Assembly (NCBI GenBank): GCA_011391255.1
Contig: JAABQV010000008.1
Coordinates: 62,001-126,000, forward strand
Reading direction: 5' to 3'
DNA from: Dechloromonas sp.
GTDB taxonomy: Bacteria > Pseudomonadota > Gammaproteobacteria > Burkholderiales > Rhodocyclaceae
DNA: 64,000 nucleotides
This document shows, piece after piece, positions 1 through 64,000 of this stretch (the stretch's first letter is position 1; each line of letters starts with the position of its first letter). The position numbers and the translations under genes are program-made. The notes beneath the pieces were generated by a model, which was given only the letters and a program-made list of their open reading frames with translations, was not told where the DNA came from and made no database searches.

Positions 1-12
1 TATGGTTTTCAT
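1..12 (-). CDS. First four codons of a gene running off the left edge
   Basis: On the minus strand an ATG at position 12 begins Met-Lys-Thr-Ile and continues out of the window. An AGGAGATC ribosome binding site sits at 16-23, with good spacing. It follows ugpQ by about 80 bases in the same direction, so it may be a further ugp transporter gene, but four codons cannot identify it. Confidence 0.45.
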
Positions 13-90
13 GGTGATCTCCTGGCTCACGGGTGGATTCCCTGAGGCGCATTTAACCCTGCGACGACGGAAAAATCAGCCGACTGGATG

Positions 91-819
91 TTAGCTTTTG
101 TAAGAAAATGTTTCGCCGGCAAAGAGATCAAGACGATCCGTAAACATCGCCGACACGCCACGTTCAAGCAGATTTTTTGCCTGCTTTTCGGCGTTGACCG
201 TGTAACACAAAACGGGAATACCTTCGGTGCTCGCCTCGGCCAGCACAGTGTCCGTCAGCAAATCGCCAGCGCAATGCAATGACACCGCCCGCAAACGCCG
301 TAGCTCGGCCAGCCAGTCAGCCGGAACCAATTCAAAGAGAATGCCGCGACGAATTTGCGGTGCCAGATCGCGGGCAATTTCCAGCGCTGCCGGTGAAAAG
401 GATGAAATCAGGGGCTGCACCGGCGCATCGCGCCAGAGTTCGCCGGTCAGGCGGGCAACCGTTTCGGCGGTGGGCAACTCAAACCCGGTCGCCGGCTTGA
501 TTTCCACGTTGGCCAACAGGCCTAGCTGACGGCACAAAAGCGCGGCTTCTTCAAAACGGGGAATCGGTTCACCAGCACCAGCATCGAGCGAAAAAAGCTG
601 CGCATCGGACGTTTCGCAAACGTGGCCGACACCATTCGTCGTGCGCTCCAGCCTTTCATCGTGAATGAGGACGGGCGTACCGTCACCACTCAGCATCACA
701 TCAAATTCAACCGCTTTAAAACCAAGACGGGCAGCCAGGCGGATTCCTGCCAGGGTATTTTCCGGCGCCAGACAACCGCCACCGCGATGGGCAAACCAGC
801 GCGGCAGCGGGATTGGCAT
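91..819 (-). CDS. ugpQ: Glycerophosphodiester phosphodiesterase
   Basis: A 242-residue protein of the GDPD family, which hydrolyses glycerophosphodiesters to sn-glycerol-3-phosphate and an alcohol in the cytoplasm. The N-terminal HRGG motif followed by APENT, then the EFDV and HD motifs, form the metal-binding catalytic TIM-barrel signature. There is no signal peptide, as expected for the cytoplasmic UgpQ type rather than periplasmic GlpQ. Its ATG shares one base with the ugpB stop codon (TAATG), so the two are translationally coupled, and it should process diesters imported by the Ugp system. Length matches the family (E. coli about 247). Confidence 0.9.
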   Translation of the reverse strand: MPIPLPRWFAHRGGGCLAPENTLAGIRLAARLGFKAVEFDVMLSGDGTPVLIHDERLERTTNGVGHVCETSDAQLFSLDAGAGEPIPRFEEAALLCRQLGLLANVEIKPATGFELPTAETVARLTGELWRDAPVQPLISSFSPAALEIARDLAPQIRRGILFELVPADWLAELRRLRAVSLHCAGDLLTDTVLAEASTEGIPVLCYTVNAEKQAKNLLERGVSAMFTDRLDLFAGETFSYKS

Positions 820-2114
820 TAGAAGGGCTGCGACTTCTTCAAACCAGGTTTGGCATTGAGCACCGCATTGCCGCGATTTACGGCGGCATCGAGTGCGGCC
901 TTGGGCGGCTTCTTGTCAGCAAAAGCCGCTTCCAATTCTTCATTGGCAATAATGCGCACCGGATCAATATTGGCCACCCGTACCGCCGGCTGAGCGCCCT
1001 TGCCCATCAGCGAAGCATAAGCAACTTGCAGGGTTTCATCTTCGTTCTTGAGAATCTTGCTACGGGCAGCGGCACGAGCGGCCGGCGTCAGCGGCATCTG
1101 TCCATAGGTACGCACCAACTCGACCTGCATGTCAGGCTTCAGCATAAAGCTGACAAACTTGGCGGCAAGTTTGTTATTGGCGGCCGATTGACCGGCACCT
1201 GCCCACAATGAGGCGCCGTCGGCGAGGGTGTGCTGACGACCGCCATAAACGTCGTCATGAAAAGGGATTGCCGCAACACCAAGCTCAACGCCTTTGGCTT
1301 CACGGAAATCAGCGGCCTCGCGGGAATCCGTCGTGATCATCGCGCACTCGCCATTCTCGAATTTTGCACTGGCTTCGGCACGTCGGCCAAAGGTGTGGAA
1401 GTAGCCGGCCTTGACCCAGGTCGTCATCATTGCCAGGTGCTTGACCTGCGGCAAACCATTAAAGGTCAGCACGCCCTTGTCGCTCATCGCCGGCACGCCG
1501 GAAACCGAGCTGACGTTGTCAATATGCACCCAAACCGGCCATGAGGTGGTGTACGGACAGGTATAACCAGCCGACTGCAGCTTGTCGAGCATGCCCTGCA
1601 TTTCAAACCAGGTCTTCGGCGGCTGATCCGGATCAAGCCTGGCTTTGCGGAAAGCCGTCTTGTTGTAAAAAAGAACCGGGGTTGAATAGGCGACCGGCAA
1701 AGCCACCAGACGACCTTTGGCATCGACAACACCCGCCTTGAGATCAACCGACATATCGCTGGCATTTAGCGGCTCACCGGCCTTGGCCATTAATTCATGC
1801 AAGGGCAAGAGGGCCTTCGGATTAGAAAGCACATCAGCCATGTCGTAACGGCTAACCAGATTCAGGCTCGACATCTTCTGGCCTTTTTGATGACGCACCA
1901 CCTTGAGGTTGGCATTGGCATCCTTGTTGAAACGTTCGACCACCGCCTTCAATGCCTCTTCACCCTGCGGCCCGAAGTTGTGAGCTAGTTCAAATTCAGC
2001 GGCAGCAACCGGCTCCGTTTTTTTCTCGGTCTTTTTGGCAGGCTTGGCCGCCAAGGCAGAAAACGACAGAGAGAGGCTGACGGCAATAACCAGGGGACGA
2101 ATGAAAAATGGCAT
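819..2114 (-). CDS. ugpB: sn-Glycerol-3-phosphate ABC transporter, periplasmic substrate-binding protein
   Basis: A 431-residue extracellular solute-binding protein, family 1. A Sec signal peptide covers roughly residues 1-22, ending in Ala-Leu-Ala-Ala. A Lys/Glu-rich linker follows, then the mature binding domain with the Ugp-type FGRRAEASAKFENGECAM region. It captures glycerol-3-phosphate or glycerophosphodiesters and delivers them to the Ugp membrane complex, whose other subunits are not in this window. It is first in a leftward unit with ugpQ, which starts on its stop codon. A TATAAT box lies about 30 bases upstream. Length is close to E. coli UgpB (438). Confidence 0.88.
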   Translation of the reverse strand: MPFFIRPLVIAVSLSLSFSALAAKPAKKTEKKTEPVAAAEFELAHNFGPQGEEALKAVVERFNKDANANLKVVRHQKGQKMSSLNLVSRYDMADVLSNPKALLPLHELMAKAGEPLNASDMSVDLKAGVVDAKGRLVALPVAYSTPVLFYNKTAFRKARLDPDQPPKTWFEMQGMLDKLQSAGYTCPYTTSWPVWVHIDNVSSVSGVPAMSDKGVLTFNGLPQVKHLAMMTTWVKAGYFHTFGRRAEASAKFENGECAMITTDSREAADFREAKGVELGVAAIPFHDDVYGGRQHTLADGASLWAGAGQSAANNKLAAKFVSFMLKPDMQVELVRTYGQMPLTPAARAAARSKILKNEDETLQVAYASLMGKGAQPAVRVANIDPVRIIANEELEAAFADKKPPKAALDAAVNRGNAVLNAKPGLKKSQPF

Positions 2115-2145
2115 GAATACTCCAGATCAATTTTGCAAAGTGCAG

Positions 2146-2151
2146 ATTATA
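2146..2151 (-). promoter_or_regulatory. ugpB: Predicted -10 box of the ugpB promoter
   Basis: The minus strand reads GGTTATAATCTGC about 30 bases before the ugpB ATG, a consensus TATAAT. The -35 region is weak, and a TTGACG sits too close to serve. The same TATAATCTG string occurs ahead of rhlE and the cobalamin adenosyltransferase gene. Confidence 0.5.
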
Positions 2152-2224
2152 ACCGGCGTCAAATATGCTGCGAATTCGTCGCACATCTGGCCAATGTTTT
2201 CTTGAATGTGCGAGAATTCAAGCC

Positions 2225-2668
2225 ATGATCAAGCATTTAACTATCCTGCTGTTGGCCGCTCTCACTCTGAGCGGCTGTGACCAGATCGCCCTGAAAATGG
2301 GCCTGGAAGACCCGGCTAAGAAAGAGGCGCGCCTCGAACCCGACGGCAAGGCAGTCGGTAGTGCCTGTCGCCAGTCCGGACGTGCCATTGAGGACTGTTA
2401 CGCCATCTACACATGGTTACCAAAATCGTCCATTTTCGCTGGCTGGAAAGAAATGGACGAATACATGCGTGAGAACAAACTGGAAACAATCGTACCCATT
2501 TTGCCTCCACCGGAAAGACCGGGAGCACCCAAAAAGAAAAAGCCAGTGAGCGAAGAGCCTGTAGCCGCCAAAGTGGAAGCCGCACCCGAAACAGCTAAAG
2601 AAGCAGAGCCAGCAAAAGAAACAAAAGCTGCCGCCAAGGAAGAGGGCAAGAGCGCCACCAAAAATTAA
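2225..2668 (+). CDS. Small lipoprotein with Lys/Glu/Ala-rich tail
   Basis: A 147-residue protein starting at the ATG that gives a proper lipoprotein signal, MIKHLTILLLAALTLSGC, with an LSGC lipobox. A longer in-frame upstream start would bury this signal, so I reject it. The middle (about residues 20-95) has two cysteines and a Tyr/Trp-rich segment. The last 45 residues are low-complexity Lys/Glu/Ala/Pro and probably disordered. It lies 20 bases before a sensor kinase gene in the same direction and may be co-transcribed. I do not recognise the family. Confidence 0.7.
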   Translation: MIKHLTILLLAALTLSGCDQIALKMGLEDPAKKEARLEPDGKAVGSACRQSGRAIEDCYAIYTWLPKSSIFAGWKEMDEYMRENKLETIVPILPPPERPGAPKKKKPVSEEPVAAKVEAAPETAKEAEPAKETKAAAKEEGKSATKN

Positions 2669-2688
2669 ATCAGTTTGAGAGGGAGACC

Positions 2689-5229
2689 ATGGAAATTGGC
2701 AACTGGTTTAAGGGAATTCGTGGCAAGTTGATCGGGATTTTTGTCCTGATCAAGATGATCCCTCTGGTATTGATTGCCTGGTACGCCTGGCACGCTTCGC
2801 AACAGCTGGGCGCCGATATCTCCAGCCAGGCCAGCAACATGGCCGACAACATGCTCTCAAGCATCAAAACAGTAGGGCAGACAGTCACTGACGATTCGAT
2901 CAACGCACTCGATCAGCGATCGCGGGAGGCCATAGAAGTACTCACCACCGACACTGCCAAAGAGATTGCCGACTTCCTGCACGGCCGCGATCAAGATATT
3001 CGTCTGGCCGCCAATCTGGAGCCCAATGAAGCCGCCTTCCGTCACTTTCTGAACGATCGCACCCGTATTCTTTATCAGCACGTCCCCTGGAAGCTTGCCG
3101 AGGATGGTAAATCATGGGTACCGGAGACGCCGCCGCCAACCCGTGTGGCGAATGTGGCGCGCCCGATTCTGGCCGACAATGCCAAGGATTTTCATACCCG
3201 CGCACCGGAATACTTGGGCGAACCGGAGCAACGGCCAATTTTTGTTGAAATGACCTTTGTTGATCTCAGCGGCCAGGAAAAAATCAAAGTCACGACCGGC
3301 AACCTGACAGAAAAAGGCCTTAAAAACGTTGTTGACCGCAACAACACCTTTGTCCGCGCAGAAACCTACTTCAGCGCACTCAAAAAGCTCAAACCCGGTG
3401 AAATTTACGTCTCTGACGTCATCGGCGCTTACGTGCCAACCCAGGCCATCGGCCCCTACCTGCCGGCAACGCTTGAAAAGGCCGGCAAGCCTTTCAAACC
3501 GGAGGATTCTGCCTACGCCGGCACTGAAAATCCGGTCGGCAAGCGTTTTCGCGGCATCGTGCGCTGGGCCATGCCGGTGCTCAAGAACGGACAAGTCACC
3601 GGTTACGTCACCCTGGCGCTGGATCATGACCATATCCGCCAGTTTTCGGATCGCCTGATGCCAACCGAAGAGCGACACACACCCATTGCTGACGCGATCA
3701 AGGGTAACTACGCTTTCCTGTGGGATCACAAAAGCCGCTCAATTTCCCACCCGCGTGACTATTTCATTGTCGGTTACAACCCGAAAACCGGCCTTCCGGA
3801 AACGCCATGGCTGGACGAGTCGCTTTACGCCGAGTGGCAAGCCAGTGGAAAGCCATCGCACGAATTTCTCGCGGAAACGCAGCCCTTCAAGGAACAAAAT
3901 CTACAAAAGAAACCTGCCAAAGCCTTGGCCAAGGCGGGCACCGTAGCGCTTGATTGCCGCTATCTGAACTTTTCGCCGCAATGCGACGGATGGAATGCGC
4001 TCACCGAGAACGGCGGCTCAGGCTCCTTTGTGATTTTCTTTTCCGGATTGTGGAAGCTCACCACAGCGGCAGCCATTCCCTATTACACAGGACAATACGC
4101 GGCATCGCCGCAGGGATTCGGTTTCGTCACAATCGGCGCCAACGTTGATGATTTCCATAAATCGGCAACAGCAACAGCCCAGAGAATCAATGCCTTGGTC
4201 GAAGAAAAGGATACGACTTTCAAGGCGCAGCGTAGCGAGATGCTCAGTGACATCAGTGATAGCCTGACCTCAACTGCCATCGGGCTCTGGGGATCGACCC
4301 TGGTTATGATCCTGATTGTGATCGGCATCGCCATCTGGATGGCCAACCTGCTGACCCGTCAGATCACCAACATGATCGGTGGCATCAAACGCTTTCAGAG
4401 CGGTGATTTACAGTACCGGCTAGAGACCACCAGCACTGATGAAATGGGCGAACTGGCCGGCTCATTCAACAGTATGGCGGATTCGGTTGCTGAATCGTTC
4501 AAACGCCTTGAAGAAGCCAAGGACAAAGCGGAAGAGGCCAGCCGGCTGAAATCTGCCTTCATTGCCAATATGTCGCACGAATTGCGCACGCCGCTTAATG
4601 GCATTCTTGGTTTTGCCGAGCTAATCAAGGCCGAGGCCAGTGAAGCAGAACAACAAGAATACGCTGATGTAATTCTCAATAGCGGCACGCACTTGCTGAA
4701 TCTGGTCAATGAAATTCTTGATATGGCCAAGATCGAGGCTGGTGAGCTCACCACGAACTTCATCAGCTTACCGCTGGCAACCTTCGCGATCGATGTCAGC
4801 AATGGGCACCAGGCCAGCGCCGCAGCCAAGGGGCTTCGTTTAAACCTCAGTCTAGCCGGTGATCTGCCCGAGACACTCGAATCCGACCCGACACGCCTGC
4901 AACAGATTCTCAATAACCTGCTGAGCAATGCTGTTAAATTTACTGAGCAAGGTGAAATCAATATTCGCGTTGCGCATACAGCTGACGACATTAGCTTTGC
5001 CATTCAGGATACCGGCCCCGGCATTCCGGTTGAGGCGCAGGAAATGATTTTCGAGAAATTCAAGCAGCTGGAAAACTTCATGACCCGCAGCCATGAAGGC
5101 ACAGGCCTCGGTCTGGCGCTGGTCAAACAACTGGTAGAACACATGGGCGGCAAAGTCACCATCGACTCCGCAGTTGGTGTAGGCTCCACATTTACCGTTT
5201 ATCTGCCGAAAAAACAGCACTATGAGTGA
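2689..5229 (+). CDS. Membrane sensor histidine kinase with large periplasmic domain
   Basis: An 846-residue kinase. A membrane segment at about residues 13-33 is followed by a roughly 490-residue periplasmic region that looks like a double-Cache sensor. A second membrane helix near 530-550, a HAMP domain, a HisKA domain with phospho-acceptor His630 (SHELRTPLNG) and a HATPase domain follow, with N, G1 and G2 boxes (GTGLGLAL). There is no receiver in the protein. The gene for a single-domain receiver overlaps its last 8 bases, so the two form an evident pair. A GGGAG ribosome site precedes the ATG. The ligand cannot be told from sequence. Confidence 0.88.
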   Translation: MEIGNWFKGIRGKLIGIFVLIKMIPLVLIAWYAWHASQQLGADISSQASNMADNMLSSIKTVGQTVTDDSINALDQRSREAIEVLTTDTAKEIADFLHGRDQDIRLAANLEPNEAAFRHFLNDRTRILYQHVPWKLAEDGKSWVPETPPPTRVANVARPILADNAKDFHTRAPEYLGEPEQRPIFVEMTFVDLSGQEKIKVTTGNLTEKGLKNVVDRNNTFVRAETYFSALKKLKPGEIYVSDVIGAYVPTQAIGPYLPATLEKAGKPFKPEDSAYAGTENPVGKRFRGIVRWAMPVLKNGQVTGYVTLALDHDHIRQFSDRLMPTEERHTPIADAIKGNYAFLWDHKSRSISHPRDYFIVGYNPKTGLPETPWLDESLYAEWQASGKPSHEFLAETQPFKEQNLQKKPAKALAKAGTVALDCRYLNFSPQCDGWNALTENGGSGSFVIFFSGLWKLTTAAAIPYYTGQYAASPQGFGFVTIGANVDDFHKSATATAQRINALVEEKDTTFKAQRSEMLSDISDSLTSTAIGLWGSTLVMILIVIGIAIWMANLLTRQITNMIGGIKRFQSGDLQYRLETTSTDEMGELAGSFNSMADSVAESFKRLEEAKDKAEEASRLKSAFIANMSHELRTPLNGILGFAELIKAEASEAEQQEYADVILNSGTHLLNLVNEILDMAKIEAGELTTNFISLPLATFAIDVSNGHQASAAAKGLRLNLSLAGDLPETLESDPTRLQQILNNLLSNAVKFTEQGEINIRVAHTADDISFAIQDTGPGIPVEAQEMIFEKFKQLENFMTRSHEGTGLGLALVKQLVEHMGGKVTIDSAVGVGSTFTVYLPKKQHYE

Positions 5230-5584
5230 GCGCATTGCACTGGTAGTTGATGACCACCCGACCAACCGCCTGCTTGGAAGAACCTTGCTGGGCAAGATGG
5301 GCTGGCAGACTGATGAAGCCGATAGTGGCGAGCAGGCGGTCTCAATGCTTCAGAAGCGACTGTATTCCCTGATCCTGCTCGATATCAGCATGCCCGGCAT
5401 ATCCGGTGAGGAAACCTGTCAAAAGATACGATCACTGGCCGGAGGAAGCAATATCCGTATCATCGCCTATACGGCGCACGCTTTTCCCGAAGATCGGGAT
5501 CGATTTATAGCGGCAGGCTTTGACGAAATCCTGGTCAAACCGATTAACCGCAAACGACTGGAAGATCTGATCGCCAACTACTAG
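5222..5584 (+). CDS. Single-domain response regulator (CheY-like)
   Basis: A 120-residue stand-alone receiver. The acidic pocket (DDH at 10-12), phospho-acceptor Asp54 (LLDISMPG), the conserved Thr/Ser region (YTAHA) and Lys in LVKP are all present. It has no output domain, so it probably signals by protein contact or passes phosphate on through an HPt protein. It starts inside the last codons of the upstream kinase, implying strict co-expression and partnership. Confidence 0.9.
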   Translation: MSERIALVVDDHPTNRLLGRTLLGKMGWQTDEADSGEQAVSMLQKRLYSLILLDISMPGISGEETCQKIRSLAGGSNIRIIAYTAHAFPEDRDRFIAAGFDEILVKPINRKRLEDLIANY

Positions 5585-5638
5585 GCGCATCCCCTTTTCG
5601 CAAGGTCTGCATTTGACCTTTCCAACCTTCACGACTCA

Positions 5639-7768
5639 ATGATTCGCACATTACGCGCTGGCAGCACCCTCGTCGCCCTGTTCATCTTTACCCTGATTGC
5701 CTTGGCGACAGAGGTCTTCGTCCGCGAACTTCAGTTACGTGACTTAAGCGAGCGTCAGCAAAGCGCACTTAACCAGGCAGGAGCAATTCGCGCCGTTCTC
5801 GAATCCGAGTTAAATGCCACCGCTTACCTGGCCAACGGTGTCGAGTCCTACATTGTCGCGCGCAATGGCAAGATTGAGCCGCAAGACATCGGGGCTATTC
5901 TGGAACTGATTTATACCCGTGGCCGCCATTTTCGCAACATCGGCATTGCCCCGGGTAACCGCCTGAGTTATGTCTTTCCACTGGCCGGCAACGAAAAAGC
6001 CATCGGCCTGTATTACCCGGACAATAAAGCGCAGTGGCCTGCCGTTGAAAAACTAATCAATGAAGGCCGTGGGCGGCTGGCCGGCCCCGTCAAACTGATG
6101 CAGGGCGGCGATGGACTGATTTATCGAACTCCGGTTTTCGTCGGTGGTACCTATTGGGGGCTGATCAGCACCGTCATCGATATGGAAAGCCTGTTCAAGG
6201 TGATGTTGCCCCTGATAGATCCGGCAGCAAGCAAACTGGCTCTGCGCGGTAAAGATGCGAGCGGCGCCGAAGGAGAGATTTTTTACGGCGACCCTCAACT
6301 TTTCGCCAGCGACGCAAGCACCATGGAAGTCCGTGTCCCTGGCGGCAGTTGGCAACTGGCGCTTGGTTTGACTCCGGAGGCCAGCAACAAGCCCATCATG
6401 GCTCGCGTTTCCGGCTGGCTGGTAGCCCTGCTGATCGGCCTGCTGACCCTCCTGCTTTTACGCTCACTGCGCAGACAGCAAGAGGCACTTGACGAGCTGC
6501 GCGCCGCCGAGGGCAAGTTGCAGGCGCATCGTGATCAGCTGGAAGCCACCGTGACCCAGCGCACCGGGGAGCTCTTGCGTGCCAACAGCGATCTTAACCG
6601 GGCAAAGGAAGCCGCCGAAACTGCCAATGTGGCTAAAAGCGCCTTCATCGCCAACATGAGCCACGAAATCCGTACGCCGATGAACGCCGTCATTGGCCTG
6701 ACACACGTCTTGCGCCGTCAATCACCACGCCCAGAGCAGCTTGACCGGCTTAACAAAATTTCGTCATCGGCCGATCATTTGCTGGAAATTCTCAATGACA
6801 TCCTCGATTTTTCAAAAATCGAGGCCGGCAAGATCGAGTTAAATCCCGGCGACTTCCGCACTGCTGATCTGGCACAACGACTCTCGGCAATGTTCATTGA
6901 TCAGGCTAAGCAAAAGTCACTTTTATTCAATGTTGATTTTTCAAGCTTGCCGGCCATGCTCCATGGCGATGCCATGCGTATCGGCCAGATACTGATCAAC
7001 CACATCGGCAATGCGATCAAATTTACTGAACAAGGCAGCATCAGGATTGTGGCAAGCGCAGAAGAGCTCGACGGGACTTCCCTGATGGCGCGCTTCGAAG
7101 TGCGGGACACGGGTATCGGCCTGACTGACGAACAGAAAAACCGCATTTTCGAGGCCTTTGAACAGGCCGACAACTCAACGACCCGCAAATACGGTGGCAC
7201 CGGCCTCGGTCTGGCGATCAACCGCCGACTCGCCGATTTGATGGGTGGAACTATTGGTGTCGAAAGCTTGCATGGCGCCGGCAGCGTTTTCTGGTTCACC
7301 ACACGCCTCGAAAAAACCGCCTCCATTTCGCCGTCGACCGCAACTTACCGGGAGTCGTTCGCAGAAATTGACCTGCGTAAACTTCATGCCGGCAAACGTA
7401 TCCTGCTCGCCGAGGACAATCCGATCAACCTTGAAGTCGCCCTCGAAATTCTTGAAGGCGTCGGCCTGCAAGTCGACACCGCCGAAGATGGCGAGCAAGC
7501 CCTTGCTTTGGCCGAAGCAAATGATTACGACCTGATTCTGATGGATATCCAGATGCCGAAACTCGATGGCATTGCAGCGACACGGGCAATCCGCCGGATC
7601 GCCGGGCGGGAAAACTGGCCGATACTGGCGATGACCGCCAATGCTTACGCTGATGACCGGCAAGCCTGCATCGAAGCCGGAATGAACGGCCACATTGCGA
7701 AACCAGTGAATCCCGAGAGACTGTTTGCCGACCTTCTGACCTGGCTTAATCGCAGCGCAACTACTTGA
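5639..7768 (+). CDS. Hybrid histidine kinase with CHASE-type sensor and receiver
   Basis: A 709-residue protein: an N-terminal membrane helix (about 8-28), an extracytoplasmic CHASE-like domain (about 40-240), a second helix (about 258-280), a coiled coil, HisKA with His342 ([10 protein letters not shown]), a HATPase domain (GTGLGLAI) and a C-terminal receiver with Asp636 (LMDIQMP). There is no HPt domain, so phosphate relay needs a separate HPt protein. It follows the single-domain regulator by 54 bases in the same direction and may share its transcript. No clear Shine-Dalgarno sequence precedes the chosen ATG. Confidence 0.87.
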
Positions 7769-7783
7769 GTGCGGACGCTGGGG

Positions 7784-7789
7784 TATAAT
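7784..7789 (+). promoter_or_regulatory. rhlE: Predicted -10 box of rhlE, close to the start codon
   Basis: A consensus TATAAT ends 8 bases before the rhlE ATG. Initiation at the usual distance would leave a leader of only one or two bases, and no ribosome binding site is visible. Confidence 0.45.
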
Positions 7790-7797
7790 CTGTCCCC

Positions 7798-9324
7798 ATG
7801 TCTGAAATCAATACCTTAGCCGGCGTAAACGCCATAGTCATCGCTGCTGATGCAGTGCCCGAAATCACCTTCGCCGACCTCGGCCTTGCGCCGGAAATCC
7901 TGCGCGCCCTGACTGACGAAGGCTACACCAAACCGACTCCAATCCAGGCGCAGGCAATTCCACTCGTTATCGGCGGCCAGGATCTCATGGGCGGTGCCCA
8001 GACCGGCACCGGCAAGACAGCGGCGTTCGTACTGCCGATTCTCCAGCGCATTCTCCCCTTTGCCAGCAGCAGCCCGTCTCCGGCCAAGCATCCGGTGCGT
8101 GCGCTGATCCTCGCGCCGACCCGCGAACTGGCAATGCAGGTTTTCGAGTCGGTCAAAACCTACAGCAAACACACCCCGCTACGCGCCATGTGCGCCTTTG
8201 GTGGTGTCGACATCAAACCGCAGATTGCCGAATTAAAACGCGGCGTCGAGATTCTCGTCGCGACGCCCGGCCGTCTGCTTGACCACGTCGAGAACAAAAG
8301 CGTCAGTTTCGCCTCGGTTCAGTTTCTTGTTCTTGACGAAGCTGACCGCATGCTCGACATGGGCTTTGTGCCCGACGTCACGCGCATTCTCAACATGCTG
8401 CCGGTGCAGCGGCAAAGCCTGCTGTTCTCGGCCACTTTCTCCGACGAGATCAAGAAACTTGCCGACAAAATGCTGCACGCCCCGGTGCTGATCGAGGTAG
8501 CCCGGCGCAATCAGGTCTCCGACAACATCACGCACCGCGTTCATCCGGTTTCCGAATACGGCAAGCGCGGCCTGCTGATCAAGCTGCTCAAATCGAGCGA
8601 AATTCGACAGTGCCTGGTCTTCATGCGTACCAAGCAAGGCTGCTCACGTCTGACCCGCGAACTGCAGCGCGCCGGCATTCACGCCGATGCCATCCACGGC
8701 GACAAGAGCCAGCTCGAGCGGATCAAAGCGCTGGAGGCTTTCAAAGCCGGTGAAACACACGCCCTGATTGCCACCGACGTCGCTGCCCGCGGCCTCGACG
8801 TTGACGACCTGCCCTACGTAATCAATTACGAATTACCGCACACGCCGGAAGATTACGTGCACCGCATCGGCCGCACCGGCCGCGCTGGCAAGCTGGGCAA
8901 CGCCATTTCGCTGGTCAGCGCCCATGAAGTCGGCTATCTGGTCGATATCGAAAAGCTGATCAAGCGACCGATTGAGCAAGTTGAAGTAGTCGGATTTGAA
9001 CCCGAAGCTGAATACGAATACCCGCCGGGCAACAAGAAAAAACGCGCCGCACAGCCAGCCAAGGCGCCGCTGGCCCAACGGCCTGAGCGCACCGAGCGCC
9101 ACGAACGTCCAGAGCGTTCAGATCGCCCGGAGCGCGCCGAGCGCCGCCCGCCACGCCGTAACCCGATGATTGCGGCCGATGGCTTCGACTTCAGCAAACC
9201 TTATGAAAACGCTGCGGCACCACTTGAAATTGTAAGCGGCTCAGTTGCGCCAGGCACTAAGCTCGACCCGCACAAACCCAAACGCGTGGTTGCCGCGCTG
9301 CTTGGCGGCATTGGTCGAAAATAG
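7798..9324 (+). CDS. rhlE: DEAD-box RNA helicase, RhlE type
   Basis: A 508-residue ATP-dependent RNA helicase. All core motifs are visible: Q motif (near PTPIQAQAIP), motif I (AQTGTGKT), PTRELA, TPGRLLD, DEAD, SAT, and the C-terminal helicase domain with DVAARGLD and HRIGRTGR. The core ends near residue 385. The tail is basic and disordered, with imperfect repeats of Arg-Pro-Glu-Arg, typical of RhlE proteins that act on ribosome assembly or the RNA degradosome. It is transcribed alone and ends at a strong hairpin terminator. Confidence 0.93.
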   Translation: MSEINTLAGVNAIVIAADAVPEITFADLGLAPEILRALTDEGYTKPTPIQAQAIPLVIGGQDLMGGAQTGTGKTAAFVLPILQRILPFASSSPSPAKHPVRALILAPTRELAMQVFESVKTYSKHTPLRAMCAFGGVDIKPQIAELKRGVEILVATPGRLLDHVENKSVSFASVQFLVLDEADRMLDMGFVPDVTRILNMLPVQRQSLLFSATFSDEIKKLADKMLHAPVLIEVARRNQVSDNITHRVHPVSEYGKRGLLIKLLKSSEIRQCLVFMRTKQGCSRLTRELQRAGIHADAIHGDKSQLERIKALEAFKAGETHALIATDVAARGLDVDDLPYVINYELPHTPEDYVHRIGRTGRAGKLGNAISLVSAHEVGYLVDIEKLIKRPIEQVEVVGFEPEAEYEYPPGNKKKRAAQPAKAPLAQRPERTERHERPERSDRPERAERRPPRRNPMIAADGFDFSKPYENAAAPLEIVSGSVAPGTKLDPHKPKRVVAALLGGIGRK

Positions 9325-9340
9325 ACATTTGCGGTGATGA

Positions 9341-9367
9341 AAATGGCACCTCGAAGGTGCCATTTTT
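9341..9367. terminator. Bidirectional hairpin terminator between rhlE and the PP2C gene
   Basis: A perfect hairpin (TGGCACCT, loop CG, AGGTGCCA) is flanked by an A-run on the left and a T-run on the right. It can therefore stop transcripts from both convergent genes. Confidence 0.85.
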
Positions 9368-9374
9368 TTGCCTT

Positions 9375-10178
9375 CTAGCCGGGAACCCGGACTCTAGGGA
9401 CAAAACCAGCCGGCAACTTGGGCTTTTCAACAACGACTTCGACCAGCTTGAGAATCGCCAGCGAAATATTGTCGCCACCACCGGCCCCGCGCTCTCGCGC
9501 ACGTTCAAGCAAAACTTCAGAAGCTCTGCGCGCTGAAAACGCTTCGACAATGCCACCCAACTCAGCATCGTCAAAATAAGCCCACAGCCCGTCCGAACAA
9601 AGAACAAAGCTGTCGCCACCCTGAACTTCCAGCACTTCGGCAAACGAAAACTTGGGCTCATCCTGGCCACCCAGCGAGGTCAGCAAGACGTTACGATTGG
9701 GATGAGTCAGCGCCTGCTCAGCGGTGATCCGGCCGCTGGCCAGCAGATGCTCGACATAGGAATGGTCGAGCGTGCGCGTCACTAATTGGTCGCCACGAAA
9801 ATGGTAGAGGCGGCTATCACCACAATGCGCCCAGCTGACTTTGCCCGGCTGTAGCAGAAGCATGACAACTGTGCTGTGCGGATCTTTTTCGTTAATAAAA
9901 CGCGAGGCCTTGATCATCGTATGCGCTTCGCGCATGCTGGCCTCCAGCATTGGCTGCGCCAGCTCTTCCGCCGGCGCAAAGTGAGCAAGGCTATTTTTGG
10001 CCGTGTGGACAACCTGCTCTGCCGCCAGCGCTCCACCGGTATGGCCGCCCATGCCATCGGCCACGACGATCAGTGCAACCCCCTTGGCCCGCGGGTGGGG
10101 GAAAATTGCGACACGATCCTGTTGCTCTTTGCGGTCACCCTGGTGCTGCGCGGCGCACGCATCTATTGTCAGTGGCAT
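9375..10178 (-). CDS. PP2C-type serine/threonine protein phosphatase
   Basis: A 267-residue metal-dependent phosphatase. The PP2C signature residues are present: DRVA near the N-terminus, VADGMGGHTGG, a GDSRLY motif, LTSLGG and a late LCSDGLW. There is no membrane segment, so it is cytosolic. Bacterial PP2C enzymes usually oppose a Ser/Thr kinase, but none is encoded nearby. It lies 66 bases downstream of glcF in the same direction and could be read from the glc transcript, although the gap permits its own promoter. Confidence 0.88.
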   Translation of the reverse strand: MPLTIDACAAQHQGDRKEQQDRVAIFPHPRAKGVALIVVADGMGGHTGGALAAEQVVHTAKNSLAHFAPAEELAQPMLEASMREAHTMIKASRFINEKDPHSTVVMLLLQPGKVSWAHCGDSRLYHFRGDQLVTRTLDHSYVEHLLASGRITAEQALTHPNRNVLLTSLGGQDEPKFSFAEVLEVQGGDSFVLCSDGLWAYFDDAELGGIVEAFSARRASEVLLERARERGAGGGDNISLAILKLVEVVVEKPKLPAGFVPRVRVPG

Positions 10179-10244
10179 TACCCCTCCCTTTGTGTCAACA
10201 CACTATCACAAAAGGCGTAAGCGCTGCCGCCGACACCGGGGCGC

Positions 10245-11495
10245 TCATTTCAGAACCTCGTCAATCAATTCAATCCAATGCTGAACCGGCAGCACACTTC
10301 CGGCCTGCAAGTGGCTCAGGCAGCCTATATTGGCAGTCGCGATCACCGCCGGCACACCATCATTCAATGCCGCCAACTTGTTCTGCCTGAGTTGCTTCGA
10401 CAACTCCGACTGCAGAATCGAATAGGTACCTGCCGATCCACAACAGAGATGGCCGTTGGCAACCGGCGTCAACTCGTAACCGGCTGCCAGCAAGATTTCC
10501 TCAATGACCCCTTTGATTTTTAGCCCGTGCTGCAAAGTACAGGGTGAATGGAACGCCACTTTGGGAAGTGTTTTTATGACGCCGATGGCACCAGCAAGCA
10601 AAGTACGCAAGGTTTCACTTTCGGCAACCAGAATTTCCGACGGATCGCGGCATAGCGCACTTATTTTTGCCGCTTTTTCGGCGTATACCGCATCATCGGC
10701 CAGCACATGTCCGTAATCGCGCACCTGAACACCGCAACCGGAGGCAGTAACAACAATCGCTTCGACCCCGGCTTCAACGTGCGGCCACCAAGCGTCGATA
10801 TTGCGCTGCATATCCTTTTTGGCGGCCGCCTGATCGTTCAAATGAAAGCGCACTGCACCGCAGCAACCAGCCTTGGGCTCCTCAAAAAAATCGATGCCCA
10901 GATGGTCAAGAACACGCGCTGTAGCAGCATTGATATTGGGCGCCAGCGCTGGCTGAACACAACCGGCAAGTGCCAGCATACGGCGTTGATGACGCCCGCC
11001 GGACGGCCATGGCTTATTAACACCTTGCGCTTCGGGCGGCAGCTTGTCGGCCAGCACAGCCGGCAACAATGGCCGCAGAAAACGCCCAATCTTGACCGCC
11101 GGGCCAAAGATGGCCGGTCGCGGAAGTGCTTCACGCAAAAGTGTTCGGGTAAGCGACTGGCCAATTGAACGCGGCAGCTTTTCTTCAACGATCTGGCGCC
11201 CGATATCGAGCAGATGACTATATTTGACACCTGACGGACAGGTGGTTTCGCAGGCGCGGCAGGTCAGGCAGCGGTCGAGATGGAGCCGGGTTTTCTCGGT
11301 CACCGGCTTGCCTTCGAGCACTTGCTTGATCAGGTAGATGCGTCCGCGCGGGCCATCGAGCTCATCACCGAGCAACTGATAGGTCGGGCAAGTAGCCGTG
11401 CAAAAACCGCAATGGACGCAGCTGCGCAAGATCGCGGCAGCCTCTTGGCCGGCACGGGTATCACGAACAAAATCAGCAAGCCGGGTATCCATCAA
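10245..11495 (-). CDS. glcF: Glycolate oxidase iron-sulfur subunit
   Basis: A 416-residue GlcF protein. Two [4Fe-4S] ferredoxin motifs occur at about residues 26-36 (CVHCGFCTATCP) and 76-86 (CLTCRACETTCP), followed by two CCG-type cysteine-rich domains (GCCGAVRFH and LCCGSAGTYS). It passes electrons from the flavin subunits GlcD/GlcE to the quinone pool during glycolate oxidation to glyoxylate. Its ATG overlaps the glcE stop by 4 bases (ATGA), as in tightly coupled glcDEF operons. Length equals the E. coli protein (407) within a few residues. Confidence 0.95.
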   Translation of the reverse strand: MMDTRLADFVRDTRAGQEAAAILRSCVHCGFCTATCPTYQLLGDELDGPRGRIYLIKQVLEGKPVTEKTRLHLDRCLTCRACETTCPSGVKYSHLLDIGRQIVEEKLPRSIGQSLTRTLLREALPRPAIFGPAVKIGRFLRPLLPAVLADKLPPEAQGVNKPWPSGGRHQRRMLALAGCVQPALAPNINAATARVLDHLGIDFFEEPKAGCCGAVRFHLNDQAAAKKDMQRNIDAWWPHVEAGVEAIVVTASGCGVQVRDYGHVLADDAVYAEKAAKISALCRDPSEILVAESETLRTLLAGAIGVIKTLPKVAFHSPCTLQHGLKIKGVIEEILLAAGYELTPVANGHLCCGSAGTYSILQSELSKQLRQNKLAALNDGVPAVIATANIGCLSHLQAGSVLPVQHWIELIDEVLK

Positions 11496-12568
11496 AGCTC
11501 CCCGTAAAGTCGACCGGGGTTGAGGATACCCTTCGGGTCAAAAGTTTTTTTGATGCGCCGGTGCAAGGCGAGCATGCCGGGCGTCAGCGGTGCGAAAGCC
11601 CCCTCCAGGCAACGCAGCGATTCTGGCGCGCGATAGAGCACCGCATGGCCACCGAGGCTGGCAGCAATGGCGCGCGCTTCTGGCAACTCACCGGCATACC
11701 AGCGCTGAGCGCCGCCCCACTCGATGGCGCACAGACCCTCCAGAACCACCGGCGGCGTCGTTGATGGCAGAGCCAGACGCCAAAGGAAGGGTGCGGCAAA
11801 GGCCGGATGCGTCTGTTCACGTACGGAATTCCAGTGCTTTTCAGCGTTGACCGCGCCCCGCAGGAAGTCCCCTTGGGGGACAACATCACCGCCCAACTTC
11901 CTGCATGCTGCCTCAACGGCGGCATGCGCCCCGGATAGACGCAGCCAGAGCAGGCCGGCGTGCCAGAAGGAGGCAGAAACCGGCAGCGGTTGACCGCCCC
12001 ACTGGTTGAGTTTGTTCAGCGCCGTCGCTTCGTCGAAGGAGAAACATAGCGTTTGTTCAGCAATCGGCCTTGGCAGCACCTTGAGCGTAACCTCGGCGAT
12101 GACACCCAAGGTTCCCATGCTGCCGGCGATCAGGCGCGAGACATCGTAGCCGGCAACATTCTTCATCACCTGGCCGCCAAAATCGAGCACCTGCCCGCTA
12201 CCATCGATCAACTTCACGCCAAGAACGAAATCGCGGACACCGCCCGCCTGTTGCCGACGCGGGCCAGCCAGGCCGCTGGCCACGCAACCACCCACGGTAG
12301 CGCCGGAAAAATGCGGTGGCTCAAAAGCCAGCATCTGGCCTTTGGTGGCCAACGCGACTTCAATTTCGCTCAACGGCGTGCCACATTTCGCGGTGACATA
12401 AAGCTCAGTCGGCTCATAAGCAACAATGCCCCGATAGCCGGCAACATCGAGCAATTCGCCAGCCAGCATGCCGCCGTAAAAATCCTTGCTGCCGGCGCCG
12501 CGAAGACGTAATTGCGTCCCGCTATCGTACGCAGCTTTTACCTGCCCAATCAAGTCATCAAGGGTCAT
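11492..12568 (-). CDS. glcE: Glycolate oxidase FAD-binding subunit
   Basis: A 358-residue FAD-binding protein with a PCMH-type domain: GAGSKDF near residue 25, the TVGGCVASG motif and QVMKNVAGYDVSRL. It is homologous to GlcD but shorter and lacks the full FAD-oxidase C-terminal domain, as GlcE does. The start codon shares one base with the glcD stop (TGATG). All three subunits are required for glycolate dehydrogenase activity in known systems. Confidence 0.94.
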   Translation of the reverse strand: MTLDDLIGQVKAAYDSGTQLRLRGAGSKDFYGGMLAGELLDVAGYRGIVAYEPTELYVTAKCGTPLSEIEVALATKGQMLAFEPPHFSGATVGGCVASGLAGPRRQQAGGVRDFVLGVKLIDGSGQVLDFGGQVMKNVAGYDVSRLIAGSMGTLGVIAEVTLKVLPRPIAEQTLCFSFDEATALNKLNQWGGQPLPVSASFWHAGLLWLRLSGAHAAVEAACRKLGGDVVPQGDFLRGAVNAEKHWNSVREQTHPAFAAPFLWRLALPSTTPPVVLEGLCAIEWGGAQRWYAGELPEARAIAASLGGHAVLYRAPESLRCLEGAFAPLTPGMLALHRRIKKTFDPKGILNPGRLYGEL

Positions 12569-14049
12569 CAGAAACGATCCAGTTCAGGAAATTTAATCTC
12601 GCCGTGATGCACATGCATGCGCCCATATTCGGCGCAACGGTGCAGGCTGGGCACTGCCTTGCCGGGATTGAGCAACCCGCGCTCATCAAAGGCCTCCTTG
12701 AGGCGATGAAAAGTCAGCAATTCCGGCGTTTTGTACTGCACACACATCTGGTTTATTTTTTCGATCCCGACGCCGTGTTCGCCGGTAATCGAGCCACCAA
12801 GCGCCACCGAAAGTTCAAGGATTTCCGCCCCGAAGGATTCGGCACGCTCCCATTCGCCGTGCTTGGAGGCGTCGTACATGATCAGCGGATGCAGATTACC
12901 GTCGCCGGCATGAAAAACATTGGCGCAGCGCAAACCGTATTTACCTTCCATCGCGGCAATCGCCGCCAGCATTTCGGCCAGGCGCTTGCGCGGAATGGTA
13001 CCGTCCATGCAGTAATAATCCGGTGTGATTCGCCCAACCGCCGGGAAAGCGGCCTTGCGTCCGGCCCAGAAACGCAGGCGCTCGGCCTCTGATTGCGACA
13101 CGCGAATACCACGTGCGCCAGCCGCCGTCAGGACCTCGGTGACGCGGGCAATTTCTTCGGCAACTTCTTCCGGCGTGCCATCCGACTCACAGAGCAAAAT
13201 CGCCGCCGCGTCGAGATCGTAGCCCGCCTTGACGTAAGGCTCAACGGCTGCCGTCGCCGGCTTATCCATCATCTCCAGCCCGGCCGGGATGATGCCGGCA
13301 GCGATGATCGCCGCTACCGCATCGCCAGCCTTGGCAACATGATCAAATGAGGCCATGACAACCTGCGCCAGCTCAGGTTTGGGCACCAGCTTGACGGTAA
13401 CTTCCGTAACTATACCGAGCATCCCTTCCGAACCTATCATCAGCGCCAACAGGTCATATCCGGGAGAGTCCGGCGCTTCCGAGCCAATCTCAAAGATCTC
13501 GCCCTCGATACTGACGACACGAATTCGCAGCACGTTATGCACCGTTAACCCGTACTTGAGACAGTGCACGCCGCCCGAATTTTCGGCGACATTGCCACCC
13601 AGCGTGCAGGCAATTTGCGACGAGGGGTCGGGCGCGTAGTACAAGCCATGCGGTGCTGCTGCCTCAGAAACTGCGAGATTTCGCACGCCGGGCTGAACGA
13701 CGGCGAGCCGGGCATTACGGTCAACGCGCAAAATCCGGTTAAATCTTGCCAGCGACAAAACCACGCCCTGCGCATGCGGTGTCGCCCCGCCCGAGAGCCC
13801 TGTACCGGCGCCCCGCGCGACAACCGGCACGCCGAGCTGATAACAGGTACGCAAGATATCGATCACCTGAGCTTCAGTTTCCGGCAAACAAACGGCCATC
13901 GGCAGTTCGCGGTAGGCGGTCAGTCCATCACATTCGTACGGACGCAGATCTTCCTCGTCGATCAATAAACAATGCGCCGGCAATACACCTTTCAGGCGCT
14001 CGGCAAGCAAAGGCTGACTAGTCTTGAAAACGGGATCGGCGGAGGTCAT
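12568..14049 (-). CDS. glcD: Glycolate oxidase FAD-linked catalytic subunit
   Basis: A 493-residue flavoprotein from the ATG at 14049. A TTG four codons upstream is possible but abuts the hyi stop, so I prefer the ATG. It has the PCMH FAD-binding fold (VARGAGTGLSGGA, LGGNVAENSGG, GYDLLALMIGSEGMLGIVTEVTVKL) and the FAD-oxidase C-terminal domain with the conserved VFHAGDGNLHP and GGSITGEHGVG motifs. It oxidises glycolate (possibly D-lactate) to glyoxylate. It stands second in hyi-glcD-glcE-glcF. Confidence 0.95.
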   Translation of the reverse strand: MTSADPVFKTSQPLLAERLKGVLPAHCLLIDEEDLRPYECDGLTAYRELPMAVCLPETEAQVIDILRTCYQLGVPVVARGAGTGLSGGATPHAQGVVLSLARFNRILRVDRNARLAVVQPGVRNLAVSEAAAPHGLYYAPDPSSQIACTLGGNVAENSGGVHCLKYGLTVHNVLRIRVVSIEGEIFEIGSEAPDSPGYDLLALMIGSEGMLGIVTEVTVKLVPKPELAQVVMASFDHVAKAGDAVAAIIAAGIIPAGLEMMDKPATAAVEPYVKAGYDLDAAAILLCESDGTPEEVAEEIARVTEVLTAAGARGIRVSQSEAERLRFWAGRKAAFPAVGRITPDYYCMDGTIPRKRLAEMLAAIAAMEGKYGLRCANVFHAGDGNLHPLIMYDASKHGEWERAESFGAEILELSVALGGSITGEHGVGIEKINQMCVQYKTPELLTFHRLKEAFDERGLLNPGKAVPSLHRCAEYGRMHVHHGEIKFPELDRF

Positions 14050-14061
14050 GGCGGGACTCAA

Positions 14062-14862
14062 TTAAAGAGATTGCGAAATACTACGGGCGGCTCGGGACAG
14101 CCACGCCAAGCCATCTTCGGTCGTCGTCGCCGGCCTGTATTCGCAGCCCACCCAAGCATCGTAACCCAGCTGGTCAAGCATATCAAAGAGCCGTGGAAAA
14201 TTGATATTCCCGCTACCAGGCTCATGGCGACCCGGGCTGTCGGCAATCTGGATGTGGCCGATCTGCGCGATGTTTTCCGTCAGCCTGCCGGCCAGATCGT
14301 CGCCGATTACATCGGCATGGTAGACGTCGTATTGAACTTTGAGGTTGCTGCGGTCAACCGCCTTTTGCAGGCGAAAAGCCTTATTGACATCATCGAGCCA
14401 GTAGCCAGGCATATCAATCCGGCTATTAATCGGCTCTATCATCAGCGTCGCGCCGACAGTCGCTAATCGGTCAGCGGCATAGCGCAGATTTGCAATATAG
14501 GTTTCCTCGAGAAACGCCTCATCGAAACCTTCCGGGCGCAAGCCGGCCATGCAATGCAGGTGGCGGCAATCAAGCGCCATTGCATAATCAAGCGCCTGCT
14601 CGACACTTTCGGCAAACTCGCCCCGGCGCTGCGGCAGGCAGGAGAGCCCGCGCTCGCCGGCCGCCCAGTCGCCAGGCGCGAGGTTGAACAAGACTTGCTC
14701 GAGCCGCGCTGCCTGAAGCCACTCGGCAACATCACCCGCCGGAAAGTCATAGGGAAACAGATATTCAACCCCGGCGAAGCCGGCCGCCGCCGCACGCGCA
14801 AAACGCGCCGGGAAAGGTGCATCAGTAAAAAGAAAACTCAGGTTAGCAGCGAACTTTGGCAT
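14062..14862 (-). CDS. hyi: Hydroxypyruvate isomerase
   Basis: A 266-residue xylose-isomerase-like TIM-barrel protein. It begins MPKFAANLSFLFTD, contains the EPINSRIDMPGYWL stretch with a metal-binding Glu and the VQYDVYHADVIG and HIQIADSPGRHEPGSG motifs, and ends with a GCEYRP metal-site Glu. It interconverts hydroxypyruvate and tartronate semialdehyde, the step after glyoxylate carboligase. It is the first gene of the glc operon, which suggests that glycolate-derived glyoxylate is routed through tartronate semialdehyde. gcl and glxR are not in the window. Confidence 0.88.
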   Translation of the reverse strand: MPKFAANLSFLFTDAPFPARFARAAAAGFAGVEYLFPYDFPAGDVAEWLQAARLEQVLFNLAPGDWAAGERGLSCLPQRRGEFAESVEQALDYAMALDCRHLHCMAGLRPEGFDEAFLEETYIANLRYAADRLATVGATLMIEPINSRIDMPGYWLDDVNKAFRLQKAVDRSNLKVQYDVYHADVIGDDLAGRLTENIAQIGHIQIADSPGRHEPGSGNINFPRLFDMLDQLGYDAWVGCEYRPATTTEDGLAWLSRAARSISQSL

Positions 14863-14891
14863 TCGGGCGACAGTCGGAGAGGGTCGCTCAG

Positions 14892-14897
14892 TATAAT
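14892..14897 (+). promoter_or_regulatory. Predicted -10 box of the cobalamin adenosyltransferase gene
   Basis: TATAAT followed by CTGCCC lies 27 bases before the ATG, within the 61-base divergent spacer shared with hyi. A GGAG ribosome site is at 14914-14917. Confidence 0.5.
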
Positions 14898-14923
14898 CTG
14901 CCCACTTTCACACGGAGTAAGTC

Positions 14924-15490
14924 ATGAACGAACGCGCCGGCAACCGCCTTTCCAAAATCGTCACCCGCACTGGTGACGCCGGTACCACCGGCCTTGGCGA
15001 TGGCTCACGGACACCCAAGGACAGCCTGCGTATTGATGCTATCGGCGAGGTCGATGAACTCAATTCCAGCCTCGGCGTACTACTCTGCGAAGAGATGCCC
15101 GATACAATTCGGCAAACCCTGCTCGATGTGCAAAATGATCTATTCGACCTCGGCGGTGAACTCTGCCTGCCAGGTATGGAAGTATTGAAGGATATTCAGG
15201 TCAACCGCCTGGAGGATGCCGCCGAAACCTTCAACGCCGATCTGCCGATGCTCAAGGAATTCATCCTGCCCGGCGGCACCCGCGCCGCCGCCCTCGCCCA
15301 CGTCAGCCGGACGATCTGCCGGCGCGCCGAGCGCTCGATTGTTCATTTGCACCATAGCGAACCCGTGTCTCCTGCCGCCTGCCGCTACATCAATCGCCTT
15401 TCCGACCTGCTGTTCATTCTCGGCCGCGCCTTGAATCGGGCTGGCGGGCGCGGTGATGTGCTGTGGCAAAAAGGCAAGAACGGTCTCTGA
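14924..15490 (+). CDS. Cob(I)alamin adenosyltransferase, PduO type
   Basis: A 188-residue ATP:cob(I)alamin adenosyltransferase. The N-terminal [16 protein letters not shown] loop binds ATP, followed by [12 protein letters not shown] and the C-terminal RAERSIVHL and [17 protein letters not shown] helices that form the family's active site. It makes adenosylcobalamin in the cytoplasm. Start choice is supported by GGAG at good spacing. The next gene, a sigma-54 activator, follows after 10 bases in the same direction. Confidence 0.93.
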
Positions 15491-15500
15491 AACTGAGTCA

Positions 15501-17144
15501 ATGAGCAGCCCAACGCCAACGCCCGATCCGGAGTTTGCCAAGGAAACGCTGGTCGAGCACGAGCAACTGCTGATCCGCGAAAGCATCCGCCTGATCAGCC
15601 GTGGCGTTGAATCGGACAAAGCGGTGCGTGAGATGCTCCACCTCTTGTCTGAACTGCTCGGTCTCAATCGTGGCCGCGTTGTGCTTCAGGACAAGAAAAA
15701 AGGCGATCTGGCGATTGTCATTGCCTACGGCCTGACGCGTGAGGAAGTCGAGCGCGGACGTTATGCGCCGGGTGAAGGGATTACCGGACGCGTCATGCAA
15801 ACCGGTGAAACCGTTATCGTCCAGGACATTGACGACGAACCCAATTACCTCGCCCGCGCCGTCACGCGCGAAACATTGCCGGCCGGCGTGGTTTCCTTCA
15901 TCGCCTTGCCGATCATGGTCGACCGCGCGGTTTTTGGCGTCCTTGGCGTTCATCGCCTGCGCTCACGGCAGCGCCCGCTCGGCGCTGACCTGCAAATCCT
16001 CAATACGGTTTCCGAACTGATCGGGCAGATTTTCAAGATCAGTCGCCTGATCGAAACCCGCACCGCCGTTCTCAAGGAAGAAAACCGCTCGCTGAAGGTG
16101 GCACTGAAACAAAAAGGCCAGGCCAAATCGGCCTGGGGCATCATCGGCGAATCACCACAATTGCTCGCCGCGCTTGACCAACTTGAGCAGGTTGCCGGCA
16201 CCGACGCCACCGTTCTGCTGCTTGGCGACTCGGGCACCGGCAAGGAGCTTTTCGCGCGCGCGCTGCACATGCAGAGTCCGCGCCGCGACGCGCCTTTCGT
16301 CAAGGTCAATTGCGCAGCGATTCCCGAAACGCTGTTTGAAGCCGAACTTTTCGGCCACGAAAAAGGCGCGTTCACCGGCGCTCAGCAGCAGCGCATCGGG
16401 CGCTTTGAACAGGCCAATGGTGGCACCCTGTTTCTCGATGAAATTGGTGACCTGCCGCTGCCGGTGCAGGTCAAGCTGCTGCGCGTGTTGCAGGAGCACG
16501 TCATCGAGCGCCTCGGCGGGCGCGGCGAAATACCCGTCGATGTGCGTATTGTCGCCGCCACCCATCAGGACATGATGGCGCTGGTGCGCGCCGGCCGCTT
16601 CCGCCTCGATCTCTATTACCGGCTCAACGTCATTCCGATCCGTTTGCCGGCATTGCGCGAGCGACCGGGTGACATCAAACTGCTGGTTCGCCATTTTGTC
16701 TCGCAGCTCAACCAGCGCCATCAGCGCAACATCCTGATTTCCCCGGCGGCGCTCTCGAGCCTCGTTTCCTACCCGTGGCCGGGTAATATCCGCCAGTTGT
16801 ACAACGTCCTTGAACGCATCATCCTGCTCTCGCGCAGCGATGAAATCGATGAAGCCACCGCTGATTACGCGCTGGTCACTGAGGCGCAAGGGCAGCAGAT
16901 TGAAAGCATGCCGATAGTTGCCAGCGAGGCAGCAGAGGTTTTACGCCAGCCAGCAGCACCGGCAGTCCGCGATTTTCAGCCGATTTCCGGCGTTGACCGT
17001 GAGCAGATACAAGCCGCGCTGACCTTGAATGGCGGCAACAAATCGCGCACCGCCAATGCGCTCAATCTCACCCTGCGCCAGCTGAATTATCGAATCAGCG
17101 TGCTGGGAATTGCCGTTCCTAGCAAACGAAAGAACAATTTGTAG
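15501..17144 (+). CDS. Sigma-54-dependent transcriptional activator with GAF domain (NifA-like)
   Basis: A 547-residue enhancer-binding protein. A GAF domain spans about residues 30-170, then an AAA+ domain about 210-445 with Walker A GDSGTGKE near residue 241, the sigma-54 contact loop GAFTGA and Walker [10 protein letters not shown] Fis-type helix-turn-helix closes the protein ([20 protein letters not shown]). The tail resembles NifA, but the linker lacks the cysteines of oxygen-sensitive NifA. I chose ATG 15501 over an upstream ATG that overlaps the adenosyltransferase gene. It ends 78 bases before a perfect -24/-12 promoter, so it very likely activates the operon downstream. The GAF ligand is unknown. 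Confidence 0.88.
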
Positions 17145-17158
17145 ACAATTTGTTTACA
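17134..17158 (+). promoter_or_regulatory. Candidate enhancer (upstream activator sequence)
   Basis: ACAATTTGT occurs twice with an 11-base period (17134-17142 and 17145-17153), followed by a further ACA at 17156. One helical turn between units and a position about 65-90 bases upstream of the -24 element fit a binding site for the adjacent sigma-54 activator. The first unit overlaps the activator's stop codon. Confidence 0.5.
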
Positions 17159-17221
17159 TTTTGCACTTTGGCGATTTGAGAAAAAATCATCAAGCAATTG
17201 AATTAAAACTACTTTATCTCC

Positions 17222-17237
17222 TGGCACAAGGCTTGCA
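17222..17237 (+). promoter_or_regulatory. Sigma-54 promoter (-24/-12)
   Basis: TGGCAC-N5-TTGCA with the invariant GG and GC dinucleotides separated by 10 bases, a perfect match to the RpoN consensus. It lies 55 bases before the ATG of the acyl-CoA-dehydrogenase-like gene and 77 bases after the activator gene. Confidence 0.9.
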
Positions 17238-17292
17238 ATGTCACTAGCAAGCTAAACCATTTGGGCTTGTCCCGTCAGACCAGGAGATTCTC

Positions 17293-18480
17293 ATGAGCAC
17301 CTCTACCCTCGCCGCCCCGGTTGCCGATCAGTTGATCCGCGACTATTCAGCTTCAAATTGCGCCGCCGAAGAAAGTCTGGCCGAAGTCCGCGCGCTGATC
17401 GCCAGCACGCTCAAGCCCAAAGTGCTCGACATCGACCTGAAATCTGAATACCCGGAGGAGTTCATTCGCGCCCTCGGCAAGATCGGCGGCTATCGCGGCG
17501 CCGTTGATCCGGCTTACGGCGGCAACGGGCTGGGCATGAAATACACCGTGCAGGTCATGGAAGAAGTCGCCAAGGAGTGTTTGTCGACGGCCTTCATGGT
17601 CTGGTGCCAGACCGCCTGCGCCCGTTACATCCAGATGTCGAACAACGAATGGGTCAAGAAGCAGTTTCTGCCGAGCATCGCCGCTGGCGAACTGCTCGCC
17701 GGTACCGGGCTTTCCAACACCGTCAAATCCTGCGACACGATCGAGGAATTCCGCCTCGCCGCCAAGCGCGTCGAAGGCGGCTACGTGATCAATGGCGTCC
17801 TGCCGTGGGTCTCCAACCTCGGCCCGACGCACGTATTTACCACCGGCTGCCCGGTACTCGACGACGACAACAAGCTGGTCTTCATTCTTGTCGATTGCAG
17901 CCAACCCGGTTTCAAGCTCGTTGATTGCGCGCACTTCGTGGCGATTGACGGCACCCGCACGCTGGCTTGCCACTTCAAGGAGGCGTTCATTCCTGACAGC
18001 ATGGTGCTCGCTCACCCGAGCGAGTCGGACGCCTACGTCAAGCGCATCAAGCCCGGCATGATCCACGCCCAGATGGGCATGGGCATCGGCCTCATCGACG
18101 CCTGCTGCAAGATGATGCACCAGTCCAACAAGACGCACGCGCACGTTAATCGCTACCTCGACGATCAGGTTGAAGACATCGAAGCGATCCTCGACGTCGC
18201 CCGTGCCTCGACCTATGAAATCGCCGATGAACTAAGCGAAGGCCCCGGCAGTGCCCGCGTCCTCGACATCCTGAAACTGCGTCTGGCTGGCGGCGAACTT
18301 GCGCTGCGGGCAGCCAATGCGGCGATGCTTTATCAGGGTGCCAAGGGTTATCTGGTACGCAACCCGGCCCAGCGCCGCCTGCGCGAAGCCTACTTCATCG
18401 CCATCGTCACCCCGGCAACCAAGCACCTGCGCCGCGAGATCGCCCGCCTCGAAGGCGGCCACACCTGTAGCGACATGTAA
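17293..18480 (+). CDS. Acyl-CoA-dehydrogenase-fold flavoprotein, function unknown
   Basis: A 395-residue protein of the acyl-CoA dehydrogenase superfamily, with an N-terminal helical domain, a middle beta domain (LAGTGLSNTVKS, then GYVINGVLPWVSN) and a C-terminal helical domain (YQGAKGYLVRNPAQRRLREAY). Where ordinary dehydrogenases have the EGT motif with catalytic Glu, this protein has IVTPATKHL, so the usual base appears missing. That is shared by the monooxygenase-like members (DszC/SfnB type). Rubredoxin follows 15 bases later and could supply electrons. An AGGAG precedes the ATG. It is the first gene behind the sigma-54 promoter and probably oxidises the small compound imported by the transporter encoded downstream. 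The substrate is unknown. Confidence 0.75.
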   Translation: MSTSTLAAPVADQLIRDYSASNCAAEESLAEVRALIASTLKPKVLDIDLKSEYPEEFIRALGKIGGYRGAVDPAYGGNGLGMKYTVQVMEEVAKECLSTAFMVWCQTACARYIQMSNNEWVKKQFLPSIAAGELLAGTGLSNTVKSCDTIEEFRLAAKRVEGGYVINGVLPWVSNLGPTHVFTTGCPVLDDDNKLVFILVDCSQPGFKLVDCAHFVAIDGTRTLACHFKEAFIPDSMVLAHPSESDAYVKRIKPGMIHAQMGMGIGLIDACCKMMHQSNKTHAHVNRYLDDQVEDIEAILDVARASTYEIADELSEGPGSARVLDILKLRLAGGELALRAANAAMLYQGAKGYLVRNPAQRRLREAYFIAIVTPATKHLRREIARLEGGHTCSDM

Positions 18481-18495
18481 GGCAGGAGCACAAAC

Positions 18496-18678
18496 ATGAC
18501 AAGCACCATCGAAACAACGCAATGGCTGTGCAAGGTATGCAACTGGGTTTACGACGAAGCGCTCGGTGATCCGGAACATGGCCTCGCGCCGGGCACCCGC
18601 TTCGCCGACATTCCCGACGACTGGTATTGCCCGGAGTGCGGCGTAACCAAAATTGACTTTGAACCACTGGAGTTCTGA
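18496..18678 (+). CDS. Rubredoxin
   Basis: A 60-residue one-iron electron carrier with the two Cys-x2-Cys knuckles (CKVC and CPEC) and the aromatic core residues W-VYDEALGDPEHGLAPGT-F and DDWYCP. It has a short N-terminal extension of about 9 residues. AGGAG lies just before the ATG. It probably transfers electrons to or from the flavoprotein encoded immediately upstream, which is consistent with an oxygenase or oxidase reaction. Confidence 0.93.
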   Translation: MTSTIETTQWLCKVCNWVYDEALGDPEHGLAPGTRFADIPDDWYCPECGVTKIDFEPLEF

Positions 18679-18684
18679 ATCGGT

Positions 18685-18718
18685 GCCTGACTTGCACCAC
18701 AACGGTGCAAAAGCAGGC
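18685..18718 (+). promoter_or_regulatory. Intra-operon stem-loop
   Basis: An inner perfect stem (TTGCACC, loop ACAAC, GGTGCAA at 18692-18710) is extended by outer arms GCCTG and CAGGC. There is no T-run, so it is not a simple terminator. It lies 7 bases after the rubredoxin stop and may protect an mRNA end or attenuate expression of the transporter genes relative to the first two genes. Confidence 0.55.
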
Positions 18719-18799
18719 AGCTCGACCAGAGCAACCAAATAAACATATTTAAAAACAGTCACCTAAAGAATTTTTATTGACCCCGTGCAAGCAGGAACG

Positions 18800-18818
18800 A
18801 TTACTGCAATGCAGTAAT
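18800..18818. promoter_or_regulatory. Perfect 19-base palindrome upstream of the binding-protein gene
   Basis: ATTACTGCAATGCAGTAAT, two 9-base arms around one central base, 27 bases before the ATG of the substrate-binding protein. The size and symmetry suit a dimeric repressor or activator. The regulator is not identified. Confidence 0.55.
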
Positions 18819-18845
18819 GAATCTTTCAACCTCAAGGAGTTCACC

Positions 18846-20192
18846 ATGTCACTGAGCAACCCATTCGACCCCAACAGCACCCTGCACAACGGCTGTAGCT
18901 GCGGCCAGCACGGCTCGCAGGCCGAGCATGAACTGGCTGAAGTGGATGCCTTGAACCAGCGCGTCATCCAGACGACGGTCATGCGCGCCCTCTTCCCGCA
19001 GGATGCCGAGCGCCGCAAATTTTTGAGCACGGTTGGCGCGTCGACCGCATGGGCGGCGATTTCCTCACTGATCCCCTTTGGCGCTCTGGAAGCCATGGCG
19101 CAGGAAAAGGGCAGTCTGGAGAAAAAAGACCTGAAGATCGGCTTTATTCCTATCACCTGCGCCAGCCCGCTGATCATGGCTGAGCCGCTAGGCTTCTACA
19201 AGCAGCAAGGCCTCAACGTCAGCATGATGAAAACGGCTGGCTGGGCGCTGATCCGCGATAAGGTGATCAACAAGGAATACGACGCCTCGCACATGCTGGC
19301 GCCAATGCCCCTGGCGATCTCGATGGGTGTTGGCTCCAACGCATCGCCGACCAATGTCATGACGATCCAGAACATCAATGGTCAGGCGATCGTTCTCGCC
19401 AACAAGCACAAGACCAACCGTGATCCGAAAAACTGGAAGGGCTTCAAGTTCGCCATCCCCTTCGAATTCTCCATCCACAACCTGCTGCTGCGCTATTACC
19501 TGGCTGAAAACGGCATCAATCCGGATACCGATGTGCAACTGCGCGTCGTCCCGCCGCCGGAAATGGTCGCCAATTTGCGCGCCGGCAATATCGACGGCTT
19601 CCTCGGCCCTGATCCGATTAACCAGCGCGCCGTCTTCGACGAACTTGGCTTCATCCACATTCTCTCGCGCGACATTTGGGACGGTCACCCGTGCTGCTCC
19701 TTCGCCATTCCATCCGGCTTCATCAAGGAAAACCCGAACAGCTTTGCCGCCCTCTACCGCGCCATTCTCAAATCCGCAGCAATGGCCCGTGACCCGAAAA
19801 ATCGTCCGATCATGGCCGAAGTGCTGGCCCCGGCGAATTACCTCAACCAGCCGAAAGCAGTGCTCGAACAGGTGTTGACCGGCAAGTTTGCTGATGGTCT
19901 CGGCAACATCAAGACGGTGCCCGAACGCGTCGATTACGACCCCTTCCCCTGGTACTCGATGGCGTACTGGATCATGTCGCAGATGAAGCGCTGGGGCTAT
20001 ATCAAGGGCGACGTCCGTTACAAGGATATTGCCGAGAAAGTTTACCTGCTGACTGATGCGCGCAAGTACATGACTGAAGCCGGCATGAACCCGCCCAAGG
20101 AGAACATGAAGAAGTTCAAGGTCATGGGCAAGGAGTTCGATCCGGCCAAGGTTGAGGCCTACACCAGCAGCTTTGCGATCAGCAAGGCTTAA
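18846..20192 (+). CDS. ABC transporter substrate-binding protein, NrtA/CmpA-like, Tat-exported
   Basis: A 448-residue periplasmic binding protein of the nitrate/sulfonate/cyanate type. The start at 18846 follows CAAGGAG. An unusually long N-region with CSCGQHG precedes a twin-arginine signal (RRKFLSTVG then a hydrophobic stretch, about residues 57-85). The mature part has the family motifs KIGFIPITCASPLIMAEPLG, VVPPPEMVANLRAGNIDGFLGPDP and WDGHPCCSF. It should bind a small anion or neutral nitrogen compound. Cyanase in the same operon points to cyanate or a precursor. Tat export suggests folding, possibly with a ligand or metal, before secretion. Confidence 0.85.
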   Translation: MSLSNPFDPNSTLHNGCSCGQHGSQAEHELAEVDALNQRVIQTTVMRALFPQDAERRKFLSTVGASTAWAAISSLIPFGALEAMAQEKGSLEKKDLKIGFIPITCASPLIMAEPLGFYKQQGLNVSMMKTAGWALIRDKVINKEYDASHMLAPMPLAISMGVGSNASPTNVMTIQNINGQAIVLANKHKTNRDPKNWKGFKFAIPFEFSIHNLLLRYYLAENGINPDTDVQLRVVPPPEMVANLRAGNIDGFLGPDPINQRAVFDELGFIHILSRDIWDGHPCCSFAIPSGFIKENPNSFAALYRAILKSAAMARDPKNRPIMAEVLAPANYLNQPKAVLEQVLTGKFADGLGNIKTVPERVDYDPFPWYSMAYWIMSQMKRWGYIKGDVRYKDIAEKVYLLTDARKYMTEAGMNPPKENMKKFKVMGKEFDPAKVEAYTSSFAISKA

Positions 20193-20201
20193 GGAGCCAT
20201 C

Positions 20202-21044
20202 ATGTTTTCCAAACAAGGCCTCAAGGCCGGACTGCTCTCGCTGCTCATCCTGTTCCTCTTTATTGGCGCCTGGTCATTGGCCACGCACCAGAAAGAGGGG
20301 CCGGCGGTCAGCGCCGAGCAGGCGGAGTATGCAGCGATGATGGGCAAGGCATCCGGCCAGTCGGGCGGATTCCCTGCGCCAGGCAAGGTCGGCGAGGCGT
20401 TTGTCACCTACCTCTCCGATCCTTTTTACGACAAGGGGCCGAACGACAAGGGCATCGGTATCCAGCTCGCCCATTCGCTCGCCCGCGTCGGCATCGGCTT
20501 CCTGCTCGCGGTGATCGTCGCGATTCCGCTCGGCTTCGCGATCGGCATGTCGCCGCTGCTCTTTCAGGCACTCAACCCCTTCATCCAGATCCTCAAGCCG
20601 ATTTCACCGCTCGCCTGGATGCCGCTAGCGCTCTACAGCCTGAAGGATTCGGAAATTTCCGGCATCTTCGTAATTTTCATCTGCTCGCTGTGGCCGATGC
20701 TGATCAACACGGCTTTCGGTGTCGCTGCGGTACGCAAGGACTGGATCAATGTCGCCCGCACTCTGGAAGTGACACCGCTGCGCAAAGCCTTCCTGGTCAT
20801 CCTGCCGGCCGCCGCACCGACCATTCTGACCGGCATGCGGATTTCGATGGGCATCGCCTGGCTGGTCATCGTTGCGGCAGAAATGCTGGTCGGCGGCACG
20901 GGAATCGGCTACTTCGTGTGGAATGAGTGGAACAACCTGGCGCTGCCCAATGTGATCTTCGCCGTCGCGATGATCGGGTTGGTCGGCATGTTCCTTGATC
21001 AACTCTTCGGCTCCTTGCAGAAGTTCGTCACCTACCGGGAGTAA
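20202..21044 (+). CDS. ABC transporter permease, NrtB/CynB-like
   Basis: A 280-residue inner-membrane permease of the BPD_transp_1 family. An N-terminal helix (about 8-28) is followed by a periplasmic loop and five or so helices from residue 90 onward. The EAA-type coupling loop reads NVARTLEVTPLRKAFLVILPAAAPTI. It starts 9 bases after the binding-protein stop with a GGAG site, and the ATPase gene follows by 5 bases. One permease gene suggests a homodimer. Confidence 0.9.
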   Translation: MFSKQGLKAGLLSLLILFLFIGAWSLATHQKEGPAVSAEQAEYAAMMGKASGQSGGFPAPGKVGEAFVTYLSDPFYDKGPNDKGIGIQLAHSLARVGIGFLLAVIVAIPLGFAIGMSPLLFQALNPFIQILKPISPLAWMPLALYSLKDSEISGIFVIFICSLWPMLINTAFGVAAVRKDWINVARTLEVTPLRKAFLVILPAAAPTILTGMRISMGIAWLVIVAAEMLVGGTGIGYFVWNEWNNLALPNVIFAVAMIGLVGMFLDQLFGSLQKFVTYRE

Positions 21045-21049
21045 GCAGC

Positions 21050-21967
21050 ATGAGCAAGCATTTCCTCAGCGTCGAAGGGCTCCAGAAGGTTTATCCGGCA
21101 GCCGACGGCAAAGTGAATCCGCCAGTCTTTGAGAATATTCACTTCGGTATCGAAAAAGGCGAGTTCGTCTGCATCATCGGCCACTCCGGCTGCGGCAAGA
21201 CGACCATCCTCAACGTGCTGGCCGGTCTCGAAGAAGCCAGCAGCGGCGTCGTCATCATGGACAACAAGGAGGTCAGGGGACCAAGTCTCGATCGCGGCGT
21301 GGTCTTCCAGAGCCATGCCCTGATGCCGTGGATGAGCGTGCTCGGTAACGTGGCTTTTGCCGCCAAATCGAAGTGGCCGGACTGGTCAAAAGCCAAGATC
21401 GACGAGCACTGCACGCAATATCTTGAGATGGTCGGCCTCGGCCATGCCATCCACAAGAAGCCGGCCGAGTTGTCCGGCGGCATGAAGCAGCGGGTCGGCA
21501 TCGCCCGCGCCTTCGCCATCCAGCCCAAGATGCTGCTGCTTGACGAGCCGTTCGGTGCGCTCGATGCGCTGACACGCGGGACGATTCAGGACGAGTTGCT
21601 GAAGATTGTTCAAGCGACCAACCAGACGGTGTTCATGATCACCCATGATGTCGACGAAGCGATCCTGCTGGCCGACAAGGTGATCCTGATGAGCAACGGC
21701 CCGCTCGCCAAGATCGCCGAAATCGTCGAGATCACCATGCCGCGCACACGAACCCGCGCCGAGATCCATCACGATCCGCAGTTCTACCGGATCCGCAATC
21801 ATCTCGTCGATTTTCTCGTCAATCGCTCCAAAGGCTACGCCGGCAGCGATGCCGCCCTGCTCCACGACGCCCGTCACCCGCCGGTTGTCCGTCCCGGTCT
21901 GGTCGCTGAAGAAGCCGCACCCAGCGAACCGAGCCGACCGATTCTTAAGCAAGTCGTCAATCAATAA
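21050..21967 (+). CDS. ABC transporter ATP-binding protein, NrtD/CynD-like
   Basis: A 305-residue ATPase: Walker A GHSGCGKTT (about 44-52), Q-loop region VVFQSHALMPW, signature LSGGMKQRVGIARA, Walker B MLLLDEPFGALD and the H-loop ITHDVDEA. About 45 residues after the core form an extension ending in Pro/Glu-rich sequence, as in NrtD/CmpD proteins. It powers uptake with the preceding permease. Confidence 0.92.
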   Translation: MSKHFLSVEGLQKVYPAADGKVNPPVFENIHFGIEKGEFVCIIGHSGCGKTTILNVLAGLEEASSGVVIMDNKEVRGPSLDRGVVFQSHALMPWMSVLGNVAFAAKSKWPDWSKAKIDEHCTQYLEMVGLGHAIHKKPAELSGGMKQRVGIARAFAIQPKMLLLDEPFGALDALTRGTIQDELLKIVQATNQTVFMITHDVDEAILLADKVILMSNGPLAKIAEIVEITMPRTRTRAEIHHDPQFYRIRNHLVDFLVNRSKGYAGSDAALLHDARHPPVVRPGLVAEEAAPSEPSRPILKQVVNQ

Positions 21968-21985
21968 ACCCTCAGGAGAATACCA

Positions 21986-22429
21986 ATGAACCGCAACGAC
22001 GTTACTGAAATGATCATCGCCGCCAAGGTGAACAAAGGCATCAAGTGGGCCGATGTCGCCAGCAAGATCGGCCTCGCCAAAGAGTGGGTGACCGCCGGCT
22101 GTCTCGGCCAGATGACCTTTGATGCCAAGCAGGCCGCCATCCTCGGCGAAACTTTCGATCTCTCCGAAGAAGCAATCAAACTGCTGCAAGTCGTCCCTTA
22201 CAAGGGCTCGCTGCCCACCGCCGTGCCGACCGACCCGCTGATCTACCGCTTCTACGAGCTGATCAGCGTTTATGGCACAACCTTCAAGGAACTGATCCAC
22301 GAAGAATTCGGCGACGGCATCATGTCAGCCATCGATTTCAAGATGGACCTGCAACGCGAACCCAATGCGATGGGCGACCGCGTCAGCATCAACATGTCCG
22401 GCAAGTTCCTGCCCTACAAGACCTACTGA
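21986..22429 (+). CDS. cynS: Cyanase (cyanate hydratase)
   Basis: A 147-residue protein that matches cyanase across its length. The catalytic residues Arg, Glu and Ser are at 88, 91 and 114 (YRFYE and GIMSAIDFK), equivalent to Arg96, Glu99 and Ser122 of the E. coli enzyme. It converts cyanate plus bicarbonate to ammonia and carbon dioxide. It sits after the ABC transporter with a GGAG site, so imported or internally made cyanate would yield ammonium. Sigma-54 control of the whole unit fits a nitrogen-supply role. Confidence 0.95.
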   Translation: MNRNDVTEMIIAAKVNKGIKWADVASKIGLAKEWVTAGCLGQMTFDAKQAAILGETFDLSEEAIKLLQVVPYKGSLPTAVPTDPLIYRFYELISVYGTTFKELIHEEFGDGIMSAIDFKMDLQREPNAMGDRVSINMSGKFLPYKTY

Positions 22430-22469
22430 TCTTCCGCCTAACTCACTCAGCCCCCCATTGGAGCCACAA

Positions 22470-23015
22470 ATGTCCGCAGAAACCACCAAGACCTACCTTC
22501 GGCCGATTGACCGCGATGGCCTCGCCAAATTTGCCGAATCCGGCCACGCCAACCCGGAACGCCGTGGCACCAACAAGGTGCACACCGTCATGCAGGGCCA
22601 GTTCCGCTCCTGGAGCTTTGTCGGCATCCACAACCCGGTCGTCGTCGATGAGCCGCTCCACCTGTTCGGCGAAAACACCGCACCGGCACCCGGCGAGGTC
22701 GTGCTATCTGCCCTCGGCGGCTGCCTTGGTGTCGGCATCACGGCGATTGCCACGCATCGTCAGGTCAAGCTCTCGCGTCTGGAAATCTTCCTCGAAGCCG
22801 ACATCGGCAACACCGCCGCCTGGGGCGCCGGTGGAGTTGCCCGCCAGCCGCTCGACATGGGCTTCAAGGACATCCGCGTCAAGGTCGAGATCGAAGGCGA
22901 CGCCACGCGTGCTGAACTGGACGACATCGTGAAATCGGCCAATTACCACTCGCCCGTCGCCAACACCATGCGCAATCCGATTCCTTTCTCGATTGCTACG
23001 GTCAACCCGGTTTAA
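22470..23015 (+). CDS. OsmC-family protein with a single conserved cysteine
   Basis: A 181-residue OsmC/Ohr-fold protein from ATG 22470. An upstream in-frame ATG lies within cynS and gives an unlikely leader. The first active cysteine is visible in LSALGGCLGVGIT, but the second position, usually Cys-Pro, is Ser-Pro (YHSPVANT). Classical two-cysteine peroxidase chemistry is therefore doubtful. It closes the sigma-54 operon and is followed by a hairpin terminator. It may handle a reactive product of the flavoprotein step. Confidence 0.83.
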   Translation: MSAETTKTYLRPIDRDGLAKFAESGHANPERRGTNKVHTVMQGQFRSWSFVGIHNPVVVDEPLHLFGENTAPAPGEVVLSALGGCLGVGITAIATHRQVKLSRLEIFLEADIGNTAAWGAGGVARQPLDMGFKDIRVKVEIEGDATRAELDDIVKSANYHSPVANTMRNPIPFSIATVNPV

Positions 23016-23028
23016 GGGGCAAAAAATG

Positions 23029-23063
23029 GGCCGTTTCCACTGAGGGTGGGAACGGCCTTTTTC
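23029..23063. terminator. Terminator after the cyanase/OsmC operon (copy 1 of a repeated terminator)
   Basis: GGCCGTTTCCAC pairs with the GTGGGAACGGCC arm and is followed by TTTTTC. An A-run on the left lets it also end the leftward higBA transcript. The flanking sequence from 23000 recurs at 28879 and the hairpin recurs at 23882. Confidence 0.85.
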
Positions 23064-23091
23064 TTGGCTTCACAAAAAGTGACCGTAAAGC

Positions 23092-23520
23092 CTAAGTCGG
23101 CACGAACAGGGCTGGACTGACACCAAAGAATTTACCCAACTTACCCGCCAGAGTTGCACTGATCTTGCGCTTTCCGGACAGAATCGCAGAAAGGTTGCTC
23201 TGCGGCACGATGGTGCTCAAATCTTCCTGCGTAAGACCTCGGGCTTCAATCAGAAAGCGCAGCGAATCTTTCGGCGCCGCAGGCTCTATGGCGTAATGCT
23301 CACGCTCATACTTCGCGACAATATCGCCAACCAATTCAAGCAGGCCAGATAGCGCATGGTCTTCATCCTCACCAACCACGTCCAGCAGTGAGTTCATCAG
23401 GGCGACAGTCTGGTCATACCCCGCCGCATCGTGAATCGGACGGAGATGCACCATTGCATCGAATGCCACCCAAGAGGACTGGATAGCTCGAATATCGAAT
23501 TGGATTTGTACTTTTTGCAT
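23092..23520 (-). CDS. higA: HigA-type antitoxin (XRE-family DNA-binding)
   Basis: A 142-residue antitoxin starting 2 bases after the higB stop. A C-terminal helix-turn-helix (LTQEDLSTIVPQSNLSAILSGKRKIS) follows an N-terminal region of about 85 residues that would wrap the toxin. Position after the toxin gene is the HigBA arrangement. It should repress its own promoter through the palindrome at 23834. A longer start inside higB is less likely. Confidence 0.88.
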   Translation of the reverse strand: MQKVQIQFDIRAIQSSWVAFDAMVHLRPIHDAAGYDQTVALMNSLLDVVGEDEDHALSGLLELVGDIVAKYEREHYAIEPAAPKDSLRFLIEARGLTQEDLSTIVPQSNLSAILSGKRKISATLAGKLGKFFGVSPALFVPT

Positions 23521-23522
23521 GC

Positions 23523-23825
23523 TTAAACCTTTCCTTTTCGGTAGCGCTTGCACCAATCATCGTATTCACAATGAGTCATGACTTCCCGTATATACACGCG
23601 CTTTGCTCTGAACTGTACGACGACAATGACGCGGTAATTGTTCCCGGCAACATCGAAAACCACATAGGGCGGCACATAGTCGGCAGAGTTGTAGAACTCC
23701 CTGATATGGCCAAAATCCCGGAAGTCCGTGTTCTCAACAATCGAATGCCACTGACGCAAGGCGTTCTCGGCTGCAGGGTGTTTCTGCCAGAAATCACGAA
23801 GCATTTTGAAGGAGAGGATGTGCAC
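23523..23825 (-). CDS. higB: HigB-type mRNA interferase toxin
   Basis: A 100-residue RelE/HigB-superfamily toxin. The order DFWQKHPAAENALRQWHSIV, then VFDVAGNNYRVIV, then YIREVMTHCEYD matches the HigB family, which cleaves translated mRNA on the ribosome. It is transcribed ahead of its antitoxin gene from a promoter marked by a perfect palindrome 9 bases upstream. Confidence 0.9.
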   Translation of the reverse strand: MHILSFKMLRDFWQKHPAAENALRQWHSIVENTDFRDFGHIREFYNSADYVPPYVVFDVAGNNYRVIVVVQFRAKRVYIREVMTHCEYDDWCKRYRKGKV

Positions 23826-23833
23826 GGGCTCAG

Positions 23834-23850
23834 TATATCATTTTGATATA
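23834..23850. promoter_or_regulatory. higB: Operator palindrome of higBA
   Basis: TATATCA-TTT-TGATATA, a perfect 7-3-7 inverted repeat just upstream of higB, in an AT-rich stretch that also offers -10 sequences. It is the expected binding site for the HigA dimer. Confidence 0.75.
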
Positions 23851-23881
23851 GCGCTTTAAGAAGGGATTAAGGAGCAAAAAA

Positions 23882-23916
23882 AGCCGTTTCCACGAAGGTT
23901 GGGAACGGCTTTTTCT
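23882..23916. terminator. Terminator hairpin (copy 2 of the repeated terminator)
   Basis: AGCCGTTTCC pairs with GGGAACGGCT and has an A-run before and a T-run after. It is near-identical to copy 1, including the TTTTTCTTGGCTT that follows. It can stop the leftward vapBC transcript. Confidence 0.8.
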
Positions 23917-23946
23917 TGGCTTTCCCGATAGCTGGCAAGCATCCAC

Positions 23947-24318
23947 TCAATGAACTGGATTTTGCGCCAGCCCCAGCTTTATTGCGACAGCAAGCAAGCG
24001 TTTATCGCGCGTCCACAACGTCGCCCCCGGCGCCAGGCGCACTGCAGCCAGTAAATGGGCATCGATGTAACCGATACCCATGCCGTAAAGCGTATTTTCC
24101 TGAATAAAACCCAGCACCTCGCCATCCATGGCGACCGGCGTTTGCGGCAACCCTTGTAACGCAGCGAGGATAGCGTCGCGATTCTGCAGGTTGCCCAAAG
24201 CCAGCTCCCCCATCACAAAGGGATGCGCCAGCACCTGACCTTGATTCAGCAGAGCGCTCAGATGCTCGTCGCACTGGCGCAGATGGTCGATCCAGATTGA
24301 GGTATCGACCAGAATCAT
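23947..24318 (-). CDS. vapC: VapC-type PIN-domain ribonuclease toxin
   Basis: A 123-residue PIN-domain protein. Acidic active-site residues are visible: Asp5 (LVDTSIWIDHL), a Glu in VMGELALG, Asp in GYIDAHLL and Asp in WTRDKRL. VapC toxins cut tRNA or rRNA. Its ATG overlaps the vapB stop by 4 bases. Length is a little below the usual 130. Confidence 0.93.
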   Translation of the reverse strand: MILVDTSIWIDHLRQCDEHLSALLNQGQVLAHPFVMGELALGNLQNRDAILAALQGLPQTPVAMDGEVLGFIQENTLYGMGIGYIDAHLLAAVRLAPGATLWTRDKRLLAVAIKLGLAQNPVH

Positions 24319-24512
24319 GCCGCTTCCGACTGGCGTCTTGGCAGGTCGGCAAGTTGTGGCTCGGAACCGCCGAGAAGCGCAAGCCGCTTGGCACTCTCGC
24401 GCTGGATCAGTGCGCGCAGCGCTTCACGAATCAAAGCGGTCTTTTCAGAAACACCGGTCAAGGCCTGAGCCTTGGTGAGCAAATCATCATCGAGAGCAAG
24501 GGTGGTGCGCAT
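24315..24512 (-). CDS. vapB: VapB-type antitoxin
   Basis: A 65-residue ribbon-helix-helix antitoxin of the VapB family (begins MRTTLALDDDLL, followed by the EKTALIREALRALI helix). The C-terminal part (about 45-65) should occupy the VapC active site. It is translationally coupled to vapC. Confidence 0.92.
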   Translation of the reverse strand: MRTTLALDDDLLTKAQALTGVSEKTALIREALRALIQRESAKRLALLGGSEPQLADLPRRQSEAA

Positions 24513-24530
24513 GAGGTTCTCCTGTTTGGC

Positions 24531-24574
24531 TGCGCACTAAAAATAGCATCATTCGGTGCGCACTTCAATGCGCA
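24531..24574. promoter_or_regulatory. vapB: Candidate vapBC operator
   Basis: Inverted arms TGCGCAC (24531-24537) and GTGCGCA (24556-24562), plus a third TGCGCA at 24569, lie within 65 bases upstream of vapB. This spacing is typical of VapBC autoregulatory sites. Confidence 0.55.
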
Positions 24575-24654
24575 AACAGTGAATCAACTCACATTAAAAG
24601 AAAAGCACGAAATCGTGACCTGCCCCCGTTTTCGCTCTATGGTTGTTTTTTAAC

Positions 24655-24984
24655 CTAGCGAAAAGCAATCATCGTGACTGTGGCAACCTCTAGCCCTGTC
24701 TCGCGACTGGATTCTATAAATACGTTGTTAGCTCCGCAGTCGCAAGCCTTGCTTTTGTGCCTTTCTATGGCGGTGGAAACTGTGTACGAAAAGCTGAAAG
24801 CACTTGAGCCGTTAATAATACAAAGCTCTTCAATTTCACCGCGCTTGAGTGCCTGGGCTCTCGTTGGCCAAACAGTTACGACACAGCCACCATTTGACGA
24901 AGTTGTCGGTGCGTTGATCATTTCTACTGATGAGCAGCCAGCTATAAATAGAAACAGCATGGATAGGTTAATGGCTTTTTTCAT
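24655..24984 (-). CDS. Orphan small lipoprotein
   Basis: A 109-residue protein from the ATG that begins MKKAINLSMLFLFIAGC, a clean lipoprotein signal with an IAGC lipobox. A longer start adds a charged leader with no role. The mature part has four further cysteines (GGCVVTVWP, LCIING, CDCGANN) that could form two disulfides. I recognise no family. Base composition is more AT-rich than neighbouring genes, which suggests recent acquisition. Confidence 0.6.
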   Translation of the reverse strand: MKKAINLSMLFLFIAGCSSVEMINAPTTSSNGGCVVTVWPTRAQALKRGEIEELCIINGSSAFSFSYTVSTAIERHKSKACDCGANNVFIESSRETGLEVATVTMIAFR

Positions 24985-25077
24985 AGAGTTAAGGTTTTGC
25001 CATGTCGGGTACTTGTCCAATTTGGAATGCCAAAACCAAGGGCAGAAAACGGTTTCCCTAGCTTATTTTTTCGGGTA

Positions 25078-25099
25078 TCCGGATTTTCCGGTGGACGGA
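25078..25099 (-). repeat. Left copy of a 22-base inverted repeat flanking the hybrid kinase
   Basis: Its reverse complement matches 21 of 22 bases of 28255-28276. The core is CACCGGAAAATCCGGA. The two copies face each other about 3.2 kb apart. The rest of the 293-base gap 24985-25277 shows no gene. Confidence 0.7.
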
Positions 25100-25277
25100 C
25101 TGGTTTGATCGAAGTGCCTCGATCTGCATGAGCAAGGGGGACGATTGATTGTGCGCTGCGCAAATAAGCCTTCAATTCCGGCTTGAAGGTTTGCACTTCC
25201 ACAGGCAGCACCATGCCCTGAGCCGCCGTACAAGTTACCGACAAGCCAATGACGGGTTTCTGCAATCAAGTCGCCGA

Positions 25278-25683
25278 TCAGTTAACGCGCCTCTCTAACC
25301 ACACCAGCAAGGTTTCATAAAGCCTGTCCGGAACGACCGGCTTGGCGATATGGTCGTTCATGCCAGCATCCAGGCAGACTTGGCGATCCTCGTCGAAGGC
25401 GTTGGCAGTCATCGCCAGGATCGGCGTTTGCGCGTAGGCCGGCAGTGCCCGAATCGCCATGGCGGCTTCGACACCGTTCATGTGCGGCATCTGCATCTCA
25501 ATCAAGTGAGGGCGTAGTTGTTTTGTTTGGCCAGTGCCAGCGCCTGTTGGCCTTCCTCAGCCAGATCGACCACTAGCCCTACGTCCTCCAGCAATCCGCA
25601 CGAGATCTCCTGCGCGATTGGTTCGTCTTCCGCCAGAAGGATACGCGTTCCGGCGTACTCGGCTTGCAGGTGCTGTTCGGCCG
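25278..25683 (-). pseudogene. Decayed receiver domain, continuation of the hybrid kinase
   Basis: Translation downstream of the kinase stop shows a complete receiver broken by two frameshifts. One lies near 25684, where the kinase frame stops after PPTPILAS and a new frame gives [23 protein letters not shown]. The other is near 25506, between NNYAL and IEMQMPHMNG. The phospho-acceptor position reads Glu (IEMQMP) instead of Asp. The Lys of IAKP is kept. The last open stretch, 25278-25505, has an ATG but no sign of independent expression. Confidence 0.8.
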
Positions 25684-27945
25684 TCAGGACGCTAAAATTG
25701 GCGTAGGCGGAACGGCATCCGCTTCGCGTTTCTTCAGCGGAACGACGAGCCAGAAGGTGCTGCCCTGGCCGGGGGTGCTCTCGACGCCGATTTCGCCGCC
25801 CATTAGTTGCACCAGACGCTTGCAGATCGCCAGCCCGAGGCCGGTGCCGCCGTAATTGCGGGTCATGCTGTTGTCGGCTTGTTCGAAGGACTGGAATAGC
25901 CGTGTCTGCGCTTCCGGTTCGATGCCAATGCCAGTGTCGACGACCTCGAAGCGCACTTGCACGGCTTCGGGGGTTTCACCGACCGAGTGGGCGCGCAGTG
26001 TCACGCCGCCCTGCTCGGTGAACTTGATCGCGTTGCCGACCAGGTTGAAGAGGATTTGGCCTAGCCGCAGAGGATCGCCCTTGAGTGGCTGACGCATGAG
26101 ATCGGCTGCGAGGTCGGTTGTCAGCCGCAGGCCTTTCTCAGTGGCTTTGTGGCCGAGGGTGCTGGTGAGATTCTCGACGACAACGGAGATCTGAAAGGGG
26201 ATGCTTTCGAAAACCATGCGCTCGGTTTCGAGCATGGAAATGTCGAGGATTTCGTTAAGTACGCCGAGCAAACGGTCAGCAGAGAGCTTCGCCTTGCTGA
26301 GATTGTCCAGTCCTTTGGGGTCGACCATGCGCCGCTTGGCTATGTCGATCATGCCCAACACGCCGTTCATCGGCGTGCGCAACTCGTGACTCATGTTGGC
26401 CAGGAAAGCGCTCTTCGCGCGGTTGGCGGCTTCGGCGGCGTCCTTCGCGGCGATAAGTTCGGCGGTGCGAGTGTCGACCAGTTGTTCCAGGTGGTGTCGA
26501 TAGGTATCGAGTTCGGCTTCGGCGGCTTTACGCTCGGTGATGTCCAGATTGAAACCCTGAAAAGCCTGGAATACGCCGTTTTCATCGAACAGCGGCAGCG
26601 TATGGCAGAAGAAATCCCGATACACCCCGTCGTGACGGCGCAGGCGGAAATAGTTGTCGTGCTCGGTCTTGGTTGCCCAGTGCTTCAACCAAACTTCGGT
26701 TGCTTTGGGCAGGTCATCCGGATGCAGCACCGACGTCCAGGATTCAATGGTCATACCATCGGCCTGTTTTTGGCCGGTAAAGTCATACCATTGCTTGTTG
26801 AAGAACGAATAACGCGTCCCATCAAAGACCCAGAGGAGTACCTTGGTTTCATCCAGCAGTCTGGTCAGACGTGCTTCGCTCTCCCGCAACAAATCCCCGC
26901 TGCGTTTGATATCTTCAGTCAGGCTATCGGCGATTTCCCGGGCACGAGCCTGCGTGCGCGCCAAGGCAAGCAGCAAGCCGTAAAGCAGACTGCTGAGCAC
27001 GATGCCACCGGCCAGTGTTGCCCAGGCGCTCACATAGTTGATGGGTGCTACGCCCGCAGCTGGATGAAATGCCAGCAACCAATGCTGGCCATTAAAATCA
27101 ATGCTGCGCTGCTGGTAGTAGCCCGGATCGATTTTATGGATGATGGCGGGGTGGCTATCGTACAGAAGACTGTCGGCCTTCACCGCGGGGCCAGCGTAGA
27201 TTTGCAGATGCACACGCTTGGTTTTGTGGTCAGCCCATTTGGCCAGAATACCTTTCAACAGGTCCTGCATCCGATAGGGGCTGTAAGACCAGCCGATCAG
27301 CGCGGCGCTGCGTTGCTCGACCGAGTCGGCTGGTGCGCCATTGCGATAGACCGGGACGTACATCAGCGTTCCGGCTTGCACCTCCGTACCGGTCTCCTGA
27401 ACCAGTTCAACCTTGCCGGACAATGCGGGCGCACCGCTGTCGCGCGCCTGTTCCATGGCGGCGCGGCGCACCGGCTCGGAGAACATATCATAGCCGAACG
27501 CGCGCAAATTGCGGTCGCGAAAGGGTTCCAGATAGATTATGGAAGTGTAGAGGGCGCGCTCGCCCGACGGGCGCACGGTGTAGTCGGGAAAGCCTTCGGC
27601 GCGAATGCGGCCGATATGCTCAGCCAATTGATGCGGTGGAATCACTTGCGAAAAACCGATGCCCTGCACCCCCGGAACGCTGTCCTGGGCATTAAGTTTC
27701 TCAACGTAGGCTTGCCATTCGTGGCGATCAACCGCGTTGGATGCGGCAAAGAGACTCGCGCCGCCCTTGAGAATCAGCGCATAGGCATCAAGTCGCTCCT
27801 GAATCTTCAGCGTGACCTGATCACTGGTGAATGCGATTTCGTCCGCAGCATCCTGTTCTATGGCCTGCTTGACCTCAAGGCTTGCAAGAATCGTCAATAC
27901 AAGCCCGACAACAAGGGTTAGCCAGGCGGCTACTTGTCGATTCAT
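25684..27945 (-). CDS. CHASE-PAS histidine kinase, formerly a hybrid kinase
   Basis: A 753-residue kinase from the ATG at 27945 (MNRQVAAWL). A longer reading through a run of prolines comes from the G-tract and is rejected. It has a membrane helix (8-28), a periplasmic CHASE domain (about 60-280), a second helix (about 308-330), a PAS domain (about 365-480), HisKA with His520 ([10 protein letters not shown]) and a HATPase domain (GTGLGLAI). The kinase core is intact, but the C-terminal receiver is lost by frameshift. It could still phosphorylate a receiver in trans. It is flanked by inverted repeats within an accessory island. Confidence 0.8.
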
Positions 27946-27968
27946 GACAGCGGGTAACTTATGCGCGC

Positions 27969-27993
27969 GGGGGGGGGGGGGGGGGGGGGGGGG
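27969..27993 (+). repeat. Homopolymer of 25 G (C on the sense strand of the kinase)
   Basis: An uninterrupted run of 25 G preceded by GCGCGC. On the minus strand it is a poly-C tract ending 23 bases before the kinase ATG, so length changes would alter promoter or leader spacing. The exact count could be affected by sequencing error. Confidence 0.9.
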
Positions 27994-28254
27994 TAGCATT
28001 AACCATGACATTTCTCGGAGAATCGCTTCTGATCTCGACTTTACACTTTGCCTAGGCAATTGTCTTTGTCAGCCCAAGCCTTGCCAATCAAGCAACCGCA
28101 GCAGACGTCAGCATATCGACGCACACCTGCCGCCCCAGAACACATTTTTTCTGCCAGACCACTGGCAGGTTGTGACCAACTCGAACCTAGCATCTCACGA
28201 TATTTTACATGGCGTATGAATGTTGCAGCGCACAAAGCCAGGCCAATCTTCTGT

Positions 28255-28276
28255 TCCGTCCACCGGAGAATCCGGA
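28255..28276 (+). repeat. Right copy of the 22-base inverted repeat
   Basis: Begins TCCGTCCACCGG and matches the reverse complement of 25078-25099 at 21 of 22 positions. Confidence 0.7.
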
Positions 28277-28291
28277 GAGTGAAATTAAAGG

Positions 28292-28308
28292 GCCGCTATT
28301 TCAGCGGC
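28292..28308. repeat. Small hairpin between two repeat copies
   Basis: GCCGCT-ATTTC-AGCGGC, a perfect 6-base stem. It lies between the repeat at 28255 and the copy at 28314. There is no T-run. Confidence 0.45.
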
Positions 28309-28313
28309 TCCTG

Positions 28314-28331
28314 TTCACCGGAAAATCCGGA
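28314..28331 (+). repeat. Third, direct copy of the dispersed repeat core
   Basis: TTCACCGGAAAATCCGGA, 17 of 18 bases identical to the core of the inverted-repeat pair, 59 bases after the second copy and in the same orientation. Confidence 0.6.
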
Positions 28332-28358
28332 CACCTATCCAATTTGATTTATCGATTT

Positions 28359-28610
28359 TCAAACGGCTGCCACCAGCGGCAATGCCGACGGGTTGCGTAC
28401 TGACTCGACCGCTAAATCAATATCAAGCAACGGCCAGTAAAGATGATTTTCCGCCGGCCATTTAACCTGAGACAACTGATCAATCGTCGCGCTGCGAAAC
28501 CAGGGAAACTCGGCAAAAGGCAGGAACAACTCCTCGTCGGCAAGCAGAAGCAAAAAGCCGTGTCTGGAGATATGAGTTAGCTCAACTTGGGAAATGTGCG
28601 TACCAGGCAT
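28359..28610 (-). CDS. DUF2442 domain protein
   Basis: An 83-residue protein resembling the DUF2442 family (HGFLLLLADEELFLPFAEFPWF, then VKWPAENHLYWPLLDIDLAVESV). Such genes are usually encoded next to DUF4160 genes. Here its start overlaps the 3' end of the DUF4160 pseudogene by 29 bases in another frame, the typical layout. A toxin-antitoxin-like role has been suspected for such pairs, but I cannot confirm it. Confidence 0.65.
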   Translation of the reverse strand: MPGTHISQVELTHISRHGFLLLLADEELFLPFAEFPWFRSATIDQLSQVKWPAENHLYWPLLDIDLAVESVRNPSALPLVAAV

Positions 28611-28821
28611 TGATCACCTCCTCCATATGAACAGCAACCAGACCCTGCGCTTACTTGATCTGCCTCGACGACAGCCCGGTGCTGGTGGCGAGCACCAATT
28701 CTGGCTTCAACCAAAATTTGGGCTCGCCGTCCGGATGGCTGACGTGGACATGCAATCTTGGCTCTTCTCGAGAAAAGAAAAAGAAACGAAAACCACCTTC
28801 GCGAAAAATTGTGGGTGCCAT
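28582..28821 (-). pseudogene. DUF4160 gene with an in-frame stop
   Basis: From ATG 28821 the frame gives MAPTIFREGGFRFFFFS, then EPRLHVHV and AKFWL-like GEPKFWLKPEL, the DUF4160 hallmarks. A TAA at 28651-28653 stops it after 56 residues. The same frame then continues without shift for 22 more family-like residues (AQGLVAVHMEEVINAWYAHF) to a TGA at 28582. A single CAA-to-TAA change explains this. Confidence 0.75.
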
Positions 28822-28896
28822 GGGTCGATTTTAGCGCTCAATGTTCCGGCCTTTAAGCGCATCAACTCAGCTGTTGCGGTCAACCCGGTTTTCGGG

Positions 28897-28940
28897 GCAA
28901 AAAAATGGCCGTTTCGCCAGCGGCAGAAACGACCATTTTG
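28897..28940 (-). terminator. Terminator of the Mbx-like operon (copy 3 of the repeated terminator)
   Basis: AATGGCCGTTTCGCC pairs imperfectly with GGCAGAAACGACCATT. On the minus strand it ends in seven T. The block from 28879 (GGTCAACCCGGTTT onward) closely matches 23000-23037 at the end of the OsmC operon. Confidence 0.78.
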
Positions 28941-28955
28941 CTTTGGGGGAGGCGT

Positions 28956-29459
28956 TTAAACCCCACCGCCGCGATGCACGACCTCGTAGTAAATCTTTTC
29001 CAAGTCCAGCTTGTGCTTGGTTTCTTCGCTGGCGAGAAACTTGAACAAGTCGCGGATTGGTCCTTCCGGCGTCGTGTCAGCCAGTTCGCCGTAGTGCCCC
29101 ATCGCCGCATGCTCGCGGCCCATGGCATATTGCAAGACGGCCTGGTCATCGGGCTGTTCGCCGAGATCGGGAACGTGCAGGCAATCTGAAAACTTGCTGT
29201 CGCTGGCGGTGCGCTGGATTTCCTGCTGCACCTGCTCGGCAATATCCGTGCGCTGAGCCAGCGCAGTGAGCAGATCCAAATGGCCCTGCTCTTCTGCCGC
29301 CAGTTCTTCAACCAGATAGCGAATGCGCTTGCTGACTTTGGGGGTCAGATCCTTGTAAAAATCGCGTGCGCTAGCCTCGAAGCCGGTGGCGACTTCGAGG
29401 ATTTCGCGCAGCGTGGCCTTGCCGCGCAGGCGATCAATTCCGTGACTACCTTCGGTCAT
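28956..29459 (-). CDS. Rubrerythrin/ferritin-like di-iron protein
   Basis: A 167-residue four-helix-bundle protein. Iron-ligand motifs are visible as ATGFEASARDFY, AAEEQGHLDLL, REHAAMGHYGEL and ASEETKHKLDLEKIYYE. There is no rubredoxin domain. It is the last gene of the Mbx-like operon and overlaps the flavoprotein gene by 4 bases. A peroxide- or oxygen-reducing role protecting the complex's iron-sulfur centres is inferred from that coupling. Confidence 0.82.
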   Translation of the reverse strand: MTEGSHGIDRLRGKATLREILEVATGFEASARDFYKDLTPKVSKRIRYLVEELAAEEQGHLDLLTALAQRTDIAEQVQQEIQRTASDSKFSDCLHVPDLGEQPDDQAVLQYAMGREHAAMGHYGELADTTPEGPIRDLFKFLASEETKHKLDLEKIYYEVVHRGGGV

Positions 29460-31252
29460 TTGCTTTGCTCCTTCAGAACCAGATTGGCATGCATGCTGGC
29501 GGCGACGCGATGGCCATCAGCCACAGCGGTCACAACATCCGGACCATGCACCATGTCGCCGACCGCCCACAGCCATGATTCGCTGGTGCGGCCGCCGGCA
29601 TCGATCTGAATCCGACCGCGATTCCAGGTCAAACGTTCCGTCAGTTCGTCACCCAACAGGCTGGCATCAGTCATCTGGCCAATGGCTTCGACGATCATGC
29701 TGCCTTGATGAAACTGCTCGTCGGCTTCGTCGTAGCTCGGCGCGAAACGCCCCTGCTCGTCAAAGATCGCCTTGACGCGCCAGGTTTTCAGACCGGTCAC
29801 CTTGCCGTCTTCAACGACGACCTGCTGCGGGCCGCGGGCATCGAGAATGATCACGCCCTCTTCGCCAGCTTCCTTGATTTCTTCAGGGTCGGCGAGGAAA
29901 TGGTTGATGTCTTCAAGCGCCGTCAGCGTCACGCGAACTTCGCCGTAAGCCGTCTTCTGCAATCGGGCGAGCGTGCGGGCGATGTCCATCGCGACATTAC
30001 CGCCGCCGATGACCACCGCCTGACGCGGGGTGCCGAAATCTTCATTGGCGGTCGCCTGGCGCAGCAGATCGACTGCCTTGCGCACATCGGGATGATCGCT
30101 GCCGGGGATGCGCGTTGCGCGGCCGAGTTGCAAGCCGAGGCCGAGCAGCACGGCATCGTTGTTGTTGCGCAGATCTTCCAGCGAAACATCCTTGCCGACC
30201 CGCGTGTTGCAGCGGATATCGACACCGAGCGAGCGGATCACATCGACATCACGGTCGATCACGTCATAAGGCAGACGGTATTCCGGGATACCCCAGCGCG
30301 TCATGCCGCCGGGCGCCGCCAACGCTTCATAGACGGTCACGCTGTGGCCCTGTTTGGCGAGGTCGAAGGCCGCCGTCAGGCCACCCGGGCCGGCGCCGAT
30401 GATTGCCACCTTCTTGCCGGTGCTGGCTGCCGGCTGGCCGACGACGCGCGTGATCTGATCGAAGGTAACCTGATCCATGATGTGGCGTTTGAGCCAACGG
30501 ATGGCAATCGGATCGCCTTCATGGCGCGCCGCACAGGTAGTTTCGCACTTGTGCGTGCATACCCGGCCACAGATGCCGGAGAAGGGATTTGAGTCATAAA
30601 GCAGTTTGAGGCCGAGATCGTAGTTACCGTCGCGAATTGCCGCGATGTATTGCGGAATCGCCATGTGCGTCGGGCAGGTGGCGACGCAGAGGCCACAGGA
30701 AACGCAGCGATCGGCCTCGAGCACTGCCTGTTCGACCGAATAGCCATCAACAATTTCGGCAAACGATCCGATCCGCACATCCGGCTCCATTTCGGGCATG
30801 TGCACACGGAGCTCGCCGGTCAGCCGGTGGCCTTCGGGGCGGACATAGCCGAGTTCGGCATCGTCCCAGTGTTTCTTGTCGACGCCCGGCGTAAAGCGGA
30901 ACTTGTCGGGATCGCTCTCGACCCAGGTGTAGGCGTTCGACATCGTCAGCGATTGCGTCATGCAGACATCGACACAGAGCGCGCACCAGCAGCAGCGCCC
31001 GTAGTCGATACGCGGACGCAGGCCGGAATCACCCTGCTTGGTCGGAATGCCCTCGACCGGCAACATGTCGATGGCGCCGTTCTGGCAGATCGTTTCGCAA
31101 GTGCCGCAGCCGATGCACTTTTCCATGTCGTTCTGGTGGAAACCGCGATAGCGCGGGGCGGCCTGGCGTTTCAGCGGATCGGCAATACTGACCGGATCGC
31201 GAAAGAGGTTTTTCCACGCAGTGAACGGGGAGAGGACGTCACGGACACTCAT
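29456..31252 (-). CDS. Ferredoxin-GltD fusion flavoprotein (electron-input subunit, MbxN/NuoI-like plus NfnB-like)
   Basis: A 598-residue fusion. Residues about 35-110 are an 8-iron ferredoxin of NuoI/MbxN type (CIGCGTCETIC and CCWCALCVDVC). Residues about 165-590 are a GltD-like NAD(P)H oxidoreductase with CVSCGLCVATC and CGRVCTHKCETTC cluster motifs, an FAD site (GAGPGGLTAAFDLA) and an NADPH site (VIGGGNVAMDIAR). This could move electrons between NAD(P)H and the NuoB/NuoD-like subunits. It replaces the NuoEFG module of complex I. It starts 2 bases after the NuoD-like gene. Confidence 0.85.
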   Translation of the reverse strand: MSVRDVLSPFTAWKNLFRDPVSIADPLKRQAAPRYRGFHQNDMEKCIGCGTCETICQNGAIDMLPVEGIPTKQGDSGLRPRIDYGRCCWCALCVDVCMTQSLTMSNAYTWVESDPDKFRFTPGVDKKHWDDAELGYVRPEGHRLTGELRVHMPEMEPDVRIGSFAEIVDGYSVEQAVLEADRCVSCGLCVATCPTHMAIPQYIAAIRDGNYDLGLKLLYDSNPFSGICGRVCTHKCETTCAARHEGDPIAIRWLKRHIMDQVTFDQITRVVGQPAASTGKKVAIIGAGPGGLTAAFDLAKQGHSVTVYEALAAPGGMTRWGIPEYRLPYDVIDRDVDVIRSLGVDIRCNTRVGKDVSLEDLRNNNDAVLLGLGLQLGRATRIPGSDHPDVRKAVDLLRQATANEDFGTPRQAVVIGGGNVAMDIARTLARLQKTAYGEVRVTLTALEDINHFLADPEEIKEAGEEGVIILDARGPQQVVVEDGKVTGLKTWRVKAIFDEQGRFAPSYDEADEQFHQGSMIVEAIGQMTDASLLGDELTERLTWNRGRIQIDAGGRTSESWLWAVGDMVHGPDVVTAVADGHRVAASMHANLVLKEQSK

Positions 31253-31254
31253 CG

Positions 31255-32430
31255 TTATCTCTCAATCTCGGGCGGATAGGTATGCAGCGAGACCATCAGG
31301 CCGGCCACATCGGAAATATTCAGATTGACGATCATCCGTTCGAGCAGCGCCACGGCATGCGTGTAGGACGGCCCGCGGACATTGATCCGGCGCGGGAAAC
31401 CGCTGCCGTCGGTGACCAGATAGTAGCCATACTCGCCGCGCGAACATTCTCCACGGATATAGGTTTCGCCGCGCGGAATTTTCCAGTGCAGGACATTCGG
31501 CGTAACCGCCATGACCGGCCCGTCTTTCGGCATCTTGGCGAGAATCTGACGAATCAGGTCGACCGACATTGTTACATCGCGACGCCGCACATCGGCGCGC
31601 GTGTAAATATCAGAATCCTTGCCGACGACCGGCTCGAAATCGAGCTCGTTGTAAACCAGGTAAGGCTGATCGCGGCGCACATCCTTGGCGACGCCGCCGG
31701 CCCGGGCGTTCGGCCCGGTGACGCCGTAGGCGTCCATCAGCGCCGGGTCGATGTAACCGACACCGACACTGCGCTTCTTGAAGACGGCGTTGCAGAACAT
31801 CACGTCGTACACGTCCTTCAGCGTGCTTTCGATTTCGCGCAGGGTTTCTTCCATGCGCTGCTCGAAGCCTTCTGGCAGACGGTCGCGAACGCCGCCCGGC
31901 ATGATGAACATGTGGTAAATCCGCGCCCCGGTCAGTTCCTCGAAACGATCGAGCATCAGGTCGCGAACATAGGTCGTCCATTGGCCGATGACGCCGAGGC
32001 CAAAGGCACCGGCCTGACCGCCGAGGTACATCATGTAGCTATTGACGCGGCCCATTTCGAGAATCAGCGTGCGGATCCAGTCGGCGAGCGGCGGCACCTT
32101 GATGCCGGCAAGCTCTTCAACGGCGGCGGCGTAGCAATATTCGTTGAAATCCGGCTCGGGAACGCAAACGCGGCAGACGATGGGGAAGACCTGAATGAAG
32201 CTGCGGCGCTCCATCAGCTTTTCAAAACCACGGTGCAGATAGCCGACATGGGTCTTGGCGTCGACCACCTCGTCGCCGCACACCGTCAGCTCGACCGACA
32301 TGTTGCCGGTGATGCCGGGGTGATTCGGGCCGTGCCAAAGCTTGAGGTATTTACCGGAAGTGAGGTCGATATCGAGCGTGCCGTCGGCCTTTTTGGCCGG
32401 GTACTGGCTGCGGTCAGGGGTATAACTCAT
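31255..32430 (-). CDS. NuoD/MbxL-like 49-kDa subunit
   Basis: A 391-residue member of the complex I 49-kDa/group 4 hydrogenase large-subunit family. It keeps GPNHPG, THVGYLHRGFEKLME and RGECSRGEYGYYLV. An N-terminal Cys86-x2-Cys89 (VCRVCVPEPDFNEYC) resembles the hydrogenase L1 motif, but the C-terminal cysteine pair is absent (ISDVAGLMVSLHTYPPEIER), so a NiFe site is not expected. That pattern recalls Mbx/MBS rather than Nuo. ATG 32430 is one base after the NuoC-like stop. An ATG at 32442 would overlap and is possible. Confidence 0.85.
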   Translation of the reverse strand: MSYTPDRSQYPAKKADGTLDIDLTSGKYLKLWHGPNHPGITGNMSVELTVCGDEVVDAKTHVGYLHRGFEKLMERRSFIQVFPIVCRVCVPEPDFNEYCYAAAVEELAGIKVPPLADWIRTLILEMGRVNSYMMYLGGQAGAFGLGVIGQWTTYVRDLMLDRFEELTGARIYHMFIMPGGVRDRLPEGFEQRMEETLREIESTLKDVYDVMFCNAVFKKRSVGVGYIDPALMDAYGVTGPNARAGGVAKDVRRDQPYLVYNELDFEPVVGKDSDIYTRADVRRRDVTMSVDLIRQILAKMPKDGPVMAVTPNVLHWKIPRGETYIRGECSRGEYGYYLVTDGSGFPRRINVRGPSYTHAVALLERMIVNLNISDVAGLMVSLHTYPPEIER

Positions 32431-32431
32431 C

Positions 32432-32965
32432 TCAGGCCCCATCCGGATAAAGTTGTTGCTTCATGTGCTGCTCCGGGTCGGTCGTCATGCGCCCTTCGCG
32501 CTCCTTGAAGGTCTTGGCAGAAAAAGCCTTGGTATCGAAATCGCGGCGATAAGGCGGCATATCGATCCAGCCTTCAAGAATGAAATCATCGTTGACGCCG
32601 GGGCTATCCGGAAACTGGATGCCGAACATCTCGCGCAACTCACGCTGATAGGTCGCCGCCGTCGGCCAGATGTCGTGGATGCTGTCCATGCTCGCGCCGT
32701 CGCGCGGGATCATCACGCGCAGGCCGAGATCGACAGCTTTGCCGCGATTGGAGAGTAGATAAGTAAGTTGAAAATTACCCTCTTCCAGCCAGTCGACCGC
32801 AGTCAATAGCACGAGATGGCTGAAACCTTCGAGATCGCGCAAATGCAGGATGATCGAACGCAAATGCTCGCGGGGAACTGTCAAAAAAGCGAGATCGGGC
32901 CGCTGTTCGGTCAGTTCGCCGAGCGGGAAGAGGGCATTTAGTCTGTCGTGAAGGGCGCGCATCAT
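32432..32965 (-). CDS. NuoC/MbxK-like 30-kDa subunit
   Basis: A 177-residue subunit with the NuoC signature (HDIWPTAATYQRELREMFGIQFPD, then PPYRRDFDTKAF). It scaffolds the interface of the NuoB- and NuoD-like subunits. It starts 2 bases after the NuoB-like stop at a double ATG. Longer starts lie inside the upstream gene. Confidence 0.88.
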   Translation of the reverse strand: MMRALHDRLNALFPLGELTEQRPDLAFLTVPREHLRSIILHLRDLEGFSHLVLLTAVDWLEEGNFQLTYLLSNRGKAVDLGLRVMIPRDGASMDSIHDIWPTAATYQRELREMFGIQFPDSPGVNDDFILEGWIDMPPYRRDFDTKAFSAKTFKEREGRMTTDPEQHMKQQLYPDGA

Positions 32966-32967
32966 CG

Positions 32968-33612
32968 TTACCAGTTGTAATCCGGCATGTCCCAGTCGTG
33001 GATCACCTGCTTCTGGTTGGCCTTGTACCATTCAAATTTTTCGGCGTACTGGTTGGCTCCCTCGGCCTTGCCGGCGCGAATCAGCTTTTTCAGATCCTCG
33101 AAACCCTGCAGCAGCGCCTCGGGGCGCGGCATGCAGCCGGTGATGTAGAGATCGACCGGCATGTAGTCGTCAAGCCGCTTGATCGTGTTGTACGAATCCC
33201 AGTACATGCCGCCATTGATCGTGCATGAACCCAGCCCGACGACATACTTGGGGTTCTGCATCTGCTCGTAGGCGCGAATCGCGCGCTTCAGGGTTTTGAC
33301 CGACAGATAACCTGAAATCACCAGCAGATTGGCCTGACGCGGCGTTGGCCGCCAGGCGATGCCGTAACGATAGGCGTCAAAACGCGGGGTCATCAGCGGA
33401 CGCATTTCAATCGCCCCGCAACCAGTGCCAAAACCGAGGATCCACAAGGAATGCGAACGCGCCCAGTTGAAGAGGTCCTCGACAATCTTGGCATAGGCCG
33501 GCGGATGACTGGCCGGCGGCGCTTCGCAGAAGTAGTCGCGGAGCGGATCGACTTCGAACTCGACGCCATCCGGCCCTTTGACGACGCGTATTTTCAGTTC
33601 TTCTCTCATCAT
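32968..33612 (-). CDS. NuoB/MbxJ-like subunit with an altered iron-sulfur motif
   Basis: A 214-residue homologue of NuoB/MbxJ. In complex I the terminal cluster uses a tandem Cys-Cys. Here the motif reads GFGTGCGAIEM with only Cys65, while the later ligands remain (GSCTINGGMYW and GCMPRPE). Three canonical ligands are thus visible, and the fourth may come from another residue. The start at 33612 shares a base with the NuoH-like stop (TAATG). ATG 33609 is the alternative. Confidence 0.82.
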   Translation of the reverse strand: MMREELKIRVVKGPDGVEFEVDPLRDYFCEAPPASHPPAYAKIVEDLFNWARSHSLWILGFGTGCGAIEMRPLMTPRFDAYRYGIAWRPTPRQANLLVISGYLSVKTLKRAIRAYEQMQNPKYVVGLGSCTINGGMYWDSYNTIKRLDDYMPVDLYITGCMPRPEALLQGFEDLKKLIRAGKAEGANQYAEKFEWYKANQKQVIHDWDMPDYNW

Positions 33613-34520
33613 TACACCATCACGATCGAAAGGACGCCGAGCGGAACTGCCCAAATCAGGAACCAGCGGATCGACTGCTCAACCCGGAAGCGCGGGAAGA
33701 CGACGCCGACAAAGGCCGACCACAGATAAATCATGAAGACCTTGAAGAAGAAGGTCGGCCAGTCGGTCGCCCCGCCAAAAAAGAGGTTCATGTAGATGAC
33801 GATCTTGGCAATCGGGAAGATCGCCCGATTGGTCTGCATCAGCGCCAGATAGGAGGAGTGGTACTCGGTCGGGGGCCCGATCGGGATTTCCTGCGGGGCG
33901 ATCACGACGTCAAAAGGCGGGCGCATCATCGAGCCAAGGAAGGACAGCATCGCCGCCGAAACCGCCAGCGGGTTGGTGAACAGCGTCCAGTTCAAGACGC
34001 CGCCCTGCTGCGCGGCAACGATGTCGGTAACCGAGAGCGTCTGATATTGCAGCGCCACCGAAAATACCGCGAGTGCGAACGGTAGCTCGGCCGTCGTGAC
34101 CTGAGAAAGGCCACGCGTAATACCGATGGCGGCATGCGGATGACCGCTTTCGCCGGCGCCGAGCGCCATGCCGAGGGTGCCGAAAAAAATGAAGTAGAGT
34201 GCGAGGATCAGGTCGCCGGCAAAGGACATGTTGGAGAACATCGTCGAGCCGTAAATGATCGGCACAAAAAGGATCAGGCCAACCCCGCCGGAGAGCCGAA
34301 AAACTGGGCCGAGGTAGAACATCACACCATGCGTGATCGAGCTGCGCAGGCCGTAGTTCTTGAACATGTCGGCATAATTCTGCCAGATCGGAATGCCATG
34401 CCGGCGCCCAACCCGCGCTCCTATCTTCTGGATAAAGGCATTGAGCAGAAAGCCATAATTGACGACGATGAACAGCGTCAGGAAGGCGTAGGGGATTTTC
34501 ATCCAGTCGAAATCCATCAC
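33612..34520 (-). CDS. NuoH/MbxM-like membrane subunit
   Basis: A 302-residue integral membrane protein of the complex I subunit 1 family with about eight helices. Family motifs include QKIGARVGRRHGIPIWQ, AELPFALAVFS and the MRPPFDVVIAPQEIPIGPPTEYHS loop that contacts the NuoB/NuoD-like subunits. It links the hydrophilic arm to the antiporter-like module. It overlaps the large antiporter gene by one base. Confidence 0.88.
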   Translation of the reverse strand: MMDFDWMKIPYAFLTLFIVVNYGFLLNAFIQKIGARVGRRHGIPIWQNYADMFKNYGLRSSITHGVMFYLGPVFRLSGGVGLILFVPIIYGSTMFSNMSFAGDLILALYFIFFGTLGMALGAGESGHPHAAIGITRGLSQVTTAELPFALAVFSVALQYQTLSVTDIVAAQQGGVLNWTLFTNPLAVSAAMLSFLGSMMRPPFDVVIAPQEIPIGPPTEYHSSYLALMQTNRAIFPIAKIVIYMNLFFGGATDWPTFFFKVFMIYLWSAFVGVVFPRFRVEQSIRWFLIWAVPLGVLSIVMV

Positions 34521-37500
34521 TAGACTCCTAGACGCATGAAGAAGACGACCACGACAAAGGCCAGGAAGTGGAAGGCATAAGTCTGCCCGTTACCGTTATA
34601 GAGTTTGCGCGAGAAATCAGCCGTCGAATGCAGCAACTCGGTCAACCCGCCCCAGAAACGCGTGACGAAAGGCTGCACCATGAAGCCGAGCGCCTTGCGG
34701 TAGGGGGCGAAGAAATTCCAGGCAAAGTGCGTGGTTTCCGGACGGAACGGTCGCTCGGCGGAGAACACGATATTGAATTGCTTGACCTTCTGCGCCTTGC
34801 GATTGACGAACAGCAGCCAGGCGAACAGGGTGCAGAAGATGACACCGATCGTGATCATGATCGCCACTGGATTCCAGTAACCGTAATTGCTGGTGATCTG
34901 GTTGGTCGCCCAGCCGAGCCCGCCTTCGGGGAAGAACCGGGTGAGGTATTCATCGACCCGACGCAGCGCGATGCCCGGGAACACTGCAAAGATCAGCAGC
35001 AGGACAACGTAGATCATCTGCGGCAGGACAATCCAGAACGGCGCTTCCTTGATCTGGCGGAACTCATCCTTCAATTGGCCGAGGAAGATCGCGTAGATCA
35101 GGCGGAACAGGTAAAGGAAGGCAATCGGCCCGGCGAGGAAGATGACAACCATCGGCAGACGATAGTCGCTGTCGAGAATCGCGTTGTAGAAAATCCAGCG
35201 CCCGCCAAAACCGGACAGCGGCGGCACACCAGAGACCGCGATGATGCCGATCAGGACGGCAACGAACGAGAAGGGCATCAGCGTGATCAGGCCGCCCATC
35301 TTGTACATGTCGCGCGTGCCAGTGCGCTTGGCAACGCCCCCGACGGCGAGGAAGAGCATCGATTTGTAGATGTAGTGGTTGATGACGAACATCAGCGCCA
35401 TCAGCCAGCCGAGGTGATTCATCAGCGCCAGCCCAAAGAGCGCATAACCCATCTGGCCGATCGAGGAATAGGCGAGAAGACGCTTGGCATCTTCCTGAAA
35501 AATCGCCATCAGGTTGCCGAGGAAGGCGGTGATCGCGGCGATCCAGAGCAGCACGTGAGTCAATTCGACACCGTAGAGTTGTTGCTTACCCATCGTCAGC
35601 AGCAAAACCATCATACCGTAGAGACCGGCCTTGAGCAGAATGCCGGAAACCATCGGCGAAACGTCGGTTTCAGCTTCGGCGTGGGCACCCGGCAACCAGA
35701 TGTGCACACCGATGGCGGCCGTCTTGGTCATGAAACCGATTGCCAGCATGGCAAAAACCCAGGGCGCGACCGGCTGTTCCAGCTGACGCAGCGACTCGAT
35801 CAGGTAGTGATACGAACCGTCGGCAGCGATTGCAAAGCCGGCCAGGATCATGAAGGCGCCGCCGAGTGAAAAGATGATGTAGGACAGCGCGTGCGGCTCG
35901 GATTCCTTGCCACGCAGGATCAGGAAGTAGGAGCCGATGGTGAGAAATTCCCAGGCGGCAAAAAAGCCGAAGGTGTCGGTGGCGTGGATCAGCATTGCCA
36001 GGCCGGCATACATCAGCATCGCCGACGGATAGAAGCCAACCCGCCGACCGTGCGCCGAGTAACTGGCGAGCAGGGTGATCGCGCCACCAACGAGGATGAT
36101 GATGGCAAAGATCAGTTGCAGCGGATCATAGCCGGGATAAGTCAGGTAAAAGAAAGTGCTCATACCGACGATGGCGATGCTGTTCTTGACCCAGGCCGGC
36201 AGCCAGTCGAGCAGCAGGAAACTGAGCGCAAAGAGCAGCGGGATGGCGAGCAGCAGATTGGCGCGGCCGGACAACTCGCCCCAGACAAAGCCCAGCGCCC
36301 AGCCGGCGAAAACTGCAACAAAAACCGGCAGCACTTTGTGCGCAACGCAAACCACAGCTTCAGCCGGCGCTTCGCGTTTGATGATGTAGCCAAACCAGCG
36401 GAAGAGGTAAGCCGCTTCGATCAAGGCGCCGATCAGGATCAGCGCCAGCAGGGCAAGCCGACCTTCGCTGGCGAGCAGGCGGACGAGATCCCACTTGGCG
36501 TAGAAGCCGGGGAACGGCGGCAGGCCGGAGAGCATGCAAATAAAAGTGACGAAGGCGAAAACCAGCAAGGGGCGCTTGGCTATCACCGACCAATCACTCA
36601 GGCCACGCCCGGCAACCAGGCCGGAGAGCCAGAAAAGGCCAGCCTTGGCAACTGAATGCGAAACCAGCAAACCGAAGGCGATGAATTCCGTACTCTCGCC
36701 GAGGATGTCGCGCTGGCCGAGAACGGTGAGTACCAGACCAATCTGGGCAATCGACGAATAGCCAAGCAGACGGCGGTCGTTGGTCTGCGGCAGGGCGAAC
36801 AGGTTGGATGCGACGAAAGTCAGGATGCCGACGCCAGTCGCCACCGGCAGCCAGTCGGCACCGCCGATCAGCAGCAATTTGTCGAGCGCGAAAACGGTTG
36901 CCGCACTGGAAGCCGCTGAAAAGATCGCCGAGAAGGCCGGATGGGCGGACTCGTAGATATCGAGCGCCCAACCGTTGGCCGGGAAAGGCTTGAGTTCGGC
37001 AACCACGGCAATGAACATCATGAAAAAGGCAATCGCCCCGCCATTCAACAAGGCCCATTGCGTGCCGTTCATGCCGTCGATATTGAGCGTACCGGTGACA
37101 TGGTAGGCAAACAGGACACCTAGCAGCAGGAAGACAGAAATCACTTGCGAAACAATCAGGTATTTGAAGCCGGCAGAGAGCGCGCGGCCATCGTCGTTGG
37201 CATCCGAGAACAAGATCAGCCCGCCGGTGGCGATGACGGTCAACTCGAAAAAGACGAACAAATTGAAAGCGTCGCGGGTCAGGATAATGCCGCACAGCGC
37301 CATGGTTGCAATCAGGAGCACGGCCATCGCGCGGCGCCCGAGCTCGAGAAGGGTGTCCTTGAGATAAATTGCCGACAACAGGCCGGTGAGATTGACGAGC
37401 AGTGTCAAAGCCGCCTCGGCCAAACCCATCCGCAGATTGATGGCGAACGGTGGCTCGGTACCGGCGGTGAAAATTTCAACCGTCAAAACGCCGTCGACCG

Positions 37501-37654
37501 CAAAAGCCCACAGCCAGCCGGCCGAAACCCAGGTCATGAAGGCGAGCGCCAGCAAGGTCACGGTGTAGGCCAGCCCGCGCTTGTCTTCCTTGATCAAACC
37601 AAGGAAGAAGGCGGCAGCCATTGCTGCCGCGATGATGTAGAGCGCGTTTACCAT
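34520..37654 (-). CDS. Fused double antiporter-like subunit (MbxH-H'/MrpD-like)
   Basis: A 1044-residue membrane protein made of two complete antiporter-like domains. The first (about 1-470) has the TM5 Glu (FFELTVIATGG) and TM7 Lys (LKPFPANGW). The second (about 490-900) has AWEFLTIGSYF and TKTAAIGVHIWLPGAHAEA. An extension of about 140 residues follows, with further helices. In Mbx/MBS the two are separate genes H and H'. Each domain should form an ion-translocation channel (proton or sodium). Position between the MrpC-like and NuoH-like genes is as in Mbx. Confidence 0.87.
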   Translation of the reverse strand: MVNALYIIAAAMAAAFFLGLIKEDKRGLAYTVTLLALAFMTWVSAGWLWAFAVDGVLTVEIFTAGTEPPFAINLRMGLAEAALTLLVNLTGLLSAIYLKDTLLELGRRAMAVLLIATMALCGIILTRDAFNLFVFFELTVIATGGLILFSDANDDGRALSAGFKYLIVSQVISVFLLLGVLFAYHVTGTLNIDGMNGTQWALLNGGAIAFFMMFIAVVAELKPFPANGWALDIYESAHPAFSAIFSAASSAATVFALDKLLLIGGADWLPVATGVGILTFVASNLFALPQTNDRRLLGYSSIAQIGLVLTVLGQRDILGESTEFIAFGLLVSHSVAKAGLFWLSGLVAGRGLSDWSVIAKRPLLVFAFVTFICMLSGLPPFPGFYAKWDLVRLLASEGRLALLALILIGALIEAAYLFRWFGYIIKREAPAEAVVCVAHKVLPVFVAVFAGWALGFVWGELSGRANLLLAIPLLFALSFLLLDWLPAWVKNSIAIVGMSTFFYLTYPGYDPLQLIFAIIILVGGAITLLASYSAHGRRVGFYPSAMLMYAGLAMLIHATDTFGFFAAWEFLTIGSYFLILRGKESEPHALSYIIFSLGGAFMILAGFAIAADGSYHYLIESLRQLEQPVAPWVFAMLAIGFMTKTAAIGVHIWLPGAHAEAETDVSPMVSGILLKAGLYGMMVLLLTMGKQQLYGVELTHVLLWIAAITAFLGNLMAIFQEDAKRLLAYSSIGQMGYALFGLALMNHLGWLMALMFVINHYIYKSMLFLAVGGVAKRTGTRDMYKMGGLITLMPFSFVAVLIGIIAVSGVPPLSGFGGRWIFYNAILDSDYRLPMVVIFLAGPIAFLYLFRLIYAIFLGQLKDEFRQIKEAPFWIVLPQMIYVVLLLIFAVFPGIALRRVDEYLTRFFPEGGLGWATNQITSNYGYWNPVAIMITIGVIFCTLFAWLLFVNRKAQKVKQFNIVFSAERPFRPETTHFAWNFFAPYRKALGFMVQPFVTRFWGGLTELLHSTADFSRKLYNGNGQTYAFHFLAFVVVVFFMRLGV

Positions 37655-38004
37655 TTGAGCTCCGTGAACTTCCCGATATCCAGCGTGCGCTTGGACTCGT
37701 AAAGCTTGTAGGCATAAGCCAGCATCAGCGCGGTAACGCCGACGCCGATAACGATGGCAGTGAGCACCAGCGCCTGTGGCACCGGGTCGATAATGCGCAG
37801 CACTGCATCGCTGGCGGCCACCGCCGAGTCAATGATTGGCGCAGTGCGGCCGTGCATGTAGCCAATCGCGACAATGACCAGATGGACGCCTGTGTTGGCG
37901 ATGGTGAAGGCGACGATCATGCGCAGCAGATTGCGATTGGTCAGCGCGCCGTAGAAGCCGATCAGAATCAGGATAAAGCCGGTTGCCATGACGAGATAGG
38001 CCAT
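37648..38004 (-). CDS. MrpC/NuoK-like subunit (MbxG)
   Basis: A 118-residue protein with three helices and the MrpC/NuoK motifs (NLLRMIVAFTIANTGVHLVIVAIGY and DPVPQALVLTAIVIGVGVTALMLA). It overlaps the fused antiporter gene by 7 bases and abuts the MrpB-like gene. It contributes to the ion pathway of the membrane module. Confidence 0.88.
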   Translation of the reverse strand: MAYLVMATGFILILIGFYGALTNRNLLRMIVAFTIANTGVHLVIVAIGYMHGRTAPIIDSAVAASDAVLRIIDPVPQALVLTAIVIGVGVTALMLAYAYKLYESKRTLDIGKFTELKW

Positions 38005-38702
38005 TACAGTTCCTCCGTCGCCGAGAGGTCAGCCAGGATGGACGAGAACTCGGCACCCACCTTGAGACCAATCAGCGAATAGATCAGCGGGATCGCACCG
38101 GCTGAAAAGAGCGCGCCGAGCTCGCCGATCGGCAATATCCGGTTATCGAGAAAGCCGCCGGCGAAGACCAGTCCGGCGACGCCGATTGCCACATAGAAAA
38201 TGCCGGCAATCGACTCCAGCGCCGAAATCAGACGATGGCTGAAGTGCTTGAGCGGATCGGTCAGCAGCAGCAACAGGACACCCGAAGCAATGATCGCCCC
38301 GCCTTGGAAACCGCCACCCGGGGTCAAGTGACCATTCACAAAGACATAGACGCCGAGCAGCATGATCAGCGGCGTCAGCAGGCGGCTGCCGGTAACCAGC
38401 AGTTCGCCAGCCGGGGCCAGATTGCGTTGTTGATGTTCCTGCTTCTTGCCACGCGCCAGCACCAGGCCAACGATGGAAGCCGAGAGGAAGAGCACAGTCA
38501 CTTCACCAAGGGTATCGAGACCGCGATAGGTGACGACGATGGCGGTGACGATGTTGGCTGAACCGAGATCGACAGCGGTGCGCTCGGCGTAATAGAGCGC
38601 TGTCAGGTTGAGCCAGGTATCGGGTTCGTAGCTGACCAGCAGGGCGGAAAAAATGGCAGCGACAAAGAGGAGCAGCAGAAATACGGCAAAGTTCTTAATC
38701 AT
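38004..38702 (-). CDS. MrpB-like subunit (MbxF-like)
   Basis: A 232-residue membrane protein. An N-terminal part with TAIVVTYRGLDTLGEVTVLFLSASIVGLVL resembles MbhE/MrpA C-terminal sequence. The MnhB domain follows (LLITPLIMLLGVYVFVNGHLTPGGGFQGG). It therefore combines the roles of two small archaeal subunits. ATG 38702 overlaps the end of the DUF4040-like gene. Confidence 0.83.
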   Translation of the reverse strand: MIKNFAVFLLLLFVAAIFSALLVSYEPDTWLNLTALYYAERTAVDLGSANIVTAIVVTYRGLDTLGEVTVLFLSASIVGLVLARGKKQEHQQRNLAPAGELLVTGSRLLTPLIMLLGVYVFVNGHLTPGGGFQGGAIIASGVLLLLLTDPLKHFSHRLISALESIAGIFYVAIGVAGLVFAGGFLDNRILPIGELGALFSAGAIPLIYSLIGLKVGAEFSSILADLSATEEL

Positions 38703-38949
38703 TTTCGCCTCCGCGGACACGACCGAGGACGAAGAAAAGCAGGAAGGTGGTCAGTCCGCTGCCGATGGCTGCCTCGGTCATCGCCACGTCGGGCGAGGCC
38801 ATGACGAGAAAGACGATGGAGGCAGCAAGACTGACCAGACCGGCCGCCAGTATCGCCACCGGCAGGCTCTTGCCGCGCACTGCGAGAATGGCGGCACCGA
38901 TCATCGTGACCGACAGCAGGACCGTCATTCCGACAAGGATCGGGCTCAT
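38695..38949 (-). CDS. DUF4040/MbxD-like small subunit
   Basis: An 84-residue protein with two to three helices and the SPDVAMTEAAIGSGLTTFLL signature of the MrpA C-terminal (DUF4040) domain. As in Mbx, this domain is a separate gene between the MrpG- and MrpB-like genes. Confidence 0.83.
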   Translation of the reverse strand: MSPILVGMTVLLSVTMIGAAILAVRGKSLPVAILAAGLVSLAASIVFLVMASPDVAMTEAAIGSGLTTFLLFFVLGRVRGGEND

Positions 38950-39284
38950 GAGCGGCCTCCAAAATCATCTTCGAGGCGGTCAACTGCCGTCAGGGGCGAT
39001 TTTTCAGAACCGCTGCGGTGGGCGGCGCGCGCCAACACCTGTGAAGAAATCGGGTTGGTGAACAAGACGAACAAGCCGATCAGCGCCAGCTTCAGTGCCC
39101 AGTCAGGTTGCAGACAGGCAGCGCCAGCGAGGGTCAGCAAGGTGCCCAGGGTCGTCGCCTTGGTCCCGGCCTGAATACGGTTGAAGACATCGGGCATGCG
39201 CCTCAGCCCGAGGCCACCGAGCAACAGGAAGGCGCTGCCGGCAATCAGCAAGAGGCCGCCGAGCGGAGCAAGCAATTCAGTCAT
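38946..39284 (-). CDS. MrpG-like subunit (MbxC)
   Basis: A 112-residue membrane protein of the MnhG family (LLLIAGSAFLLLGGLGLRRMPDVFNRIQAGTKATTLG). It is encoded between MrpF- and DUF4040-like genes with a 4-base overlap. Confidence 0.88.
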   Translation of the reverse strand: MTELLAPLGGLLLIAGSAFLLLGGLGLRRMPDVFNRIQAGTKATTLGTLLTLAGAACLQPDWALKLALIGLFVLFTNPISSQVLARAAHRSGSEKSPLTAVDRLEDDFGGRS

Positions 39285-39544
39285 CAGAACCCCCGTTCCA
39301 GATAACGGGCGACGACGATCACGCCCAGGAAGGAGAGCAGCGCATAGATCAGCGCGACGTCGAGATAGATGCCGCGCCCTTCGGCCAGCGAGACGAGAAC
39401 GATGCCGGTGATGCCGATAATGGTCAGGACGTCAAAGGCAACCACGCGATCGGCTGGCGACGGTCCGCGGAAAAAGCGCTCAAGGGCCAGCAAAAATGCG
39501 ACGCCGGTAATCGCGGCAGCGATATAGACCAGGATTTCAACCAT
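39284..39544 (-). CDS. MrpF-like subunit (MbxB)
   Basis: An 86-residue three-helix protein of the MnhF family (RFFRGPSPADRVVAFDVLTIIGITGIVL). Coupled on both sides: it overlaps the MrpE-like gene and shares its stop region with the MrpG-like start. Confidence 0.88.
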   Translation of the reverse strand: MVEILVYIAAAITGVAFLLALERFFRGPSPADRVVAFDVLTIIGITGIVLVSLAEGRGIYLDVALIYALLSFLGVIVVARYLERGF

Positions 39545-40034
39545 ACATCACCTCGAGATAGTCCTCGAATCCGGAAACAATCGCCGCCGTCGCCTCGTCA
39601 ATATCGGCGGAATCGACCGTCACCCAATGGATATAGAGCCACTCGCCAAGCATCTCGACGGTCAGCGTGCCCGGCGTCAAAGTGATCGAGTTGGCCAGCA
39701 TCAGGCGCCCCATCCTGCTTTTCAGGCGCGTCCTGACTTTGACGATACCGGGATTGAGTGGCAGCGAAGGCGCCAGAACGACAGAGGCGAGATTGAGGTT
39801 GGCCTTGACCAGTTCTTTAATGAAAAAGAAAAAGTACAGCACCGTCGTCAGCAAAGCGCGTGGATTCAGGCGCAGCTCGGAGAAAAACCCGAGGCCGTTT
39901 CTGAACAGAAACGTAATCACCGCAGCGGCAACAGCACCAACCATCAGCACGTCATTGGCAAGCGAGGCGTTCAACAGCAACCAGAATAAAAACAGTGCCG
40001 CGAACATCAACAGCGAGTCTTTCGCCTTGTTCAT
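39537..40034 (-). CDS. MrpE-like subunit (MbxA), first gene of the operon
   Basis: A 165-residue MnhE-family protein with two N-terminal helices and the domain VRTRLKSRMGRLMLANSITLTPGTLTVEM. I chose ATG 40034 (MNKAKDSLL). A longer frame would place a cysteine-rich leader through the operator region. It opens the 13-gene unit, which ends at the rubrerythrin gene. Confidence 0.87.
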   Translation of the reverse strand: MNKAKDSLLMFAALFLFWLLLNASLANDVLMVGAVAAAVITFLFRNGLGFFSELRLNPRALLTTVLYFFFFIKELVKANLNLASVVLAPSLPLNPGIVKVRTRLKSRMGRLMLANSITLTPGTLTVEMLGEWLYIHWVTVDSADIDEATAAIVSGFEDYLEVMYG

Positions 40035-40052
40035 TGTTTGACCTTGCATTTG

Positions 40053-40097
40053 ACAGTAAATACAACGGTTCGCATCGTGCGAATCCAACAGTAAATA
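40053..40097. promoter_or_regulatory. Candidate operator upstream of the Mbx-like operon
   Basis: Two direct copies of ACAGTAAATA (40053-40062 and 40088-40097) bracket an inverted repeat TTCGCA-TCG-TGCGAA (40069-40083). The block lies 19-63 bases before the first start codon. A plausible -10 (TAGAAT) is at 40111-40116 on the minus strand. Confidence 0.5.
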
Positions 40098-40201
40098 TAT
40101 TTAAGCTTATATTCTACTACGCAAGCCGATCAAATGCTGCATCGCAACAAGTTTATTAATTCAGTATGATTTTCTTAAAATTCAATGAGATAGGCGTGCC
40201 G

Positions 40202-40227
40202 AAAAAAAACAGGCGCAGTAGCGCCTG
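40202..40227 (-). terminator. Terminator of the HlyD export operon
   Basis: On the minus strand CAGGCGC-TACT-GCGCCTG is followed by eight T, 17 bases after the HlyD-family stop codon. Confidence 0.9.
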
Positions 40228-40243
40228 ATCTGACCGCAAACGC

Positions 40244-41248
40244 TCACAAGGCCTTCAAATAAGCCTCAGCTGCAGCAAAGCGTAACAGTGACCCGATCAC
40301 GAGATCGAGGAAGCCGAGCAGATGAATTGGTTTTTCGGCAGCTATCCAGGCCTTGCCGGTAGCACCAACCGGAATGTGCACACCTTCCGGCTCCTCGAAC
40401 TCGAGAATCACGGTGCGCCCAATCTCGTTCCTGTTCTTCACCACATGCTGCGTTACGCTCTGCGGCGTACCGAGAAGCGCGCCTTGCGCCTCACCGGTGG
40501 ACTCGGTAATGCTGTGCACGCGGGCGCGAAAGATCTTGCCCGGGTAGGCATCCACATAGAACTCCGAGAAAGCACGCGGCTTGATGAATTCGTAGACCTG
40601 ATCCGGAATGCGCAACTCGATGAACTTCTTGTTGGTGAACATGTGAATCGCCGCCGGACGCTGCTCGCCAAAATACTGCCCTTCCGACGAAAACTGCACG
40701 GCCACCTGCCCGTCTACAGGAGCAACAACCAGCGCCTTGTCGATCTTCCACTGCAGGTCTGCCATATCCTGCTCGGCCTTGATCACCAGATCACGCTGGG
40801 TGGCGACTTCGGCCACCTTGGCATCGTATTCCGACTGTGGAATAACTTCGCCACGCAGCTTGCCAAGACGCTTGAGATCGTTTTCCAGCTTGCCCAACTG
40901 CGTCTGCAAACGACCCTTCTCGGCCTTTTTGGCGGCCATCTGGATGGCGTAGCGGTCAGTCTTGAAGCTATACACCGGATCGCCGGCTTTCAGCTTCTGG
41001 TTGTGGGTCACATAGAGCTTGTCGATTTCACCCCCGGCCGGACTATTGAGCACGATGTGCGGCGCCTTGACGGTGGTTGTCGCGGTCAGGTCGATGAAGG
41101 CGTAATAACGGGTAAAGGTCAACAGCATAAAAAGCACGAAAACCGCGCCGAGGCTCATGGCGACGAAATTGCCGATGGTCTTTTTGACAAAGCCGAACTT
41201 GACCAACAGCCAGCAAATCAGAAAATACGGAACCAGGGTCAGCTTCAT
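40244..41248 (-). CDS. HlyD-family membrane fusion protein
   Basis: A 334-residue periplasmic adaptor. Two N-terminal helices (about 5-22 and 29-48) are followed by a biotinyl-lipoyl-like half-motif (VKAPHIVLNSPAGGEIDKLYVTHNQKLKAGDPVYS), a coiled coil (about 105-175) and the second lipoyl half (ALVVAPVDGQVAVQF). It would bridge an inner-membrane partner and the outer-membrane factor encoded in the same operon. The domain layout with two N-terminal helices is like E. coli YiaV/YibH. Confidence 0.85.
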   Translation of the reverse strand: MKLTLVPYFLICWLLVKFGFVKKTIGNFVAMSLGAVFVLFMLLTFTRYYAFIDLTATTTVKAPHIVLNSPAGGEIDKLYVTHNQKLKAGDPVYSFKTDRYAIQMAAKKAEKGRLQTQLGKLENDLKRLGKLRGEVIPQSEYDAKVAEVATQRDLVIKAEQDMADLQWKIDKALVVAPVDGQVAVQFSSEGQYFGEQRPAAIHMFTNKKFIELRIPDQVYEFIKPRAFSEFYVDAYPGKIFRARVHSITESTGEAQGALLGTPQSVTQHVVKNRNEIGRTVILEFEEPEGVHIPVGATGKAWIAAEKPIHLLGFLDLVIGSLLRFAAAEAYLKAL

Positions 41249-41649
41249 GCCTTGTTCTCCCCGCTGTGATTGCTTGCCGATTCAAGCGGGACATCGTCAG
41301 CCGCCGGTGTCCGCGAGCGGCGCAGAATACGCACCAGAAAATCCTCGAAGGCCTGCCAGTCCATATAGGCAATGAACAGGGCGAGCGCCCAGATTTCGTG
41401 CATGAACAGGCCAAGCAGGGTCAGCGCGGTGACCAGCTCGGCTTGCCGCATATTCTTGTGGCCGGCCTTGTGCGACGGAATCTCGTGGATACGCCAAGCC
41501 AGCATGAGCAAGGCAACGACGCCGATCAGCAGGGCTGGTAACAAAATATAGAGCAACCAGTCAGCATCAAGAACTTCGCGATAAATACCGAAGGGTTCGT
41601 TGACAAAGTAGCCCTCGGGCTTCTCTTCGGCATAGACATGGAACATCAT
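41245..41649 (-). CDS. DUF3302-like inner-membrane protein (YiaW/YibI type)
   Basis: A 134-residue protein with two strong helices (about 30-52 and 73-95) and the IHEIPSHKAGHKN and LTLLGLFMHEIWALALF segments that resemble the DUF3302 family. In E. coli such a gene sits beside a HlyD-type gene. It overlaps both neighbours, and the GGAGGAGG ribosome site is inside the outer-membrane-factor gene. Function unknown. Confidence 0.65.
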   Translation of the reverse strand: MMFHVYAEEKPEGYFVNEPFGIYREVLDADWLLYILLPALLIGVVALLMLAWRIHEIPSHKAGHKNMRQAELVTALTLLGLFMHEIWALALFIAYMDWQAFEDFLVRILRRSRTPAADDVPLESASNHSGENKA

Positions 41650-43034
41650 CAGAAACCTCCTCCAAGAGCTTTGTAATATTGGCTGCGGGCAGCCAGTTGC
41701 GTCTGGCGGGCATCGGCGAGCGACAACTCGGCGTTGAGCACCTTGATGGATTCGCCCAGCACTTCAAACTTGCTTGAGCGTCCGGCGTCGTAGCTTTTCT
41801 GGGTCAGCGCCAGCGACTTTTTGCGGGTTGCCACTTCGGACTCCGAGGAAGCCACCTGGCTATCACTGGTATCGCGCAGCACCATTGCTTCGTAGGTGTC
41901 ACGGAAGGCGAGCGAGACGGTGTAGCGGTAGTGCGCCACGGCCTTTTCCCGGCGCGCCTCGGCGCCCTCGGCTTTGGACTGGATCAGGCCGGCATCGTAA
42001 ATCGGACCGGTCAGTCCGGCACTGGCGTCGAGGTACAAGGGGAAGCCGGTAATCAGGCCACTCGAACTGGCAATCAGCCCGGCCAGCAAGGCAAGGTTGA
42101 GGCGCGGATAACGCTCGGCACGGGCGGCGTTCACATCAGCATGGGCGGCAACCAGCAACTGCTCGGCGGAAGCAACGTCGGGGCGGCGGAGTAGCAGGGC
42201 TGAATCGAACTCGCGTGGGGTATCGGGAACTTTCGGCTGGGCGCCACGCGGCAAATGTTCTGCCATCAACCGCGGGCTGCGCCCAACCAGAATGTGCAGA
42301 GCCAGTTCGGTTTTAGCGATAGCCGACTCAATGCCCGGGATGCGCGCTTCGGTGGCTGACCATTCAGCAAGACTTTGCTGGTAGGCGAGTTGCGTACCGG
42401 CCTCGGCCTTCCAGCGCCGGTATTCAAGATTGGCTGCGTATTTGAGACTGGCCGCTGCATCGCGGGTCATCAGCAGTTTGGCGTCAAGGCTGCGCAACTG
42501 GAGATAGGTATCGACCACGGCCGAGGAAATCGACAACGCGGTCGCGTTACGGGTGTGTTCGGAGGCTGCGAGGCGCGCCAGGGCAGCATCATTCATCAGG
42601 CGGATACGCCCCCAGAGATCAATCTCCCAGCTTACTCCGGCACCCACTGCGGCAGAGGCGTTGGCGCTGTTGATCTCTTTGTCGTTGATCGCGACGCTGA
42701 CCTGACGCTGGGTCGCCCCGATCTTCGCAACACCATCAAGGCGTGGTGATAGTAGCGCCTTGGCGGCACTGGCGTTGGCACGCGCTTCTTCGATATTGCT
42801 CGCTGCCTTGGCAAGATCGAGATTATTGATCAGTGCTTCGTACACCAACTGATCAAGCGCCGGATCGGCGAAGGCTTTCCACCACTGGCGGTCAATGCTC
42901 AGGGGTTTAAGGGGCGGTGCCGGTACGTCTATTTCGGGGGTGGAATAGCGCGGCCAGTTCATCGCACAGCCCGTCGTTGCAAACAAAGCAATGACCAGGA
43001 GAGCGCGAAGAAACGAATCAGAAACTTTCAACAT
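41649..43034 (-). CDS. Outer-membrane factor lipoprotein, NodT/TolC family
   Basis: A 461-residue efflux channel subunit. The lipoprotein signal ends in TTGC (residues 19-22). Two OEP repeats follow, with the NLDLAKAASNIEEARANASAAKALLSPRLDG and LLLRRPDVASAEQLLVAAHADVNAARAERYPRLNLA motifs. It leads the export operon. No RND or ABC pump is encoded beside it, so the inner-membrane partner is elsewhere or the DUF3302 protein substitutes. Confidence 0.9.
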   Translation of the reverse strand: MLKVSDSFLRALLVIALFATTGCAMNWPRYSTPEIDVPAPPLKPLSIDRQWWKAFADPALDQLVYEALINNLDLAKAASNIEEARANASAAKALLSPRLDGVAKIGATQRQVSVAINDKEINSANASAAVGAGVSWEIDLWGRIRLMNDAALARLAASEHTRNATALSISSAVVDTYLQLRSLDAKLLMTRDAAASLKYAANLEYRRWKAEAGTQLAYQQSLAEWSATEARIPGIESAIAKTELALHILVGRSPRLMAEHLPRGAQPKVPDTPREFDSALLLRRPDVASAEQLLVAAHADVNAARAERYPRLNLALLAGLIASSSGLITGFPLYLDASAGLTGPIYDAGLIQSKAEGAEARREKAVAHYRYTVSLAFRDTYEAMVLRDTSDSQVASSESEVATRKKSLALTQKSYDAGRSSKFEVLGESIKVLNAELSLADARQTQLAARSQYYKALGGGF

Positions 43035-43226
43035 AGCAACACTGGACTCCGCTCAAGCAATGCCTAGGGATTACAGGCAGGGATTTCGCACTATATCTCA
43101 AGGCCGAAAGGCGCTCCAGACCGCCCGCCGCCCTGCCAGCAAAATATTGCGGTCAACCGCAAAAACGAAGCTGTTTTTGGCCCCAAGGAACTAGTACGAC
43201 AGTCGACGCAGCTTTCTGCCAACAGC

Positions 43227-44315
43227 TTACTCTGCGGCCTCAATCAGCCGCCGGGCGCGGACAGCAGCTGCCAGTTTGTCGAGCACCGTCTGGCTGTCTT
43301 CCCAATTGATGCAGGCATCCGTCACGCTTTGACCATAGGTCAGCGCCTTGTCGGGAACAATATCCTGACGCCCCTCAACCAGATGGGATTCAACCATGAC
43401 GCCGACAATACGATCTTCTCCGGCAGCCAGTTGTGCGCAAACGCTGTCATTGACTTCCAGTTGCAACTTGTACTGCTTGCGGCTATTGCCATGCGAGAAA
43501 TCGACCATCAAACGTGCGGCCAGACCGGATTTGGCGATTTCAGTACATGCCGCATCGACACTCGGCGCATCGAAATTCGGTTCCTTGCCGCCGCGCAGGA
43601 TGACGTGACAATCCTCGTTGCCCATGGTCGAGACAATCGCCGTGTGGCCGGATTTGGTGACCGACAAAAAGTGATGCGGAGAATTGGCCGAACGAATCGC
43701 GTCGACCGCAATCCGCATGTTGCCATCGGTGCCATTCTTGAAGCCGACCGGGCAGGAAAGGCCGGAAGCCAGTTCGCGATGCACTTGCGACTCTGTCGTA
43801 CGCGCGCCGATCGCCCCCCAGGCGATCAGGTCGGCTGTGTATTGCGGGGTGATGGTGTCGAGAAACTCGGTCGCACAGGGCAAGTCAAGTTCATTGACAT
43901 CAATCAGTATCTTGCGCGCCAGGCGCAGGCCTTCATTGATGCGGAAAGTGTTGTCCATGCGCGGGTCGTTGATCAGTCCTTTCCAGCCAACGGTGGTACG
44001 GGGCTTCTCGAAGTAAACCCGCATCAGCACAACGAGATCTTCAGCGTACTTTTCTGCTTCCCCGGCCAGCTTTTTGGCGTAATCAATTGCCAGATCGTAG
44101 TCGTGAATCGAACATGGCCCAATCACCACCAGCAAACGATCGTCAGCACCATGCAAAATCCGGTGGATCGCCTGACGTGCCACATATGTGGTCTGCGCCG
44201 CCCGATTAGACAGGGGATATTCGCGGAAGACATGAGCTGGCGGAACCAGCTCCTTGATCTCCTTGATCCGGACGTCGTCGGTGTTCGGCTTGCTGGTCGG
44301 TGCGCTGGTTGCCAT
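43227..44315 (-). CDS. aroG: 3-Deoxy-7-phosphoheptulonate synthase (DAHP synthase, class I)
   Basis: A 362-residue enzyme that condenses phosphoenolpyruvate and erythrose 4-phosphate, the entry step of aromatic amino acid synthesis. Family motifs include VIGPCSIHD, MRVYFEKPRTTVGWKGLINDP, GARTTESQVHRELASGLS, GFKNGTDGN and DFSHGNSRKQ. It belongs to the short AroFGH type. The feedback specificity (Phe, Tyr or Trp) is not certain. A TAGAAT -10 lies about 35 bases upstream. It is transcribed alone. Confidence 0.94.
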   Translation of the reverse strand: MATSAPTSKPNTDDVRIKEIKELVPPAHVFREYPLSNRAAQTTYVARQAIHRILHGADDRLLVVIGPCSIHDYDLAIDYAKKLAGEAEKYAEDLVVLMRVYFEKPRTTVGWKGLINDPRMDNTFRINEGLRLARKILIDVNELDLPCATEFLDTITPQYTADLIAWGAIGARTTESQVHRELASGLSCPVGFKNGTDGNMRIAVDAIRSANSPHHFLSVTKSGHTAIVSTMGNEDCHVILRGGKEPNFDAPSVDAACTEIAKSGLAARLMVDFSHGNSRKQYKLQLEVNDSVCAQLAAGEDRIVGVMVESHLVEGRQDIVPDKALTYGQSVTDACINWEDSQTVLDKLAAAVRARRLIEAAE

Positions 44316-44373
44316 TTGCTGCCCTGTTCGAAAATACAGAAAGGGCGATATTCTACTTGAGCCCGTCAGTCAC

Positions 44374-44994
44374 TCACGGCAGCTGCGTCAGGTAATTTGC
44401 CAGCGCGACAATTTCGTCGTTTTTCAGATTGCCCGTTGCAATCGCCATCAGCTGATTATTGCGGACGCCGGTGCCATCACGATAACGCGTGAGGGTAGTT
44501 TGCAAATAAGGGAGTTTTTGCCCGGCAATGCGCGGAATTTCTTCATTTCCCCGCGCCTGTTCGCCATGGCAACGAGCACAAAGCCTGCCGAACAAGACCT
44601 TGCCTTGCGCGGCCAGAGTTGGATTGGATGGGGTCGGCGGCACCGGCATGTTGGCATAAAACATGGCAACCTGCATGCGCTCATCGTCCTTGAGCACCTT
44701 GATCAAGCCCTGCATAAAAGCATCCTTGCGCTCACCACTGGCAAACTTGCGTATCTGTTCGAGCAGAAAAGCCGGATTTTGACCCGCCAGGTTGGGCACA
44801 TCCGGCGTCTTGCTGATGCCGTTTTCACCGTGGCAATTGGCGCAGAAAAATGAGGCCTTGCGCCCTGAGTCAACGGCCGCCCGCAGAGCGACTGGATCGC
44901 CCTGAAGAGCTTTAAGACGCTCCTGAACCGCCGGTTGTGCAACTGCCGCGTTAGCCAACGTACCGATTACTGCGACCAGAATCCACTTCAGCAT
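44374..44994 (-). CDS. Dihaem cytochrome c, cytochrome c4-like
   Basis: A 206-residue periplasmic protein. A signal peptide covers residues 1-19 (ANAAVAQ). Two haem c motifs, CANCH and CARCH, lie in two similar domains, each with a distal Met (QVAMFYANMP and NQLMAIATGNL). It likely shuttles electrons from the quinol-oxidising complex to an oxidase or reductase. It stands alone between aroG and tldD. Confidence 0.88.
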   Translation of the reverse strand: MLKWILVAVIGTLANAAVAQPAVQERLKALQGDPVALRAAVDSGRKASFFCANCHGENGISKTPDVPNLAGQNPAFLLEQIRKFASGERKDAFMQGLIKVLKDDERMQVAMFYANMPVPPTPSNPTLAAQGKVLFGRLCARCHGEQARGNEEIPRIAGQKLPYLQTTLTRYRDGTGVRNNQLMAIATGNLKNDEIVALANYLTQLP

Positions 44995-45017
44995 AGCACC
45001 TCCAGAAAGTGTGGGTA

Positions 45018-46463
45018 TTATGCCGTACCACCCACCGTCAGTCCATCAATGCGCAAGGTCGGCTGCCCGACGCCGACCGGCACACTTTGCCCGTCCTTGC
45101 CGCAGGTGCCGACGCCGGGGTCAAGTTTAAGGTCATTGCCGATCATCGACACCCGGTTCATCGCCTCCGGCCCGTTGCCAATCAGCGTCGCACCTTTGAT
45201 CGGCCGCGTCACCTTGCCGTCTTCGATCAGATAAGCTTCACTCATCGAGAAGACAAATTTGCCGCTGGTGATATCGACCTGCCCACCACCGAAATTGGCT
45301 GCGTAGATACCCTTTTTGACTGATTTGATGATCTCCTGCGGATCGTGCTCGCCGGCCAACATCATGGTATTGGTCATGCGCGGCAGCGGCAGGTGGGCGA
45401 AGGATTCACGGCGGCCGTTACCGGTCGGGGCGACGCCCATCAAACGGGCGTTGAGGCTGTCCTGCATATAACCCTTGAGGATGCCATCCTCGATCAGCAC
45501 GTTGCGCTGCGTCGGATTACCTTCGTCGTCAATATTGAGCGAGCCGCGCCGGTCGGCGATAGTGCCATCATCGATCACCGTGACCCCTTTCGAGGCGACG
45601 CGCTGGCCGACGCGGCCACTGAAGGTCGAACTGCCTTTACGGTTGAAATCGCCTTCGAGACCGTGGCCGACCGCTTCATGGAGCAGAATACCCGGCCAGC
45701 CGGCGCCAAGCACCACCGTCATCTGGCCGGCCGGTGCCGCTTCGGCGTTGAGGTTGGTGACCGCCTGATGGACCGCTTCCTTGGCGTAGCGCTGGAGAAT
45801 TTCATCATCGAAGTAACCAAAATCAAAGCGCCCGCCGCCGCCGGCACTCCCCTGCTCGCGCTTGCCGTTTTCCTGAACGATGACCGAAATCGAGCAGCGC
45901 ACCAATGGGCGAATATCAGCTGCCAAGCGGCCATCGGACCCGGCGACCAGAATCACTTCGTACTCGCCGGCAATCGACGCCATAACCTGCAAAACACGCG
46001 AATCAAGGGCGCGTGCAAAGCTCTCCAGGCGCTCCAGAAGTTTGACCTTTTCGTCGGCTGGCAGGGAGGCAATCGGGTCGTTGGGCAGATAAAGATTGCG
46101 CGCCGCAGCAACATGTTTGAGCGAAGGCAGCTCCCCGCTCTGGCCGGCAGCGGCAATCGCCCGCACGGCTGAGGCGGCATCAGTCAAGGCCTGTGAGCTG
46201 ATATCGTCGGAATAGGCAAAGGCGGTTTTTTCGCCGGACAAGGCGCGCACGCCAACGCCTTGATCTATATTGAAGCTGCCCGACTTGACGATGCCTTCAT
46301 CAAGACTCCAGGCTTCGGAACGCGAATACTGGAAATAGAGATCGGCGTAATCAACCTGATGCGTCAGGATATGGCCAAAGGTGCGCGACAGGTCTTGCTC
46401 GGTCAGTGAGAAGGGTGCGAGCAAAAGGGATTCGGCTTGCGCCAGGGCGCTGTCTGGATTCAA
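45018..46463 (-). CDS. tldD: TldD-type metalloprotease
   Basis: A 481-residue member of the TldD/PmbA family. The zinc site [11 protein letters not shown] is present in [18 protein letters not shown], and the C-terminal [15 protein letters not shown] motif is typical. With TldE/PmbA (not in the window) it degrades unfolded peptides. It follows nit and yhdP in the order often seen in proteobacteria, 15 bases downstream of nit. Confidence 0.94.
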
Positions 46464-46478
46464 TTGAGAACCTATTCT

Positions 46479-47300
46479 TCAAAGTTTGCGATGGGCGAGC
46501 GCCGGCAGGCTCTCACGAATTTCGGCGATACGGGCATGGTCGAGGTCAGCGATGACAACGCCCGGCCCTTTGGTTTTGCGGTCGAGGATTTCACCCCACG
46601 GATCAATGATCATACTGTTACCGTGCGTCAGCCGCCCGTTTTCATGTTTGCCTCCCTGTCCGACCGCCAGCAGGTAGCATTGGTTCTCGATAGCGCGGGC
46701 GCGCAGCAGGATCTCCCAGTGGGCGCGACCGGTGGTATCTGTAAAGGCGGCCGGCATCAGGATCAGATCAACCGGCGCCAGCGCACGATAGAGCTCAGGA
46801 AAGCGCAAGTCGTAGCAGATCGACAGGGCAGCCCGGCCAAAAGGCGTCTCGACGACAGCCAACTGATCGCCAGCCTCGATAAAGGCCGCCTCATCGTAGG
46901 ACTCGTCACCGTTCTTGAATCCGAACAGGTGGATTTTGTCGTAACGCTTGACGCATTCGCCAGCCGGATTGAAGACCAGGCTGGAATTTCGCATCTTTTC
47001 AGGCACAGTTGCGGTCAACGGGATGGAACCGGCAAAAATCCAGATCCCGAAACGTTGCGCAGCTTCCGCCAGCCACGACTGAATCGGCCCGCTGCCGAAT
47101 TCTTCGCGCGCCCGAACTCGATCAGCATCAGCGGCACCGATGATCGGAAAATACTCAGGCAGGGCAACCATTTGCGCGCCTTGCTCCACCGCTGCCTCAA
47201 TCAAGCGCCCGGCGGTTACCAGGTTGTCCATAACGCGCGGCCCGGAAACCATTTGCAGGGCGGCAATACGGCAATTCAGCTTGCTCATTCCTTTAGTCAT
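46479..47300 (-). CDS. Carbon-nitrogen hydrolase (Nit/omega-amidase-like)
   Basis: A 273-residue nitrilase-superfamily enzyme. The Glu-Lys-Cys triad is visible: Glu in ALPEYFP, Lys in YDKIHLFGF and Cys in LSICYDLRFPEL. The sequence is closest in character to NIT1/NIT2 enzymes that repair deaminated glutathione or hydrolyse omega-amides. Its ATG overlaps the yhdP stop (ATGA), with GAGG at good spacing. A second ATG at 47288 has its purine run too close. Confidence 0.88.
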   Translation of the reverse strand: MTKGMSKLNCRIAALQMVSGPRVMDNLVTAGRLIEAAVEQGAQMVALPEYFPIIGAADADRVRAREEFGSGPIQSWLAEAAQRFGIWIFAGSIPLTATVPEKMRNSSLVFNPAGECVKRYDKIHLFGFKNGDESYDEAAFIEAGDQLAVVETPFGRAALSICYDLRFPELYRALAPVDLILMPAAFTDTTGRAHWEILLRARAIENQCYLLAVGQGGKHENGRLTHGNSMIIDPWGEILDRKTKGPGVVIADLDHARIAEIRESLPALAHRKL

Positions 47301-50300
47301 TTTTTGGCCTCGTTCTTCAGAATCAGTTCAAGCGTATCGGCATTCTGGGCGGCATTATCAACCAGCGGATCGCTCCAGGTACCGGTCACGTGATAGCGAT
47401 AGCTGAACAAACGATTGAGCGGGTTCTGCATAACGCTACTCGCCAGCAAGGTTGCTGCTCCAGCTACCGGGTTGATCAGTGCCACCCCGACGGCAGCCAC
47501 TGTGCCGAGATCCGGGCGCACCACGACGCGCAGGTTCTGAGTTTCATTCTTGAGATCGACATCGCCCGCCATCTCGATCTGCGCTGCCGGCCCGCGAATC
47601 ACCAAGGGCTCACTAGTCTGCATGATGCCTTTCTTGAGGGCCAGCTTGCCCTCAATGCGGTCAAACGCCAGCCCATCCGAAAAAATATCGCGAAAATCCA
47701 GGGTCAGGCGCCGCGACAGGGATTGCAGGGAAATCAGGCCAAGCAACTTGCCAACACCAGGTTGTATCTTGTTGAACTGCCCTTTCTCGGCGACAACGTT
47801 CAGTTTGCCGCTCAGAGATGGATAGTCAATCGCGGTCGGCGGCCCGTTCCAGTCCAGGCTGCCGCTCAGATTTCCCGTTCCGCGCTTGATGCTGTTGCCG
47901 TGCCCGAGGCGATCGAGCAATTTACCGAGATCGTTGGCTGCCAGATCAAAATCGAGGCGCATCTGCTGCTGACCGGTATTTCGCCAGACACCGTGACTAC
48001 GCAAGGTCGCATCGGCATTTTTAAGATTAAGTGTGTCCATCTGCCAGGCACCCTTGTCGTTACGCGCCTTCAACTCAAGTTGCCCGAGTGAAATTTCCCC
48101 GACATAAAGCGCGTCGACCGCAAGATTCATACTCGGCAGGCTGTTGATCATCGGCATCGCCGGCATCCCTGCGACTTCTTCCGCCGGTCGCAATATCAGC
48201 CGGCGCAGACGGCCTTGCAGCGACCCTTCGCCACTGCTGCGCCAAACCAGTTCGCCATCGGCCTCATCCATGTTCAAGCCGATCAACCACCCCCCGTCGA
48301 TTGGGCGCAGTTTCAGATCGGCATTCGTCATGTCACGTCCGAACAGCCGCAGGCTGGGAGTTTTAACGGCCAGTAAGGACAAGGGCAGCCCACCTTGCGA
48401 CGAACCCAGCGCAACATCGCCGGAAAACAGTGCCTTCCATGGGTCAGCATCGAAACGTGGCGCCGCCAGCGTGATCGCCAAGCCCTGCTCCGGCAAACGC
48501 AGTTCGCCATCACCGACGACAACCACCGCCCGCTCGCCGCGCATCTCTTTGCCATCGTGACGACGCAACACCAACGCTTGAACTGTCTTCGGACCGACCG
48601 TCACCTTGAACTGCTCGCGCGTCGGATCCGGCGCACTGCGCTCAATACGCAACGGCCAGGCAATTCCCGCCGGCTTGTTCAAGGGTTCCGGTAGTTTGGC
48701 AGTGATCCCGGTCAACGGCGATTCGATGACGAAATCCGCATTGCGCCCGCGTATCGAAATATCCGCCTTCCACGGCGCCGTACCGGCCAGTTTGTCCATC
48801 AGCGGCCAACGAAAATGCTGGTTCAACTCGCTGGCGGCAGCCGTGCCTGCCGCCTGAATCCCAACCCGCCCGCTTTCACTCCTGACCTGGACTTTCAATG
48901 GACCGCCGAAAACCTGACCGCTAATATCGCTGGCGCTGGTTGATTTTTCCGTGATTGCCAGTTGCCCGTTAACGCCGGTAATGGTGGGCAATGCTGACAC
49001 CACATCGAGCTGATTATTCTGAATCTGATAATTACCACGTAGCTTGGTATCAGCGACGCGACGCAACGGCAAATCGAGTTCGAGGTCGAGTTTGCCATTA
49101 CCAACCGCCTTCATGCCCTCGGTAAAGCCGTCAATCATCGCGCTAACCGGGCTCTGCTCAATAAAGCGCAAGAACTCGGCAGTTGGCCCCTGCGCCTTAC
49201 CGCGCACCAGCAGTTGTTCGTCATGGGTATCCAAGTCGGGGATTTCAACCGTGACGTCCGAAAGCTTGGCCCCGAGAATCTGGCCCTTGCCCGAGACGAT
49301 CTTCATCCCGAACCCGAAATGGATGTCAGCCTCGATATTGTCAACACTTGGCCAGCCAGGCACGTAATCAACCTTGCCGCCGCTTACCTTAACATTCACG
49401 AAAAACGTACCGCTTGCCGGGTCACGGAAGGGGAAGTCAGCCAGATTGCCCTTGAGCGCGAACTTTCCCTCGCGCCCTGCGCCGGCCACCACCCCGCGCC
49501 TGACCCAGTCACGGGTTCCGGCACTCAGCGAATGCGGCAAGAAACGCCAGACAGCACGCGCATCAGTGCGCGAAATATCAGCTTTAAGATCGACAATACC
49601 CGGACCTTTGCCGTCATATAAATATGAGCCAGAAGCCACTCCACTTCCATCGGACCCATCAAACTGCAGGCGCTCAAGCGTGACGACCAACGCCTCCGGC
49701 TGCACCTTCCAGTTCACTCGCGCCTTAAGTTGATCAAAGTCAATGTTCGGCTCCGGCAAAACTGCCGGCACGGAAATCTCTGATTTACCGGCATCAATTA
49801 CCAGTTCTCCAAATTTTTCATTAACGTCAACCTGGCCAGTCAAACCCTTGGCACCCGGGAAATAACCCGCAGCACGAATGCCGAAGTCACTGAAACGAGC
49901 CTTCAGCGCATAGCGCTCCAAGCCATCACCGGCCATTGTCCAACTTGTCCGCAACTCGGCAATCCGACCCTGCGGGTGGTACTGCGCCAGTAATTGACGA
50001 CTACGCTCATCAAGCGGCAAGTAGGCAGCCAGACGCGCGAGAATACCCAGATCAAGAAAGCTGGCACTAGCGCTCCCGGTATGCCGTCCGTCGTTCAACT
50101 GCTGCCAGCCGACACGGAAATCACTGGGTGCAACGCGAATACCGTCGAGGGTCAACAACTCAATCTTGTGCGCGACCACATCACGCTGGTCACCTTTGTT
50201 ACCCGCCTCAAGGCGACCGCGCAGCGAGGACAAAGCAAGCTCGGGCAGATTCTTGCCAAAGCGGATAAGCAGGTCTTCCAGGGCGACATCCGCGGTCAGT

Positions 50301-51166
50301 TTTGCATCACCTTTTGCCAGATCTGCCCAGACGCGCAATGCACCGCGCCCTTGCGGCAAATGAATCGGGTAATCGACCCACTGTTTCCAGCCTGCCAGAT
50401 CGGCGTAATCCATTTCAAAAAAGACCTGACCGGCGAGTTGTTCAATTGGATCATTGAGCTCTCCGTGGAGCTCGCCGCGAATTTCAACGCGCGAGGCCAG
50501 GGCTGATGGCGGCTCCGCTGACAACCCGAAACGATGGCGGCGGCCCCGATTCTCAAGGGAAAACTGCAGGTCTTCGAGAATCAGGGGTGGCGCCTTCCGC
50601 AACTGATCGTTCCAGACTATCGTTGCATCACGCACCTTGATCCGTGGCTGCTCAAGCACCCACTCGGCAAAAGCCGGATCACTCTCGCCTTCGGTCTCAA
50701 GACCGGCAACGCTGATCAAGCCATTCGACGAGCGGCGCACATGCAGCACCGGCCCTTCAATTGCCAGCAAGCTTAGCGTCGGACGCCAGCGCGCCAGCGA
50801 CTGCCAGGAAAGCACCGCTTCAACCTGGCGCAGCGAGAACGCCGGCCGCCCCTGCTTATCCAGCACATCAACCGCTTCGAGCACGAGATCAGGATTGAGC
50901 CCATGCCAGCGGGCCGAAATTTTGCCGATTTTTACCGGCTGACCGATGGCATTGGTCGCCGCCAGTTCGATCTCGGCCTGATAATCAGCCACCTTGGGCA
51001 ACACCACATAGCGCAGTGTCAAAACCATCGCTGCGAAGATCAACCAAGCGGAAAACAGAACCCAACCCAGCGCGCGCAAGCCCGAACGCACACCCGGCCG
51101 CGCCAGCCACGGCCATAGCCAGTGCAGGCGGTAATACAGGCCGGAGCGCAGTTCCTGCTTATCCAC
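47297..51166 (-). CDS. yhdP: YhdP-family AsmA-like protein
   Basis: A 1289-residue envelope protein. One N-terminal membrane anchor (about 30-52) is followed by a very long periplasmic region of repeated beta-rich AsmA/DUF3971 type and a C-terminal domain with ISLQSLSRRLTLDFRDIFSDGLAFDRIEG and INPVAGAATLLAS. YhdP-type proteins bridge the inner and outer membranes and carry phospholipids outward. It leads the yhdP-nit-tldD operon and diverges from glnE. Confidence 0.92.
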   Translation of the reverse strand: MDKQELRSGLYYRLHWLWPWLARPGVRSGLRALGWVLFSAWLIFAAMVLTLRYVVLPKVADYQAEIELAATNAIGQPVKIGKISARWHGLNPDLVLEAVDVLDKQGRPAFSLRQVEAVLSWQSLARWRPTLSLLAIEGPVLHVRRSSNGLISVAGLETEGESDPAFAEWVLEQPRIKVRDATIVWNDQLRKAPPLILEDLQFSLENRGRRHRFGLSAEPPSALASRVEIRGELHGELNDPIEQLAGQVFFEMDYADLAGWKQWVDYPIHLPQGRGALRVWADLAKGDAKLTADVALEDLLIRFGKNLPELALSSLRGRLEAGNKGDQRDVVAHKIELLTLDGIRVAPSDFRVGWQQLNDGRHTGSASASFLDLGILARLAAYLPLDERSRQLLAQYHPQGRIAELRTSWTMAGDGLERYALKARFSDFGIRAAGYFPGAKGLTGQVDVNEKFGELVIDAGKSEISVPAVLPEPNIDFDQLKARVNWKVQPEALVVTLERLQFDGSDGSGVASGSYLYDGKGPGIVDLKADISRTDARAVWRFLPHSLSAGTRDWVRRGVVAGAGREGKFALKGNLADFPFRDPASGTFFVNVKVSGGKVDYVPGWPSVDNIEADIHFGFGMKIVSGKGQILGAKLSDVTVEIPDLDTHDEQLLVRGKAQGPTAEFLRFIEQSPVSAMIDGFTEGMKAVGNGKLDLELDLPLRRVADTKLRGNYQIQNNQLDVVSALPTITGVNGQLAITEKSTSASDISGQVFGGPLKVQVRSESGRVGIQAAGTAAASELNQHFRWPLMDKLAGTAPWKADISIRGRNADFVIESPLTGITAKLPEPLNKPAGIAWPLRIERSAPDPTREQFKVTVGPKTVQALVLRRHDGKEMRGERAVVVVGDGELRLPEQGLAITLAAPRFDADPWKALFSGDVALGSSQGGLPLSLLAVKTPSLRLFGRDMTNADLKLRPIDGGWLIGLNMDEADGELVWRSSGEGSLQGRLRRLILRPAEEVAGMPAMPMINSLPSMNLAVDALYVGEISLGQLELKARNDKGAWQMDTLNLKNADATLRSHGVWRNTGQQQMRLDFDLAANDLGKLLDRLGHGNSIKRGTGNLSGSLDWNGPPTAIDYPSLSGKLNVVAEKGQFNKIQPGVGKLLGLISLQSLSRRLTLDFRDIFSDGLAFDRIEGKLALKKGIMQTSEPLVIRGPAAQIEMAGDVDLKNETQNLRVVVRPDLGTVAAVGVALINPVAGAATLLASSVMQNPLNRLFSYRYHVTGTWSDPLVDNAAQNADTLELILKNEAKK

Positions 51167-51270
51167 GCGGGAAACCGTTTTGCAAAAATGCGGCTAAGAT
51201 CACTAGAATGGGTAATTCGCTAAAACCTCAATTCTATCCTTTTCGGCCAAGTGGCCGCCCGGGGAATCCC

Positions 51271-53979
51271 ATGGAACATCCGATCGACCCGCGCTGGCAA
51301 GTCGCGCTGGCGCACAGCAGCTACCTGAAAAACCAGCTCAATTCGCGCCCGGCGCTGATTCCCGAGCTCGCCGCCAGCTGGCTTCAGCCGCTTTCCGAAG
51401 ACCAGTTGTTGAAGCCGCTGCATCAGGAGTTTGCTGATGACAATGCCGTCAAATCAGCGCTCCGCCAACTGCGTCAACGTGCCATGACGCACCTTGTACT
51501 GCGTGACCTGTGCGGCCTCGCACCGCTCGCCGAGATCATCGAAAGCATGACGATGCTGGCCGATGTAACGACCAATTTCGCCCTCGATTTCTATCATCGC
51601 CAACTCGCTGGCATTTACGGCGAGCCGCTCGACAGGGCAGGGCATCCACAGCGCCTGATGATTATCGGCATGGGCAAGCTCGGCGGGCGGGAATTGAACG
51701 TCTCGTCGGATGTTGATTACATCTTCGTTTATCCCGAAGAGGGCGACACCAATGGCGCCAGGAGTATCGAAAATTACGATTTTTTCACCCGCCTCGGCAA
51801 GCGCATCATCAGCGCCCTCGGTGACCTGACCGAGGACGGCCAGGTCTTTCGCGTCGATATGCGGCTGCGCCCGAATGGCGACTCCGGGCCGCTGGTTTGT
51901 TCGCTGGGCGCCCTTGAGAATTATTTCATTACCCAGGGTCGCGAATGGGAACGTTACGCCTGGATCAAATCCCGCGTCATGAACTCCGGCGCCAATGCAG
52001 AAGGTGCTGCGCTCGGCGAGTGGATGGTCGCCCTGCGCGGAATATCCCGGCCCTTCGTTTTCCGCAAATATCTCGACTTTGGCGCGATCAACGCGATGCG
52101 CGACCTGCACGCGCAAATTCGCCGCGAGGTGGCACGCAAGGACAAGGCCGAAAACGTCAAACTCGGCCCCGGCGGAATTCGTGAAATCGAATTCATGGCG
52201 CAGGTATTCCAGCTGATACGCGGCGGCCGCGACCCCGCCCTGCAAATCCGTCCGACACTATCGGTGCTCAAACTGCTTGCCGAGCGCAAGCTGATCCCCG
52301 GCGAAACCGAGCAGGAATTGCGCGAAGCCTATATTTTTCTGCGCCGCGTTGAACACCGCCTGCAATACGTCGAGGACAAGCAAACCCACCTGCTGCCGGA
52401 AGCCGACGACGCCCGCGCCAGCCTCGCGCGCAGCATGGAGTTTGCCGATTGGCCGGCGCTGCTTGAGGCACTGAATGCCCATCGCGAAAAAGTCAGCCGC
52501 CACTTTGAGGCGGTTTTCTCGGATCCTGAGGCCGGCGAGCACTCACTCACCGGCATTTGGCTGGGGCAAATCGATGAGGAAGGCAGTATCGAAACCCTCG
52601 GCAATCTCGGCTATCGCAAGCCGGCCGACGCCATCGTCCGCCTTGCCGAGTTGCGCAATTCCGGACGCTACCTACAACTGCCAAGCACCAACCGCTCGCG
52701 CCTCGACGCCATCGGCCCGCGCATGATCGAAGCTGCCGGCCAGACCGGCGACCCCGACACGACGTTGGCGCGTGGCATCAGTTTTCTCGAAAGTATCAGC
52801 CGGCGTGGCGCTTACCTCGCCCTCTTACAGCAATACCCGATGGCCTTGCGCCGCGTCGCCGACATGATGTGCGCCTCATTCTGGGCGGCCGAATACCTGA
52901 CCCGTCACCCCTTGCTGCTCGACGAGTTGCTGGATCCGCGCCTCTACGAAATTGCCACCGACTGGGCCGGCTTTAGGGAAAACCTGCGCCTGGTTCTGGC
53001 TGACCATACCGGCGATACCGAGCGCGAGATGGACATCCTGCGTGAGTTTCACCATGCTCAGGTTTTCCGGCTACTGGCTCAGGATCTCGCCGGACTGCAA
53101 ACCATCGAACACCTCTCCGACCATCTCACCGAACTGGCTGACACCATCGTTCAGGAGACGCTACCCTTATGCTGGGGAACGATCAAGAAGCGCCATTGTG
53201 AGACGCCGAAATTTGCCGTCATCGGTTACGGCAAAATGGGCGGCAAGGAGCTGGGCTACGTCTCCGACCTCGACATGGTCTATCTTTACGATGATGACGA
53301 TCAGGATGCCGTAGAAAACTACACCCGCCTCGGCCAACGCCTCAATACCTGGCTGTCGAGCCAGACCTCGGCCGGCATTCTGTTCGAGACCGACCTGCGC
53401 CTGCGCCCGAATGGTGATTCCGGTCTACTCGCGGTGAGCGTCGATTCCTTCCGTGACTATCAGCTCAAAAATGCCTGGGTCTGGGAACATCAGGCACTCA
53501 CCCGCGCCCGCTTCTGCGCCGGCGACGCAGCGGTTGGCCAGCGCTTTGAGGCAATCCGCGTTGAAATCCTTCGCCAGCAGCGCGATCTGGACAAGCTGCG
53601 CGAGGACGTGCTGACCATGCGCCGCAAGATGCTCGGCTCGCACAGTTCGCACAGCGAAGACTGCTTCGATCTCAAGCAGGACGTTGGCGGCATTATTGAT
53701 GTCGAGTTCATCGTGCAATATCTGGTGCTCGGCTACGCTCATCAGCATACCGAGCTGACCGGCAATCTGGGCAATATTGCCTTGTTGCGCATTGCCGGCG
53801 AACTTGGTTTGATTGATCCCGCGCAGGCCGAAGCGGCCGGCAATGCCTACCGCGAATACCGCCGGCTGCAGCACGCCAGGCGCCTCAATGCCAACCCGCA
53901 GGCACTTAACGAACGCGAAGGTCTCGAAAAACACATTGCTGCGGTCAACCGCCTTTCCGAGGCAATTTTTAGCGCCTGA
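51271..53979 (+). CDS. glnE: Bifunctional glutamine synthetase adenylyltransferase/deadenylase
   Basis: About 902 residues from ATG 51271, which has GGGGA upstream. In-frame starts at 51208 or earlier are possible. Two nucleotidyltransferase domains are visible, each with a GxGKxGGxEL and D-D signature (IIGMGKLGGRELNVSSDVDYIFVY near residue 130 and IGYGKMGGKELGYVSDLDMVYLY near 650). The RMRLRPNGDSG/DLRLRPNGDSG motifs follow each. It adds or removes AMP on glutamine synthetase according to PII status. It ends at a hairpin terminator. Confidence 0.95.
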   Translation: MEHPIDPRWQVALAHSSYLKNQLNSRPALIPELAASWLQPLSEDQLLKPLHQEFADDNAVKSALRQLRQRAMTHLVLRDLCGLAPLAEIIESMTMLADVTTNFALDFYHRQLAGIYGEPLDRAGHPQRLMIIGMGKLGGRELNVSSDVDYIFVYPEEGDTNGARSIENYDFFTRLGKRIISALGDLTEDGQVFRVDMRLRPNGDSGPLVCSLGALENYFITQGREWERYAWIKSRVMNSGANAEGAALGEWMVALRGISRPFVFRKYLDFGAINAMRDLHAQIRREVARKDKAENVKLGPGGIREIEFMAQVFQLIRGGRDPALQIRPTLSVLKLLAERKLIPGETEQELREAYIFLRRVEHRLQYVEDKQTHLLPEADDARASLARSMEFADWPALLEALNAHREKVSRHFEAVFSDPEAGEHSLTGIWLGQIDEEGSIETLGNLGYRKPADAIVRLAELRNSGRYLQLPSTNRSRLDAIGPRMIEAAGQTGDPDTTLARGISFLESISRRGAYLALLQQYPMALRRVADMMCASFWAAEYLTRHPLLLDELLDPRLYEIATDWAGFRENLRLVLADHTGDTEREMDILREFHHAQVFRLLAQDLAGLQTIEHLSDHLTELADTIVQETLPLCWGTIKKRHCETPKFAVIGYGKMGGKELGYVSDLDMVYLYDDDDQDAVENYTRLGQRLNTWLSSQTSAGILFETDLRLRPNGDSGLLAVSVDSFRDYQLKNAWVWEHQALTRARFCAGDAAVGQRFEAIRVEILRQQRDLDKLREDVLTMRRKMLGSHSSHSEDCFDLKQDVGGIIDVEFIVQYLVLGYAHQHTELTGNLGNIALLRIAGELGLIDPAQAEAAGNAYREYRRLQHARRLNANPQALNEREGLEKHIAAVNRLSEAIFSA

Positions 53980-53994
53980 ACGCACTTCACCATA

Positions 53995-54022
53995 GAAAAA
54001 GCCGCTTTTCAGCGGCTTTTTC
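53995..54022. terminator. Bidirectional terminator between glnE and mscL
   Basis: AAAAAGCCGCT-TTTC-AGCGGCTTTTT, a perfect stem flanked by A and T runs, between convergent genes. Confidence 0.9.
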
Positions 54023-54039
54023 TTGAGCTACAGCGACGA

Positions 54040-54468
54040 TTACTTTTTCAGCGAGTCACGAATCTCGCGCAGCAGCACGACGTCCTCCGGGGTTGCCGGG
54101 ACTTCCGGTGCGGCCGCCGGTGCTTCAGGCTTACGCAGACGGTTCAATTGCTTGACCATCATGAAAATAATAAAAGCCAAAATAATGAAATTAACCAGAA
54201 TGGTCAAAAAGTTTCCGTAAGCAAATACACCAATGCCAGCTTTTTTGAGTTCGGCCAAGGTCGTCAGGTTGTTCGGGTTGTTACCGAGCACGACAAAGAG
54301 GTTTGAGAAGTCCAGATTGCCGATCAAGCGGCCGACCAGCGGCATAATCAGATCGCCAACAACGGAATCAACGATCTTGCCAAAAGCGCCACCGATGATG
54401 ACACCGACTGCGAGATCCATGGCGTTGCCCTTGACCGCAAATTCCTTGAATTCGTCAATTATGCTCAT
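54040..54468 (-). CDS. mscL: Large-conductance mechanosensitive channel
   Basis: A 142-residue MscL. It has the N-terminal [38 protein letters not shown] helix that lines the pore, a periplasmic loop, the second helix (about 85-107) and a C-terminal bundle. An Ala/Pro-rich insertion separates the last helix. It releases solutes on hypo-osmotic shock. Confidence 0.96.
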
Positions 54469-54547
54469 TTAGTTTCCTTTAAGTGAAATTTCATTGCGCG
54501 AATCATCGGCCAGGCTTGCATGGGCGTCAAGCCGCCCTGCATAAAAT

Positions 54548-55717
54548 CTACGCCGGCTTTACAAAAGCTTTACGCAAGCGCTCAGCTGCGGCCAGCAATG
54601 TTTCTTCCTTTTTGGCGAAACAAAAGCGAACCACCTGGTCATCGCGTCCATTGGCGTAAAAAACCGACACCGGAATCACCGCGACGCCGACTTCACGCGT
54701 CATCCATTCGGCGAACTGGCGATCCGACAAATCAGAGAGGCCGGCATAGCTGGCCAACTGGAAATAAGTGCCGCGACATGGCAGCAGACGGAAAGGCAAG
54801 TCAGCCATCAGCTGCCGGAAAAAATCACGCTTTTCCTGATAAAACGCCGCCAGTCCGAGGTGGCGCGAGTGATCCTGCATGTACTCGGCGAGCGCCAGTT
54901 GCGAGGGCGTATGCACCGTGAAAACGTTGAACTGGTGGACTTTGCGAAACTCCGCCATCAAATCCGCCGGGCCAATGACGTAGCCGATTTTCCATCCGGT
55001 GATGTGATAAGTCTTGCCGAAGCTCGACACAACAATCGTCCGTGGCGCCAGTTCGACATGGCCGCAAAGACTGGCATGCTGCTCGCCATCAAAAATGATG
55101 TGCTCGTACACCTCGTCGGACAAAATCACGATGTTGCTGCCGCGCACCAATTCGGCCAGTTTTTCCAGGTCGACCGCAGTCAGCAGGCTGCCGGTCGGGT
55201 TATGCGGGGAATTGACGATGATCATCCGTGTTTTGGACGTAATCAATCGCGCGACCTGCGCCCAGTCCGGCGTGTAATCGGGAAATCGCAGCTGGGAAAA
55301 AACCGCCGTGCCGCCGACCGTTTCAATCGCCGGCACATAAGAGTCATAGACCGGCTCGAAGACGATCACTTCATCGCCGAGGCGGACAAAGGCAGCAATC
55401 GCCGTGAAAATTGCCTGCGTTGCGCCGGCGGTTACCGTTACCTCGGATTCGACATCGAAGCGCGTGCCGTAAAGCGCCGCCACCTTGTCGACAATCGCCG
55501 CGCGCAATTCCGGCATGCCGGACATCGGCGGATATTGATTGCGGCCGGCGACCATGTGGCGATGCATCGCATCAAACAAGGCCGGCTCGGCCTGAAAATC
55601 AGGAAAGCCCTGCGATAGATTGACCGCCCCGCACTCGGCCGCCATCCGTGACATAACAGTGAAAATGGTCGTGCCCATGTACGGGAAACGGGAGTCGATG
55701 CGGATCGGCGTTTGCAT
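54548..55717 (-). CDS. Methionine/aromatic aminotransferase, YbdL-like
   Basis: A 389-residue class I/II PLP aminotransferase from ATG 55717 (MQTPIRIDSRFP). A longer in-frame start lacks support. Motifs: NLSQGFPDF, TAGATQAIFTAI, NSPHNPTG, LSDEVYEHIIFDG and the PLP lysine in SSFGKTYHITGWKIGY. YbdL-type enzymes prefer methionine and its 2-oxo acid, so a role in methionine salvage is plausible, with mtnA encoded close by on the other strand. Confidence 0.87.
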   Translation of the reverse strand: MQTPIRIDSRFPYMGTTIFTVMSRMAAECGAVNLSQGFPDFQAEPALFDAMHRHMVAGRNQYPPMSGMPELRAAIVDKVAALYGTRFDVESEVTVTAGATQAIFTAIAAFVRLGDEVIVFEPVYDSYVPAIETVGGTAVFSQLRFPDYTPDWAQVARLITSKTRMIIVNSPHNPTGSLLTAVDLEKLAELVRGSNIVILSDEVYEHIIFDGEQHASLCGHVELAPRTIVVSSFGKTYHITGWKIGYVIGPADLMAEFRKVHQFNVFTVHTPSQLALAEYMQDHSRHLGLAAFYQEKRDFFRQLMADLPFRLLPCRGTYFQLASYAGLSDLSDRQFAEWMTREVGVAVIPVSVFYANGRDDQVVRFCFAKKEETLLAAAERLRKAFVKPA

Positions 55718-55854
55718 GTTGGCTTTGCACTCCCTATGGTCGCGGTCAACCGTGAAATGAAGGCCAAAATCAAGCGCCAGGAAATCCCTGCGCACAATGA
55801 GCCGAATGAACAAAGTATAGTATTGCAGCCCTTATAACAAAGTAGGAAATCACC

Positions 55855-56022
55855 ATGTTTGCACTCAAATTGATCCAGATTGGTGATTCAGTCGGCATGG
55901 TATTACCCGATGAATTAATGGCCATGCTCCAAGTAGTCGAGGGTGATGCGCTTTACCTTGTCGAATCGCCTTAGGGGGTTTTAATGACACCTTGCGACCC
56001 CGAAGTAGCAGACCAAGTATGA
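55855..56022 (+). pseudogene. AbrB/MazE-like antitoxin, truncated by a nonsense codon
   Basis: From ATG 55855 the frame reads MFALKLIQIGDSVGMVLPDE and VVEGDALYLVE, typical of AbrB-fold antitoxins. A TAG follows at 55972 after 39 residues. The same frame continues as GVLMTPCDPEVADQV to a TGA at 56020-56022, matching the family tail, which normally runs about 20 residues longer. No toxin gene is present. Confidence 0.65.
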
Positions 56023-56158
56023 CCCCAGAAGCCTTCAACTGCACTGGCGCAGTGACGATGGCAGCGAGCGCGACAACTATCAAAGCTTCTTCAATGACCT
56101 TTGCGATTTGCTGGCGGTCGACAAAACAGTTATAAAACGTGCCCCCAGTTTTCCTTAA
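56019..56158 (+). pseudogene. N-terminal fragment of a DNA methyltransferase, frameshifted
   Basis: An ATG overlapping the antitoxin TGA begins MTPEAF. Two bases out of frame from 56045 the sequence reads WRSDDGSERDNYQSFFNDLCDLLAVDK before a stop at 56156. MTPEAF plus SERxNYQxFxxxLCDLL is the characteristic start of large class I SAM-dependent DNA methyltransferases of restriction systems. Everything after about 50 residues is deleted. Confidence 0.5.
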
Positions 56159-56173
56159 TTCCTTATCTAAACC

Positions 56174-57256
56174 ATGAACATCAACGGCACCCCGACCCGC
56201 ACCCTGCGCGCCCACCCCGGGCAGCGCCTTATCGACATCATCGACCAAACCCGTCTGCCGCACGCCTTGCACTGGTTGCGCGTTGCCACGCTGGACGAAG
56301 CAGCGCACGCCATCCGCGCCATGCAAGTACGCGGCGCGCCACTGATAGGGGCAACCGCCGCCTACGGACTGGCGATTGCCCTGAGCAGCGACGCCTCAAA
56401 CACCCATTTGCAGCACGCAGCCGAAGTGTTGAGGTCAACCCGCCCAACGGCGGTAAATTTGCACTGGGCTTTGGCGCGCATGGAAAGCTTGCTGCAGCCC
56501 TTGGCGGCCGAACAACGCTGCGCCGCCGCCTGGCTGGAAGCTGGCGCTATCGCCGAAGAAGATGTGCTGCAGAACGCCGCTATCGGCCAGCACGGCCTGG
56601 CCATCTTCCGCCAAATTCGCCACCGGCAGCCCGGCACCCTCAACATCATGACCCATTGCAACGCCGGCTGGCTGGCGACAGTGGATTGGGGAACCGCACT
56701 TTCGCCGGTCTATGCCGCGCACGATGCCGGCCTTGCGGTACACGTCTGGGTTTCCGAAACCCGGCCACGCAATCAGGGCTTGCTGACCGCCTGGGAACTG
56801 GCTCAACATGGCGTCCCGCATACGCTGATCGCCGACAACGCCGCCGGCATCCTGATGCGTAGCGGACATGTCGATGCGGTCATCGTCGGTGCCGACCGTA
56901 TCGCCGCCAATGGCGACGTTGCCAACAAAGTGGGCACTTACCTCAAGGCACTCAGCTGCGCCGACAACAACGTTCCGTTCTATGTCGCCGCGCCACGCTC
57001 AACCCTGGATTTTGCCTGCCCGGATGGTGCATCGATCCCGATTGAGGAACGCGAAGCCGACGAATTCCGCCGCGTCCACGGCCTCGACGCACACGGCGCG
57101 CTATCGGCGCTACAGCAATTGCCGGTTGGCGAGGCAGTCGCCAATCCGGCTTTTGACGTCACCCCGGCACGCCTGGTCACCGCCATCATCACCGAGCGCG
57201 GCGCCTGCCCGCCCGACCAACTCACGACGCTTTACCCGGAGCATGCCGATGCCTGA
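56174..57256 (+). CDS. mtnA: Methylthioribose-1-phosphate isomerase
   Basis: A 360-residue eIF2B-like enzyme converting 5-methylthioribose-1-phosphate to 5-methylthioribulose-1-phosphate. Motifs: MQVRGAPLIGATAAYGLAIAL, THCNAGWLATVDWGTALSPVYAAHDAG, VGADRIAANGDVANKVGTYLKAL and IPIEEREADE. The active-site Cys (in THCNAG) and Asp (in GADRIAANGD) are present. The following aldolase gene starts 8 bases before its stop. The other classical salvage genes (mtnB, mtnC, mtnD) are absent from the window. Confidence 0.95.
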   Translation: MNINGTPTRTLRAHPGQRLIDIIDQTRLPHALHWLRVATLDEAAHAIRAMQVRGAPLIGATAAYGLAIALSSDASNTHLQHAAEVLRSTRPTAVNLHWALARMESLLQPLAAEQRCAAAWLEAGAIAEEDVLQNAAIGQHGLAIFRQIRHRQPGTLNIMTHCNAGWLATVDWGTALSPVYAAHDAGLAVHVWVSETRPRNQGLLTAWELAQHGVPHTLIADNAAGILMRSGHVDAVIVGADRIAANGDVANKVGTYLKALSCADNNVPFYVAAPRSTLDFACPDGASIPIEEREADEFRRVHGLDAHGALSALQQLPVGEAVANPAFDVTPARLVTAIITERGACPPDQLTTLYPEHADA

Positions 57257-57878
57257 TTTGCGCCAGCAACTAATCGCCACTGCCCAGGCCATGCAGCCGG
57301 CCGGCCTCAATCGGGGCACCGCCGGCAACATCAGCGTGCGCCACGGCGACGGTTTTTACATCACGCCGACCGGCATGCCTTACAGCACGCTGGCGGCCGA
57401 CGACATCCCACTGATGGCGCTTGATGGCTCGCACACGGGTCGCCGCAAACCATCCTCGGAATGGCGCTTTCACCTTGATCTCTACGCGACGCGGCCGGAA
57501 GTCGGCGCCGTGTTGCACGCTCACTCGCCCTTTGCCGTTAGCCTCGCCTGCCTGCGCTACGACATCCCGCCCTTCCATTACATGATCGCCCGCTTTGGCG
57601 GTGACACCATTCGCTGTGCCGACTACGCAATTTTTGGCTCGGAAATGCTGTCGACCGCAGCAATTGCCGCAATGGCCGGGCGCAAAGGCTGCCTGCTCGC
57701 CAATCACGGCTTGCTGGTTGCGGCCAAAGACCTGACTGAAGCCCTCGCCCTCGCGATCGAACTTGAGGAACTCTGTGAGCAATACTGGCGCGCCTGCCAA
57801 TTGGGGCAGCCAGTGTCATTGAACGCGCAAGAGATGGCCGAGGTGATCGCCAAATTCGCCGGCTACGGTCAGCAGTAA
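57249..57878 (+). CDS. Class II aldolase, probable methylthioribulose-1-phosphate aldolase
   Basis: A 209-residue class II aldolase/adducin-fold protein. Zinc ligands are visible in HAHSPFAV and NHGLLV, and the catalytic Glu in KPSSEWRFHLDLY. The start at 57249 has GGAG seven bases upstream. Similarity to fuculose-phosphate aldolase together with overlap with mtnA suggests cleavage of 5-methylthioribulose-1-phosphate to dihydroxyacetone phosphate and methylthioacetaldehyde, the DHAP shunt. MtnB dehydratase is a homologous alternative, but MtnB would need the rest of the mtn pathway. Confidence 0.8.
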   Translation: MPDLRQQLIATAQAMQPAGLNRGTAGNISVRHGDGFYITPTGMPYSTLAADDIPLMALDGSHTGRRKPSSEWRFHLDLYATRPEVGAVLHAHSPFAVSLACLRYDIPPFHYMIARFGGDTIRCADYAIFGSEMLSTAAIAAMAGRKGCLLANHGLLVAAKDLTEALALAIELEELCEQYWRACQLGQPVSLNAQEMAEVIAKFAGYGQQ

Positions 57879-57965
57879 GACGACCTGCAAAACATTACAC
57901 AGCGCCCTGTCCGGCTCAATAGAATTCAGACTTGTCCACTCTGAACGAAACAAGCAATGGCAATC

Positions 57966-58685
57966 TCAAGTCGGCGTTTCGAGTTGCTCGACCGTCGTTG
58001 TAAAAACGTAACCTTGCGAGCGCAGCGTCTTGATGTAAGCACTCCCATCGGCCTGCTTGCCCAGCAGCCGGCGGATCTGGCTGACATGAACATCAATAAT
58101 CCGGTCGTACGGCGTGTATTCCCGCTTCAGCGCACGCGACAAAACCTCGCGGGAGAGCGGCTGAAACGGCTTGTCGAGAAAACAACTGAGCAAGGCATAG
58201 GCTGAAACGCCAAGCGCCGCCGGCTGGCCGTCCCGACCGATCAAAGTTCGCGTTGCGGGATCCAGCCTCCAGTCACCGAAAGACAACATCCCGCAGGGGC
58301 GCGCCCGGCTCTGCGACGCGCGCCCCTGCGCCCGGCGTAGCAGGCTGCTCACCCGGGCAACCAGCTCACGCATGTTGCAGGGCTTGGCCAAAAAATCGTC
58401 GGCGCCAATCTCGATCCCGACAATCCGTTCAATTTCGGCCGAACGGGTCGAGTGAATCAGCACCGGCACATCGGACTGCTCGCGCAAACGACGCAAGAGG
58501 TCAAAACCATCCGCATCAGGCAGGCCAAGATCAAGAATCACCACATCCGGGTCCTCGCCCATCAGCGCCCACATCGCAGCCGCAGAACCTGCGAACAAAG
58601 ACTTGATGCCGGCGGTTGCCAGCGAACTCGACAAAACATGCCGGGTAGCCGGGTCATCCTCAACGATAAGAGCTGTTTGGTGCAT
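57966..58685 (-). CDS. OmpR-family response regulator
   Basis: A 239-residue regulator. The receiver has acidic pocket Glu9/Asp10/Asp11, phospho-acceptor Asp52 (ILDLGLPDADG) and Lys in LAKP. The C-terminal winged helix (about 130-230) shows DRIIDVHVSQIRRLLG and IKTLRSQGYVF. It diverges from the HPt-hybrid kinase genes across a 100-base spacer and is their likely output. Confidence 0.9.
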   Translation of the reverse strand: MHQTALIVEDDPATRHVLSSSLATAGIKSLFAGSAAAMWALMGEDPDVVILDLGLPDADGFDLLRRLREQSDVPVLIHSTRSAEIERIVGIEIGADDFLAKPCNMRELVARVSSLLRRAQGRASQSRARPCGMLSFGDWRLDPATRTLIGRDGQPAALGVSAYALLSCFLDKPFQPLSREVLSRALKREYTPYDRIIDVHVSQIRRLLGKQADGSAYIKTLRSQGYVFTTTVEQLETPT

Positions 58686-58785
58686 GAAATCCGTACCGAA
58701 AAAGAAGGAGTGAAACGCGAATCTGAAAAAAACCGGATTCTTATTTTATGATGGACTCTAATCAGCGAACACTCTACATCAGACT

Positions 58786-59180
58786 ATGACTTTTTCCGCT
58801 CCCACGCTACCGCCCACCGAGCTGCCGGGCTTCGATGTTGCCCCTGCCGTTGAACGCATGCTCGGCCAACCTCAGCTGTGGTGGGAGGCGGTTGGCCTGT
58901 TTGTCGACCATTTTGCCGACTGGGAGAGGCAATGGCAGGCCGCACAAGGCAATAATGACACCGAACGGCGCTGTGTTCACGCCCTCTACAGCAGTGCCGC
59001 CAATGTTGGCGCCAACCACCTCTCCTGCGTCGCGGCGAGCCTTGAAGCCCTGCTGCGCAAGCGCTGCGCCGGGCAGCCGACGCAGATTCCCGCGAGTATC
59101 CGCTGGCACCTCAAGGACTGCTTTCGTGCCACCTGGCGCGCCGCAGCGGCCGCCAAACAACTGACGCTCAGCACGCACTG

Positions 59181-59181
<1 letters not shown>
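58786..59181 (+). CDS. HPt-like phosphotransfer protein
   Basis: A 131-residue helical protein. Residues 64-85 ([17 protein letters not shown]) match the HPt signature around the phospho-acceptor His65, but the usual Lys-Gly two residues on is Tyr-Ser. It could be a working or degenerate HPt. It overlaps the hybrid kinase ATG by one base, which implies a shared relay. Confidence 0.7.
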
Positions 59182-61579
<2,398 letters not shown>

Positions 61580-61583
<4 letters not shown>

Positions 61584-61978
61584 ACCTTGATCTAACGCCG
61601 GAGATCCCGCGCGTCCTTGTTGCTGACGACGACCCGACCACCTGCCTGCTAATGCAGGCGGCGCTCAGCAAAGCAGGCTTTCATGTCAGCACGGTGGCCA
61701 ACGGCAAGGCAGCGCTGGAGAGCTTCGCCGCCGGGCACTTCGACATGGCCTTGCTTGATATCGAGATGCCTGAACTGGACGGCTATCTGGTCTGCAGCGA
61801 ACTTCGCCGCCTTTACGGGGCAGCCTTGCCGATCGTTCTCGTCACCGGACACGATGACCGCGAAGCGATTGCCGCCGGCTTCGAAGCCGGTGCCAGCGAG
61901 TTCATCAGCAAGCCGATCGACTGGCTAAAACTGGGGGATCGTCTGACTCCCCTGCTGCAAAAATCAAAAGTCGCCTGA
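61580..61978 (+). CDS. Single-domain response regulator
   Basis: A 132-residue receiver with the acidic pocket DDDP at 16-19, phospho-acceptor Asp60 ([11 protein letters not shown]), Thr in VTGHD and Lys in ISKP. It has no output domain. The ATG overlaps the kinase stop, so it is a direct partner of the upstream relay. Confidence 0.9.
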
Positions 61979-61988
61979 GCCAGCCGAC

Positions 61989-64000
61989 TCAGTACTCGTG
62001 CAACATGGCGATTTCTGTATCGGCATGCCGCAAACGCATTGCCAGCGTGCGGGCTATTGACGAGAGCAGCGTAATCGCCAGACGCTTGTGCTCTTCCGCA
62101 AGCAAATTAAATTGCTCCAGCGAGAGAACGTACATCTCGGTTTCACTAGCTGCAACCGCATCGTTGCCACGCGGCCGACCGTCGAGAAAGGCAAGGCCGC
62201 CAAAAAAGTCGCCACGGCCAAAACTGGCAATGTGCCGCGTCCGTCCGGCGCCGATCGGCGCAAAAATTTTCACCGAGCCCCGCCGGATCATATACAGGGC
62301 ATCGCCCGGCTCGCCGCGCGAATAAACCGACTCACCAACCGCACAGGTGCGCAGCGTGATGCGCGCCTCCAGATCAGCCAGGGTTTCATCCTTGCGCCCC
62401 TTGAACAACTCCATCTCGCCGAGCTCCATGGCGACTTCCGGCGCGGCAACGACCTGCTCCACTTCGCCGAGAATGCGGTCTTCAACCCACTCAATCGCCG
62501 CATCCAGCTCGGGGAATAGCCGTACGGTTTCATGTTTTTCGGTTACACCGGTCTGCTCGAGAAATTCGCGCAGATTGCGCCCGTTGGGGAGATTGTCGCG
62601 GACATTCGAGAGCAGCAACATGGCGCCTTTTTCAGCCATTGAGTCGCGCACTTGATTGAGCAAGTGCGCCGCCGTCACGTCCACCGACTGAATCCGCTTC
62701 ATATCAAGAATGATGAAGTTGCGTGTCTTGATCTCGGCTTCCAATAGCCCGTAAAGCTGCTGCGTGGTGCCAAAGAACAGGCTCCCCTGCAACTCGAAAA
62801 TTACCGCCTGATCGCCCTTTTGTTCAAGGATGCGGGTTTCTGACTCCGGCCGGTGCCAGTTTGAGGACATCTGGTTTACGTAAAATTTGTGGCGCACGAC
62901 CGTGCCACCGATTTGTTCACGCAGGAACAGCACAATCGCCAGCGCAACGCCAACAGCAGAGGCAGCGATCAGGCCAACCGTCAGCGCCACCACCACCACC
63001 GCGACAACGACGCCAAAATCAAACACCGTCGCGGTCGACTGAATAAAGCGCAGCGGCTCGCGGTCGATCATGCGAAAGCCGACAACGATCAAGCCAGCGG
63101 CCAGCGCCGAGACCGGGATCCAGGCAATAAAATTACTGAGCAACAAAGCCGAGAGGAGTGCTAGTACCCCCTCAACCAAGCCGGAGGCACGCGTTGTCGC
63201 ACCGCTCGACAAATTGATCAGGGTAGCGCCCATCGTGCCGGCACCGGGCATCCCGCCGAGTGACGATGAGGCGATATTGGCGGCACCCTGGGCGACCAGT
63301 TCGCGATTGGGATTGTGCCGGCTGCGCGTCATTTGGTCGAGCACGACGCAAGTTTTCAGGGTGTCGATCGAAAGCAACACCGCCAGCGTCAGCGCACTGC
63401 CAAACAAGGCACCGACCTGCGCCAAGCGCAGATCGCCGATCTCGTGCCAGCGCTGGCTGACTGAGGCCAGATAACCCTCGCCACTCACGCCAAGAGGGCC
63501 AACAATCAGTGGGTTGCCGGTCAATTCGAGCAAGCTGGCATCCTGCATGGCAAGGCCAAAGTAGGCCAGAACACCGGCCAGCACGCCGACAATCATCCCC
63601 GGCAAGCGCTTGGTAATACCTGGGCCAATCAAAATCCCGGCGATCGTTGCGCCACCCACAACCAGCGCCCGCCAATCCCATAACTCCGGGGAAACAAGGG
63701 CGTGGTACCAGGGTGTTCCCAGCGGCGCACCGGCGAATTTCGACAACTGGCTGCTGATGATGATCAGCCCGACACCCGTCATGTAGCCGCTGACCACCGG
63801 ATAGGGAATGTATTTAATCAGCCGTCCGAGGCCGACAAAGCCGAACAGAACCTGAAAGCCACCGGCCAGGATGCCCAGCATCAGCAACATCAGAATGATA
63901 TTTCCATCCGGTACGCCATCCGCGACCATACCGATGGCAAAGGCTGAAAGCACCGCCGCCGCCGGCGCACAAGGCGCGCTGATCAGGCGATCAGTGCCGC
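61989..64000 (-). CDS. SulP-family anion transporter with STAS and cyclic-nucleotide-binding domains (5' end off the window)
   Basis: At least 670 residues. The frame continues to the right edge with GTDRLISAPCAPAAAVLSAF, so the GTG at 63953 is not the start. The membrane core spans to about residue 350 of the visible part (SSLGGMPGAGTMGATLINLSSGATTRASG is typical SulP). A STAS domain (about 395-500, FIILDMKRIQSVDVTAAHLL) and a cNMP-binding domain (about 535-650, VYSRGEPGDALYMIRRGSVKIF, FGRGDFFGGLAFLDGRPRGNDAVA) follow. Substrate may be sulfate, bicarbonate or a dicarboxylate. Gating by a cyclic nucleotide is inferred from the fused domain. Confidence 0.9.
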   Translation of the reverse strand, partial: GTDRLISAPCAPAAAVLSAFAIGMVADGVPDGNIILMLLMLGILAGGFQVLFGFVGLGRLIKYIPYPVVSGYMTGVGLIIISSQLSKFAGAPLGTPWYHALVSPELWDWRALVVGGATIAGILIGPGITKRLPGMIVGVLAGVLAYFGLAMQDASLLELTGNPLIVGPLGVSGEGYLASVSQRWHEIGDLRLAQVGALFGSALTLAVLLSIDTLKTCVVLDQMTRSRHNPNRELVAQGAANIASSSLGGMPGAGTMGATLINLSSGATTRASGLVEGVLALLSALLLSNFIAWIPVSALAAGLIVVGFRMIDREPLRFIQSTATVFDFGVVVAVVVVALTVGLIAASAVGVALAIVLFLREQIGGTVVRHKFYVNQMSSNWHRPESETRILEQKGDQAVIFELQGSLFFGTTQQLYGLLEAEIKTRNFIILDMKRIQSVDVTAAHLLNQVRDSMAEKGAMLLLSNVRDNLPNGRNLREFLEQTGVTEKHETVRLFPELDAAIEWVEDRILGEVEQVVAAPEVAMELGEMELFKGRKDETLADLEARITLRTCAVGESVYSRGEPGDALYMIRRGSVKIFAPIGAGRTRHIASFGRGDFFGGLAFLDGRPRGNDAVAASETEMYVLSLEQFNLLAEEHKRLAITLLSSIARTLAMRLRHADTEIAMLHEY

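Follow-up and report, generated by a model that had tools for sequence, protein, structure and literature searches.

The nearest relative of known structure for the NuoD-, NuoB-, NuoH-like and pump subunits described here is the MBS of Pyrococcus furiosus (PDB 6u8y; PMC7684303), and a bacterial homologue of MBS, the 13-subunit MBX of Thermotoga maritima, has been reported to be induced by S0, with a 4.36-fold rise for mbxA (PMC9431562). In a sulfur-oxidizing proteobacterium, the Riftia symbiont Endoriftia, a putative Mrp-Mbx is listed whose function is marked as unknown in the accessible text of PMC11636981 and whose expression groups with that of the reductive TCA cycle. The Hyf-like six-gene cluster of Ca. 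Symbiobacter mobilis, which according to the accessible text of PMC4053972 occurs in more than 300 bacteria and does not serve sulfur reduction, was considered as well and set aside as a different, smaller gene set. The initial annotation of the present locus regarded the complex as one not previously described in its lineage. As a kind it is not novel, given the published Thermotoga MBX and Riftia symbiont Mrp-Mbx (PMC9431562; PMC11636981) and the wide occurrence of the operon: it is an MBX/MBS-class complex in a bacterium, of a known kind but in a new variant. In our literature search, with supplements and most subscription papers outside its reach, no account was found that describes this operon, with its NADH-type flavoprotein, from sulfur oxidizers with rDsr.

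The locus is a single, tightly packed operon on the minus strand, at positions 28956-40034 of the window (the whole 64,000-nucleotide stretch of Dechloromonas DNA analysed here), with 12 complex subunits and a rubrerythrin-like gene. All genes are open and are arranged in the order MrpE, MrpF, MrpG, MbhD/DUF4040, MbhE+MrpB, MrpC, a 1044-aa pump, NuoH-, NuoB-, NuoC- and NuoD-like subunits, a NuoI-type ferredoxin fused to GltD, and lastly the rubrerythrin-like protein, adjacent genes being separated by a 2-bp gap or overlapping by 1-26 bp. For the genes named there, this is the order given in the initial annotation; of its count of thirteen, the twelve named are all present, and the one left unnamed corresponds to the rubrerythrin-like gene (28956-29459). 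The operon is bounded by the rubrerythrin stop at 28956 and the likely MrpE ATG at 40034, the start codons of MrpE, NuoB and NuoC having been picked by homologue length. A terminator-like hairpin with a T run lies upstream, in the gap between an HlyD-like gene and MrpE (40210-40227, minus strand), in a window with 20 such sites against 13.7 expected; by eye, a palindrome with a T run can also be seen right after the last operon gene. Among 80 related public loci, 56 have all 12 subunits, in identical order in 56 of 56, which excludes chance. The only flanking family found in five or more of the 80 loci was a PAS/GGDEF/EAL-like protein (five loci; kind judged by eye), so that genomic context adds no further hint.

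The Mrp-type module, like all genes of the operon, is encoded on the minus strand. It begins with a MrpE-like protein of 165 aa, counted from the ATG at 40034 (39537-40034; PF01899 MNHE, 1.8e-37), for which an alternative, longer TTG frame extends to 40088. MrpF-like (39284-39544; PF04066, 5.7e-18), MrpG-like (38946-39284; PF03334, 3.8e-24) and MbhD-like, DUF4040 (38695-38949; PF13244, 9.7e-16) proteins follow, and then a GTG-initiated protein combining MbhE with MrpB/MnhB (38004-38720; PF20501, 2e-07; PF04039, 2.1e-23) and a MrpC-like protein (37648-38004; PF00420, 4.9e-23). The 1044-aa double pump (34520-37654) has two Proton_antipo_M stretches, an MbsH-like N-terminal half and an MbsH'-like C-terminal half, and scores 199 bits against MbsH' and 139 bits against MbsH among solved subunits. 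Both H and H' are thus present, as a single protein beside an Mrp module, as expected for MBX/MBS; the pump residues are largely retained, and a fused pump of >1000 aa occurs in 55 of the 56 complete loci.

For the NuoD-, NuoB- and NuoH-like subunits, the best match in the PDB is the archaeal sulfane reductase MBS. The NuoH/MbsM-like membrane anchor, starting with GTG (33612-34520; PF00146), scores 131 bits against MbsM and 50 bits against the next subunit; the corresponding values for the NuoB/MbsJ-like proximal-cluster subunit (214 aa, ATG at 33612; 32968-33612; PF01058) are 217 bits for MbsJ and 137 for the next. The NuoC-like protein, if read from the ATG at 32965, has 177 aa (32432-32965; PF00329, 8.3e-25 for a longer frame that extends to 33031), and the NuoD/MbsL-like large subunit (31255-32442; PF00346) scores 305 bits against MbsL and 210 against Nqo4. 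In a NuoD tree in which archaeal MBS is represented by a single, long-branched row, and which has no MbhL or Fpo rows, the 30-row clade (support 100/99) branches with MBS and outside Nuo and the group 4 hydrogenases. MBS is also the best fold match of the AlphaFold model of the NuoD-like protein, a model of low confidence in the loops of the chamber (pLDDT <50 at 41-46, 68-85, 92-97 and elsewhere). The PDB matches and the tree agree with what had been proposed initially, an Mbx/MBS-type complex with ferredoxin-GltD input in a betaproteobacterium; a placement inside canonical Nuo clades, named at the time as the finding that would speak against it, was not observed for NuoD.

The input subunit (29456-31252) joins a NuoI/MbsN-type 2[4Fe-4S] ferredoxin (MbsN match at residues 6-112) to a GltD/NfnB-type module for FAD, Fe-S clusters and NAD(P) (match to the Nfn large subunit at 150-591); in its AlphaFold model, most of the ferredoxin part is weak (1-65, 80-146). 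With 873 bits over nearly the whole NF010590 (PRK13984) model and a curated cut-off of 946, it is by sequence a close PRK13984 relative that falls below the family cut-off; the PRK13984-type fusion of T. maritima, our control genome, lies above it. The NADP motif YRR is replaced by ALE, with Glu447 in 76 of 79 rows, from which, if DsrL is taken as the analogue, NADH rather than NADPH is predicted as the pyridine nucleotide. Of the NAD(P)H coupling put forward initially, the NADH half would therefore stand, and NADPH is not favoured. A match in genome G291 (L010) was considered as a DsrL and rejected, its GltD part being joined, by eye, in frame with a rubrerythrin-like domain. The rubrerythrin-like protein of the operon (PF02915, 2.2e-12) overlaps the GltD stop by 4 bp and has two ExxH motifs, whose Glu57, His60, Glu146 and His149 are kept in 60-61 of 61 rows.

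Several other functions could be envisaged for such a set of genes, and the diagnostic residues, whose meaning we take from the accessible text of PMC7684303 and PMC7596348, bear on each of them. Since the operon has pumps together with NuoH-, NuoB-, NuoC- and NuoD-like subunits, and the hosts are mostly respiring Proteobacteria, the complex might be a quinone-reducing alternative complex I, that is, an NAD(P)H:quinone oxidoreductase in which GltD replaces NuoEFG. However, the equivalents of Nqo4 H38 and Y87, kept in 32 of 32 Nuo rows, are Thr and Val in all 75 NuoD-like rows, and this loss of quinone-site residues makes quinone reduction unlikely; NuoD lies outside the Nuo clade, and at least 45 of the 51 carrier genomes have a separate, strong NuoD match of >300 bits. 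We thus consider this explanation very unlikely, and, to judge from the sequence, the operon complex is not a complex I variant. The initial view of it as an alternative to complex I is likewise less well supported, given the quinone-site losses and the canonical NuoD of the host. An Mbh-type, energy-converting NiFe hydrogenase would fit the Mbh-like operon layout and the Pfam families MbhD and MbhE, but of the four ligand cysteines of group 4 NiFe hydrogenases only the first is left (Cys93, in 68 of 75 rows), the second aligning with Glu96 and the C-terminal pair being absent in a comparison made against L126, which carries both motifs. This makes a hydrogenase extremely improbable, and it was rejected on its residues, as was the quinone reductase.

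The proximal-cluster motif of NuoB retains one cysteine, so that three cysteines (Cys65, Cys130 and Cys160) stay as candidate ligands in 65 of 65 rows, and the 17 cysteines of the fusion are found in 79 of 79 rows, with the Fe-S clusters invariant. The redox subunits are therefore among the best conserved, so that a Na+/H+ antiporter working without redox chemistry, its redox subunits decayed, is scarcely conceivable in spite of the full Mrp-type set. The same invariant clusters, the NfnB-type module and a NuoI-type ferredoxin domain, as in the ferredoxin-using MBS, would be compatible with an ion-coupled NAD(H):ferredoxin oxidoreductase, Rnf-like in effect, or with an Nfn-like bifurcating enzyme with a pump, in which low-potential electrons would pass to or from soluble ferredoxin and the chamber would have another role. 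Yet the operon contains no NfnA, the partner of NfnB; the input module is already fused; and where NfnB has a Glu ligand to the flavin-near cluster (named in the accessible text of PMC7596348), an alignment by eye places the invariant Lys255, so that neither this Glu nor YRR, the two marks of NfnB, is found. We regard this possibility as rather unlikely, although ferredoxin may be a second partner of the complex.

What the operon encodes is in our view probably an ion-pumping NAD(H):sulfane-sulfur oxidoreductase of the MBX/MBS class, coupled through the double pump and the Mrp module; it seems to be an older type of respiratory complex, trading electrons between NADH and sulfur compounds instead of quinones. 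Electrons would pass from NAD(H) to FAD and the two [4Fe-4S] clusters of the GltD part, then through the two [4Fe-4S] clusters of the fused NuoI-type ferredoxin to the proximal [4Fe-4S] cluster with its three conserved cysteines, and would reach a sulfane-sulfur substrate, be it polysulfide, a persulfide or some other disulfide, in what is the quinone chamber of complex I, their transfer being coupled to ion movement by the double pump subunit and the Mrp module. Further conserved cysteines, Cys29 of NuoB (64 of 65 rows) and Cys90, Cys103 and Cys333 of NuoD (73, 74 and 65 of 75), could provide a fourth ligand to the proximal cluster or bind something else. We infer the substrate, the preference for NADH over NADPH, the ion pumped and the direction. 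Forward transfer from NADH to polysulfide gives little energy for two pumps, which speaks against the proposal. With so small a drop between NADH and polysulfide, either direction may be open to the complex, perhaps the reverse one to make NADH; in this host, with its dsrA, soxB and RuBisCO-family gene, a reduction of NAD+ by electrons from sulfide or persulfide, driven by the ion gradient, has about the same likelihood as sulfur reduction. A more tentative and somewhat doubtful suggestion is that in lithoautotrophic sulfur oxidizers the complex serves quinone-free reverse electron transport, in which the gradient would drive sulfide or persulfide electrons from the proximal cluster to NAD+ and perhaps to ferredoxin, without the expense of raising them from quinol through complex I.

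The host genome has the canonical NuoD on another contig, as well as dsrA, soxB and a RuBisCO-family gene; the sulfur-oxidizing host thus carries genes for the MBX/MBS-type complex in addition to an ordinary complex I. Among the best 120 matches listed per search, relatives of the fusion came from Proteobacteria in one search and from Bacteroidales or Neomarinimicrobiota in the other, with none from Thermotoga in either. Of 51 carrier genomes, 46 have a match to dsrA or soxB, compared with 98 of the 398 genomes of a phylum sample, an association that is not a test since the carriers are related and hand-picked. All six carriers inside the 398-genome sample have dsrA; 12 of the 51 lack it, and five, including both Bacteroidota tested, lack both genes. 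Neither gene had a match in T. maritima, the control genome of both searches. A RuBisCO-family match in only two of the six carriers within the 398 speaks against a tie to autotrophy.

It has long been asked how such sulfur oxidizers derive their NADH from sulfur compounds; a site of direct sulfur-NAD coupling would be a testable answer. A complex mainly studied in hyperthermophiles is now placed in many Proteobacteria, Bacteroidota and Neomarinimicrobiota, and is linked to reverse-Dsr and Sox sulfur oxidation. Compared with complex I, the core subunits are homologous but form a separate clade, NuoEFG are absent from the operon and the quinone residues are lost. The GltD part has the FAD, two [4Fe-4S] and NAD(P) module of NfnB and DsrL (as described in PMC7596348); it differs from NfnB by ALE for YRR and the lack of NfnA, and its additional ferredoxin domain, of the NuoI-like kind, sits at the N-terminus, whereas that of DsrL is C-terminal (PMC7596348). 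With MBS the operon complex shares the loss of the quinone residues and the three cluster cysteines (PMC7684303). In MBS, as described in PMC7684303, electrons come from ferredoxin, H and H' are separate chains, and C25 (MbsJ) and C385 (MbsL) are kept, whereas here the ferredoxin subunit carries a fused GltD module, a single protein combines H and H', neither C25 nor C385 remains, and there are new cysteines as well as a rubrerythrin gene; the loss of a cysteine idle in MBS together with the gain of others amounts to a natural experiment on the mechanism proposed for MBS.

The region at 28956-40034 (minus strand) holds thirteen open, tightly packed genes, whose neighbours overlap by 1-26 bp or are separated by gaps of 2 bp. 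Their Pfam content is MrpE, MrpF, MrpG, MbhD, MbhE+MnhB and MrpC, a two-domain antiporter-like protein of 1044 aa (34520-37654, minus strand), NADHdh (NuoH), Oxidored_q6 (NuoB), Complex1_30kDa (NuoC), Complex1_49kDa (NuoD), the ferredoxin-GltD fusion (29456-31252, minus strand; Fer4 domains, Fer4_20 and Pyr_redox_2) and, as the last gene of the operon, a rubrerythrin-like protein. The gene set of the initial annotation is thus confirmed with matching Pfam families; its count of thirteen was right, the rubrerythrin-like member having been left unnamed. A terminator-like hairpin lies between the operon and the upstream HlyD-like gene, and a palindrome with a T run, read by eye, directly follows the last gene. 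Just upstream (window 40244-43034), the HlyD-like and the outer-membrane efflux genes flank a gene for a 134-aa protein that gave no Pfam match. After the operon, 28600-28830 (minus strand) reads like a small protein which we take to be of the DUF4160 type. Two CHASE-domain histidine kinases are encoded (25684-28059 and 5639-7768), one of them adjoining the operon downstream, in the same orientation. Elsewhere, Fe-S/CCG protein and FAD-linked oxidase genes (10245-14061, Pfam), presumably resembling a glycolate oxidase set, and a SulP-type permease with both a STAS and a cyclic-nucleotide-binding domain (61989-63953) were recorded.

An 11-row alignment of the fusion, scanned against public genomes, located at least 272 places encoding a relative, the best 80 of which were used, their subunits being identified by BLASTP with the window's proteins. 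All 12 subunits were found in 56 of these best 80 loci, in identical order in every one; the remaining 24, many of them short, are without one or more genes. The double pump protein exceeds 1000 aa in 55 of the 56 complete loci and is split in L065. Loci among the best 80 include Sulfuritalea, Gallionella, Thiothrix, Thiohalocapsa, Lamprobacter, Sedimenticola and Magnetovibrio, as well as Celeribacter, Tropicimonas, Rhodobacter aestuarii, Bacteroidales, Prolixibacter and Neomarinimicrobiota. A protein search with the fusion returned 3938 proteins at E of 1e-100 or better among 8000 candidates scored, which is no count of complexes since some may be other GltD fusions. Only 6 of the 398 genomes of a phylum sample carry the fusion, so that the fusion is widespread rather than common. 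The host is placed among the betaproteobacteria, close to Azonexus and Dechloromonas, by its TldD, which shares 90-94% identity with named proteins from these groups. The rubrerythrin-like gene is also present in 49 of the 56 complete loci; in L050 and L053 it stands before MrpE, not after the fusion gene. Its product has two conserved ExxH motifs (Glu57 in 60 of 61 rows; His60, Glu146 and His149 in all 61). In one locus (L010, genome G291) a single 656-aa frame joins the GltD part to a rubrerythrin-like domain at the C-terminus, the ferredoxin part lying outside this frame; such a fusion supports a physical tie of the rubrerythrin-like protein; that its role is protection against O2 or peroxide would be a guess.

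The Mbx/MBS-like nature proposed for the complex was borne out by both structural matches and phylogeny. Against solved structures, the NuoD-like protein scored 305 bits with MbsL of the Pyrococcus furiosus membrane-bound sulfane reductase (MBS), versus 210 with Nqo4, 133 with MbhL and 111 with the formate hydrogenlyase large subunit, and the NuoB-like protein 217 bits with MbsJ (next 137), the NuoH-like protein 131 with MbsM (next 50) and the C-terminal half of the pump protein 199 with MbsH'. The predicted NuoD-like fold has MbsL as its top match at 40% identity, the complex I chains listed being at 26-32%. In the NuoD phylogeny that the initial annotation had suggested, a large-subunit tree of 70 rows in which 29 of the 75 family rows were included, these 29 rows and MbsL, the single archaeal MBS row and a long branch in a tree without MbhL or Fpo rows, fall together in one clade (100/99), apart from a clade of the host's own canonical NuoD and 32 Nuo rows (98/80); seven group 4-like rows lie outside both. 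The proposal was supported only in part, however, as the complex is not an alternative to complex I: at least 45 of 51 carrier genomes (the host and 50 of the 80 loci) have a NuoD match above 300 bits, which fits canonical NuoD, and the complex is thus present in addition to complex I. For L030, L037 and L041 (genomes G411, G416 and G419) no NuoD above 300 bits was among the matches listed, and these genomes may be without canonical complex I, or incomplete.

MBS is described as lacking the complex I quinone residues H38 and Y87 of Nqo4, and as holding its proximal [4Fe-4S] cluster by three cysteine ligands, leaving one iron able to bind polysulfide (PMC7684303). Here the two positions are Thr45 and Val94 in all 75 NuoD-like rows, window included, versus His and Tyr in all 32 Nuo rows. 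The NuoB-like protein keeps a single Cys65 and the other two cluster cysteines in 65 of 65 rows; at the Cys65 site MBS has CxxC and complex I CC, so that the window's family is without the cysteine idle in MBS. Of the four NiFe cysteines, the NuoD-like protein keeps the first alone (Cys93, 68 of 75 rows); Glu96 takes the place of the second, as in MbsL, and the two C-terminal ones are missing. There are extra, family-specific conserved cysteines, namely Cys29 of the NuoB-like protein (32968-33612; 64/65; outside the reach of the MBS alignment) and Cys90 (73/75), Cys103 (74/75) and Cys333 (65/75) of the NuoD-like protein (31255-32442), which align with no cysteine in MbsL. The extra cysteines speak against a plain copy of MBS and could provide a fourth cluster ligand, bind metal or handle thiol substrates. 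Most of the charged residues of complex I-type pumps are retained in both halves of the double pump protein. In contrast to MBS, Ala252 occupies the position of the central lysine of MbsH, Lys250, in the N-terminal half (58/58 rows), with Lys222 (58/58) and Lys259 (57/58) conserved close by, and Arg819 the MbsH' Lys399 position (54 of 58 rows, Lys in four); the proton path of the N-terminal half (34520-37654) may be rewired.

In the fusion, residues 6-112 are MbsN-like and residues 150-591 resemble the Nfn large subunit, and Nfn large subunits rank first in a Foldseek search with the fusion model. All 79 rows share seventeen cysteines, which would be enough for four clusters. NfnB holds the NADP phosphate by Tyr310-Arg311-Arg312, and measurements on three DsrL enzymes showed use of NADP(H) by the one that has YRR and a preference or need for NAD(H) in the two that do not have it (PMC7596348). 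The corresponding site is Ala445-Leu446-Glu447 in the window's fusion (Glu447 in 76 of 79 rows, Lys in three), located after strand 441-444 in the model, and by the DsrL pattern NADH is therefore predicted as the nucleotide. Read by eye, the alignment sets Glu117, named as an NfnB ligand (PMC7596348), against Lys255, which is invariant in all 29 rows of a further alignment; this argues against bifurcation of the Nfn type.

We infer that NAD(H) would exchange electrons with a sulfane-sulfur compound, the latter at the proximal cluster, and that this transfer would be coupled to the two pump domains and the Mrp module. The potentials are about -320 mV for NAD+/NADH, about -260 to -270 mV for polysulfide and -400 mV or lower for ferredoxin, so that the drive from NADH is far below that of ferredoxin for MBS, and with two pumps the complex would work near equilibrium. 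An energized sulfur oxidizer could then drive it backwards, yielding NADH. Carriers that ferment would more naturally run it forward, as sulfur reduction. That it serves quinone-free reverse electron transport to NAD+ in lithoautotrophic sulfur oxidizers is rather unlikely in our estimation. Of the 51 carriers, 39 have dsrA, 41 have soxB, 46 have at least one of the two, and 43 have a member of the RuBisCO large-chain family, to which RuBisCO-like proteins also belong; the corresponding counts for the 398 phylum genomes are 53, 60, 98 and 111. Since the carriers are hand-picked and related among themselves, these figures amount to an association, not a test; the two sets overlap in the host and probably two Magnetococcales. 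The six carriers within the 398 (G291 counted) all have dsrA, but only two have a RuBisCO-family match, which argues against a tie of the complex to autotrophy and lowers the odds of reverse transport. No dsrA was found in 12 carriers, among them Celeribacter, Tropicimonas, Rhodobacter aestuarii and both Bacteroidota examined.

The literature searched gave no description of an NADH-type input, the absence of the fourth cysteine, the additional cysteines, a rubrerythrin partner or the tie to rDsr sulfur oxidizers. A bacterial MBX has already been published for Thermotoga maritima, in which the mbxA transcript is up 4.36-fold with S0 (PMC9431562), and the genome of this organism, taken as a control, contains a PRK13984-type fusion above the curated cut-off. 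A putative Mrp-Mbx has been published for the Riftia symbiont (PMC11636981), and other hydrogenase-related complexes with Mrp-like subunits have been described (PMC6349859). Relative to the known MBX and Mrp-Mbx complexes, the novelty would thus lie in the input, the cysteines, the rubrerythrin-like partner and the rDsr tie, and not in kind.
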